From Gavia stellata (Eukaryota > Chordata > Aves > Gaviiformes > Gaviidae): a stretch of DNA of 64,000 bases. The stretch covers positions 112,050,334 through 112,114,333 of the forward strand of contig NC_082595.1 of NCBI RefSeq assembly GCF_030936135.1, written 5' to 3'. The position numbers and the translations under genes were made by a program. The notes under the pieces were generated by a model. It did not search any database and was not told the DNA's origin. It saw only the letters and a program-made list of their open reading frames with translations. Positions within the stretch are counted from its first letter, which is position 1. Each line of letters opens with the position of its first letter. Below are positions 1 to 64,000 of this stretch, in pieces.

Positions 1-799
1 CCCGGTCCCAGGTGGCCTCATCCCAGGCACGCCGGGGACCTTGCAGGAGGCGAGGGCTCAGTGGGAGGGATGCTCGCTGCACCACGCTCCGCTCTGTGCT
101 GCCTCCTCCGCTGCTTTGAGCTCAATGTTGCTTCTGACCCGCCTGTGGGAGGGCCAAATCCTGTCACCCCATGGGTGCTGTTTGCAGGCTGGAGGGATCG
201 AGCCTGTGAAGGACTCTGGCTTGTCTCCAGCCCCCTGCCATGCACGTTTGCATGCACATCCTGGTGAAGGCATGTTGGTGGACGAGTGGCTGGCACAGCG
301 TCCCCAAAAATGAGCAGGGGACGGGTGGCTGCCCCTCCTCGGGGCTTTGAGTTGGCTCCTCACTCTCAGCGTTGTCACCAAAAATGCCAGTGGTGGTTTG
401 CAGCCTGAGCTCGGTTACTCTAGCCCTGAAATCAGAGCTGGGTGTTGGGGCGCATGCTGTGATGCTCTGCCTGGCGTGCCGGCACAGCCGCGGTGCCGAG
501 TGCATCTGTGCTGTGGGCAGGATGAGGTGCTCCCCAAGCCGACCCGTGCATGCTGCCCGTGACTCACACACGGGGCTGGAAAGTACTGGGATGCGGTGGT
601 GGGAGATTTGGAGCCAGCTGGTGGTTTCCTCTTTCTGCTGGAAACCCAAGTGCTCCTCAAATTCAGTTTGGGGGTTCATGGCTGTTGGGGTCTGGCACAT
701 GGCTTGCATGTGCGGAGCAGGGCTCTGGCTCCCGTGCCGAAATCGGGGTGGGGGCTCTGATTCCTGAGCCCCCTGGTCACCGCCAACTCTGCACACCAG
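1..799 (+). other. PTK2B: PTK2B intron sequence (left edge of window)
   Basis: No exon could be supported before the acceptor that precedes base 800 (CACACCAG). The stretch is GC-rich and unique-looking. Its open frames on both strands have no recognisable product and are treated as chance. Called an intron only because the exon at 800 begins in the middle of PTK2B. Confidence 0.6.
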
Positions 800-3791
800 G
801 AGGAAGATTTCCTCTGTCCCAGCAGCAGGGAGGAGGCGCAGAAGCTCTGGGAGATTGAGAGGGTCAAGATGCGGCAGGTCCTGGACAAGCAGCAGAAGCA
901 GATGGTGGAAGACTACCAGTGGCTGCGGCAGGAGGAGAAGTCCCTGGTGAGTGGCCTCAGGCTGCCTCCAGCTCTTGCACCCTCATGAAGGTGGTGGAAG
1001 AGCCACAGGAGCTGTTGAGGTTGCTCTTCATGGCTGGAAAAGCCACTTTTCCTTGGAGGAACGGCTCCTCCAGCAGCCAAACCTCTTGCACCCCTTTATT
1101 TTCCGCACCCGTAAAAACCTCACGGAGCTGCTTCATTTCAAAATTAATATTTTGAAACTTGGGCAAATTTTAAATACTTGCAATCGAGTCTTAATGAGCT
1201 TTTATAATGCTTTTGAAATAAGGACTGGAGATAGCTAATGTGTGACTAATCCATCAGCTTGTGGTGACACAGGCTTGAAAGGAGACAGAAAATCTTTTAT
1301 TTGATAGACTCATGCAGCCAGTGAAGCAAAGCCCAGCTTCCCTCACCCCCAGGGCTGTTGGGTGCCAAGCAGCTGCAAACAGCAGCTTGAATTAAGCTTC
1401 ATTTTTTTGGAGCAGCAGTTTGAGGTTTCTGGTACCCCGAGAGCAGGCGGGGAGTGGACAGGGGCAATGATATGGGATGGAGATGGGACCAGCGATGGGC
1501 ATGAAGCCCCTTCCCCTCCCACATTCCCAGACCCTGCAGAGATGTGTTCCCATGATGCGTTTCATGACTCTCCCAAAAATCAGGAAAATTCCTTTTTTTT
1601 TCCTTTCTTTTTCCTTTTTTCCATGCCTCTCACAAAGCTTCTCCCCCTTTGCAGGACCCAACCGTGTTTATGAACAACAACACTCCTCCGGTGAGTGGTG
1701 GTGGCCCCAGAGAGACCAGGTCGGGGTGTATTTGGGTGCAGGGGGTCCTTCTCCTAGGGGTGTCTGGAGATCCTCATTTGCTTTGGCATGGGCGGGCGGT
1801 AGATATTTATATATGTGACCCTTGCATTGGGAAAATTAATCTGCAGATGTTAATGGGGTGAAATACTGGTAGTCTGGAGCTCCCCACCAGAAGCCCTGGG
1901 AGGGGATGCCGATGCCTCCTCCCTCTTCGCTGCCTCCAGCCAGGATTTTGTGCCTCTCATTCGCTGTTTCTTCCTTCCGCAGCTGCTGCCGGAGAAGGAG
2001 ACGGATTACAGTGAGTGCCCACAGCTGCGTGGGGTGCGGGGCTGCTGGTGGCCCCCACCCGGGAGCACCCACTTTGGGGCTGCAAGCAGGGAGCCCTGCG
2101 CTGAGCCGCAAGGAGCCTCAGGGCCGTATCCCTCCCAGCTTTGGGATCCTCCATGAAAGAAATCCCAGATCACGGGGAGCAGCTTTGCCTGCCCTAGGCG
2201 GGGGGTCTGCCTGTCCCAGGCCGTCGGGGTCCAAAGGGGTCTGACCCTGCGGGGGGAGGTGGCACAGCTGGGGTGGGTCAGGGTGTCCAGCCACAGTGGG
2301 ACACGCTGCTCCAGGGTGGTGCAGGATGAAGCACAACTCCCAGGGGTCCTGCAGTGTGTCCAGGGGAACAGCCAGAGTGACTCTCCTTCCTTTCCCTTAC
2401 TGACGGCGTAGCGGAGTTCACGGGGCCCCCCCAGAAGCCTCCAAGACTTGGGGTGCAGGTAAGACCTCCCTGGCTGGGGCCACCATGGTCCCAGTCCTCC
2501 TCCTCCACCTCCATCGTCCCTCTGCATCTGCAGGATGGGACTTGTCTGACTCCTCCAGTCCCCAAAGGGGTCGAACAGACCCAGCAACATCAGGGGTTGT
2601 AGGTGGGAGGTGAATGGGTCTGGCCAGGGATCCCCACAGGTGTTGGTCTTTCTGTCCTTGCCCCCTCGGTCCATCTGATCCCATCATATCCCCATTCCCC
2701 AGCAGTCCATCCACCCGGCCCCCACTGCCAACCTGGACCGTACAGATGACATGGTGTACAGCAACGTCATGGACCTGGTGCGGGCCGTGCTGCAGCTGAA
2801 AAATGAGATCAGCCTCCTGCCCCCAGAGGGGTACATCCTCGTGGTGAAGGTAGAGAGGGCAGGGAGGGGACAACACCAGGGCTTCTACGGGGAACAGGGG
2901 AGGGAGTTGGGAATGAGTCTGCTGAGTGACTCCCACCAAGCATCCTTCTCAGGAAGGTCTTGCACATGTAGGAGGGAGTATTTCCAACATTCCCAGCTCC
3001 TCCTTTGGATCATTGGGTCAACGACGGGAGAGTTACCACCATGTCCTGCTCCTCCATTGGGTCCATGGGTCAATGACTGGTTTCCAGCATGTCCTGCTCC
3101 TCCATTGGGTCCTTAGGTCAATGACGGGAGCATTTCTAGCACACCCTGCTCCTCCGCTGGGTCCTTGGGTCAATGGTGGGAACATTTCCAGCACACCCTG
3201 CTCCTCCATTGGGTCCTTGGGTCAATGGTGGGAACATTTCCAGCAAGCCCTGTTCCTCCATTGGGTCCTTGGGTCAACAGTGGGAGAGTCTCCCACCATG
3301 CCCCTATCCCAAATGGGATCCTTGACTCAGCGACACAGGCTATCCCCATGCACCACTTCCCTGTGCCCATACCTGGAGCCATCCTAACCCTGCTGCCCTC
3401 CCTGCAGAACGTGGGTCTGTGCCTGCGGAAGCTGATTGGCAGCGTCGACGAGATCCTGCCCATCCTGCCCGCGGCCTCCCGCACCGAGGTAGGACTGGGG
3501 AGGAGGGAGAGGGGTCCAGCATGGGATGGGGTGCTGGTGGCACCCCTCTCTGTAACCCCTGCCTGTCATGGTCAGATTGAGGGTACCCAGAAGCTGCTCA
3601 ACAAGGACTTGGCCGACCTCATCAACAAGATGCGCCTGGCACAGCAGAACGCCGTCACCTCGCTGAGCGAAGAGTGCAAGCGGCAGATGCTGACGGCCTC
3701 CCACACCCTCGCCGTGGACGCCAAGAACCTCCTGGATGCTGTGGACCAAGCCAAGGTCCAGGCCAACCTGGTGAAGCAGTGCTTGGAGTGA
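800..3791 (+). CDS. PTK2B: Protein-tyrosine kinase 2-beta (PYK2), C-terminal part, last eight coding exons
   Basis: Coding exons read as 800-946, 1655-1690, 1983-2010, 2412-2458, 2703-2849, 3408-3488 and 3576-3791 (stop TGA), plus further exons upstream of the window; together 233 residues with all phases closing. PYK2 is a cytoplasmic focal-adhesion-kinase relative that links calcium and integrin signals to Src and MAPK pathways. Only the part after the kinase domain is here: a charged helical linker (KQQKQMVEDYQWLRQEE), the proline-rich SH3-binding stretch FTGPPQKPPRLG, and then the four-helix focal adhesion targeting domain (about the last 140 residues). The FAT tyrosine is kept as VYSNV, still a pYxN Grb2-type site. 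The family signature AQQNAVTSLSEECKRQM is present. The extreme C-terminus, ANLVKQCLE, differs from the mammalian ending as I recall it. Every listed donor is GT and acceptor AG. The exon list has seven entries inside the window; the start of the gene lies to the left. Confidence 0.95.
2994..3301. repeat. Minisatellite, about 51-bp unit, in a PTK2B intron
   Basis: About six degenerate copies of a unit containing CCTGCTCCTCCATTGGGTCC and then GGTCAATG. Successive CCTGCTCCTCC starts fall at 3044, 3093, 3145, 3196 and 3249 (the last slightly diverged). It lies in the intron between the exons ending at 2849 and starting at 3408. The reading frames it opens are repeat artefacts. Confidence 0.85.
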
Positions 3792-5624
3792 GGGCAGGGG
3801 CAGAGAGAGGGAAGGCGAAGGGGTGGGGAAGGAGAGGAGGAGAGGGACTGCCGTGCTTCAGTCGGCGGAGATGGGAGGAGAGCATTGCGGAGGAGCTGGC
3901 TTTTGTGTGTCTCCCGTGGCCTCGGCGTCCTGCCCTCCCTCTCCCCCCTCCTCCTGCAGCCGCTCGTGTCTTTAGCATCGTCTTGTCGGTCTTCTGAAGA
4001 AGGGAGGCATCTGGTGACTCGTCCCTGGAAAGGGCTGGGGGGACCCGGCTGTCCCCGAGGGCGGCTGAAGATCCCTCTGGCTCGGCGGCTCCGCACTCCC
4101 CGGCTGCCAGCAGGTCCGTGTGTCCGTCACTCGGCCCCTCTGAGGATGGCCGGCCGCAGGCGGCATGTCGCGACTGGGACCTGGACCCTGCTCCTCCCCA
4201 CTGGAAGCTGGGGGACACGGCGGCTGGGGGAGCTGGCATCCCTGGGGGGCCGCGCAGGGGTCCCCAGGGGCCATCGGAGCGGTGGCTGGAGGGACTGTTT
4301 GCATTTCCTTGTACATTGTATAGAAGAGTTTATTTAATGATGGGAGGCGGGTCCGCACCCCGCAATGGAGCCGGTTCCGGCGCCCGTGGCTGGAGCGTGC
4401 TCAGCCCCAAGCCTGCAGAGCACAGGGAGGGATGGGACCCCACGGACCGCAGCCTTCTGTGACACAAACCAGGAGAACGGTGCCTCTTCCAGCTGAGTTT
4501 TCTCTGAGATGCTCTGTGTAAGCAACGACGGCAAACCAAGTCTCTGTTCGGTTTGTGCTTTGAGTTGGAAACCGTACGGTTCGGGCTTTTCCCCAGCATC
4601 TTCCCACAACGCTGCTCATTCTGGCTGAGATAAACCATGCACAAAGCCCTGCTGTGCCTGTGCTTGCCTGTCACCCCCATACCGTGGGGACAAATCCCCT
4701 GGTCACCAGCACCTCCTTAGAAAGAGTAAGGATGGTGCTGCTCAGACCTCTGAGCCATCTTGCCGGCGTGGGGAAGCGCCGTCCCGGTGGCAGCATCCCC
4801 GGGCGAGCTGCTGGGGTGAACCTGGGTCTGCTGTGTCCGCATCCCCTCTGGAGCCCCGTTTCGCTCCTGTTGAGCCCACAATCCATACGATGGTCCTGGA
4901 CTCCTGCTGCTCCCACCCCAGGACTTGCTAGTGAGAGGATCTGCAGCCATTTGACCTTTGCTTTTCAAAGATTATTGGGAACTCATGGGCAATTCACGGT
5001 GGAGGCTGCTGGGAAGTGGTTTACACGGGATAGCATAGCCACGAAGACAGGGTCCCCCCAAAAGAAGGATGTTTGTGGATCTAGTGCCACACTGGGGGGG
5101 TCACCCCAGAACTTGTGCCCTGGTGGCCTCATCAGTCAGACAGGGCTGAGCTGAGAGGGGTGGTGGGTGCTGGCTGCAGCTGGTGAGAGGGGCTGCAGGG
5201 ATGAACGTGGGAAGGGGACCGAGCTCCCCCTCTGCCCCATTGCGGTGAGGTCTGCTGAAGCCGTGCCGTGGCCTGGCAGTGCCCGGGGTGCTGAGCATCC
5301 CATCCTGGTCACCTCCAGCCAACACCCCTGCATCAACCCAGGGAGACGCAGCCCCAACCAAGCCAGAAATTGTCCTCGCAGGAGAACTCTCTGCACCCAT
5401 GCACTCCCGGAGCTGCAGAGCCCTAAAGCCCGTGTGTGTACCAGGTTAGAGACACACACACGTAGACCCGTGCACGCAGCCCGCCAGCCACGCCTGGGCA
5501 CTCGCTCCCTCGCACATCTCATTTCTCAGCCCCGTGTGCGTACGCCTGAGCCAGCCTGCCAGCACCGGAGGCTGCATGAGTGGCTGCAACACCCTCGGGA
5601 TGTGCACATCCCTCCTTGACACCG
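3792..5624. other. PTK2B 3' UTR and convergent PTK2B/CHRNA2 intergenic stretch
   Basis: After the PTK2B stop there is GC-rich sequence and then an AT-richer part near 4300-4640 (TTTATTTAATGATGG), which looks like 3' UTR. I saw no AATAAA on the + strand. An ATTAAA variant lies at 5807-5812, so the true cleavage site is uncertain. No other gene is visible. Confidence 0.5.
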
Positions 5625-5630
5625 TTTATT
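5625..5630 (-). promoter_or_regulatory. CHRNA2: Candidate polyadenylation signal of CHRNA2
   Basis: TTTATT on the + strand is AATAAA on the minus strand, about 1.1 kb beyond the CHRNA2 stop codon. It is the first canonical hexamer I noticed downstream. Assignment by position only. Confidence 0.4.
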
Positions 5631-6724
5631 CCGGCCCATTTCACTCCTGAAAGCACAATGTGTTTTCTGAAACCCCTCAGACTGCATCCAGTGTCACGAT
5701 GCCTGGGTTGGTCTGCTGGAGGAGAAAACATCGCTGGAAAATCCTGGTGTCTCTGAGGGCATGGAAGAAGAGAGTAGATGCCCTTTAGGGTATATGGAAG
5801 CTAGAAATTAAAAGCTGGGTTGCAGCAGTCATCAGAGCCAGGTGGTTTGGGATCTGACGTGGGAGGGAGAGGAGGATTTGCTTGGGATGGGCCTCGTCAG
5901 TGCAGGTTCCCCCATGCCAGCCAAGTCCGCCAGCCCCACGTGAGGCAGCACCCCTGAGCTCCCGGGGTCTGTAGGCAACATCTGGCCGTGGCTGGGTGGG
6001 TTATCCTGTTCTGCAGGGTGGTTTTTCCCTTCCACGTTTCTGGGTTGGCTGTTCGCGTCTCCCTGCTGCCCTGAGCTCCGGTGTGGGATGGTGCGGAAGC
6101 GACCGCGGGTGCCGGCGGGTTGCAGAGGATCTCTGCCTGGGCTGAGCTTTGCAGAGCAGAGACCCCTGAGCTATGCGGCTGAGCAGGGACCTCCATCCCG
6201 TGACAGTACCTCATCTGCATGGACCATCCGAAGCGTTATCACCTGCCCCGCATCATGCATGACCGCGCCAGCCTGCAGTCCTGAGCACCCTGTGGTCAGG
6301 ATGTGTCCTAAAGCAGCTGTGAGGTCCTCTCTTCTTGCCCAGCATGTTGGAGTCAAAACCAGATGCAGCTCTTGGGTTTTGGGTAGGACTTGCAGCAGCT
6401 CGAGGAAGCAGATGCCTCTCCTAGATGCCTCCAGCCTGCGCTCGAGCAATGGAGACGCTGTACCGTGCCTTCCTCGACGCCGGGACGGCTGTGACCACCC
6501 CGGGTGGGATGGCAGGCAGCTGTCCCTCCCCACCATCCCCGGGTCACCCTTCGGCACAGTCCTTGCTTCACCCTCCATTTCCCATCTGAGGGTCCTCCAT
6601 GGTTGCAACCATGTCCTCCCAGGGAGAGGTGAGGGTCCAGCTGGATGTGGGCACCACCATGCCCGCTCCCCAGGAGGAGGGACCGTGCGTCGCCCACCAT
6701 CCCCACCGCAGCCTGACCCAGCCC

Positions 6725-11495
<4,771 letters not shown>

Positions 11496-14146
11496 CTTCC
11501 TTGTACTAGTGTCCCCCGTGGACCCCCCTTCCTGGAGTAGTTTGCAAAGCTCCCCAGGAGGGACCAGGGGGAGTGATGAGCTGAGACGGTGACGGGAGAG
11601 GACGCTCAGCAGGGAAAGACACCACAGGGAACCTCCGACGGGGTGTCCTGTGTGTCCCCACCATTAGTGAGCGCTGGAGGAGCCATGGAGGGAGCTGGAT
11701 GTGGGCTGGGAGATCCTCAGCAAGGACATAGCCAGGCCAGGGTGGGTGTGTGGGCTGGGATGCTCTGCTGAGCCGTTTGCCCCAAATTTCATCCCTGGAA
11801 AGACAGCAGAGAGCAGCACTGTCACCGCGATGCCACGGTGGTGCAGGTCTGGGAGGTGACGGTCCCACTGTGGTCCCCTCAAAGCCGCTCCCAGCCGCAA
11901 GCAGGTCTTGGAGCTGATCCGAGCTGCCACCATGGCAGAGTCAAGGGAAAATGTCCCCAAAGCATCTGCTCCCCGTTTCACGAGTGCTCCTCGGGCAGGC
12001 AGGGCACGAATCTGGGCAGCGTCGGTGGCAGATGGGCAGCTGGACCCCACGAGTTAAAGCAATGGGCAGCCCAGGTCTGCCCTGGGTGATTTAACAGCAG
12101 AGATGGAGCCTGGAGCTCCAAACCTTACTGGGGTGACCAGAAAATAACTGCTTTCAGCCATCCTTCTGCCCTCCCCAACCAGAAGCTGCTTCGAGCCCTG
12201 AGAGCGAGCGAGGGGGAAGCATCTCAGCTGCTCCAAGAGACTGCGCTGCCCCGAACGGGCTCCTGGGGCCGGTTTCTCCAGGAGCACTCACTTCTGAGAA
12301 GACGATCATCCTTTCACCAGCCACCCTCATCCATCCATCCATCAATCCATCTTGTTCGGTCATCCATCCATGCATGTATCTATTGACCCTTGCATCCATC
12401 CATGCATCCATCTACCTATGCATCCATCCATCCGTCCATGGATGTGTTTGGTTCCCCTCCCCAGCAAAGCAAATCTCTGCAAGGGGAGAAATCACTTGCT
12501 CTGCAGAGGCCCCGAAATCTGTTCCTGCTTACAAGGTGACTCCTCCACCCCTGACCCATGCCCCCAGGAGCAGCATCCCCTCTCTGGGAGGCAATTGCTT
12601 TCATCCCCGAAGAGAAGGAGGTTCCCAGCCCAGCACTGATGTTGCTAAACAAAAAGCTCCTTTAGCTTAAATTCCTCCCTGGCCCCCTAAAGCCACGAAG
12701 CTCTTCTGAACTCATCATCATCTTCTACGCAGTTTTCAACTGATTAATACACGGATGGCGGAGGGGGTGGGAAACGGGAGGAGAAACACCGGCCACTGCG
12801 CTGAGCTGGAGAGAAAATTATGGATGTGCCTCTCCTGGCTGAGATATCTAAGTATACCGGAGAGTACGGGGGGGTTCTGGGGGAGCTGCTCCTGCTCCAG
12901 GTTTGGTTATAGGGTCATGCAAGTGGGGATGTCACGGGTTCCCCAAAGCTCTCGTAGATATCAGAGAGGGGAAGGAGGTGCCATGGGTAATGCAAAGCTG
13001 TCCCTGAAACTGCCTGTACGTGGCAAAGGGGGTTTGGGAGGGGACATGGGTGGAGAGGAGCCCATGCGGGACATGCACCCATGGGTCGCGGTGGGGATGG
13101 GTAGGTGGGAGGGAAAGGGGCTTTGTGGGTGGGAGACTGCACGCACGCACGCACACAAGCCACCCCAGGGTGCCGTGGCACCCCGTCACCCGGCCAGCAC
13201 CTTGCACCCGCATCCCCCTTCCCTCCCGTCGCTGCTTCGCCCGCCGCGGTGCTCCTCCGGCGGCATCAGGCAGCTCGGGCAGAGCCTGGCAGCGGGGCGG
13301 GCAGCCCTGCCCTCCCGCCTGCCCTTTACCTACAGCCCTGCCTCGTCTCCCTGCATCCAGACCATTCCCCTGATGGATTTCCTGTCGCTCCGTGACACGA
13401 AGCTCTTGGTTTGAAGCGCTGACCCCGCAGCAGAGATGCCCCGGGAGGCACTTCTATGCCCCGCGAAGCTCTCGGCATCCAGATGTGCAGTCAGGGAGGC
13501 AGCGAGAATAAATAACTTATTTATTAGGTTTTAAAGGCGGATTTTTGGGGTTTAGATGGGAACTTCAGGCAGAGCTGGGAAACTTTCCCTGCTGCTGCCT
13601 CCCCATCGCTTGCTGATGGTCCGAGCATCGCTTCGGTGCTCTGCAAACAGCTTTAATCGTGGATATTTGTAGAGAAAAAGAGCTTCTCTCCTTCACACCC
13701 AGCCCGGACCCAACGAAGCCCCTTACCTGCTGCAGGGAGAGCAAGGAGGGGGTCCCCGAAGCCCCCCGGTCCCTCTGGCATGCCAGGGTTGGGATGCTGT
13801 GCCGCGAGGGCTCTGGCGAGGACTGGGCTCTGGCGAAGGATGTCTCAGCTCTTACTCGAAGCGGTGGCGGTGACGACAGGGGCTGGGGGAGGAGGGAGAG
13901 CCATGCCCAGGCAGGGAAGGAGGGGAGGACGGGGAGACGAGGGGGAGGAAGGCTGGAGGGGCATCATCTCCCCTGGCCCTCCTTGCCCCCCGTGCATTGG
14001 GAGAGCTTCCCCGGGGTCGGAAAGGGCTGGATTTGCCAGGGTTTTCTCAGTGTCTTCCAAGGCACTGCTCGGCCGGGGGAGAGGGACGGAGAACAGGAGC
14101 CAAAGTGCAGCGGAGCCGGAGCACAGAACGGGGTGTTGCTGGGCAC
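11496..14146. other. Intergenic and 5' flank of CHRNA2
   Basis: Upstream of the CHRNA2 start codon. An untranslated first exon could lie here, but I could not pick one out. It contains an ATCC tetranucleotide repeat (listed separately) and an AT-rich patch near 13505-13545 (AATAAATAACTTATTTATTAGG). No coding exon with supportable splice sites was found. Confidence 0.5.
12327..12442. repeat. CATC/ATCC tetranucleotide repeat
   Basis: Interrupted CATCCATCCATC units in the 5' flank of CHRNA2. Confidence 0.9.
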
Positions 14147-14635
14147 ATTCCATGGGGCATCACAGGGCATTGAAGGGGGCATTGCATGGGGCACTGCATG
14201 GGGTATTGCATGGGGTATCACAGGGCATTGCAGGGGGCATTGCAGGGGGCATTGCATGGGGTATTGCATGGGGTATCAAAGGGCATTGCAGAGAGCATTG
14301 CATGGGGCATTGCATGTGGCATCGCAGGACATTGCAGGGGGCATTGCAGGGGGCATTGCATGCAGTATCGCAGGGCATTGCATGGGGCATTGCATGGGGC
14401 ATTGCAGGGGCCATTGCATGGGGTATTTCATGGGGCATGGCATGGGGCATTGCAGGGCATTGCTTGGGGCATTGCAGGGGGCATTGCACAGGGCATTGCA
14501 CAGCATGTTGCATGGGGTGTTACAGGAAGCATTGCATGGGGCATCACACGAGGCATCACACGGGGCATTGCAGGGGGTATTGTATGGGGCATCACACGGG
14601 GCATCACACGGGGCATCGCAGGGCGCATTGCAAAG
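14147..14635. repeat. Minisatellite built from GGGGCATTGCAT-like units
   Basis: Roughly 500 bp of short degenerate units based on GGGCATTGCATG and GGGCATCACA, about 10-16 bases each. The array keeps long frames open on both strands (Gly/Ile/Ala/His-rich on +, Cys/Pro/Met-rich on -), which are repeat artefacts and not genes. Confidence 0.92.
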
Positions 14636-16814
14636 GTCCAGGCTCTTTCACCGGGTGGGGGGGAGCAGGGGGCTGCTTGCCCCAGTCCCCACCAAATCAG
14701 GGTTTCCCCACTTGCCCCACAGCCCCGGGCTGGGGCTTTGGTGCCAACCTGCCCATGGGCAGCTCCAGGGAGCGGCTATGTCCCCTGCTCTGGGGAACAC
14801 GGGGTGCAAGGTCTTGAGCTGGCCCCACGCAGCGCCTGCCTCAGCCCACACATGCCCCCGTAAAACGCTGCCAAGGGGACGGTGGTAAAATTTGGAAAGC
14901 AAAGTCAGGACACCCCCCGCCTGCTGCAGACCCCTTCCCCTGCCTGTCTCAGGTGTCCCCATCCGAGGGGATGGGGACAGGGATGGGGACAGGGCTACTT
15001 TGGGCAGGAGAGGTGCTCCTCCGACCGCAAAGGGATGGGAAACCCAGAGCTCAGCCCTGCTCCCCGACCTCCCGGGCGATGACCCAGCCCTCTCCCCAGA
15101 CCAGCCTCTCTCCTTCCTTCCTGATAGGAAATTTAATGCGCAACCTTCCTACAAATGAAGCCCAGGACTGCAATTTCCAGCCCTGGGGGACCTGCCCAAC
15201 AATTTCCTTCCTTTCCCCTGGGAGATAAATGAAGAGGCAGAGCCGGACATGGAGGGCACCTGAATTTGCTGCTGCTGCCTGATGCAGGAGCCCCATCCCG
15301 CCTGCATCCGTGTGACTGTCCCCGCCATCCTTGGGATGCTGAATACCAGAAATCCATGGGGAAGAGGACCACGGAGCTGGCAGCCCGCCATCCCACCACC
15401 CCAGCAGCAGCCGATGCCAAAGCCAGGCAGATACTTGGTTGTCCCCTCTCCAGACCCACGGCCACGAACACCTCACCGATGCAAACATCACATTGGGGTG
15501 ATCCAGATGTCTCATCGATGTCACGATTGCATCAAACCACCCCATTTTTTTAATCACCAATGTCATGATTGCATCAAATCACCCTGGCAAACCTCCCCGG
15601 CCCCGGAGAACCACGCTGCAGCCAGCGGTGCGATGCAAAGCCCTGTCCTTGTGCCACGGTGCAGAGCCCTGAGCCCATGGCCACGTCCCAAGGCTGCCTG
15701 CGAGGCCAAAGGGAGCGTCCGGTGTCGGACAGACCCCCGAAGCTGGGGAGATGGGGAGGGGGAAAGACGGAGTGATGGATGCCAGAGGGATGGGGAGCAG
15801 CTGGAAATGGTAAGGACCGCTCCTGGAGATCGATCCGGGCCCACCAAAGGAAGGGAATTAGGGAGAAGGATGAGTCGAGTAAGACCGTAGTGTATTAATC
15901 AGGGAAAAAAAGACAACCAACATTGATTTTTCTGGGGAGGAAAAAACGGAGCTGACTGCTGGGATGGTGGATTGAAGGCTGGGGGGGTGGTGGGAAGCAT
16001 CGTGGATGCCGGGGGGTTCATCCCCTTCGCTGGGCTCCTGATCAGGGTCAACTTTTGGAGGTGGAGGGGCAGTTAACGCCGCAGACAACCTCATCCATCC
16101 TCCTTTTCCCTTAGACAGCGGAGGATGGAGAGAAAACAGACGCGGAGATAACGCTGACGCCTGGCAGAGCGCAATGCATCTTTATTTCGCTGCCTGCAGC
16201 TCCCGCAGAAGCGCCGCTGCCACCCGGGTATTCCTGCCTCTTGCCCATCCTTGGGGTGCACCATGGATGTATTGGGGTGCCCCAAGCACGGCGTGCCGGG
16301 GTGGCCCTGCCCATTCCCTCCAGCCTCCCGGGAGAACCTCCGGGCTTACAAACACAGAAGGATTTTCTGCTTCCAGCTGTTTTCCCGCTGCCCGAACCTC
16401 AGTGGGTTGGGAACACTCGAGTTGCCAGCTTTGATTTATTGCTGGGCGGTTCATCTCCAGCCGCTCGATGCTGCTGGACCGCCAGCGAGGTGCAGCCGAG
16501 CCTCAAATTGCTGGGGTTAATTTTTAAGCCCCTCTGGGGAGCCCCAGGAGCCGGGTTCAGGCGAGGTGCCGGGTGTGAGGGCTTTGCTGAGGGCACGCGG
16601 GGCTGGCTAGCTGCGAAAAAAGGGAGCCTGCGTGGATAAAGGTCTTGCAGGGAGGAGCGAAGGGGTGCGGAGGTCTGCTGGGCGTGGGAAGGAGGGGGTT
16701 TCCCCCGGGCACAGGGCTGGGCACACACGGTGGCACCGGGCTCTGCTGCGTGATGGCAGAGCTCTCGCAGGATAAATGCATGGAGCATTTGGGGCTGGGG
16801 TTATGGGCATCGCG
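14636..16814. other. Intergenic stretch without a supported gene
   Basis: GC-rich, mixed sequence. Two minus-strand AATAAA hexamers (at 16186-16181 and 16440-16435) could serve the minus-strand gene ending at 17937, but nothing ties them to it. There are short repeated motifs near 15480-15590 (CGATTGCATCAAACCACC and its variant). No exon could be supported. Confidence 0.5.
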
Positions 16815-17735
16815 TGTGCAACGACATCACGTCTGCAATGGCATCAGGTGTGATGGCATCGCGTGGCATCGTGGGTGCAATGGCATCATGTCTGCAATGG
16901 CATCACGTGTGTGACGGCATCACACGTGCAATGGCATCACGTGTGATGGCATCACGTGGCATCGTGGGTGCAATGGCATCACGTCTGCAATGGCATCACG
17001 TGTGTGACGGCATCACATGTGCAATGGCATCACGTGTGCGATGGCATCACGTGTGTAATGGCACCGTGTGTGCAATGGCATTGTGTGTGTGACAGCATTG
17101 TGTGTGCAACGGCATCATGTGTGCAACAGCATCGCATGTGCGATGGCATCACGCGTGTGATGGCATCACATGTGCAATGGCATTGCATGTGTCACAGCAT
17201 CGTGTGTGCGATGGCATCATGTGTGTGATGGCATCACATGTGCAATGGCATTGCATGTGTCACAGCATCGTGTGTGCGATGGCATCGCGTGTGCGATGGC
17301 ATCATGTGTGTGATGGCATCACATGTGCAATGGCATTGCATGTGTCACAGCATCGTGTGTGCAATAGCATCGCGTGTGTGACAGCATCGTGTGTGCAATG
17401 GCATCGCGTGTGCGATGGCATCATGTGTGCAATGGCATTGTGTGTGTGACAGCATCGTGTGTGCAATGGCATCACATGTGCAATGGCATCGCATATGCAA
17501 TGGCATCATGTGTGTGATGGCATCACGTGTGTGATGGCATTGCATGTGTCACAGCATCGTGTGTGCGATGTCATCGCGTGTGTGACAGCATCGTGTGCGC
17601 AATGGCATCGTGTGTGTGATGGCATCACATGTGTGATGGCATCACATGTGTAATGGCATCGTGTGTGCAATGGCATCGTGTGTGCGACAGCATCGTGTGT
17701 GCGATGGCATCACGTGTGCGATGGCATCACGTAGC
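16815..17735. repeat. Minisatellite of about 18-bp units carrying many CACGTG E-boxes
   Basis: About fifty degenerate copies of a unit like ATGGCATCACGTGTGCA, interchanged with variants such as ATGGCATTGCATGTGTC and ACAGCATCGTGTGTGCA. A longer pattern (ATGGCATCACATGTGCAATGG followed by CATTGCATGTGTCACAGC) recurs near 17160, 17225 and 17310. Many copies contain TCACGTG. The array ends about 200 bp past the stop codon of the minus-strand gene at 17937. Open frames within it are artefacts. Confidence 0.93.
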
Positions 17736-17936
17736 GGGCAGCAACCTCCCGTCCCCTCCCGGCGCTGCCGGCTCCATCGCCCCGACTGTTCTGCAAACAC
17801 CCCGTGCGACGTCTCAGCTCCCGGGGCCGGGGAGAGGCTCCAGGACACCCCAAAAGCCGTGGAGATGAGCCGGGTTGGGGTCCTACCAGCAAGCAAGGCC
17901 ACGTGCAGGGTGACGGCGGGGCCCGTCCCCGCTGTC

Positions 17937-19068
17937 CTAGGGCTCGGCGGCGGCGGCGGCGCGGGCGGCCGAGCTCTGCAGACGCCGGCTCAGCTCAGCG
18001 TGGAGGCGGCGGGCGGTGGCGTCGAGGGCCTGGGCCAGGCGGCCGGTGAGCCGTAGCATGTGGGCCACCACACGGACACCCTTCCGCAGCCTGGGCGGGG
18101 GGAGAGAGCAGGCTCAGTGTCCCCTCTGTCCCCCCCCAGCCTCCCCGCATGTGGAAGGTGATGCTGCAGCGCTGGGGGTCCCGGAGGGGGGTCCCCAGCC
18201 TGGGAGCGGAGGTACCCCGACCCCTCCATCCTGGCGAATGCTGCTCCATCATCACGTTGTGGCTCAGCTGCACTGGGGCACTGGTTGGGGAGTGGGTGTC
18301 GTGTCGTGTCCCCCCCCCAACATCCCACCCTGCCCTCAGAGGACCCCCCACCGGCCCCGCTGCGGGGGGTTAAGGGCAGGGACACACGCATGGGGATGTT
18401 AACGGCAGCGGTTTGCTGAGCATCCAAACCCCGCGTGTCACCTGAGAGCCACCACGAAGGCTGCGGGACCCTTGGGGACACCCAGACACCCCCCCCAAGG
18501 TGTCCGCAGCTTGGGGCTGGGTCCCACCCGTGGATCTCGGGGGATCAGCTGCATGGAGCATCTCCCCTGGTCCATCCCCTTCCCACGGCACTTACTTCTC
18601 CTTCTTCTCCGCCGTCTGTGGGTGATCGGCCTCGGCCACGTGAGCCTCCAGCTCCCTGCGGACATTTTCCAGGCTCTCCCGAAATTCCAGGTTGGCCTCA
18701 CGGATGGCGGGCAGCGCCTCGGTGATGACGTCCTGGTAGCGGGTCTGGTTGTCCTCCAGGGTGGCCGCCGTCTCCACGTCCTTCAGGCTGGCCTTGGTGT
18801 CCTGCAAGAGGTTCTTGAGATGATCCAGCTCATGGCCAGAGGTGGAAGGGGGTGGCCCACGGGGGCTGCAAGGGCTGGGGGTGTGGAAGGTGATGCCGCA
18901 GCGCTGGGGGTCCCGGAGGGGGTCCCCATCCTGGGCGAGGTGGTACCCCAACTCCTCCGTCCTGGCGCTGGGTGTCACCTCCTCTTCTGGTCCCCCCTGG
19001 GCGGTGGCGGGGGGGGCGAGGGCGCAGAGCCCCACCAGCAAGCACCAGCCGGGGCCCCCCAGGACCAT
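17937..19068 (-). CDS. Predicted small secreted coiled-coil protein, not recognised
   Basis: Two coding exons on the minus strand, 19068-18596 and 18090-17937, joined by a GT-AG intron whose phase closes (AA|G); 208 residues. The start sits in GACACCATGG, a strong Kozak context, directly after an acceptor (CCCCTGCAG), so an untranslated exon probably lies upstream. Residues 1-23 form a clear signal peptide (CLLVGLCALAPPATAQ). An acidic region follows, then a Cys pair in CGITFHTPSPC (57 and 67), a Pro-rich spacer, and a long charged helix from about HELDHLKNLLQDTKASLKDV. It has one N-glycosylation motif (DNQT) and a second amphipathic helix (HMLRLTGRLAQALDATARRL), ending in an Ala run. No membrane anchor is visible, so an extracellular oligomer is inferred. 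I do not recognise the family. The clean ORF, signal peptide and splice sites argue it is real. It lies between CHRNA2 and EPHX2, where I know of no human gene. Confidence 0.7.
18148..18236 (-). repeat. Intronic partial copy of coding exon (CGITFH region)
   Basis: About 88 bp in the intron of the minus-strand gene match 18881-18966 of its own coding exon at close to 90 percent by eye, with a one-base length difference. On the minus strand the copy can read DPQRCSITFH, against DPQRCGITFH in the exon. The copy ends about 60 bp from the last-exon acceptor. Confidence 0.8.
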
Positions 19069-19074
19069 GGTGTC

Positions 19075-20574
19075 CTGCAGGGGCAAAGAGAAATGGGGGG
19101 GTTGAGGCTGAGGCTGAGACACCCTCTGAGACCCTTTTAGGGTCCACCCCCATGGACCCCCCAGTTTGCACCAGCAAAATCCCCCAAGAACCCTTCTTTT
19201 TCCACGCATTTTTCTCTGGCTGCTGGGATTTGGGGGTGCTGTACCCCGGTCACCCCACATCATGGAGGACACCCCCCCGGGGATGCATTCTGCATCCCCC
19301 CCCCCAGCGCAGCACATGGAGCATAGCAATGGGGAAACTGAGGCACGGAGGGGGCATGGCAAGGGCTGGGGTGAGGCCGATCCTGCCGGGGGGCAGCTCG
19401 TCCCCCCCAACCCCCCCTCGGCAGCCATGGAAAAGCAGGAGGCCGCGGTGGGGGGGGCAGACAATACGGCTCTTTCAAAACCGCCACCGGAAAGCCTTGG
19501 CGCCGGGGCCGGGGGAGCGGGTGCCAGAGGCTGCCGACGCGGCGGGCGCGGGGGGCTCGGGGGGGGTCCCCACCAGCACCCCGCACCATCCCAGCCGGCC
19601 CTGAGCCCCTCTGCAGAGGGAAGGGGGGGGGTCCCACAGGCATCCAGGCTTTGTGCCAGCAACATGGGGTGCAATGAGCTTCCCAGGTCTCAGGCCAGCA
19701 CCTGGCTGGGGTGGGTGGTTTTCGCTTTGGAGCGAAGGGCTCCAAAAGCAGGGGGGGGGGGACGGCAGCTGGGGGACCCCCCGGCGGAGACCACAGCAGC
19801 ACCGCGGCCGAGCCCTGCCACGAGTTGGCCGGGTCTCAGAGGCGTAGCCGTGCTGGCATTTCGCTGGCACCAAGGCTGGGTTGTTCCTCCCGGCTCTTCC
19901 CACCGGAATTAGCGACAAGGCCAGCAAAATCCTTCCTTTTCCCCTTTTTTTTCCCCTCCCCAAAAATGCTCCCACCTTTTAGCCGGGGAGAAGCCGGGCT
20001 TGGCGTCACGGCGGCTGGGCCTCGGGGGGCTGCGGCCCCAGTTTGGGGGTGAGCGGGGGGCTCGCCGTGACGAGGAGGAAAACCCTCGGAGATCGGAGCC
20101 ATGCCAGCAGGCAGGGGAGGGGGCTTCAGCCGCTCACCCGGCGCTGGACCACCCCGGGAGGGTGCTGGGGGGTCCCCTGGGGGGTCCCGGGGAGAGCGGG
20201 AGGTTGGGGACGAGGGATGGGGGACACCCACCCCGGCAGCGGGATGCTGCCCGTAAATGCATGGCTTGTCGGGGCTTCAGCCCCCCGAAAATAACTCTGC
20301 CCCCTCCCCGATCGCCATCCCCGCAAGGCACAGCCCCCCCAGCTCTGCTGCGCTGTGCAGGGGTGCAGTTACCCCCCCATCTCCCCCCCAGGCTGCGGCC
20401 GAGCCAGCATCCCACCCCTTGGTTTGCAGGTGGGGAAACTGAGGCAGGGGGGGGCTGGGATTGCCTGCGAAACCGCTGCCGATCCCTCCCGCTCCCCCAT
20501 GCCCAGCTCACCGCTCGGCGACGCGGCCGTCCCGCCACGGCACTGCTGGCAGCTCCCCGAGGCGGGGCCGGCCC
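19075..20574. other. GC- and CpG-rich upstream region of the minus-strand gene
   Basis: Probably holds the promoter and an untranslated first exon of the minus-strand gene starting at 19068. It is CpG-rich around 19500-19570 and 19990-20110. It has poly-G/poly-C runs (for example near 19300, 19450 and 19750) that favour quadruplexes. I could not fix a transcription start or any coding exon. Confidence 0.4.
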
Positions 20575-22195
20575 ACGCGCACGCACACGCGTGGCCACGG
20601 GCACGGCCACAGCCACGGGCATGCCGTGTCTGGCACCCATCAGGCCAAGGCTGCTTTGGGGTGCATGGGGGGGGGGTGTCACACATGCCCCCCGCCCTGG
20701 GCTGCCTCTCCGGGGGGGGTTTCAGGATTGCTGAAATGGCCGGGCGGCGTGCACGCGTGTGCACATATGTGCTTGGCATGTAGGCGTGTGCTGAGCGTGC
20801 ATGTGCACGCTCGGTGCCCACACACCTGCCTGGTGGTGCACACCTGTGCTCAGCAGTGCACACACATGCTCAGCAGTGCACACGTGTGCTGAGCATCTGC
20901 GCGCATGCCTGGCAGCGCACACGTGTGTTGAGCGTGCACACAAGTGCTGAGCATGCACGCACATGCGTGGCTGTGCACACGCAGCCTCAGTGTGCACAGA
21001 CATGCTCAGAGACGCACACGCATGCTTAATGGTGCACACACATCCTCAGCAACGTGCCTGGTGGTGTGCATACATGCTCAGCATGCACACACGTGTTTCA
21101 CGTATGCACACACGTGTGTGTGCACGTATGTGCACATGTGCGTGCATGCATGTGTATGTGTGCATACACGTCTGCATGTGTGTTTATGCGCATGCTTGTG
21201 CGCGTGCATTTTTGCATGTCCATGTGTGCATGTATGTGTGCATGGTGCGTGCATGTAGGTGAGCACGTCTGCATGGTGCATGCATGTATGTGCGCACGTG
21301 TGCATATGTGTGCATATATGTGTGCATGCGTGCATGCATGTAGGTGCGCATGTGTGCATATGTGTGCATATATGTGTGCATGCGTGCATGCATGTAGGTG
21401 CGCACATGTGCACGTGTGCATATATACGTGCATGGCACATGCATGTAGGTGTGCACGTGTGCATGTGCATGCATATACTGTGCGTGCATGCATGCATGTA
21501 GGTGCGCATGTGTGCATATGTGTGCATATATGTGTGCATGTGTGCATGCATGTAGGTGCACACATGTGCATGTGTGCATATATACGTGCATGGTGCATGC
21601 ATGTAGGTGCGCACGTGTGCATGTGCATGCATATATGTGTGCGTGCATGCATGCATGTAGGTGCGCATGTGTGCATATGTGTGCATATATGTGTGCATGC
21701 GTGCATGCATGTAGGTGCACACGTGTGCACGTGTGCACATATACGTGCATGGTGCATGCATGTAGGTGCGCACATGTGCATGTGTATGCATATATGTGTG
21801 CGTGCGTGCATGCATGTAGGTGCGCATGTGTGCATATGTGTGCATATACGTGTGCATGCGTGCATGCATGTAGGTGCACACGTGTGCATATATGTGCGTA
21901 TATGCGTGCATGGTGCATGCATGTAGGTGCGCACATGTGCACATGTATGCATATATGTGTGCATGATGCATGCATGCAGGTGCGCACGTATGCATATGTG
22001 TGCACATATGTGTGCATCCGTGCACGCATGTAGGTGCGCACGTGCGCGTGTGTGTGCACATATGCGTGCATGCTGCACGCATGTAGGCGCGCACGTGCGC
22101 ATGCGTGTGCATGCGCTCGTGCATGTATGCAGGCGTGTGTGCGTGCATGTGTGTGCATGTGAGCGCGTGTGCGCGGACATGCGTGTGCACGCCTG
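20575..22195. repeat. TG/CA-rich minisatellite with higher-order repeat, alternating purine/pyrimidine
   Basis: The left part (to about 21050) is degenerate, with GTGCACAC and GTGCTGAGC units. From about 21230 it becomes a regular array whose roughly 54-bp unit contains CATGCATGTAGGTGCGCA and stretches such as GTGTGCATATATGTGTGCATG. Three such units form a higher-order repeat of about 160 bp: the junction TGGTGCATGC recurs at 21591, 21750 and 21911. Long open frames on both strands (Cys/His/Met/Val- or His/Thr-rich) are artefacts of the repeat. Confidence 0.94.
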
Positions 22196-22559
22196 CGGCA
22201 CGCGGCCAGTCCTGCCTGCGCACCCCTGCCCCTTCCCACCTCCAGCCCCAGGAGGCCCCTCGGAGGTGGGTGCAGGCAGGTTGGGTCAGCGGGTGCTGCT
22301 GCACCCTGGGGTGCTGCGGGAGCTGAGGGGGGTCCCGGGCTCCCCGTTAATGGGCCAAACCCCGGGGAGCAGCGGCAGGGAGTGGGTGGCGAGGGGGGCA
22401 CCCACGGGCACCCACAGCAGCGGGGGGCCGGTGGGCTGCCACCCACAGACGTGGGGGCCGGGGTTCCCACAGCCCCACGGGACCTGGAGGGTGCTGGTGG
22501 GACGGAGAGGGGTGTCCCCGTGCGGGGGTGCCCCGGGGAGGGGTCCCAGGCGTCCCGGA

Positions 22560-22932
22560 GGGCACCCTCCGTGACGGGCGCCGAACGGCGGCGCTAGGAC
22601 CCAGCGCGGCGCCCAGACAGGGGGCGGGGCGAGGCCTCGGGGGCGGGGCCTGCGGGGCGGTGGAGGGGCCTCAGCGCTGGCGGCGTCAGGGCCGCGGGTT
22701 CGAGCCCGGGTACCGGCGGCGGCGGGTCGGCCATGGCGCGGCGGGCCGTGTTGTTCGACCTTGGCGGCGTGCTCTTCGGGCCCGGCCTGCAGCACTTCCT
22801 GGGCTCCTGCGAGCGGGACTGCGCTCTGCCCAGGTACGGCCTGGCCCGGCCTAACCCGGCCCGGCCCGACCTGGCGGCACTCGTCCGCCCGAGCTTCGGC
22901 GAGTCGCCGCTCGGCCGGAGACACGTAGAGAC
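22560..22932 (+). promoter_or_regulatory. EPHX2: CpG-island promoter of EPHX2 with GC boxes
   Basis: Dense CpG surrounds the EPHX2 start codon. Two perfect GGGGCGGGG Sp1-type boxes at 22621-22629 and 22640-22648 lie about 90-110 bp before the ATG. No TATA box is visible, which suits a broadly expressed gene. Confidence 0.8.
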
Positions 22933-25900
22933 GAAGCGACAATACTGTGTGTGCTGCCGCCGCCCGCGCGGGGTGTGCGCGGCTGGGGCCCCCCTAGCAG
23001 GAGGAGCGGGCTGGGTGTGGGGTGCAGGCTGGGCCCCCCCTGTCCTGGATGTGGGGTGCAAGTCGAGGTCCCTGTGTATATCTGGGGTGCAGGCTGGTGA
23101 CCTCCTGCCTGGATGTGGGGTGCAGGCTGGGTGGGGTCCTGTACTGGATGTGGGGTGTGGGGGGGTGGCCCTGTCCTGGATGCGGGGTGCAGGTCAGGGG
23201 TTAAAACTAATCCCCAGAGAGGCAGGATTGCCATAGAGGACGTTGGCAGAAGTGGTAAGAAGAGCAACTAATAATTAATCAAGCCGGATAATTAATTAAG
23301 CCCATCCCTGCCCCAGCGCTGAGACCGGACACAACTCAGTGCATGAGCCAGAGCTCAAACCCAAAGCGTCAGACCCCCGAGCGGATCCCAAACAGCCTCT
23401 CAAGTCCTGGTGAACCCTTTGCCCCATTTAATAGGGGGTGTTTGCGGATTAGTAATCCCAAAAGCTCCCAAACAGGAGTGGAACAGGTTCTGTCCGTTTG
23501 CAGCGCCCGACACGTCGGGATTTCCCGGCAGCGCGTGGGGTGTTAAAAAAAACCAGCAGGGAGTTAAAAAAAGAATAAAATATTGAATAACTAAATGCTG
23601 GAGGACGTGGAGCAGATGGAGCAATAAATTCCCAGATTATCAGGCCATCAAACATTTTTTTTGCTTCGCTTTATATTAAAAAAAAAACTGATGGCAATCC
23701 TGCTGGAACAGGTAAAGCCGCTTTATTTTTAACCGAGCTGCGTTTTTATCGACTCGGAGGAGCGCTTTGTCGTAAAGCCAGTGGCTGTAATCTTGTTTTA
23801 TTGCCGCTTGAGAAGGCCTTTTGTGATCTTGTGTTAGGGGCAAATTATTTTCCCTCAGCTACAGCTTACAAAATACCCCACTCCGCATTATTTCCTTTTT
23901 TTCTTTTTTAATTCCTGGCAAAGCTCCCTGCTCCTCTATCTGCAGGGCGAAGTAATTGAGCTGCCAGCGGAAACAAATGGGCAGCGATCGCCCGCTCCTG
24001 TAATGAAGTGATGCTCCGGTCCTCCATTGGAGGATGGAGCTCCGTATCCCCGGCACGGAGCATCCCCTTCCCCATAGTGCCCCAACACACCCCCCCGGTA
24101 TTGGGGTGTCCCCTCCACACCCCGACTGACCTCTCCTCTTTTGCCTGGCAGGAATTTCTTGCGACAGGTCATGTTTGCCGGCGGCTCCGACAGTCCTTAT
24201 GCCAAAGCCATGAGGGGACAGATCACCCTGTCCCAGGTGAGCCCTCGGGTACCAGTCGCGGAGCATCGCCGGCGGCTCGGATGCGGTTCGGGAAGGAGCC
24301 GACGGGACCATGCTCCAGGATGGGCTGCGCTTTAATTTTCGGGGAGTCGATGGAATGACGGCGTGGGTGTTTTCCAGCTCTTTTCGGAGATGGAAGAGGG
24401 CTGCAGGCAGCACGCCTCCGCCTCGGGCATCGCCTTGCCGCCCGCCTTCTCCGTCGCCCGAGCCTTCGAGGAGATGGCGGCCGAGGGGACGGTCAATGCC
24501 CCCCTTCTGCGGGCAGCAAGGGTGCTGCGGAGGAACGGTGGGTGCTGGGGGGCTGTTGAGCAAGAGGTGGTGGAGTAAGGGTGCTGCTCCCCTCCCGGGC
24601 AGGTGCCACGGGGGTCCCTGGTCGGTCCCACCACAGAGTCCCTGGTCGGTCCCACCATGGGGGTCCCTGCACGGTCCCTCACCGTCATCAAAGCGCTCTC
24701 TCAGCACCTCTCGGGAGATACTCCGAGCCCTGCTACCAAATCCATCACACACGTTAGCACCCGGCCAGCAATTAGCAGGACGCCGTAGCCCTTCGCCCCG
24801 CGCCGTGGCCGGTCCAGCGGCTCAGTCCTCAGCATCTCAGCGTGCCCGAGCTCCCGCTCACGTCCCGCTCGCGTTGGGACAGTCGAGCTTTGCTTTTCTG
24901 GAAGTACAAATTGGGCATAAGCTCCTGCTGAGCTTCCTTTTACCTCCTGCCAGCGTGTCCTGGTCCGGACAGAGCTTCACAAATCAGATTTTAGGCGTGT
25001 TAGTGTGTTATCGACATCACTCCCATCCTAAATCCAAAACACAGTGCTATACCAGCTACTAGGAAGAAAATTAACTCTATCCCGGGTGAAACCAGGACAG
25101 AAGGTCTGAGAAACGTGGCTGGGGAGGTGAAACCAAACGCTTGCGGGAGAGCCGGAGTGGGATAACCAGCGCTCCCTGCTCTGCCCTTCCCTAGGATTTA
25201 AGACCTGCGTCCTCACCAACAACTGGGTGGACGACAGCGCCGGGCGGCTCTTCACGGCCACGCTGATGAACCTGCTGCGCCGCCACTTCGACCTGGTGAT
25301 CGAGTCCTGCCGGCTCGGAGCGCGGAAGCCGGATCCCGAGATCTACGCCTACGCCCTGGATGCGCTACGGGTGAAGCCGCAGGAGGTACGGCCACCACCC
25401 CAAAAATAGGGCATGGCGGGGGGGGCCCTGTGGGCACCCAAAGCCCAGCGACTGCCCTTTCCCGGGGCGCTGAGCCCGGCTCTCACGGGCGTATCTCCAG
25501 GTCATCCTCCTGGACGACATCGGGGAGAACTTGAAGCCGGCCCAAGAGATGGGCATGGCCACCGTCCTCGTCAGGGACACCGAAACCGTCCTGAAGGAGC
25601 TGGAGGAGCTCTCGGGCGTCCAGGCATGTAGAGGTGGTCGGGGTCCCCTCTCTCCCCTGCTCTCCTGGGGATCCCTGGAGAGCTGGGAGGGATGGGCTCG
25701 GGCTTCTGGGTCTTGCCGTGATGCGGTGCTGGTGCAGGACTTGTGGGTGGCTTTGGAAACGAAGGGGACGGGGGCTGTGATCTCCTGCCCGCCCCGTGGT
25801 GTCCTCATCCCCGGGACCTGCTGAGCCGTGTCCATCTCAAACGCACGGGTGTCCCACCAGCGGCGGGGCGGGGGGGTGTCCCGTGGAGCTCCAGCCTTGC

Positions 25901-28900
25901 TCAGGAGCTCGCTCTGTCCTCCTCACCCCGCAGCTTCACAGCGAAGAAGAGCCGCTGCCAACTGCATGCGATCCATCCGATGTGACCCACGGATACGTGC
26001 CCATCCGGGTAGGGCGAAGGGGACAAGCTGTTCCCAGGCTTTTGGGGGGGGGCAGGTGTCCTGGGGAGGGTGTTGAGCCCCGTGGAAGGATGTACCAGCC
26101 GAGGGGTGGCTTGTTGGGTTGTCCACCCTCCTGCGTGGGCTGCTCTGGGTGAGGGATGCTGAGCTGCCCCATCGTTGAGGTCTTCATCCAGCCCAGGGGC
26201 CAAAACATGCTCGTGTGGCTCCGGGATGCCGGGCCGGAGAGGGTGGGGGGCTCCCACGCCTGGTGGCCAGCGGTGGGTGGAGGGTTGGGGGGGGTGAAGC
26301 CGTGCCACCCGCAGCCGGCGAGGGCTCTCCGTCCCTTCCAGCCCGGCGTCCAGCTGCACTTCGTGGAAATGGGGCACGGCCCCGTCGTCTGCCTCTGCCA
26401 CGGCTTCCCCGAGTCCTGGCTCTCCTGGCGCTACCAGGTGATGGAGGAGACGGGGAGGAGGGTGGACCACGGGGACTGGTGGTGGGATGCTGGAGCGCGG
26501 CGGAGGGGGTGCACGGCCACCACTCCTGGGGGGGTCCTGTGGTGGTCCCACCATCCTGCCTTGAGCCTTGCGGGACACGGGACACAGCCCGGGAGTGTTC
26601 CCCTCACCAGCCCGCGTCCGCCCTCCTGGGGACGTGTCCGGGCACGCTGGGGTGGGCAGATGCAGGATGGGTGCTGGCATCAGGGGAAGGGGGGTCTGGG
26701 GGTCTCCGCATCCTCCGGAGACTGCTGCTTTCCCTCCTAGATCCCAGCTTTGGCTGATGCCGGCTTCAGGGTGATCGCTCTGGAGATGAAGGGCTACGGG
26801 GAGTCCACAGCCCCGCCGGGTGAGCTGGGTTGACTGGGGGGGGGGACGGACGGGGGTGTACGGGGCTGGAGCTGCCTTGGGGGGGTGGAAGCTGTCCCGC
26901 TCCTCCTGCAGCCCCGGCAGCTCGGATGGAGGCAAGATACATCCTTAGAAACGCGTGGATGTTAAAATGATGGCGATGATGTCTTTCGTGCAGACGTAAA
27001 AGAATATTCCCAGGAGCAGATATGCAAGGTGAGGAGCTGCAGGGTACGGACGCGGGCAGGATGAGTGCGGTGTGGGCTGGTAGGGCATGGCCCCGGGCAG
27101 GACCTGACCCTTTCTCTCCTCCCTTCCCCAGGACCTGGTGGTTTTCCTGGACAAACTGGTGAGGAGCCCCCCACGATGGGTCCCTCCTTCTTGGCTGCCC
27201 TTCGCCTCTTCCTTCCCGTGCAGCGGAGCTTCTCGGTGACTTTGTCCCACGCTGGGACATCTGAGCTCCCCGGTAACTTTGGTCCAAAACCCTTGGGGTA
27301 GCACCAAGCCCTGACTTCGTGTTCCATGTGGGGTGGGATTTTAGGGATGGGGCTTTTCATACAACCCATTGCCGGTGGGGAGAACCCATCCCTGGGAGGG
27401 TCTCCAGCTCTGCGTCGCCTTCTCCTGGACCTTGTGTCCGCGCTGAGGACGGGGAGGTGAGCTGGTGGTGCCTGTTTTGGGTTTTGGTAAGCTGGTGAGA
27501 TACTCGTGGAGAAGGATGCTGGGCTGCATCCCCTCTGCCCCCCCGTAAACCCCAACCGGAGCAGTTCCCCCGTGGCTGGGACGGCCGGGGGACCAACGCT
27601 GCCCCTCGGCACGGCTTGAATCCGGTGTCACCTCGGCATCGATCCACTTGGGTTTGGGAGCTGCAGGTTTAATTCCCATCCCGGCGAGGGGATGGGGTTG
27701 ATTTTTGCGCCTTTTAAAAGAGATGAAGTGGGGGGGTGGGGAGGCAGAGCCTGCCAACATCTTCAGGGCTTTTTCCTTGCGAAATGGCTGCCAAGGGAAC
27801 GAGTCCTTCAAAAAGCACAGTGCTAAAAAAAAAAGCCAACTCGAGGAACAAGGGAAAAAAAAAAAAGCCCCTGAGGTTTCGCAAGGGCTCCTCGTGTGAG
27901 GAGCGGTGGTGGTTTTGTGCTGGCATCGGAGCAGGGACGGGTTTTCGGCAGGGGACCAAGCCGGGGGCTGCGGCTGCGGTTTGGTGCCGAGCAGGCGAGG
28001 ATAAATCACCGTGATTTTTTTTTTTTGCTGGGGAATTGCCTTCACGCGGGATTAAAAATGATAAGGAAAATGGATAGAAAGGCGCCCGTTGATGCGCAGC
28101 CTCGCGAGCGGGCGGGCACCCACTTTGCTTCGGGGTGAGCTTGTAGATGGGGCGTGAGGTCGTGGCATCCCATACGGATGGGACTTTGGTTTTCCCTGCT
28201 CCTCTCCCCCCCGGGGGGCTCCTTCTCCCTCCCTGGGACACCCTGGGGGACTTCAGGGAAGATAAATGACTTCACGAAGCTTCACGTGTCATTTGAGCCC
28301 GTATCTGGGATGCAGAGCGGTCCAGGAGCTGGCACGGTGATGGTTAGGGATGGTGGGATGAAACCCATCAGCGCGGAGGGGACCCACTCAGCCCCACATC
28401 AGAGGTGGGAGCTGCCGGGACCCCCCCCCAAACCCTCTGCCCGCCTTGGGGGGGGTCTCAGACGCTGGGTTTCACGCCGTCGGATGGCAGCGAGCAGCGC
28501 TCAACGGCACGCAGCCGGCCCCGAGCCGCGTCCGCCGGGAGGGAATTTTAATTACACTTCTAAATATCAGCTAATTATGAACCAGCTGCTACATTGTCAG
28601 GAGCGGGGGGGTTTAATTGGATTTATTTGTAGGTGCCCAGCGGGGTCAGGAAAAAGGAATGGAGCAGGGGGGAATGGCAAGCTTGGCGTGCCCAGCTCCG
28701 GGCAGGATCCGGCCGGCTCTGGGGGATGCTGTGAGCCCCTTCCCAGAGGGGCTGGGGATTTATTCGGCTGTGTCGATACCACCCCATGCGATGGGCAGCG
28801 GTGGGGGGGACCCGTACGGGTGATCCCAGGGGACGAGCAGCCTCCAGACATGTTTTTGGTGGATAATACCAAACCCCTTTCCTCCGGAGGGCCCATGTAC

Positions 28901-31900
28901 TTGAAATGTTTAATTAAGTCAGAGTAAATTGCGCCGGGGGATCAGGTAACGCCTGTTGCTTGGGGGGAAAAAAAGGAAAAAACCAAAAAAAGGGGGAAAA
29001 AAGGAAAATATTGCTGTTTTCTGATCTGTTTGCTGCTTCGGAGGAAGGCAAATCGCCTCTCGGGTGCTGCTTTTTGGGGTGCAGCCGCGGGGGCGCGGGC
29101 TCACGGCCCCCCTCCCCGCAGGGCATCCCGCAGGTTGTGCTGGTCGGCCACGACTGGGGCGGTGCCGTGGTCTGGAACATGGCTCTCTTCTACCCCGAGA
29201 GGGTGAGGTGGGTCCTTGGGGACCGGCCGTACCCCTCCCCGCATCCCCCCCAGGGGCATGGGGTACCCCGGATCCTATCCTGTCCCTACAGCAAAGCCCT
29301 GGCTCACGCTGGGCACCCCAAATCCGGGTGCCACGCTGACTCTGTCCCCCCCCCCATGATGTCCCAGAGCCGTGGCCTCGCTGAACACCCCGTACCGACC
29401 CGCCGACCCCACCGTGGACATCGTGGAGAAGATGAAGACCTATCCCACCTTTGATTACCAGTTCTACTTCCAGGAGCCGGTGAGTCCAGAACCACCAATT
29501 TTATCCTTCACCCCTCTTTTGGGGCTTACACCCCCCCGGGGTACGGGGACGTGCCTGTGTCGGGGTCCCCAGCTCATGGCCGGGCATCGCCTGCCCCATA
29601 GCCGGGTGCCAAACCGTGGGGCTCTCGCTGTCACCCCGGCTGCAAATGGGTTGTGATCCCCCTGCCAGACCTTGTTCCCTCGGCAAAAAACCATCCCCAT
29701 CCTCCAGCCGAGCCCCGATGGGCGGCAGGATCCGGCCCCGGGGTGGGTTGGGTCCCTGGGGAGGGTTGGCATCACCCGCGGTGCTCCCTCGCCCCCCTGT
29801 GCAGGGCGTCGCAGAGGCAGAGCTCGAGAAGGACGTAGGCCGGACCCTGAAGGTCCTGATCCGCTCCACGCGCCCGGAGGTAGGTGTGGGGCTGAGGGTG
29901 GACCTGGGGCGGGAGCAGAGGGCTTCGCAGCCTGCCCATGGCCAACCCAGCCTGATGTCCTCTCCAAGCCCTGCTAGCCTTGTTGGGGCTCTGCCTGTGG
30001 CACCCGCTCTCCTTCCACCTCGCCTGTGCCAGGAGCCAAAAGCTTCGGGAGTGGCTTTGCAGTGGCCCCCAGTGACCCTCAGGCACGCCCCACCCCGTGT
30101 CTGCCATCCTTTTGCTACCTGTCCGCAGCAAAGTCTGCAGTCAGCCATCAGTAGGGACCAGAGTGAACGCATCCTTGTGAGCAGCGGAGCAGGGCCCACA
30201 CCTCTTTAGGACTCAAAGCTGACCCTGACTAAGGATCGAGAAGACCTCTAGAAGGCTGTGCTGCCTGGTGGGGGGAGAGCCAGCCCAGGGAACAGCAAAT
30301 TTGTGGGGTGACTGTCTCGGCGTGGCCTGGCAGGGGCTCCTGCTCTCCCCCTGCCCTCGCAGTGCCAGTGCCGCTCGCTTCCTTAACCCCTGCAAATGTT
30401 AATGTCTCGCTTCAGGGTGAAAACCTTTGAGGTTTAAAATAACAGCGCCCCGGGAGCACGCAGGAGGCCATGCCTCGCCAGCGGCATCCTTCTGCCATCC
30501 CCGCCGGCTGCTCCCGGCTCTGTGTCCCAGGGCTGCGCGGTTGGTTCCTGCATCCCTCGGGGTGCAGCGATGCTCCATGCCCGCTCCCGGCTCTGTGTCC
30601 CAGGGCTGCGTGGTCGGTTCCTGCATCCCTCGGGGTGCAGCGATGCTCCATGCCCGCTCCCGGCTCTGTGTCCCAGGGCTGCGTGGTCGGTTCCTGCATC
30701 CCTCGGGATGCAGTGATGCTCCGTGCCCGCTCCCGGCTCTGTGTCCCAGGGCTGCGTGGTCGGTTCCTGCATCGCTCGGGATGCAGTGATGCTCCGTGCC
30801 CGCTCCCGGCTCTGTGTCCCAGGGCTGCGCAGTCGGTTCCTGCATCCCTCGGGATGCAGCGATGCTCTGTGCCTGCTCCCGGCTCTGTGTCCCAGGGCTG
30901 CGCGGTCGGTTCCTACATCCCTCGGGATGCAGTGATGCTCCGTGCCCACTCCCGGCTCTGTGTCCCAGGGCTGCGTGGTCAGTTCCTGCATCCCTCGGGA
31001 TGCAGTGATGCTCCGTGCCCACTCCCGGCTCTGTGTCCCAGGGCTGCGCAGTCGGTTCCTGCATCCCTCGGGATGCAGCGATGCTCGATGTTGGCTCCGG
31101 GCGCGGAGGGGAGCCCCAAACCTGCCTGGCAGCCACGGGGAGCCCCCCCGGGATGAGTTTCCCCCCTGGGTGCGGTGCTGCTCTCTGCCCTCGGTCCCCT
31201 CTCTCCGCAGGACCGCCTGCCCTTCGCGCTCAACTTCCACCGGGTCCGGGAGCGAGGTAAGGGGGGGAGACCTCGCTGTGGGGCGGGGATGCTGCGGGGG
31301 GGGATGCCACGGGTGGGACCTGGCAGCGGTGCTGTGCCTCTCGTTGCAGGGGGGCTGCTGGTGGGCTTCCCTGAAAACCCCCCCGCCAGCCAGATCCTGC
31401 ACGGCCCCGAGCTACAATACTACATCCAGCGCTTCCAGAAATCCGGCTTCAGGTAGGGCAGGAGCCCGGGGGGCTGGTGGGGTACCCCCCTGCTGCAGAA
31501 GGGGGACCCCCAAACCCACCGAGGCTTTGCATTATAACCCCAAGAAGGGGCGAGGCTGGCCGGGGGAGGCTGCTTTTCCCTTGCAGGCTCTTCCCATGCC
31601 GGCTGTGCCGCGGGCAGCGGGATGGTCCCCGCCGTGGCGTCGGCAGGAGCTGAGTCCCAGCATCTCCACCCCGTTCCCGTCTCTCCCAGTGGCCCCTTGA
31701 ACTGGTACCGCAACATGCGACCCAACTGGCGCTGGGCACTCTCTGCCAAGGACAGGAAGGTGGGGACTGATCCTGCCCTGCGGGGAGCATTTGCAGACCC
31801 CACCTTGTCACCTGTGTCCCCTATAGATCACAATGCCAGCGCTGATGGTCACGGCCGGGAAGGACATGGTGCTGCATCCCAGCATGAGCAGGGGCATGGA

Positions 31901-32466
31901 GGAGTGGGTAAGCCAAGCGTCGTCCCGTCCCACCCCAGCCCTGCCCGGGACCGGCGTGCACCAAAGCCATCCCGCTTCCATAAGATCCCACCACGGGATC
32001 CATCATGCTGAGATGGGCTGGATTTGGCCCGGATATGGGGACACCACTTGATAAGGGGGGACAGGCTGATACGGGGAGGGGAGAGGGGGGTATTTGCCTT
32101 CTCTCCTGCCAAAACGAAGAGCTGGGGAAGCAGGGACAGCCCGGGCTGGGCTCTCCTGGTGCCCAGCGTGCCGGATCCTGGCACGAACCAACCCCTCTCC
32201 GCTCTCCTGCATCCCTGCAAAGATCCCGCAGCTGCGCCGGGAGCACATCGAGGAGTGCGGGCACTGGACGCAGATGGAGAGGTACCGCGGCCGGCGGGCA
32301 CGACCTCGCTCCGTCGGAGCCAGGCTCCCCCTTCTCCGGGGGGAAGCCAGATCCCACCCCAGCTCTTTGCCGTCCCCCCAGGCCGGCGGCACTGAACAGG
32401 ATCCTGGTGGAGTGGCTGGAGGGGCTCCCCCCCGACACCCCCCCACCCAAGATCTCCAGGCTGTGA
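22733..32466 (+). CDS. EPHX2: Bifunctional epoxide hydrolase 2 (soluble epoxide hydrolase)
   Basis: Nineteen exons: 22733-22833, 24152-24236, 24378-24537, 25195-25385, 25501-25623, 25934-26008, 26342-26437, 26741-26819, 26994-27028, 27132-27158, 29122-29207, 29368-29479, 29805-29879, 31211-31256, 31350-31452, 31690-31759, 31827-31907, 32223-32281, 32382-32466; 562 residues, all phases close. The enzyme hydrolyses lipid epoxides to diols in cytosol and peroxisome. The C-terminal alpha/beta hydrolase is complete: HGFP oxyanion loop (265-268), nucleophile D335 in GHDWGG, lid tyrosines Y383 and Y471, acid D501, base H529 in GHWTQ. The N-terminal HAD phosphatase keeps D9, TNNW, RKPD and LLDD but has Gly at position 11, where human has Asp. 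The C-terminus is SRL, a classical peroxisomal PTS1. Intron 5 has a GC donor (CAG|GCATGT). The start codon lies in GCCATGG. Exon number equals human EPHX2. Confidence 0.97.
23008..23200. repeat. Short minisatellite, GGATGTGGGGTGCAGGCTGG units
   Basis: Five degenerate units of about 40 bp in EPHX2 intron 1, each with a TGGGGTGCA core. Confidence 0.75.
25621..25629 (+). other. EPHX2: GC splice donor of EPHX2 intron 5
   Basis: The exon must end after CAG at 25623 for the phase to match the next exon at 25934 (CTTCACAGC). The intron then starts GCATGT. The nearby GT at 25627 would shift the frame, so a GC-AG intron is the simplest reading. Confidence 0.7.
27159..29121 (+). other. EPHX2: EPHX2 intron 10 (about 2 kb)
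   Basis: The largest EPHX2 intron besides introns 1 and 13. It has A-rich and T-rich patches (27825-27865, 28015-28026, 28970-29005) but no repeat element I can name and no exon. The 257-residue open frame at 28154-28927 looks like chance. Confidence 0.7.
30511..31094. repeat. 73-bp minisatellite, eight copies, in EPHX2 intron 13
   Basis: The unit begins CTCCCGGCTCTGTGTCCCAG. Starts fall exactly every 73 bases: 30511, 30584, 30657, 30730, 30803, 30876, 30949 and 31022. Copies differ by only a few bases. Since 73 is not a multiple of 3, each copy shifts frame, yet all frames stay open, giving several overlapping false ORFs. Confidence 0.96.
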
Positions 32467-32519
32467 GCGGGGCCCGCGGGCAGAGCCCTGCCCTGTGCCG
32501 TCCCTCCTCCCCAGGCTGA

Positions 32520-32612
32520 TTTTTGCCTTTTAGAGTTTAATCTTTACCTTTAGGGTTTGTTTTTTTGCCTTTAGGGTTTGATTTTTATTTTTTTCTTTAG
32601 GGTTTGATTTGT
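32520..32612 (+). repeat. TTTAGGGTTTG repeat in the EPHX2 3' UTR
   Basis: Three copies of CTTTAGGGTTTG(A/T)TTTTT spaced about 25-35 bp, plus a diverged first copy (TTTTAGAGTTTAATC). Confidence 0.8.
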
Positions 32613-32953
32613 ATTTGTGGGAGGGGGTTGATGGGTGGAAGTGATGGGTGAGCCGGAGTTGGGAGGAGGGTGGCACAAAGCATCACCCCGGCTCTGTACA
32701 GCTAAAAGAGTCCCGGTGAGCTCTCATGGGGGTCCTGGGAGAGGGTTTGGGGCTGGGCCCATCCTCGTGCCATGGCAGGGGCTGCACCGGGGCTGCCCCA
32801 TCACCCTGACCCCATCCCAGGGGCTCCCCTCGCTCGGGGGTTTGGCCGGAGGGTCCTGGATCGTGGCGGGGTTGGTTTTGATGTGGAGGTTTTAATGCGC
32901 TAATAATAATTAATGCTGCCTGAGAAATCGCCTTCTGCCTCGTAACGCTGAGA

Positions 32954-32959
32954 AATAAA
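32954..32959 (+). promoter_or_regulatory. EPHX2: Polyadenylation signal of EPHX2
   Basis: AATAAA about 490 bp after the EPHX2 stop codon, followed by GT-rich sequence further on. Confidence 0.8.
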
Positions 32960-34014
32960 GCCCCAAGTGACCCCAGCACCCCGGCTCTCCCCGTGCTCCT
33001 TAGGGCGCAGGTTCACCCAGCATCTCGCTGCCTCTCCCCCTCCTCCCCGTGGCCCATCCCCGTGGTGTCAGGGCTCAGCCCCTGCCTGCAGCCACCTTCC
33101 CCTGAGCTCCCAGCCCTTCTCCTGGCCCCAACAGACATGACAAACAGACATCCAGGACGGCATAAGGATTTGGGCAAACACGCTTGGTATTTCCCCCCCT
33201 CAAATTCTCCCCAACCCTCAACTATTTTCATCCGGGGCTTTGCGGTTTGTCTGTCTGCATCCCTCCTTCCAGCGCTTCCCTGCTCTGCCAGCAAGCCCAG
33301 GGGAATGTTTTGCATCCGGATTCATCCCTGCAAAAAGTTGCGTTGCTGCGTGGATTTGGGGTGAGAAAAAAAAATACCCCAGCCCTTGGATGGGCAGGGA
33401 GAGGTTTAAACCTGCTCCCTCCAGCCCGGAGTTATCCGTACCCCCGGCTCTCATCCTCCATGGGTTTGCTGGCAGCGGGGGCAGCCTCCGGAGTGGGTTT
33501 CAGAGCTGCTTTGGCCTCTGCTGATGAAATGTAAAATCCAAGAACATCATCCCTGGGCAGCCGGGAGCTGTGGCCAAGCATCCGCCCCGGAGCCCTGCCC
33601 GGAAAGCCAGGCGGGCGCTGCCAAAACAGCCTCTCCCACGGCACTGGCATCTGGGGCTGGGGTTTTAATGGGTGTCTGCAGCCTCCTGCCCCCCCAGGGG
33701 CTCGACCTGGGGGTTTCCACCCGGCTCGTGGGGGGCTGCAGGGTTGCGGCAGTGCCCAGCAGTGCACCAGTCCCCCCGCAGATGCTGGGACTGCCTTGGG
33801 CAGGGAGGGGGGCCTGCAGAGAGCTCCCAAACCCCCTTCCCTCCTTGCACACTGTATAATTCCCCCCCCACACCCCCTACATTGCCACAGCGGGGCATTG
33901 CTCCAGCAGCCCCCTCCCGCAGATTCCCCCCCCGACACCAGCTCTGTGCCCCCTCTCCTGCAGCCCAGACCAGCTTCTCCAGCTCCCACCCCCCCACCCT
34001 GCCTGTGTACGTCC
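32960..34014. other. EPHX2-GULO intergenic, left part
   Basis: Mixed GC-rich sequence; nothing recognisable and no supportable exon. Confidence 0.5.
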
Positions 34015-35195
34015 TCAGCCCCGTGGGTGCACGCATCTTTGGTGCACGTGCATCCCCTGTTCCCCGGGTGCACGCATCCTTGGTCCCCTGGGTGCACACA
34101 GCCTCAGTCCCCCGTCTGCATGTTCTCCTTGGCTCCTCAGATGCTCATACACTTGGTCCCCCCCAGTGCACATGGCCTCCGTCCCCTCGGTGCACGCATC
34201 CTCAGTGCCCAGGGTGCATGTGTTCCTGGTCCCCCCCGGGTGCATGCATCCTCTGTCCCTGGGGTGCCCGTCTCCTTGGCCCCCCCAGTGTATGCATCCC
34301 CAGTCTCCAGGACGCACATGTCCCTGGTCCCCCAGGTGCGTACATCCCTGGTCTCTGGGGTGCATGTGTCCCCAGTCCCCTGGTGCATACGTCCTCTGAC
34401 CCTGGGGTGCACGTGTCCCTGGTCCCCCGGGTGCATGCGTCCTCTGTCCCTGGGGTGCGCTTGTCCTCGGTCCCCCCGATGCATGCATCCCCAGTCCCCT
34501 GGTGCATGCATCCTCTGACCCTGGGGTGCATGTGTCCCTGGTCCCCCAGCTGCATGCATCCTCTGTCCCTGGGGTGTGCCCATCTCCTTGGCCCCCCTGG
34601 TGTATGCATCCCCAGTCCCCAGGATGCACATGTCCCTGGTCCCCCGCGTGCGTACATACCTGGTCTCTGGGGTGCCTGTGTCCTCAGTCCCCTGGTGCAT
34701 GCATCCTCTGACCCTCGGGTGCACGTGTCCTTGGTCCCCCAGGTGCACATGTCCTCAGTGCCCGGGGTGCATGTGTCCCTTGTCCCCCCACAGCTGCATG
34801 CGTCCTCTATCCCTGGGGTGCACATGTCCTTGTCCCCCCCCGGTGTATGCATCCCCAGTCCCCAGGATGCACATGTCCCTGGTCCCCCGCGTGCGTATAT
34901 CCCTGGTCTCTGGGGTGCATGTATCCCTGGTCCCCCTGGTGCGTGCATCCCCAGTCCCCTGGGTGCATGCATCCTCTGACCCTGGGGTGCACACGTCCTC
35001 AGTGCCTGGGGTGCACGTGTCCCTGGTCCCCCGGGTGCACGCACCCTCAGTCCCCTGGATGCACGTGCCCTTGGCTCCTCGGGTACACGCGTGCTTGCCC
35101 CCCCCCCCAGGTGCACATGGCCTCAGTCCCTTGGGTGCATGCACCCTCCATCCCTGGGATGCACGTGTCCTCGGGTGCACGCATCCTCGGCACAT
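34015..35195. repeat. Large minisatellite, GGGGTGCACGTGTCCCTGGTCCCC units
   Basis: About 1.2 kb of degenerate units near 28-31 bp, each with a GGGTGCA(C/T)G core followed by TCC(C/T)(T/C)(G/A)GTCCCC. Longer blocks recur, for example CCCAGTCCC(C/T)(A)GGA(T/C)GCACATGTCCCTGGTCCCCC near 34300, 34615 and 34857. It produces a 435-codon + frame and minus-strand frames of 200-300 codons, all artefacts. Confidence 0.94.
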
Positions 35196-36643
35196 TCTGT
35201 GAGCTCTGATGCCCACGCAGACCGGTGGGATGGAGTTAGCCCAGGGTGAGTGGTCGGGATGAAGACACCCCACCGCTTGCAAAGCAGGGACCCAGGAAAC
35301 CAGTTGAGCCAAAGCAGACTTGGGCTTCAATGCCGGCACGGCCAGAGCAATGCAAACAAACACCATCAGAATTGATGCGAAGTCCCACCCTGATTTCCTC
35401 TGGGGCCTCGCTCGGTCTCTCGGAGGGTTTATTCCCAGGAGAAATCCTCCAGCCATAAACATGAGCGATGGCACTGGCTGCCGCCACCTAACAGCACCCG
35501 TGGGGCCGAGCCCCGGTGCGATGGATGGAGTCTGAAATGAAGAAATACATCTGACTGTAGACCAAACTCCTCTGGGCCATTTCTTTTCACAGCTCGAAGC
35601 CTCTCACAGTGATCTCGGGTGTGGCGGAAGGAGAGGGAATGCATCCCTTGGGATGCTGCAGAGCTGGGGAGCTCGTACCAGCAAAAACCCCTCCAGGGTG
35701 GATGTGGTCTCCGTCTGCCCGACGCACTGTGGCTCTGTCCTGCTCCTTGCTCAGCATTTTGATGTAAAAAGGAAGAAGAAAATGTTTGGAAGACCTCAGG
35801 GTGGGTTTCAAACCCCCGATCCCAGCAGCAGAGGCTTGGAAGAAGAAACAATCTCCCAAAGCCCCGGGGTGAGGGGCAGCTCCGGGAGCTCCCAGGGCAG
35901 CTCGCAAAAGGCTCCGTTAATTTTTTGAGAGATGCTTGCAATTCCCACTCTACAAATCCAAACTCTCACCTTTGAGAACAACAGAAAAAATGGATATCAA
36001 GAGGAAAAATCATGACGTGTCCCCAGGGAAGCGGAGGCTCAGCTGCTCTGAGCGGGCGGGTGACAGCAGCAGCACCCGACGTGTCTGGGACCCGGCAGTG
36101 AGGACAGGGCTCTGTTTGCAAGGGTGTTTGCATGGTGATGCACAGCTCAAGGGGGCGAAAACGAGGGCAGAACCCCCCAAAATCTCTCTGCGCTCGCTGG
36201 TGCCGGTGGCGATGGACGTGGTTGCAAACCCCTCCAAAGGTCAGCGAGCAGGATCCTGGGATGGCTGAGCCCCACCGTCCCCGGGACGCGTTGCTCCGAT
36301 CACCGAGGGCAGGCAGCAACCCTCCATCGCCGCCGCCATTTCCCGGGAGACTCACTCCCCCACCGAGCCCCCTGCGCAGGAATTAAAGCTTCATGTCCCA
36401 TTATTTATCCTCCATCAGGTTTTTTAGCGCTTAGTAAGACACCGGCCGGGGACAGCGGCGGAAGCGCATGTTCGGTCGCCCTCCCCAACCTGGCTCTGCT
36501 TCCCAGGAGAAGCCGGTGGCAGTGGTGCTGTGGTACAAGGGACAAGTGGATATGGGGGGGACAATCACCCCCAGGGTTTCTCCCATCCCTCTGACCCCAC
36601 CGGGGTCTGCAATGGCTGTGATGAGTCTCCACTGGGAAATGGC
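35196..36643. other. EPHX2-GULO intergenic, middle part
   Basis: Unique-looking sequence between two minisatellites. I saw no exon, RNA gene or named transposon. Confidence 0.5.
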
Positions 36644-37428
36644 TGCTGGATGGGGTGCACAGGGTGCAGGATGCGCACGTGGGGTGCAGGGTGCACACAC
36701 GGGGTGCAAGGTGCACACATGGGGTGCACGGTGTGCACGCTGGGTGCAAGATGCACACATAGGGTGCAGGGTGCGCACACGGGGTGCAAGATGCACACAT
36801 GGGGCGCAGAGTGTGCACGTGGAGTGCAGGGTGCGGGCACTGGGGTGCAGGGTGCACTCACAGGGTGCAGCGTGCATGCACGGAGTGCAGGGTGCACATG
36901 CAGGGTGCAGGGTGCACACACAGAGTGCACACGGAGTGTAGGGTGCGGCATCAGGGTGAAGGGTGCACACATACGGTGCAAGGTGCACACATGGGGTGCA
37001 GGCACAGGGGTGCAGGGTGCAGGTACAGGGGTGCAGGGTGCACACACGGGGTGCACAGTGCAAGTACTGGGGTGCAGCGTTCACACACGTGATGCAAAGT
37101 GCACACACAGGGTGCAAGGTGCAGGCACTGGGGATGTAGGGTGCACACGCAGGATGCTGGGTGCACACACAGGGTGCAGGGTACACACATGGGGTGCAGG
37201 GTGCAGGCACCAGAATGTAGGGTGCACACATGGGGTGCAGGGCGCATGCATGGAGTGCAGGGTGTGGGCATCAGGGTGCAGGGTGCACACGTATGGTGCA
37301 GGGTGCACACGTATGGTGCAGGGTGCACACGCAGGGCGCAGGGTACACGCATGGGGTGCAGGGCGCACACACGGGGTGCAGGGTGCAGGCACCGGGGTGC
37401 ACACAGGGGATGCAGGGTGCAGGCAGAG
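36644..37428. repeat. Minisatellite, GGGGTGCAGGGTGCACACA units
   Basis: About 40 degenerate units of 15-21 bp based on TGGGGTGCAGGGTGCACACA. Variants with GGTGCAGGCACTGGGG alternate. Long His/Cys/Gly-rich (+) and Cys/Thr/Pro-rich (-) frames are artefacts. Confidence 0.95.
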
Positions 37429-38715
37429 CCTGGCAGGGTCACGCTGGGGGACTGCGGAGGGTGCAGAGCCCCAGACCCTGGGGCTGACATACTGGCAGGG
37501 TCTGTCGGGGCGACCTTGCCCCATGCATGCAGCAGGTGGGCTGGAAAACCCACAGCTGCCGGGGCTCCCTCGAAACCCATCTGAAATGGAAAAAAATAAA
37601 TTAATATCTAGGTAGAAGCAGCAAAAGCAGAGCCGCCTTGGGGCACGGGCTGTGGGAAGGAGCTGGGCCTAATCCTGCACCTCCCAGGACCTCACCCCAC
37701 AACAGCCTCCAGCACCGGCACCAGCGGGCAAGGCCCCCTTCGCCCCACGGGGTTTGGGCGCAGGAGGGCAGGATTGCACCCACCAGGCTTGATGGCACCC
37801 GGTTACATTTCAACCCAGCCTGGCCCTGGACTCTGGGATGGCTCCGGCTTTGCCCCGGGGATGCTTGGTTAATATTTCAGCCACGCTGGGACCAAAACCG
37901 CCCAGGTTTGCCGGGTGCCAAGGGCGAAGGTCCCTCTGGGGCCAACACGCCTTTGCACGGCTCAAACCGCAGCGTCAACACCCCCCCGGGGACCCGAACC
38001 CACGCCGGTGGCACGATGTGACCAGCTCTGCTTGTCCCCTGGACCAAAAGCCCCTGGAAATGTGCTGTTTTCCTCTGCTTTCAATCAGTTCCTCCCTCAA
38101 AGGCTGCGAGGCACCCATGGGTGCTGGCAGCAGGGATGCTGATCTGCAGGGAGGACACGGTGGGACTCGGGCTGTGCCTGGTGGTGACAACTAAGGGACA
38201 ACCTCTCCCTGCTCCCATACAGCATCCAGCTCGGCTCCTGTCCTCTCCTCCTCCAGATGTTGCTCACTGGCCCTGTTTCGGAATGGAAGCAATTAACTCG
38301 GAAACGAGAAAAGAGGAAAAAAAGCCCTTGGAGATTGAGAAGTAAAGAATAAAAGCTGCCCATAATTAAATTTCAACTGGTTTATTTTTAAATGCAGACA
38401 AAAGAAGGCAAAAAAAACCCCAAACCCCACCTGATTTCTGCCTGGCCTGAGATACTGCTCGAACGGCTCTCAAGACTCAGACACTCAAAGAGCTTCAGCA
38501 AAGCGCTCCTGCCTCAGTTTCCCCACTGCCGTAGGGCAGGCAGCAGCTCTGGGAGCCCCCCCAAGGGCAGGCAGCTCTGGGGAGGAGCGTGGCGGGCAGG
38601 GAACAGGGGGGAAGGCTCCAGCCACAAGCCAAATTTTTGGGCAAATCCCATCTCCGTGCTCCCGCACGGAGCCTCACACATCCACCCCTCCAGCACAGCT
38701 GCGAGGCCGGCTCCC
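37429..38715. other. EPHX2-GULO intergenic, right part
   Basis: No gene supported. An AT-rich patch is at 38340-38400. Confidence 0.5.
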
Positions 38716-38985
38716 TGCAGTCTGGGAATGCACTGCAGTCTGGGAATGCACTGCAATTTGGGAATGCATTGCGATTGGGAGTGCGCTGCAGTTTTGGAAC
38801 TCATAGCAATTTGGGAACTCTGCAATTTGGGAATGCACTGCAATTTGGGAATGCATTGCAATTGGGAGCGCACTGCAGTTTTGGAACTCATTGCAATTTG
38901 GGAATGCGCGGCAATTTTGGAACTCACTGCGATTTGGGAGTGCCTTGCAATTTGGGAACACGTTGCAACACGGGAATGCGTTGGC
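38716..38985. repeat. Minisatellite, GCAATTTGGGAATGCACT units
   Basis: About 15 units of 17-19 bp with the core TTTGGGAATGCATTGCAA and variants TTTTGGAACTCATTGCAA. Confidence 0.93.
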
Positions 38986-40822
38986 TATTTGTGGTGCAGA
39001 CGTGACAGTGAGGAGAGTGGCTGCAACGGCAGGAAAATGCAGCAGGACCCCGCTGCGGGGCCAGCCCAGCGCCAGCAGCTGCAGAGGTGCCAGTGAGGGT
39101 GCAGAGAGGGGCTTTTCCCAGGTCCCGTTCCCATTTTGGCTGCTTTGGAGAACCCCAGCCAGGCCACAGCAGCCGATAACCCCCCCGGCAGTGCAGGAGA
39201 GGTGGATGTGTTCGGGGTCCCCAGCCCAGCCCTCCCCGTGCAAACCGCACGCCTTGGCATGGCAAACCCCGCAGAAGCATCCGTTGGCATCCTGGATCCC
39301 GGCAGGAGAGACCCCGCGACGCGCCGGGGCATTTTCCATCCCACCGAAAATGTCATCGATTCGCAAATAAATTCACAAATCGCTTCAACACCTGGAAAAA
39401 CGCCACGGTTTTCTTTTTCTTTTTTTTTTCTTTTCTTTCAACCTTTAATTGAATTACTCCCTGCTGTTCAGCTGTAATTAGCCGAGCTGTGACATCCCTC
39501 CTGGATGCAGCCGAGAGCTGGCGGAGACCGAGGCGGTGGGGGAGAGCTGTGTCCCTCCCCGCACGCATCCCCTTCACCCTGCACAGTTAATGAATAATCC
39601 CTTGGAGGTTGGTTTTGGTGGGGTTTTTTGCAGGTTTTGATGACCTTTGCCCAGCACTTGGACCCGGAGCTGTTAGCTGGGCAGCCGTGGAGGTGTCTCA
39701 CCCCAATCGGCTGGCCCCCTTGGCGTCTATCCGAGCTCGAAGGTGTGCCGGAGGATTAGTCATTAATTCGCTGCATTGCAGCCGGGAAAACATCAGCAGG
39801 GTTTCAGGATGGTCAGGGGGTCAAGGAGCTTTGATGGTAGATGTGAAGGCCCATGGAAAAAGCTGCTGGAGGTGCTGTGAGGTCCTTCGCAGCCTGCACA
39901 GCTCCTGCTCTGTAATTAAGAAGCAATTTTCCCCCCATGTTAGTGATTGCTCTGGAAAGGCCAGGTCTCCGAGCATCCCGCGGTTCCCTGCCCGCTCGGG
40001 GCTTGGAGCGGTGCTCCCAGAGGTCACCTTGCCCGAGTCAGCCGGCTCAGAAAAATCATTATCATCCCCTCCTTAATGAGGGACCAGGGAGGGTTTGCTT
40101 ATCGCCAAAGCGCAGCCACCGAAGCGCTGCAGAGCTCCCGCAAATCGCTGCTCCTCGCCCGTCCTTCAGACGAGACCCATTACCCGGCCGGATCCTGACC
40201 CCCCCACCCTGCTCCTGGTGGGACGGCAGAGTGAGTTTGGGGTGCAAGGCAAGGGTGCAAGGTGTGGAGCACCCTCCTCTTTCCAAGGCAGGGAGCAAAG
40301 ACCCCCCAGCGCCCATTTTGCATGTGATGATGTGATGCAGCGAGGCCGTTGCATCACTCACCGCCTGAACCCCCTCCTTGTGCCCGCTGCCGGGTCCCCC
40401 CAAACCTGGCAGGGCCTTTTCCCTATTCCCCCCCCTTTTGCCCATCTTGCCCGGCTGCAGGTTCAGGGGACCCGCCCCAGGGTGAGGACCCCCAAAAGGG
40501 AAGCAGCTTCTCCCCAAAACCCTTGGAGTTTGCAGCATCCCTGTAGGATGTGGGACCCCAGGTTTAAATCCATGCCCGGATCCCTCTCTGCCAGTCGGGA
40601 TGGAAGGGCTCAGCCCCTCTCCTCCCCCTGGGACTCAAGCAAATCCTAAGGGGAGGGCTGTTATTCATTATCCTTCCAGCCTGGAGAGAAGCTCCTTGTT
40701 GACCCCCAGGGCAGGAACAAGCTCTGCCAGCCTTGGTCCGGCCAGGATTTCCCCTTTTCCCTGGTGCCGGAGAAGCCGGAGTGCCGCTTACTCCGGCAGC
40801 ATCTCCAGAAGAGGCCGGTGGG
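38986..40822. other. 5' flank of GULO
   Basis: Contains a T-rich tract (39410-39440) and otherwise unique sequence. The GULO promoter and transcription start should lie at the right end, but I see no TATA box or CpG island that fixes it. Confidence 0.45.
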
Positions 40823-40825
40823 ATG
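40823..40825 (+). other. GULO: Proposed ATG-only end of GULO exon 1
   Basis: GGTGGGATG|GTAAGA puts a start codon directly before a good donor. Joined to exon 2 it reads Met-Val-His-Gly, as in rat GULO. Chosen for phase and family fit; other ATG|GT sites further upstream were not exhaustively excluded. Confidence 0.6.
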
Positions 40826-43800
40826 GTAAGAAAAAGCCAAGAGGGGAAATTCCCAGTTTTTGGGGTGGGAAGGGTGGTCCAGGCAGCGTGGAGCCATGCT
40901 CCATGGTTGGGGCTGGTGGGGAGGTTTTGTCCACCTTTGATATGGATTTAATAACCAACGCCACCGTGATGCGAAATAGGAAAGGTGTCTTGGAAAAGAG
41001 AGAGGGAAAGAAAGGCAACGTATTCCCTGGATAAATCAGGTCAGGCTCTGGCTGCTGAGCAGAGGTGTTTTCTAACCCATGGGTTTTCAATTTCCTCCAT
41101 TTTGTTCTTTTGGGGTTTTTTTTTCATTTTTTCTGCCTCCCGCCCTCTGTACCCTGGCTCACAGACCAGCTCCGGGTTTTAACTTGCATGGGGGATGCTG
41201 TGGGGCAGCCCCAGCCCCACCTCCCCCCAGCCCCGAGGGCTCCCTGCTGCTATCTGGGCTATCTGCAATAGCTTCCTGATGGCCCTGGCTCCGGGCAGTG
41301 TCACCTCCCTGGGCAGGGTAATGGGCCATCCAGTGTCCCCACCCTGCCCAGCCCCTAAAAGCAGCCTGGGGGGGCTGATGTGGTGGCGCAAGGGGGTGGC
41401 AGGGGGGAGCGATGCTGCAGGCACCCCTGGGAGAGCCCCTTCTGCACCCCCCGGAGAAGTCTGGCCGGTTTTGAGATCTGCTCTTTGGATCGGTGTTGAA
41501 CCCATCAAAGAGGGGGAGAAGGAAAATGAGGGGAGGGCAGAGGAGAGAGAGCCCGGGTGGGAAGGTGGAAGGTGAGGGGTTTGCTGATGGAGAGGAGGCT
41601 GGAAGGAATGGGGGGAAGGAGGTGGCAAGGGAATAAATCATTCCCTGCCGCCAAGGTGGGGCGCGTGTTGGTGGGGCAGCACGTTGGATCCGCTCCTGCC
41701 TGGGGTAGACGGATTCACCATCTTCTCCGGAGCTTGGAGCCCAACCCCACACCAGGTCCTCCCTTGCCCAAGCCCCAGCTGGGCTGGCCACGGCCAGGGA
41801 GAAACTGTCCCCCCCATTCAGGACCCATCCGAACCACCCTGGGGATGCCCCACCGGGGGTCAACCTCCTGCCTGGAGATAAGATGGGGCTGCGGCTTTTG
41901 GCTGCACCCCTCCATGCCAGGCCTGGGGACAATGTCTCAGGGTGGATGGCTGAGGTTGGAGGGAGATCCCAACCTGGTTCCAGTCGGCCTCTCATGATGA
42001 GGCCATCTGGGGACACGGGGACATGAGGCCATGAGGTAGGTATGGGTGCTGGGACCAGGTCTGAGAGGAGACCAGAGCCAAAGAGGCCATGCAAACTGAG
42101 ACGACCCCAGCACACATCATGCTGTAGGAGGAAGGGATGGGCTGCGCTCAAGGGAGATGTCTCAAACACACCGGGGCATCCTCCCACTTCTCCCCGCTGA
42201 CTGCAAAGGGAGCCCGGGCTGACTTGCTCACATGGAGACATCTCTGCTCTACGGACTCAAGGGGTTGAGATGAACCTCTATGTCCATAAATAATTAATCC
42301 TTTTGGAAATCTGACTCTGGTACAGTGGTCTTGGCAGACGAAGGATGGGCTGTGTGAAAAAGCAGGGGAGGCTCTGGCTTCCTTCTGCTTTAGCTCTTGG
42401 TTTTGGTCCAGGTTCACGGCCAAGGAGGAGTCAAGTTCCAAAACTGGGCCAAGACCTATGGCTCCTCTCCAGAGCTGTACTTCCAGCCCACCTCGGTGGA
42501 GGAGATCCGGGAGGTAAGGAGGGTGCTTCCAGGAGACAACCCATTAGAAATGAAGAGGACAAAAGGCCGGGAAGGGCTGTGACGCTCCATCGTGTTCAGT
42601 CAGAGAGGTCACAGATGGTGACAGCATGAGTCCTTCCCTCAGCCCTGGGAGATGGCCCATCCTACTGAACTGCACGTGTTCTCCAGCAGACGTGTCGAAC
42701 ACCTAAAAGGTGCAGAAAACCATCACGCCTGGCCCCAGCTGGACTCTGTTCCTTGGGCATCAGCATCTGGCATGCTTCTGGGGTCCCTGCCTGCCCCAGC
42801 TGCCATGCTGAGGGGTGGGAGTCCTGTGTCACTTTTGTCACCCTAGAGATGCCTCTGTCACCCTAGGGTGTCTCAGGTGGGCATCGCCTCTTTTGAGGTC
42901 ATAGAATGGTTTGGGTTGGAAGGAAACTTTAAAGTTCATCTAGTCCAACCCCCAAGGATGACCCCAAGGGCTGTCTTAGGAGGTGTCTGGGCTCTAAGGG
43001 TGGTTTTAACCTCAGATGATGAGTTGTCCAAGTAAATGGATGTCAACCACGGGTGAGATTTTAGCTTGGGATGTCTCGCAGTGCCTTTGGCACCGCCCTT
43101 AGCACACGGCTTTGAGGAAGGTGTTGGATGCTCAGGGCCGCATGTTGTCTCTGCAGATCCTGGATATGGCCAGGCAGCGGGACAAGAGGGTGAAGGTGGT
43201 GGGGGGTGGCCACTCTCCTTCGGACATCGCCTGCACCGACGACTTCATGATCCAGATGGGGAAGATGAACAGGGTCCTCAAGGTGAGACCTACTTCTGGG
43301 AGGTGGCGTGGTGGCCCTGAAACGTGGTGGCACCCCTGTTCATGAGGCCACCGAGGGCAGGGAGACCAACACTGCCATACCCAGGGTGAGAGGCGAAAGG
43401 ATGGAGAGGCTTTCCTCTCCTCACAGCCAGGAGTTTTCCCAAACCAGAACCTGAAATGCTGCTGCAAGAATGGGGAATGGGAATTTTCCAGGTGTAAAAG
43501 CATCCCTTGTGCACATGGAGCAGCTATAAACATGCAAAGAAGTGATGTCTTCCCAGCGTGCCTTCAGCGAGGTCTTACCCTCGGCACGTTGTCCTCATCA
43601 CAGCGGGGTCTGCTGGGTGGGGAGGAGGTACCTGGCAGGATCACCTTTCACGGCTGGCTTGTGTGTACGTGCGCAGCTGACGATGAAAAATCCTGACTGC
43701 AGCAGCGTATTCTGAGAGCTGGATCATTACCGGTAATTAACAGCAATAATTAATTAAGGAACGGCTCTCTCCCTGACAGCTCTGTCTATCAGAAGTGGGA

Positions 43801-46800
43801 TGAAGGGCTCCTAATGGTAATAGGCTGTCCTTCCACCAGGAGCTGGCTGAAGCTGGCTGAGCAAGGCGGGAGGGCAGAGCACAGAGGTTTGCTGAAGGTA
43901 GAGCTTTGCTGGGGGGGTGTCTTCTCCCTTGCATTGACCAACACCTGGGAGAAGCTATGGAAGAGGTCACGCACCCCTGAGACTGAGGAGAGCAGAGGGG
44001 AGCGGGGTCTGGACCAGGCGCAGGAGCCAGTGGCACCGTTGGGTTGGGTGAGGTTTGGGTTGGGTGAAGGTCTGAAAGATGCAGCAGTTCGGGATGGTGG
44101 TATGCGGCTCTCCCGTATAGACATTACGAACTGCATCGGTAAGAGCAGAGGTGTTTTCCATGGGGTGTTTCTCTTCCAAGCTGTGTGGCCTTCCCCTCTC
44201 CCCTCCCATCCCATCCTTTGCAGGTGGACAAGGAGAAGCAGCAAGTGACAGTGGAAGGTGGGATTTTCCTCTCAGATCTGAACGTCGAGCTGAGCAAGCA
44301 CGGGCTGGCCCTGGCCAAGTGAGTGGGACACGTGCGTGGGGCCGTCCTTGGGTGTCCTCCCATCCTTGTCCCAGATCAAGTGCTGGGACATGGCAAAACG
44401 GGGATGTTTGAAGAGCTTTTACTGCAGAATGGGGGTGTTTACTCCAGGATCTGGTGTTTCATCAGGGTCCTGCAGACCACAGGTCGACCCCCTCCATGAT
44501 GGAGTAGCTGATCCTGCCTCGGAGCAGGACGTTGGACAAGGGGAGGGTTTATCCCCACACCAACACTATTATTCTCACTGCACCCACCAGGTTGGTCCTT
44601 CCCATGTCACGAGGGAAAACTGCTCTCCCTGGCCCTAAAAAGAAGAGAGCACCCCTCCTGGGGATGACTTGGATGGGGCAGAGGCTGACAGCAGGCAGCT
44701 TCTGGCACAGGAGGCTGATGGTAGATGAAATCAGGCTAGAAATGAGTTTTTGATGGTGAAGGACACTTAGCCATTGGAATATCTTAGCAGGATGCATGGG
44801 AGAACCTTTGCTCTGCGTTGCTTTGGGATGTCTGGTGTCCCCAGAAGAGGAGGTGGAAGTGATGGGCTGGGGGTCCGCGGCAATCTGGGGGCAGAGGATG
44901 GGACATCCCGAGCTGATCACAGCTGATTCCTCTGCCTCCAACACGGATGGTTCTCCCTTGCAGAGGGTGCCCTGCCAAGGGCTTGGGGACAGCCACGTTC
45001 AGGTAGGGGTTTGCAAAAGAAACAGTCGTGGAGAGCATTTCTCACACTCAATCTCTTTTATTTGCTGACCTCAGGGAAGAAATTGCTCTTTAATTACAGC
45101 CTAGCTCAATATCTGCGTTCTTCAGTCAATACAAGCGATCAGTTGGTCAGAGCCCTGGCCAGGGCTGGGGTGAGGGTTCAGAGAAATAAGCCCCACCTGA
45201 GCAGATGGCCAACGGTGCGGGTGGGGTGAGCAGGGCTTGTTGATGGAGAAGGAATCCACCGAGGCTTGCAACGGCCGTAGAAACCACGTCCGGGTCAGGA
45301 GGTCCCTGCGCCCCAGCTGTTGGAAGCTGGAGGAGTATTTTGGGGAAATGACAGGAACAGCGCACCGTTTGCTGTAACCTGCTACCATCCCCACGTGCCC
45401 ACCTTGGCCATAGTTGGAGGGACAGACCTCGGTCTGCAGACCTCATGCTTGTACGTGCTGCTTCCAGCCCTGCTCCGCAGAGATGTTTCTGGGGTAAACC
45501 CGGGTTCCTCTCCCCTTGCTTTAACTGCGTATGGGATGGATGTCTCCACCCCAGTGAATCCCTCCAGGCTGACGGGGAGAGATGGGGACTGGTGAGATGG
45601 GACACAGCCAAGTTGGCCGTGGTGACCTGCGCTCGCCAGACGCCTCTTCCGTCCCGTGGACTATAGTGGCATCCTGATAGATATGTCCCATGGAGATGTG
45701 CATACGTGGCCAACATACCCACCCATTGCTGCAGGGTACCCTGAAGGGTGGAAAACCCTGCTCGTTGGGGAAGGGGGCATGTCCTGGGGGTCTCTGTGAA
45801 GGGTCTGCATGCGGTGTAACGCCTGGCATGGCAGGCTGTGCCCCATGCCTGTCCCACACACTCAGGTCCTCATGCAGACCCTTCATCTGCCCCCAGCTTA
45901 GGAGCCGTTTCTGAGGTGGCAGCAGCCGGTGTGATCGGGACGGGGACGCACAACACCGGGATCAAGCACGGCATCCTCTCCACCCAGGTGAGACATGAGT
46001 TGGGAGCGTGTCTCTGCATGGACATCAGCATCTTCAGGGCTCCAGGGGAGATATCCCATCACCCGGTCTGGGTCTGGTGTGCCCAGCCCTGGGGTAAGGA
46101 AGGAGCGCACTGTGCCCAGCAAGCAGGAAGGGTCCTGCCCTCCCCGGGATGGGGCTGCAATGGAGGACCCCCAAGTCCTCCATGTACACTTGGAATCACA
46201 GAATGGTTTGGGCTGGAAGGGACCTTTAAAGGTCATCTAGTCCAACCCCCTGCCATGAGCAGGGACATCTCCAACCAGACCAGGTTGCTCAGAGCCCCGT
46301 CCTGGAATGTTTCCAGGAATGGGGCATCTACCACCTCTCTGGGTAATCTGTGTCAGGGTTTCATCACCCTCAGTGTGAACAATTTCTTCCTTAAGACCTC
46401 CTCATCTACCAGCCAAAACATGATCCAGCTCAAAACTCCTCTGTCCCTGTGTTTTATGGTCTTGTAATCCAATGCATAAACTCTGTACCAAAGGGAAAGC
46501 AGTTCTTGTGTTGGAGCCCCCCAAAACCAAATCTCTGCAGGGCCCAGGTCTATTTTAAACTAGGCAGTTACGAAAATCCTTCACTCCTGGCTCAAATCCT
46601 GTATGGCGATTCCACCGAGGGTTATGGAGAAGTGAAATCATTTGGGGGAGATTTACTTCTTTATTTGATGGCTTTTCCTAACATCCCCCAGGTAGAGAAG
46701 GATCCTTTTATGTCACTACATCAAAGGCAGCAGGAGAAGGGCTGGTGGAGCCAAGCTCAGCAGAAAGCACCCTGTGATGCTGGTTGTGGTATGGGGGTCT

Positions 46801-49800
46801 CCCTGCTTAGCCCCCAGCCATAAGGTTTGGGTTGGATGCAGAGTCCTGGCACGGAGATGGGACGCATTGAACACTTGCCGAAGCTTTCCTTCCCTCTCGG
46901 CAGGTCGTAGCACTCACATTGCTGACAGCCTCGGGGGAGATCCTGGAGTGCTCCGAGTCCATCAATGCGGACATCTTCCAGGCTGCCCGCCTGCACCTCG
47001 GCTGCCTGGGCGTCGTGCTCACCGTCACCTTCCAGTGCGTGCCCCAGTTCCACCTGCACGAGGTGGCCTTCCCCTCCACCCTCACCGAGGTACGACCTGG
47101 GTGATGCTTCAAAGCCTCCTTGGGGATAAGCAAAGTTCTCGGCGAGGTGACATGGTCGGAGGGAGACTGGGAAGTGGTTACGCTCGGGTAGAAGATCCCA
47201 CAGGTGTGTGTAGGTTGCCCTCCTTGTGCATCTTCATGGCGCGCTTCACGGCGTCCTTTGAGCTGGAAACAACTCCAGGGTGACAAAGGAGAGGAAGGAA
47301 AAGCCATCTTTCTTAGCAAACGCCATTTTAGCTTCCCATAGGTGGGAACAGCATCTTCTGAGAGCAGAGAGGTGCAGGTAGTGGGGTCAGGAGGAGAGGT
47401 ACTCGTGAGTGCCACCTCTGTGCCACGTAAGGCATGGGTGCTCATGCCCTGCAGCAAGACATGCGTCGCATCGCGCAGTTGACATTCAGGAGCGAAGCAG
47501 GGCTTGGGGGTGCAGCCTGTCGCGTGGTCGCAGGCTGAGCCAGCGGGGTGGTGGGAAATGGGGGTGCTGAGCCCCGTTGTGCTGTGGGAAAGGCGTTTGC
47601 TTCGTTCCCAGGCGCAGAGGTGAGGGCTGAGTGTGCTCTGGGAGCTTTGCTGGCCACAAAATCTGGGAGGAGGCTGGGTGGGGAAGCCCAGGGTGCTGTG
47701 AGTCTGCCATGAGGAGTTCTTCAATCCTCACAAAAAAGCAGGTGGGACCACTGCACCTCGCCCTGGGACCCTCTGCAGCCACCCCTCTGCGTCCAGCCTG
47801 GGGGAGCTGGGCAGGGAGGGAGAGCTACGGGGAAAGACACGGAGAAGAAAGTCGTTTCCTTTACTTTTTATCCCTGCTGGGTTTTGAGAACTGCAAGGCA
47901 CCATCTTTGGGAGAAATTGTGCCCATTCTCAGCTCCGCATCTGGCCCAGAACAGCTCAGGGGTGTGAAGGTGACGTGAAACCTCACCTCTTCCATCACTG
48001 CCATGCTCACCCCTGAGCTGCTCCCAGCCTCCTCTTTTAAAACTGCTCTGTATTGATGCAGATCTTTGCATTTATCCAGCCTGAGATTCAAATAGCTGAT
48101 TTTACTGTCCCGGACCAGCCTCCGTGCAGCCTCGGGGTGGCTCACAGCTGCGGGAGAAGGCTGGCGGCTTCCAGTGTCCTGGAACCTGCCAAAGACTTTC
48201 TGTGCTCACCGTGGACGGTGGAGAGTGACCCTGAGCTGGGACATGGCTGTGTCCTTCAGAGGCATCCTCTGGGTCCCAGCAGAGGAGATGGGACCACCGT
48301 GCTGGGACCACCGTGCTGCGGGAGGCTGGTATGGGAGGGCTGGCTGCCTGCTCTCCTGGGCGTGATCCCAGCTCGGAGTGGATGCGTTGGCATGGGGTAC
48401 GTTGCAAACCTGAGCTCTAGGTGAGCAGAGGGCTCCTGCTCACAAGAAACCTCCTGGCTGGGCTTGGAGGTTGCAGAGAAGAGGGTGTTGGCCTCTTCTC
48501 CCAAGTGACGAGTGACAGGACAAGAGGAAATGGCCCCAAGTTGCGCCAGGGGAGGTTCAGGCTGGATATTAGGAAAAATTTCTTCACTGAGAGAGTGGTG
48601 AGACACTGGAACAGGCTGCCCAGGGAGGTGGTGGAGTCACCACCCCTGGAGGTGTTCAAGGAACGTGTGGACGTGGCACTGTGGGACATGGTTTAGTGGG
48701 CATGGTGGTGTTTGCTCGTTGATGGTTGGACTCGATGATCTTACAGGTCTTTTCCAACCTTAGTGATCCTGTGATTCTGTGAGTCAGCCGGCGGGAGCTG
48801 CGTGCCACCGGTGGGACCGAGGCAGGGGAGAGAGGAGGGTGAAAATGCTTCTCCTCCTCTTCTTAATGTCACCTCTGATTCAGGTTTGGGGCTGTCAAGG
48901 TGCTTGCCCTCTGGAAGGACAGCCAGTGCCCTCTTTAGGGACAAGGCTGGGCTACGAGACCCCTGTCAGTGTCCCCGCCTCTTGACCTCTCTGCAGCATC
49001 ATCTTCACATCTCAGCATCGATTGTCCCTTGCCTGACTCAGCCCGGAGGTGACGGAAATTGGACCACCTCCTCCAGCTGTGGTCTATCCCTTGCGTACAA
49101 CCCCATGGCTTTTAAACTGTTCCCCCGTCTCGTGAGCAATGACTGAGCCTCGCTGCAGGCAGGGATAAGCGAGGGGAAGAGCAGCCGCAGCGGTGGGGAG
49201 CTGCTCCGGGCTTGGACGCGTGCCTGGGCTGTGCAATGCCGGCAGTCCCACCGGAGCCAGGATGGAGGTTTGCCCATAGCCGTCAGCTTCATCTTCCCTG
49301 GGCTGCCTCTGAGCTGCTGCAGGACTGAGCACGGAGGCTCCAGTGCAATTGAGTTAGAGATGTTGAAGGAGCCTGTGGGCATCAGTGCTTGCTTCTGGCC
49401 ATGGAAAACGTCACTGGGAGATGGATCAGCCAACGCCTCTGCTCCGTTTAACCCGGTGTTTGCAGGCGCCGGCAGGTCAGCAGAGATCTGGTAACTTCAG
49501 GCACGCATGACTAAGCCTAATGCAGATTTAATATTCCAGCTGGAGAAAATTGCCCTTGCTGGAAATCCTGGGCTGGTCTGATGAGCTGACGTGCTGCCTG
49601 GACTAAGCAAGAAGAGGGAGAAGACTGTGCCGGCATCCCCAGAGGCAGGCAGTGCCTAGCTGGGTCCCGGCGGAGAGGAGCAGCGTCCCGCAGGGCATGG
49701 CTGCTCCCACGAGCCGTGTGCTCACTGAGGAGGTGCCGTCTCCCATCTCCTTGTCTCCTCCTGCTCGGCAAACTGAGAGCCTTGCTTTTTCCAGCGACAG

Positions 49801-52800
49801 ATGGGCCGCTTAAAATAGTCCATGAGCACCTTGTGCTCTTGATAATAACTTGGTGCTTTCTTCTGTGTGAGGTCTGGGTATTTTTTGGGATGGGTCTCTC
49901 TGTCTCCCAGTGTGAAAGTTGGGTTTAACTCTTTTTTTGAGCTGAACTTGGGACAAACTGTGCTGGGGATGAGGAGGAGTGCGATGGGTGACACGTTTCA
50001 AGGGTCAGACTGAACAAATCCCCTATCCAGATCCAACCCCAGAGCTGCATTTGGCTTGTGTGATGGAAAAATCCCTTTAAACAGATTGTCACGTTGCTAC
50101 TGGCCTTCTCTGTCTCTGTCTTGCCAAAGGTCCCAATCACCCAGAATAAGGTGCATGGTGCTAGTGACTGGAACTTCCTCAAGGGAGGTGGCTTTCTGAG
50201 GAGCGTTTTTGACCTGCTCCCTCATAGATCAGGATCTTGCATGGCTCTGAAGGCTTCACATGCTGTGTCCTCCTTGGCAAGTTCTTCTGCTGGCCCATCA
50301 TCCATCCTCTCCCTGTTGTCCCCTCTTCGTGGCCATGCACCTCCTGAAGACCACATCTTGACCATGAAAGGGCACTTCATTGGCCATGGAGAGCGTGAGA
50401 AGTTTAGGTCCTTGTTCAGTACAGGGCTGAGGCACTGGGGACAGTGTCCTGGGATGCTGGTACAGAGATGCTCAGTGCTGGAGAGTGGTTTCCCCCAGCC
50501 AAGCTTTCCATCCCCAGCAGGAACCAGGCTGAAACAGGCTGATTTCCCTCGAAAGAGGCATGAAATGTCCTTTTTTGGGGCACTGCGTCTCCTGGGCTTT
50601 ACGAGCTTAGCTCCATGTCGCTTTGTGGCCAGTGGTGGGTGTGATCTGGTTCCCTCAGAAAGCCTTTTGAGGGCCCCGTGGGCATTTCTACAGAGCGATT
50701 TGAAGGAATTCTTTCTGCTGGGAACACATCAAAACTGACTTTCCCTGTCTCTGCCATTATGTAAACTCCTTTTAACTGCTGGATGCATTTCCTTGGAGCC
50801 CTCCCACCATCACGGTGCTGGGAAGTCAGCTGGAACAGCTCGTTCCATCTGATGCTCAGCACCTCCACGGCTGGGACAGCATGGCACAGCCGCCGTATCA
50901 GGATGTGACCTACTGCCTTGAGCTGAGCAATCATCCACCTTGTCCCAGGATCATTGCTGGAGGCTGCAGCATTGCACAGGCTAAAGCCTACAGAGAAGGG
51001 GCCACCTGCAAGTTGAAAGACCTGGTGGCCTTCTAAATGCTGCGTGGACTCGCTGCGTTCACTGGAAGGAGTCAGATTTCTGGATGGGGAAACTGAGGCA
51101 CAAAGTTCATCGGGAGGAAGACACTGGCGGTGGTGGAAAGGAACCTCTCCAGGAGCTTGGATCTGCTTCAACCACTAATCGTCTTTGTCCTCCTGTGAGG
51201 TCTGACATCCCCACTGGTGCATCCTCAGCAGCATCCTCATCCGTTGCCTCATTTGAGTCTCACAGGTCCAGTTCCAGCCCTGGCTAACAACAGCACAAGC
51301 CTTCGTTAAGTCGGGCTCATGAAAAATAAATAGTCCTTGGACAAAAGCAGCCAAATTTGTTGCAGGATTGATCAGAGCTGCAGCACTAGTAAAACTCTGA
51401 GAAACGCTGTCCTTAATTTTTTAAGGACTGAATTATTCAGTCCCCCGTTGGGGTGGCTCGAACACCACCACGAATGCGAATTTAACGGGCTTTTTGCAGT
51501 ATCTTCTTCATAAGCCCTGATCCAAAGCAACCCAACGGTCCTTGTGCCATGCCGTGGGCAGCTGGGCTGACCGGGGAGGTGGACAGAGAGGTCCATGCGT
51601 GTTACCCCAGTCCTTTAGCGTGTCCGCCTGCCTGCTGTCACCCCCCTAAGAGCAGCTGCACCAGAGCAGATGAGAGCTGCAGCACTTCAGGGTCTTTTTT
51701 TTCCTGGGAGGTGGGAAGGGAAGAGAGAAGAATAAGGGAAACCCGCCAAGATATTTCTCCAGCCTGCAGTGAGTTCATTACCGGTGTTTCCAGTTGCAGA
51801 GGTGATGAGTTTGTGTTTAATGGCTCAGGAGTATTTTTTGCCTCTGAACTGCCTGTTTGATTCCTGAGCTGTGACTTTCCTGGTGTCCTGCACCAGGGAG
51901 TTCCCGGCTTTAAATGCATTTAAATATGTTTAAATGTGGTGGGAGCCTGCCAGCTCCTTATGGCTTGGTCCTCACCCACCCTGCCAGACTGCTCAGACCT
52001 TCACTGCATCCTCCAGCACCTTTCCTCAGCCAAATTGCCAGGTTGAGTGCTGTTTTATACCTCCTAATCTGCTTTTCAGATAGGAAACTTAAGCTCACGT
52101 GCAGGATAACCCTGCTGTCCTAAGCAGGGCAGGTAGCCCAGGCTGAGCTTTACCCTGCTCAGCATCATCTGCCCAGGCTATGTCCCCTGCACAGCTCAGC
52201 TCATCTTTCCCCATCCCTCGGGGCTGTTAGGAGGGTGAAACGAGAATGCGCTCTGTAAATATTAATGCCATTATCAATCCTCGGTCATCGCTGTTCCTCG
52301 CCTGCTTCCAAATCTCCAGCTTTCATGTCGAATGGCCCAGCGAGGCGGAAGAGAATAATGGCAAGGGAGCAGGTTGCTTGAAATATTAAAGCCTGAGTTA
52401 TCTAAGACACTGCAAATAATATATGTGTCAGAGGAGCCAGGCTTGGATTTGAGGTTATATAAGATCTGCATGCTTTCTTTTCTGGCCTCGTGATTATCTT
52501 TATCTCTGGGATAAACTCAGCCGCTCTAGCTGCTGACGGTGACCAGGAGCAAGGCACAGGACCGAGAGGGTTCGTTGCACAGCTGAGGTCACCACAAAGA
52601 CCTGCAGAGCATCCCTGGATGGTGGCAGGGATGGAGTCAGCCTCCCCTTGCCCCAGACCTGCTGGGAGGTGAGGATGAGGATGGGTCAGACTCTGATACA
52701 GTACTTCTTCCCCTGATCTTTGCAGCTTCGGGGTTTCCTGAGCTGGAGGTGGTTTGTGTATATGTAATGAGGCAGTGAGTTTTTCATCCAGGAAGGTCTC

Positions 52801-55800
52801 TGATGGGCTTCTGAACCCATGCAAACTTTTAACCTCCTGCAGACTTGCACAGCTTAGTGACCTGGTGGGTGAAGAAGTGCTTCTTTTGGTCTGAGACTAC
52901 CACTTCCTAACCCTAACCCGAACCCCTAACCCTTTGGGGGATGTCCCAGGCACCTGGGATGGATCCCTCAAGCCCAACTCCCCCAAGACCACCCATTGAC
53001 TAAATCCCCTCGCCATTGCTGGGCCTGACCTCGTCCCTCTTAGCCAGAAATGTTGGGTTTGACCTCAGTGCATGGAAGGGACTCTTCCAACCGGTGCTCA
53101 GGCATTGTCCCCTGATGTGGTGGGACTCTGCCAGGCACAGGCAGCATGCAGGCAGAAGGGGAGGCTGAGCATCCATCTCCTCTCCCAAAATGTGAGCTCT
53201 CCAGGCTCCCTGGCTCCCCTTCATTGCTCTGATGGACCTACGGGACACGTGCTAGTGACTTCTTGTGCTTCGTCCTCCACAGCACCTTGGCCACGTCTAT
53301 CGCTTGTCCCACCCTTGTCCTTTCCCCGAGGACCATCTGGAGCAACCAAACCTGCATTGCAGCAGGCGGGGTGCCTGACCCCCAGCTCAGCGAGCTGTCG
53401 AGGGTGTTTCCAAGCAAGAAAGCAAGCGGCTTCTTTTGACCTGGCCTATATGAAGCAAAGGGATTTGTTCTGGGCTCCTAGGAGGGAAGCAAAGACGAGC
53501 AAAATCCCCCGGGTCTCTGTGCTCCGGGGTCATCTCCGTTGTGTGCGTTGGCCACGTAACAGCAACAAGATTTCTGCTGCCTCCGACTCCGGCACTCAGC
53601 CAGCAGACAACATCCCCAAGGACTCCCGAAGCCAGCTCGCTCGCTGCCTTCAGCTCTTGCCCGCTGCGCTGTAATTATCCTACAAAGTCATGGGCTTATT
53701 TTCTTCAGACCGATATTCCTCTATCACAAGGATCAAAAGCGCACATTGAAAAGGTCGCCCTGCTAGCAATTTGCTTCTGCGCTCAAACGCTGCGGCTGGA
53801 AGACAAACAGACGTTGGCAGGATCACCTTGGGAAAGCTGCATCTTTCTTTTGCCCACTTGTTTTAGCTACTCGATGCGCTTGTTCCTAAGCCAAACTGAT
53901 GAAAACGTGGGGTCGTAGCTTTTGCCCTGCTTTTACTTGCACAATCGTTAACAGTTTCCAACATAAGAACTTCTCTGGCCAGAAAACAGGCTGTTTTGGG
54001 AACATCTTAGAGAGATTTTGTGGCTTTTTGGGAGCTGCAGATGGGAAGATGAAGACGACAGCATTAGCATTAATTCTCACCAATTACAGGAATACACTAT
54101 TTGTCTTCCCGTCCTCCCTGCTTTAACGGGACCGCAGCATTACGGCAGTGCGAACCCCTGAAGACCCTCACCTTCTGGCAGGGTCACAGCAAGATACTCG
54201 GTGCTAAAGCAACCCAGCCTGGTGATTAATAGCTCATTAAGGCAAAATAACTCAAGTGACCCAACTGGAAAGGAGCAGCTTCACAGCCAAGGGTGCCATG
54301 ACCTTCCTGGGGTTATATCCGTGGGTCGTTGCACCTTCTCCTGGGTCAAGCAAACTCCTCGAAGCAAAGCTGCTGGGTTTTTAAGTTTTTCTGCAAAGCT
54401 ATGGGAGATCTCTGCAGGAGGAGCAAGGTGTGGTTGGAGAGGCTGTTTGCAAGAGGGAGAGGTGCTGGCCCCCCGCGATAGCACCGTGCAGGGGGTGAGC
54501 ACAGGATCCCTCCACCCTTGCACGCACAGGCGGAGAGAAGGGACGAGGGCTGAAGGGTCTTCTCATTTCTGCCTGTGCTGCTGTGTCAGGTAGTGGGGTT
54601 TCCTCCAAGCAGCCCTGGGACAAGACCCCGGTGGCTCCAGGAACAGGCTGAGTATGTCCTGGGGCTGTGGTCAGCCCCTCAAGCCCCATCACCTGCATGG
54701 TCCTGCCTGTCCCCTGCCCGCTCAGACTCCCCTTGTCTCGCTGTCCTTGGCTGCTGGCAGGCAGCTCATCCGAGAGAGCTGCCTTTCTTAAAGCTCTTTT
54801 TTGTGTCTTTATGAATAATTTGGCAATTCTGCATTTGAAGCGGGGGATGTCCCTGGGACAGGGCCGTATAGCGCATCCCGGCTCCATCCCCTGTTGTATC
54901 CTGGCTCCATGCCCCGTTGCATCCCAGCTCCATCCGCTGTTGCCCCGGAGCTCCAGAGCTGCAAAGGAATGTGCTGCCAAGGTGTGAAAGCTGGGGAGGG
55001 CATCCCTGACGCTGGGCCAGGAGGTGGATTTCGGAAGCCCTCAGCATGCCCTGCTGTGTTGCTGATGGCCGGGGGGGGACCCTCCAGCCCTGGCTGCGCT
55101 GTCTCGTGTCTGGGAATGCCTGATGGAGCAGTTTGGGGGCTGCAGAGGTATGGTTGTAGGAGGACGCGGGGTCTGAGCTCGGGTGTGTGCCAGCTGCAGC
55201 CCCAGCAGCATCTGCAGGATGGGGGGCTCTGCCACAGCCGAGGCAGAGGAGGTGATGGGCATGCTCCGTTCCCTTCCCCAGATGTTGGGTCCATGGTCTC
55301 TATTCGCCCCTTGGTGCAGGGCTGGGCTGTATCGACCCCCCTCCAACCCAAGTCTTGCCAAGACTCTGCAGGTGGACTCTTTGGACCTTCCCCAGCATTC
55401 CTGGGAGTCCTCCAAGGTGCCTCCAAGCCCTACTCCCAGGTTCCCTGCTCCATGGGGGGGGACATTCACCAACCAGCTCCCATTTCTCTGGTTGTTGCAG
55501 GTCCTCGATCACCTTGATGACCACCTGAAAAGATCCCAATACTTCCGATTCCTGTGGTTCCCTCACAGCGAGAACGTCAGTGTCATCTACCAGGATCCCA
55601 CCAACAAGGCAGGTCCCACCAGGCTCCATGTGGGAAGAGAGAAGGGCCCCCGCACAAAACTGGGTGCCCTCCCAGGGGTGGTGTTTTAAGGATGGGCTTG
55701 CAATGCAAGGGCTGCTGGGGGGGGGGCTGATCAGGGAAAGAGTATTTTGGGGCTGGGCTGGACTCTGCCCGTGCTCCACAGTCTGGGGGTCCCAGGACAT

Positions 55801-58800
55801 GGATGCAGCTGTGGCTGTCCAAGCTCTTAGCACCCTCATGACAAAGCCTGGTCTCTTTCTAGGGCTGGATGTGGCCCTGTTTCATCACGGGAGAGACATT
55901 TGGGGAGTCCTGGGGGGCCTTTCTCCAAACCCCTGCTCCCATCTTGGTCCTGGTCCACGCATGTGCTCCCACCTTCATGCCGACCAGCAAGAAAGCTGCA
56001 AACACTGCTAGTCCCTAACGACCATCATCTTCCTCTGCTTGGCTTTGCAGCCCCCCTCTTCCTCTGCCAGCTGGTTGTGGGATTATGCTGTTGGCTATTA
56101 TTTGCTGGAGTTTCTGCTCTGGATCAGGTAGGAGCATGCTGTGGGCAGTGGCTGGGGACAAGTGGGGTTGGGTAGGTTTGTCCAGGGCTGGCCTCATCCA
56201 GATCTGTTCTCTGCATCTCTACATTGAAACCTGCGGTGCTTTGCTGGGAGTCCCAGGGAAGATGGCAAGGGAGGACTGTGACCCAGAGCACCCCCATCCC
56301 TGGGGAAGAAGGAGATGCTTGTTCTCCTCCAAGCAAGCTCCTGCGCAGGAGGAGCGGGGTTTGGGCTGGGATTGATGTCTGGGGCTGCAGTGCCCTCTCG
56401 TGTGCACAGAGATGGAGCAGCGGCGCGGGTTTGCAGCAGCAAAGGAGCTTTTTGGGGAATGGTGTTGGCTGTGAGCATGTCCTGAGCACCAGGGTGGGAA
56501 GAGGAGATCCAGCCAGGTCGTGGAGGCTGGGCTGCAAAGCAGGACACCCTGGTGGCACAGGAGAGCCAGGCTGGACTCCGTGAAGAGGGAGAAGAGGGAC
56601 TGTGGCCACTTAGGACTCTGCCAAGGGTCCACCCTGCCACTCCACCCTGTCCCCAGTAGCTCTCAGTCCCCCTGTGCGAGGACACTCAGTGCACAGCCTG
56701 GGAGGCACTGAGGTCTCGAGGGGGAGGGAAGGTGATGACCCTTTTCTAGCTTGCAGCAAGAGGAGGAGGAGGGAGCTGAGGACAGAGCCCAAGGTCTCCA
56801 GCACCCTTGGAGGACTGCAGCTTTGCTGCTTTGCTTACAGCCCCTTGAGAGGGCATCCCCTTGCCCAGCATCCCTGGGCTGTGGCTTGTGGCATCGCAGC
56901 TCGCAGCCTGCCCTTGGCAAATCCCTGGGCAGCAGCTCTGGGGTCAGATCTCACCTCCTGCTCTCTCTCCCCTGCAGCACCTTTGTGCCCAGCTTGGTGT
57001 GCTGGATCAACCGCTTCTTCTTCTGGCTCCTCTTCAGCTCCCGGGTGGAGAACATTGCCATCAGCTACAAGATCTTCAACTACGAGTGTCGCTTCAAGCA
57101 GCACGTTCAAGACTGGGCCATCCCCATGTAAATGGCTCTGCAGACCCTCCCTGTCCATCCCCAGCCGGGCTCAGTGCCCGAACCACATGCCATCCCCTGC
57201 CCGTGCTCTGCCCCAGCCCAGGCTGCCTGGAGCAGGAGCAAAGCCATGGAGAAAGGGACCTCCTAGGAGGCACCACTCCCACCTGCAAGCTTAGCATGGG
57301 AACCCTTCTGCATCCCTGTCCTGGGGTACCAAATCCATGCCACACCATGTCTTGGGGCTTTGTGACCCAAAGCAATGGGAGGGATGTGCTAAGGCATTCC
57401 CCGAATTAGTGTGGGGCCAGGGATGGAGCTGTGGGGATGGGGGTTCAAACCTGAAGGAAGCTGGTTCTGCCCATGCCGGCATTAAGCGGGGCTGGGGGCT
57501 TCCCCTGGGCAGTGAGAAGACGAAGGAAGCCTTGCTGGAGCTGAAAGCCGCCTTGGAGAACAACCCCAAGATGGTGGCTCACTACCCCGTGGAGGTGCGC
57601 TTTGCTCGGGGGGATGAGATCTGGCTAAGTCCCTGCTTCCAGCGGGACAGCTGCTACATGAACATCATCATGTACAGGTGAGCCATGTCCCCATTCCACT
57701 CCCCTCTCCTCCTCCTCTTCCTCCCTGGGTCAGTGTGCTGGTGCACCAGGAGCCATGTCCAGAGACCCAGCGGCGGTAACTGCGGAGCTCAAACACACCG
57801 ACACCAGCTCTCGGCTGGCACTGGAGAGCTGGATCGATCAAGCTCCTGCACCTTTGCCCGCTCACCCCACTCAGACACTTGCAGGCATCAAGCCAGAAGG
57901 GATGGGGTGCCCTTGGAGCACCCCTGTTTTTTGAGGATGTTGTCTTACGTGAGGGTCTACTGGCCAAGTGCTGGTGGAATGCCGGTTCCCAGAGGGTTTC
58001 CATCACCCAGTGCTGGTCAAAGAGCCTGTGATGGGTCCCTGGGGTTGTCCTTCTCCCTAGGTGGGGGTTTTGAGGCCGCACCTCGAATCCTGTGTTGAGT
58101 TTTGGGCCCCTCACTGCAAGAAGGACATTGAGGTGCTGGAGCGTGTCCAGAGAAGGGCGACGGAGCTGGTGAGGGGTTTGGAGCACGAGTCTTATGAGGA
58201 GCAGCTGAGGGAACTGGGGTAGTTCAGTCTGGAGAAGAGGAGGCTGAGGGGAGACCTCATCGCTCTCTACAACTGCCTGAAAGGGGGTTGTGGTGAGGTG
58301 GGTGTTGGTCTCTTCTCCCAAGTGACAAGTGACAGCACAAGAAGAAATGGCCTCAAGCTGCGCCAGGGGAGGTTCAGGCTGGATATTAGGAAAAATGTCT
58401 TTACTGAGAGAGTGGTGAAGCACTGGAAGAGGCTGCCCAGGGAGGTGGTGGAGTCCCCACCCCTGGAGGTGTTCAAGGAACATGTGGACGTGGCACTGTG
58501 GGACATGGTTTAGTGGGCATGGTGGGGTTGGGTTGATGGCCGGACTTGATGATCTCACAGGTCTTTTCCAACCTTAGTGATTCTGTGATTCTCTGGGAGG
58601 TTTCCTGGGTGTCCAAATCCCCCCATGGCCCCTGCTAATGCCCTCTCTGCCCGACCCCCCCTCCCAGGCCCTACGGGAAGAACGTCCCCCGCCTCAACTA
58701 CTGGCTGACCTATGAGGGCATCATGAAGAAGCACGGTGGGAGACCACACTGGGCAAAGGTACCTACAACCCCGATCCTCTGTGAGGAGAGGGTCTGCGGA

Positions 58801-59216
58801 AGGGGATCCCTTCCCCTTTGCCATCACGGCTCCTCATGGGAGGGGGGGTTTGCAGTCAAGTGGGGGTCAGAGAAGGGCCCCCACACCAGGCTGGTCCCAG
58901 AGGGAGATGGGTCCCTTGAGGAGATGGTGTTCCCCTGTTTGCGACCCACCCTGGGCGCATAGATAAGGGGATGGAGGTCCCACCACTTCTGCAGGGGATT
59001 CTCACAGCACATGGTGGGGGGGGTCCAGGACCGGTGACATGTTCCCCAGTGATGGGCAGCCCCCCCTGGACACTTTCTCTCCTGCAGGCCCACAGCTGCA
59101 CCCGGAAGGACTTTGAGAAGATGTACCCAGCCTTCCCCAAATTCTGCTCCGTCCGGGAGAAGCTGGACCCCACGGGGATCTTCCTGAACGCCTACCTGGA
59201 AAAGGTGTTTTACTGA
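40823..59216 (+). CDS. GULO: L-gulonolactone oxidase, intact
   Basis: Twelve exons: 40823-40825 (ATG only), 42412-42513, 43157-43282, 44224-44318, 45897-45987, 46904-47089, 55501-55608, 56051-56127, 56978-57127, 57513-57677, 58668-58758, 59088-59216; 440 residues, the known length of rat GULO, with all phases closing. It is the ER-membrane flavoenzyme for the last step of ascorbate synthesis, oxidising L-gulono-1,4-lactone. The N-terminal FAD domain has [13 protein letters not shown] with H54, the covalent FAD site in rat. A hydrophobic stretch (about YYLLEFLLW to NRFFFWLLF) fits membrane attachment. The family motif HWAK is at 395-398 and the end is YLEKVFY. The ATG-only first exon (GGGATG|GTAAGA) is inferred, because exon 2 starts exactly at Val-2 behind an acceptor and no in-frame Met precedes it. 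Intron 7 needs a GC donor (AAG|GCAGGT). No stop or frameshift seen. Confidence 0.96.
42899..42972 (-). mobile_element. CR1 LINE 3'-end fragment
   Basis: The + strand shows AGAATGGTTTGGGTTGGAAGG and then CATCTAGTCCAACCC, the reverse complement of a CR1 tail. Only about 75 bp remain. In GULO intron 2. Confidence 0.9.
46193..46480 (-). mobile_element. CR1 LINE 3' fragment
   Basis: Starts with ATCACAGAATGGTTTGGGCT and CATCTAGTCCAACCC and continues through the typical 3' region (TGTCAGGGTTTCATCACCCTC, AACAATTTCTTCCTTA). Minus orientation, about 290 bp, in GULO intron 5. Confidence 0.92.
48465..48783 (+). mobile_element. CR1 LINE 3' fragment
   Basis: Contains GGCTGGATATTAGGAAAAAT, ACAGGCTGCCCAGGGAGGTGG and a tail ending GTGATCCTGTGATTCTGTGAG, the CR1 3' repeat. 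It keeps about 70 codons of the ORF2 C-terminus open. In GULO intron 6. Confidence 0.95.
52906..52934. repeat. Short telomere-like repeat (CCCTAA)n
   Basis: CTAACCCTAACCCGAACCCC and then TAACCC: about four units with one variant, in GULO intron 6. Confidence 0.75.
55606..55614 (+). other. GULO: GC splice donor of GULO intron 7
   Basis: Exon 8 (56051) starts in phase 0, so exon 7 must end at a codon boundary. AAG at 55606-55608 followed by GCAGGT is the only fitting site. The GT four bases later would shift the frame. Confidence 0.75.
58066..58595 (+). mobile_element. CR1 LINE 3' fragment
   Basis: About 530 bp, ending in TTCTGTGATTCTCTGG. It covers the last part of ORF2 with an in-frame TAG (ACTGGGGTAGTTCAG), so it is dead. 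Very similar over the last 310 bp to the copy at 48465-48783. In GULO intron 10. Confidence 0.95.
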
Positions 59217-59510
59217 GAGGGGCAATGCGGGGGGGTGGAGGAAAAACCAGCCATCACTCTCAGTTCTCGGGACACCCCAAAGCTCATCGTCCTCCATGGT
59301 GCTGCACTCCCAGCTCTGCCCTCATCTGTCGTGACAGCAGGCAGCAAGGGCTGGCCCCACGGGCAGGGGTGTGCTCTGATCTCAATGCCAACAAGGCTCC
59401 GCGGTGCCTGGAAATCCCTCCTGGAAACCAGCAGCTTGGGGGGGACCATGCCCCTGTCCCCCTGAGACCTGTACAGCCCTCCACGTGCCTCCTGTCCAAG
59501 CCAACATCTC

Positions 59511-59516
59511 AATAAA
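59511..59516 (+). promoter_or_regulatory. GULO: Polyadenylation signal of GULO
   Basis: AATAAA 295 bp after the GULO stop codon, followed within 15 bases by a T-rich stretch (CTTTTCTTTG). Confidence 0.85.
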
Positions 59517-60222
59517 GACCTTTTCTTTGAGCAGACTTTATCTGAGTCAGGTCAGATAAACTTCAATTTCTTTTGTAATGGACTTTTATGCTAATGCTTC
59601 TTCTTCCTACGTAGTTGATCTTTGAATGACTGTAGTTTGTCTAAATAACATGGTCTCTGATTTTAGCCCGATTAATTAATTAACACCATATTTATTGACA
59701 GTAACTTTTGGGAAGATTTCTTTCCAAGGAAAAGGTTTAAGCCTCTCAGCACCTCTGTTGCAAATTGTTGGACTTGGTTTTCTTAGACAAACTTTAGTCT
59801 GATGAAATCCAAGAAACTCTTTGAACTCTTGGAAAATTAAACTGACCTCCTTGTCTCAAAACTCATGCTTTCAACCAAGGGTGTGCTGCATCGAGTGTTT
59901 AGCTTGGTGGTGTAAAAAGGCAGGTGCTGTTTTATATTTTCTCTGCAAATTCTTTCACGATTTTCTCTGCATAATTGTTTTGCTGGAGTTTCCACAGGTT
60001 CTAGACAAAGCATTTTAGGTGAAAAAATGTCAATCAAAATCACCCCCCAGAAAAAAGATGCATAGTATGAAAGAGGAAATATAATCCTAATCCTAATTAT
60101 ATTTGCTCTTTTATACTTCTTTTTAATAGTCCAGGTTTAAAGTGATAATTATCTGCTATCTCTAGGACTACTGTGATTAGCAGCACACATAAGGGTAGCA
60201 GCATATCCAGGATGTCACAATT
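59517..60222. other. AT-rich intergenic stretch after GULO
   Basis: Composition changes sharply from GC-rich gene sequence to AT-rich sequence right after the GULO polyadenylation site. No exon recognised. It could be an intron of the gene ending at 63152. Confidence 0.5.
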
Positions 60223-61285
60223 ATAGAATCATTTAGGTTGTAAAAGACCTTTAAGATCATCAAGTCCAACCGTTAACCCAACACTGCCAAGTCCACCACT
60301 AAACCATGTCCCGAAGCACCACATCCACACGTCTTTTAAATCCCTCCAGGGACGGGGACTCCACCACCTCCCTGGGCAGCCTGTGCCAATATCTGACAAC
60401 CCTTTTGGTGAAGAAGTTTTTCCTAATATCCAGTCTAAACCTCCCCTGGCGCAACTTGAGGCCATTCCCTCTTGTCCTGTCGCTTGTCACTTGGGAGAAG
60501 AGACCAACACCCACCTCCCCACAACCCCCTTTCAGGTAGTTGTAGAGAGCGATGAGGTCTCCCCTCAGCCTCCTCTTCTCCAGACTGAACAACCCCAGCT
60601 CCCTCAGCTGCTCCTCATCAGACTTGTGCTCCAGACCCCTCACCAGCTTCGTCGCCCTTCCCTGGACACGCTCCAGCACCTCAATGTCCTTCTGGTAGTG
60701 AGGGGCCCAAAACTGAACACAGCATTCGAGGTGCGGCCTCACCAGTGCTGAGTACAGGGGCACGATCCCCTCCCTGCTCCTGCTGGCCACACTCTTTCTG
60801 ATACAAGCCAGGATGCCGTTGGCCTTCTTGGCCACCTGGGCACACTGCTGGCTCATCTTCAGCCGGCTGTCGACCAACACCCCCAGGTCCTTTTCTGTGG
60901 GGCAGCTTTCCAGCCACTCGTCCCCAAGCCTGTAGCATTGCATGGGGTTGTTGTGACCCAAGTGCAGGACCCGGCACTTGGCCTTGTTGAACCACATACA
61001 ATTGCCCTCGGCCCATCGATCCAGCCTGTCCAGATCCCTCTGCAGAGCCTTCCTGCCCTCCAGCAGATCAACACTCCCACCCAACTTGGTGTCATCTGCA
61101 GACTTGCTGAGGGAACACTCAATCCCCTCATCCAGATCATCGATAAATACATTAAACAAGACCGGTCCCAGTTCCGAGCCCTGGGGAACACCACTTGTGA
61201 CCATCTGCCAACCGGATTTAACTCCGTTCACCACAACCCTTCGGGCCCGGCCATCCAGCCAGTATCTGTTCAAAACGACCTGCTG
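60223..61285 (-). mobile_element. CR1 LINE, 5'-truncated, with open reverse-transcriptase region
   Basis: About 1.06 kb in minus orientation. One frame (61273-60299) stays open for 324 codons through the second half of the reverse transcriptase and the C-terminal part. It has [15 protein letters not shown], then SADDTKLGG, where the catalytic Asp pair sits in the usual FADDTKLGG, and the conserved [15 protein letters not shown] and [19 protein letters not shown]. The 3' end at 60223 has the CR1 tail (reverse complement of ATAGAATCATTTAGG). The endonuclease and the first half of the RT are missing, so it cannot move by itself. Confidence 0.95.
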
Positions 61286-62040
61286 CCATGCTATGAAGGA
61301 AGGTATGACCAGTCACCTCATCTTTTTTTCATTTTATACTGAAGGTTCTTTTGATTTTTACAGAATAACCCCAATACAGGCTCAGAAGAAGAGTCCAGGC
61401 TTACAATCTGCCTGTTGAAAGGCTGGGAAGAAATCCACAGGGCAAAAGCATCACTTGGTCATCAACTCAGAGAGATTTCTGAAGTCCAAAGTAGATCATG
61501 CTCAAATACAGAAAATTAGCTGCCTGTTTTACTCTAGTTCGCTAATTCTTGTAAACTACGGATTTTTTTCTAGAATTAATTCATTGTTATTTGTCTATCT
61601 TTGAAGGACGTCCTTCATGTCTCCTTTAGCATCCTTCATGTCTCTTTCAGCATTCTAAAGTAATAAGCTCATGAATTCGTTTCTGCCTTCCTTTCCCATC
61701 AGTAGGTGGCATATTCAGAAAATGAAAAAGTTAAAAACCCAGAATCCAGAAGTCGCTCATATTTGCTTTAGGAAGACACCTTAATTACTTGATTAGTTAA
61801 TTCTGAACATGGACTGCTGGGCCAGATAGCCCAGCCTAAGCAGGAAAGTGTCCTGGAGATGGGTCACCTCCAATCCAGCTGCGTAAAGCGCTGCATTTTC
61901 ATTTCCCAAGCCACACCACTGGCAGTCCTCCCCATGGGCACCTCGGGTCTGGAGCTCAGTATGACAATCGCCACTTTACCCACAAATGCTGCCAGGCAAA
62001 GTGGAGTACAAGCCTAGAAGAGGACGCAAACCATCCTTAG
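61286..62040. other. Sequence upstream of the last gene's recognised exons
   Basis: AT-rich. A short open frame after an acceptor-like TTTTTACAG at 61360 has no donor, and a Cys-containing frame near 61960-62035 ends in a stop before the next exon. Neither is supported as an exon. Confidence 0.4.
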
Positions 62041-63152
62041 CAAGGGTATAAAGAGAGAGTTGGAAAGGGGAATGTTTGAAAAAGCGCAGGTGAGCATGAG
62101 AAGGCACTTCCAGGACCTGAAGGTAAGTTGTGCACCTTCTTGTTCCATGGGAACCTTTCTACAGCCATGGGCAGTGTTTGGGGGTAGAGGACAACGTCCC
62201 AAAAAAGGATATGGAGAACACGTGTGGTAATGTGAAGGCATCTCCTTGCGAGACATTGGCATCAGGAGGCTCCCATGTACACCGCTGGCATTGCTTTTGT
62301 GGCAGGAGTCATCTCCAGTGGTGCCCAGAAACGTTATTAATGTCATTAATCCATTACGGCTGCTGAACGGTGTTGACCCAACCTAGCTCAAGGCACTGAT
62401 GTGGGTCTGAGCCCCATACTCGAGCGTCTGCCCACAAACTTTTAACTTGACTAGCAGTTGTCATCCATAGTTGGTAACTACATCACTCCTATTCTCAAAT
62501 TAATAGTGATTTGGGTCTTAGAGCAGCTCAGAGCTGCTGCCTCTGCACCTGAGAGCTCCTCAGCCCCAGCAGGCAGTAACGGGGGGGGCTTAGGGGGCTG
62601 GCGGGGTGATGGGCTCCAAGCTCTGTCCCCTGCTCACCTGTTCAGCCGTGTGATGGCTGTAGGTGGAAATCATCAAGAAGATGGAGAAGGACTTTTCCGA
62701 CATGCTCAGCCTCACTTTTTGCCCATGGGGCCAACTCAACAGCAAGGTGCCAGGTACGGTCCCTGGTGCACCGGCTTGGGGGGGATGTTTTGTGCAGTGC
62801 CTGCGGCCCCAGGTTCTGCACCCTCGTTTTGGAGGTACGGCAGGGAAGAGCAACAGGACAGCAGGATTTCCTGGCTGTGGCATTGCCCAGAAGCTGCCCG
62901 CTCTCATGCAAGACACCTTTCTCTAGCTATGCTCCGATTCCCAAACCTTAAACACCAAATAGCCAAACCCCATAGGAGAAATGAACTCAGGGAGTATGGG
63001 GGATCATTTCAGGAGCAAGGAAAGGTGACGGATTTATCATGAACCACCTGTCTTTAATGGACTCCTCTTTTTTTTTTTTTTCAGACTTGCAGAATGAGCT
63101 CTTCTTCATCCACACCATTCACGAGAACCTGCATTCAGCCAGAGACACGTAG
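62041..63152 (+). CDS. 3' end of an unrecognised gene with helical C-terminus, possibly NUGGC-like
   Basis: Three exons can be joined: 62041-62122, 62663-62753 and 63085-63152 (stop TAG). Acceptors are AG, donors GTAAGT and GTACGG, a 17-base T tract precedes the last acceptor, and phases close through both joins, giving 79 residues. The sequence is a charged amphipathic helix (RELERGMFEKAQVSMRRHFQ, then IIKKMEKDFSDML), a short loop (CPWGQLNSKVPD) and a final helix ending HENLHSARDT. I do not recognise it firmly. Helical tails of this kind end dynamin-like large GTPases such as NUGGC, and NUGGC lies in the same human 8p21 block, so that is my best guess. Upstream exons were not found; the CR1 at 60223-61285 may lie in an intron. 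Clusterin, GULO's neighbour in human, does not match. Confidence 0.5.
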
Positions 63153-63657
63153 AGTGCTGCGGGGATCGTCTAAGATGATTCAGTTTTATTATGCCCATCA
63201 GTGGCTTGCTCTCTTTACTCAGTGGGTTCATAAGCAATGACCTCAGGTGAATTTTTTCCTCCTACAAAAGCATTTCCGAGGTATTTTGTGTGCATTTTAT
63301 GATACTGCCTATGTAAGAGTCCTGTGCAATCCCCAAGCACCCTTCCCCTGCATGCCATGATGAGTCCCACACCCTTCAGCAGTGACCTGCGTCCCAAGGT
63401 TGCTCTGACATTGACTCCTCGTGATGGGTATCATCCTGGACTGTGGGGTTGACTGTCTCCCAGGATGAGCAGGATCGGGGTGTCTGTGTCTCTCACCAGG
63501 TTATTGGGGTCCCCCCCAGCCATCGCACCTCTGTGCTCCTTCACGCTTGTGGAGACGAGCCTTTCATCCCATAACCCCCCCTACTCATGTGCCAAATGTA
63601 TCCCGATTTTACCTGCCACGCTTATATCTCTGTTGATACTTTGGATTTTGCTAGTAA

Positions 63658-63663
63658 AATAAA
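63658..63663 (+). promoter_or_regulatory. Polyadenylation signal for the gene ending at 63152
   Basis: AATAAA about 500 bp after the stop codon; a second AATAAA is at 63719-63724. Both lie in AT-richer sequence typical of a 3' UTR. Confidence 0.6.
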
Positions 63664-63724
63664 AATGTTCAGAACAAACTGGCTTATACTTAGTGCGCTC
63701 CTGTGAAAGACTTGCTTCAATAAA

Positions 63725-64000
63725 ACCGGCCCCAGAGAGCTGCTTGGGAAGCGCTTCCCTCTGCAAAATGACCTCATGAAATGAGTTTAATGTTTCCAGA
63801 GGAAAGCAAGGCAGAACCTCTGGGGTCTTCAAAGGAGAAATGGCACGAGCAGACAACCAGGGAAGGAAAAAGCTGACGAGAGATGGAGAAATACCTGGAA
63901 GGAGCACTGAGAAAAAGCTAAGGGGAGAGGACAGGAGTGCACAAGCAAACACGAGAAAAAGCTGTGCAACACCTTTGTGAGAAGCCCCTTGCTCTGTTGT
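63725..64000. other. Right edge, nothing recognised
   Basis: No exon, repeat or signal supported in the last 276 bases. Confidence 0.5.

Follow-up and report, generated by a model that had tools for sequence, protein, structure and literature searches.

The interval between the genes CHRNA2 and EPHX2 in Gavia stellata raises the question of whether it harbors a gene of its own and, if so, what type of protein this gene encodes. The initial annotation of this DNA proposed an unrecognized gene for a secreted coiled-coil protein, composed of two coding exons on the minus strand. Here, we evaluated this proposal within the 64,000-nucleotide stretch that surrounds the locus (referred to as the window). 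The combined data make us confident that the candidate is a real protein-coding gene.

Architecture of the locus and its neighbors

The elements of the candidate gene and its surroundings are:

16435..16440, minus strand: first AATAAA downstream of the stop codon (speculative)
17937..18090, minus strand: final coding exon, with a helical stretch that is basic and amphipathic (residues ~158-203), followed by the stop codon
18091..18595, minus strand: intron, GT-AG, phase 2
18150..18236, minus strand: degenerate copy of part of exon 1, inside the intron (source, exon-1 bases 18882-18967)
18596..19074, minus strand: exon 1; coding from 19068 to 18596 (codons 1-157 plus the first two bases of codon 158); signal peptide (residues 1-23), Pro-rich tail with Cys57 and Cys67, and a helical stretch from residue 78
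19975..19984, minus strand: GGCTAAAAGG, which may be TATA-like or belong to a 5' UTR exon (speculative)

The coding parts, exon 1 (18596-19068) and exon 2 (17937-18090), have matching phases and together yield 208 codons and a stop codon. Translation would start at the ATG at 19068, found in the context GACACCATGG; the acceptor lies six bases before this codon, reads ATTTCTCTTTGCCCCTGCAG, and places the beginning of the exon at 19074. The frame is open from the ATG to the donor GAA/GTAAGT, where the last exon base is 18596. The second acceptor, CCCGCCCAG/GCT, defines 18090 as the first base of exon 2 (CTCCCCCCGCCCAG is the acceptor sequence running into this exon), which is closed by a TAG at 17939-17937. 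Scored with vertebrate consensus tables, and ranked among all AG or GT sites that the window contains on its two strands, the first acceptor is found in the top 0.1%, the donor in the top 0.6%, and the second acceptor in the top 0.8%; for comparison, a CHRNA2 donor and a CHRNA2 acceptor are found in the top 0.8% and 3.8%, respectively. The exon and intron boundaries given in the initial annotation were thus reproduced to the base, as were the strong Kozak start behind an acceptor and the single GT-AG intron with a closing phase.

The surrounding genes have database matches. The plus strand carries the end of PTK2B up to position 3788, which is matched in the PDB by protein tyrosine kinase 2 beta (E 3.6e-33). 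On the minus strand lies the gene for an alpha subunit of the nicotinic receptor, with matches to 93 PDB sequences; among the 60 of these 93 that are listed, the best match is alpha-4 (E 3.2e-145), while the alpha-2 chain, in which less of the protein is represented, matches with E 3.4e-70. We refer to this gene as CHRNA2 because of the gene order. One of its exons, 7380-8474 on the minus strand, contains a long run of glutamates in what would by position be the cytoplasmic loop. The start of EPHX2 is placed at 22733 on the plus strand by a protein motif, and epoxide hydrolase (E 5.1e-16) as well as bifunctional epoxide hydrolase 2 (E 5.3e-15) are matched by the stretch 25200-25385. EPHX2 is followed by a gene for a GULO-type oxidase (Pfam FAD_binding_4 and ALO), of which several exons are found in 42430-59213 on the plus strand, the final one closing with a stop codon; whether this gene is complete would matter for the ability of the species to make vitamin C. 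In profile and sequence checks, matches were obtained for one stretch each of PTK2B, the nicotinic receptor and EPHX2 and for two stretches of the GULO-type oxidase, and a sixth neighbor stretch (EPHX2) had no Pfam match. In addition, the segment 60302-61312 on the minus strand is an open reverse-transcriptase stretch (Pfam PF00078), presumably from a CR1 element, and a short piece at 58412-58507 on the plus strand resembles it by eye.

The candidate is oriented divergently from EPHX2, with a distance of 3.7 kb between the start codons. Upstream of exon 1, the hints of a promoter or a 5' UTR are limited to two TATA-like TAAAAG elements, at 19981 and 19139, and a fair donor starting at 19975, at which GGCTAAAAGG would end if it is part of a 5' UTR exon. 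For any one transcript, this reading of GGCTAAAAGG and its reading as a TATA element are mutually exclusive. The CpG observed/expected ratio is 0.36-0.53 over 19001-20500, as compared to 0.95 at the EPHX2 start, and the upstream region contains no CpG-rich stretch. On the other side of the gene, the minus strand has no AATAAA over the ~1.5 kb between the stop codon and 16440; if the one at 16435..16440 were used, which is speculative, the 3' UTR would include a large minisatellite at 16806-17732, which begins 205 bases past the stop codon. Similar large arrays are found within and between genes at 21222-22112, 30510-31086, 34049-35071 and 36658-37387, with 95% matches in the 73-bp array at 30510.

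The copy of exon 1 found within the intron differs from its source by eight mismatches and one indel over 86 aligned bases, and its local alignment score is 126, while 300 shuffles gave at most 35. The mismatches fall on exon codon positions 1, 2 and 3 in two, six and zero cases, respectively; with only eight changes, nothing is built on this distribution. Use of the copy as an alternative exon was rejected, because inspection by eye revealed no GT donor before exon 2 and the indel breaks the frame. The initial annotation had noted neither this copy nor the lack of AATAAA past the stop codon.

Coding signal

The codon model was trained on 14 exon segments of the neighboring genes, chosen by protein motifs of PTK2B, CHRNA2, EPHX2 and GULO, while the candidate was left out; it is a small model, and its background of intergenic and intron DNA includes some exons (in 44000-56000). 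In this model exon 1 scores 56.3 bits and ranks second in the window, behind the large CHRNA2 exon. Exon 2 scores 24.4 bits, i.e., rank 19 among the 45 segments printed, and the 17 other segments above it are, by our attribution, 15 exons of the four known genes (10 of which overlap training segments), an antisense shadow of CHRNA2 and a reverse-transcriptase element. In 60 Markov-resampled windows the highest segment score was 28.8 bits, and the best score per window had a median of 15.5 bits; segments as strong as exon 2 appeared at 0.017 per window, i.e., one in 60 windows. When the frame was fixed, exon 1 scored 51.4 bits, of which codons 79-157 supply 45.0 and the part before the helix adds little.

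The third-position GC content is 0.87 in exon 1 and 0.90 in exon 2, within the 0.83-0.97 of the 14 neighbor segments, and it reaches 1.0 inside the signal peptide. First- and second-position GC in exon 2 (0.86 and 0.60) is higher than in every training segment (maximum 0.74 and 0.50, n = 14). Overall, the codon statistics resemble those of the neighboring exons and they are accompanied by valid splice sites with a closing phase.

A scan of both strands for signal-peptide-like starts, using a hydropathy scale to define a hydrophobic N-terminus followed by a small-residue cleavage rule, yielded 66 starts in the window. Only two of these have both a full Kozak sequence and at least 100 open codons, namely the start of EPHX2 itself and that of the candidate, and the candidate alone combines a strong Kozak sequence, at least 100 open codons and a preceding acceptor.

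The predicted protein and the explanations of the locus

Residues 1-23 constitute a predicted signal peptide, as assessed from simple hydropathy and the small-residue rule, with zero charged residues; the product is therefore very probably secreted. The following segment, residues 24-78, is acidic (net charge -4) and Pro-rich (10 of 55 residues), and it contains Cys57 and Cys67 in the motif CGITFHTPSPC with C-x9-C spacing. Residues 79-148 are also acidic (net -9) and include a sequon, Asn107-Gln-Thr (NQT), while residues 158-208 are basic (net +8). The signal peptide, the Cys pair and the N-glycosylation sequon that the initial annotation had noted are all present in the 208-residue protein.

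The same hydropathy scale was used to determine the periodicity of four stretches of our choice, for which the uncorrected shuffle P values are 0.0085 (2000 shuffles) for a period of 3.46 in residues 79-148, 0.014 for a peak at 3.4 in the sub-stretch 79-117, 0.086 for 3.64 in the sub-stretch 118-148, and 0.0145 for 3.6 in residues 158-200. The value for residues 79-148 fits the heptad pattern of a coiled coil, and here the heptad power is 65.2 as compared to 20.0 for 11-residue repeats; the periods of 118-148 and 158-200 are longer, and in the latter stretch the power is 62.1 and 52.3 at periods 3.6 to 3.67, as compared to 49.7 at the heptad period of 3.5. An AlphaFold2 model of the exon-1 protein alone, obtained from a single sequence and a single chain, displays helices at residues 78-100 and 104-147. 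In this model 39 of the 157 residues have a pLDDT of at least 90 and the maximum over 10-residue blocks is 98, while the tail is of low confidence with block means of 47-61 up to residue 80; overall, the mean pLDDT is 67.1 and the pTM 0.32. Both the periodicity and the modeled exon-1 helices agree with the earlier description of two long amphipathic helices.

Searches for relatives of the protein were essentially negative. The 208-residue protein gave four matches in Pfam (T2SSF, ApoLp-III, Goodbye and CorA, E 0.028 to 3), each under its cutoff. These were rejected: residues 79-208 in reversed order reach E 0.0018 (phasin) and also match Apolipoprotein with E 0.018, and since the reversed control outscores the real protein, the weak matches look like an effect of composition. 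When the parts were searched separately in Pfam, the tail and helix 1 matched no family and helix 2 gave two weak matches (E 0.057 and 0.23). Matches in NCBIfam (E 0.12 and above), among PDB sequences (best E 0.18 with 208 residues) and among PDB folds with Foldseek (best E 2.4, using the low-confidence model of exon 1 only) were set aside; neither the sequence of the 208-residue protein nor the fold of the exon-1 model placed the product in a family represented in the PDB. In IMG/VR, five stretches fit a pattern with the exon-1 protein, of which none was confirmed as a relative. The open-access PMC literature describes, among the matches listed, no gene in the CHRNA2-EPHX2 interval. Hence, the term "unrecognized" used in the initial annotation holds only insofar as Pfam, NCBIfam and PDB yielded no relative, and a bird annotation may well carry the candidate as an uncharacterized locus.

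Several explanations other than a new gene were considered. That the frame is a chance opening in GC-rich noncoding DNA is very improbable. Such a frame stays open over 209 codons in 8.6% of 3000 simulated sequences of the same composition (P 0.086), so that openness in itself is weak evidence for a gene, but the codon score is nearly twice the maximum of the 60 resampled windows and the combination of signal peptide, Kozak sequence, open frame and acceptor occurs nowhere else in the window. An assignment of the two exons to an alternative 5' part of CHRNA2, which would agree with their location upstream of that gene on the same strand, is hardly credible, as the candidate carries its own stop codon. 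In addition, CHRNA2 seems to own a short signal-peptide exon (ATG at 11495, donor CGG/GTAAGG, found by eye), from which we conclude that the candidate is a separate gene. Overall, the analysis supports the earlier proposal of a gene that is distinct from CHRNA2 and EPHX2 and encodes a secretory signal and long amphipathic helices.

A gene that has recently died, or is dying, in this lineage could still appear intact. The degenerate exon-1 copy in the intron, the large minisatellite shortly after the stop codon and the lack of AATAAA near it would be consistent with such a pseudogene, but the 208-codon frame is unbroken and both codon bias and splice sites are strong, which makes this scenario quite improbable. 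It is less easily dismissed, though in our view still unlikely, that the gene is a known one, i.e., a rapidly evolving ortholog or paralog of some secreted helical protein of vertebrates (e.g., apolipoprotein-like or clusterin-like) that profile searches can no longer identify, or a bird locus already annotated under a name or as uncharacterized. The weak apolipophorin III match in Pfam (E 0.043) and the periodicity of helix 2, which suits 3.6 to 3.67 no worse than the heptad, point in this direction, as does the position of clusterin (CLU) in the GULO block that adjoins EPHX2 in the mammals described in PMC11169010. These points are countered by the reversed control, which beats the real protein in Pfam, by the poor top match among PDB sequences, and by the preference of residues 79-148 for heptads over 11-residue repeats.

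The explanation that we favor, and consider reasonably likely, is that of a small, GC-rich, real gene on the minus strand whose product is a secreted helical oligomer with a tail that is free for partners. The protein would enter the secretory pathway by means of its signal peptide, probably cleaved after Ala23, which would leave a mature protein of ~185 residues with an acidic, Pro-rich N-terminal tail. Here, Cys57 and Cys67 could form a small disulfide loop or join subunits. The tail would be followed by the acidic stretch 79-148, with one potential N-glycosylation site, and the basic stretch 158-208; these acidic and basic helices most likely pack against one another, in the same chain or across chains, to form a coiled coil or a helical bundle. 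Such packing suggests a secreted protein that acts as a helical oligomer, where the tail would remain outside the oligomer to bind partners, presumably in an extracellular role. Several observations weigh against this explanation: the databases searched gave no relative, AATAAA is absent for ~1.5 kb after the stop codon, no CpG-rich stretch lies upstream, the codon signal ahead of the helices is weak, exon 2 exceeds all training segments in first- and second-position GC, and the structural model covers exon 1 from a single sequence. More tentatively, the protein could be the first of a new family of small, secreted helical oligomers, which birds (perhaps all sauropsids) have retained in the CHRNA2-EPHX2 interval and mammals lack, and which was missed because its sequence is GC-rich.

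If conserved, the gene would extend the gene set of birds by an uncharacterized secreted protein, with neighbors that serve cholinergic signaling, lipid-epoxide metabolism and vitamin C metabolism, and it would be a further case of GC-rich sequence that hides bird genes. If confined to a few species, it would instead be a candidate for a new gene whose history can be read, because a partial copy of an exon resides in the gene's own intron.

Comparison with known systems

Secreted proteins that oligomerize through coiled-coil regions include olfactomedins (N-terminal parts), angiopoietin-like proteins, pentraxin-3 (N-terminus) and collectins (necks). The candidate shares with these regions a signal peptide, a short Cys-bearing N-terminal part and long amphipathic helices, but differs from them in that its frame contains no globular C-terminal domain and its sequence has no match in Pfam or PDB.

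The predicted secretion and the amphipathic helices are also shared with the exchangeable apolipoproteins and apolipophorin III (PF01442, PF07464). In contrast to a member of the apolipophorin III family, the candidate matches PF07464 below its reversed control, at 14.4 bits as compared to a gathering score of 36.3, and PF01442 is not listed for the real protein. Furthermore, residues 79-148 display heptad rather than 11-residue periodicity, while residues 158-200 do not discriminate between the two.

A third comparison is with the "hidden" genes of birds, a subset of GC-rich genes that, according to PMC4539667, are often missing from databases. As described there, these genes were recognized through their orthology to known vertebrate genes, whereas the candidate is without a known ortholog. 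It resembles them in the GC content of its coding sequence, for which the means of the codon-position values are ~0.69 (exon 1) and ~0.79 (exon 2), and in the presence of repeats nearby. Because this subset of GC-rich bird genes is often missing, an overlooked or merely "uncharacterized" gene at this locus is plausible rather than extraordinary.
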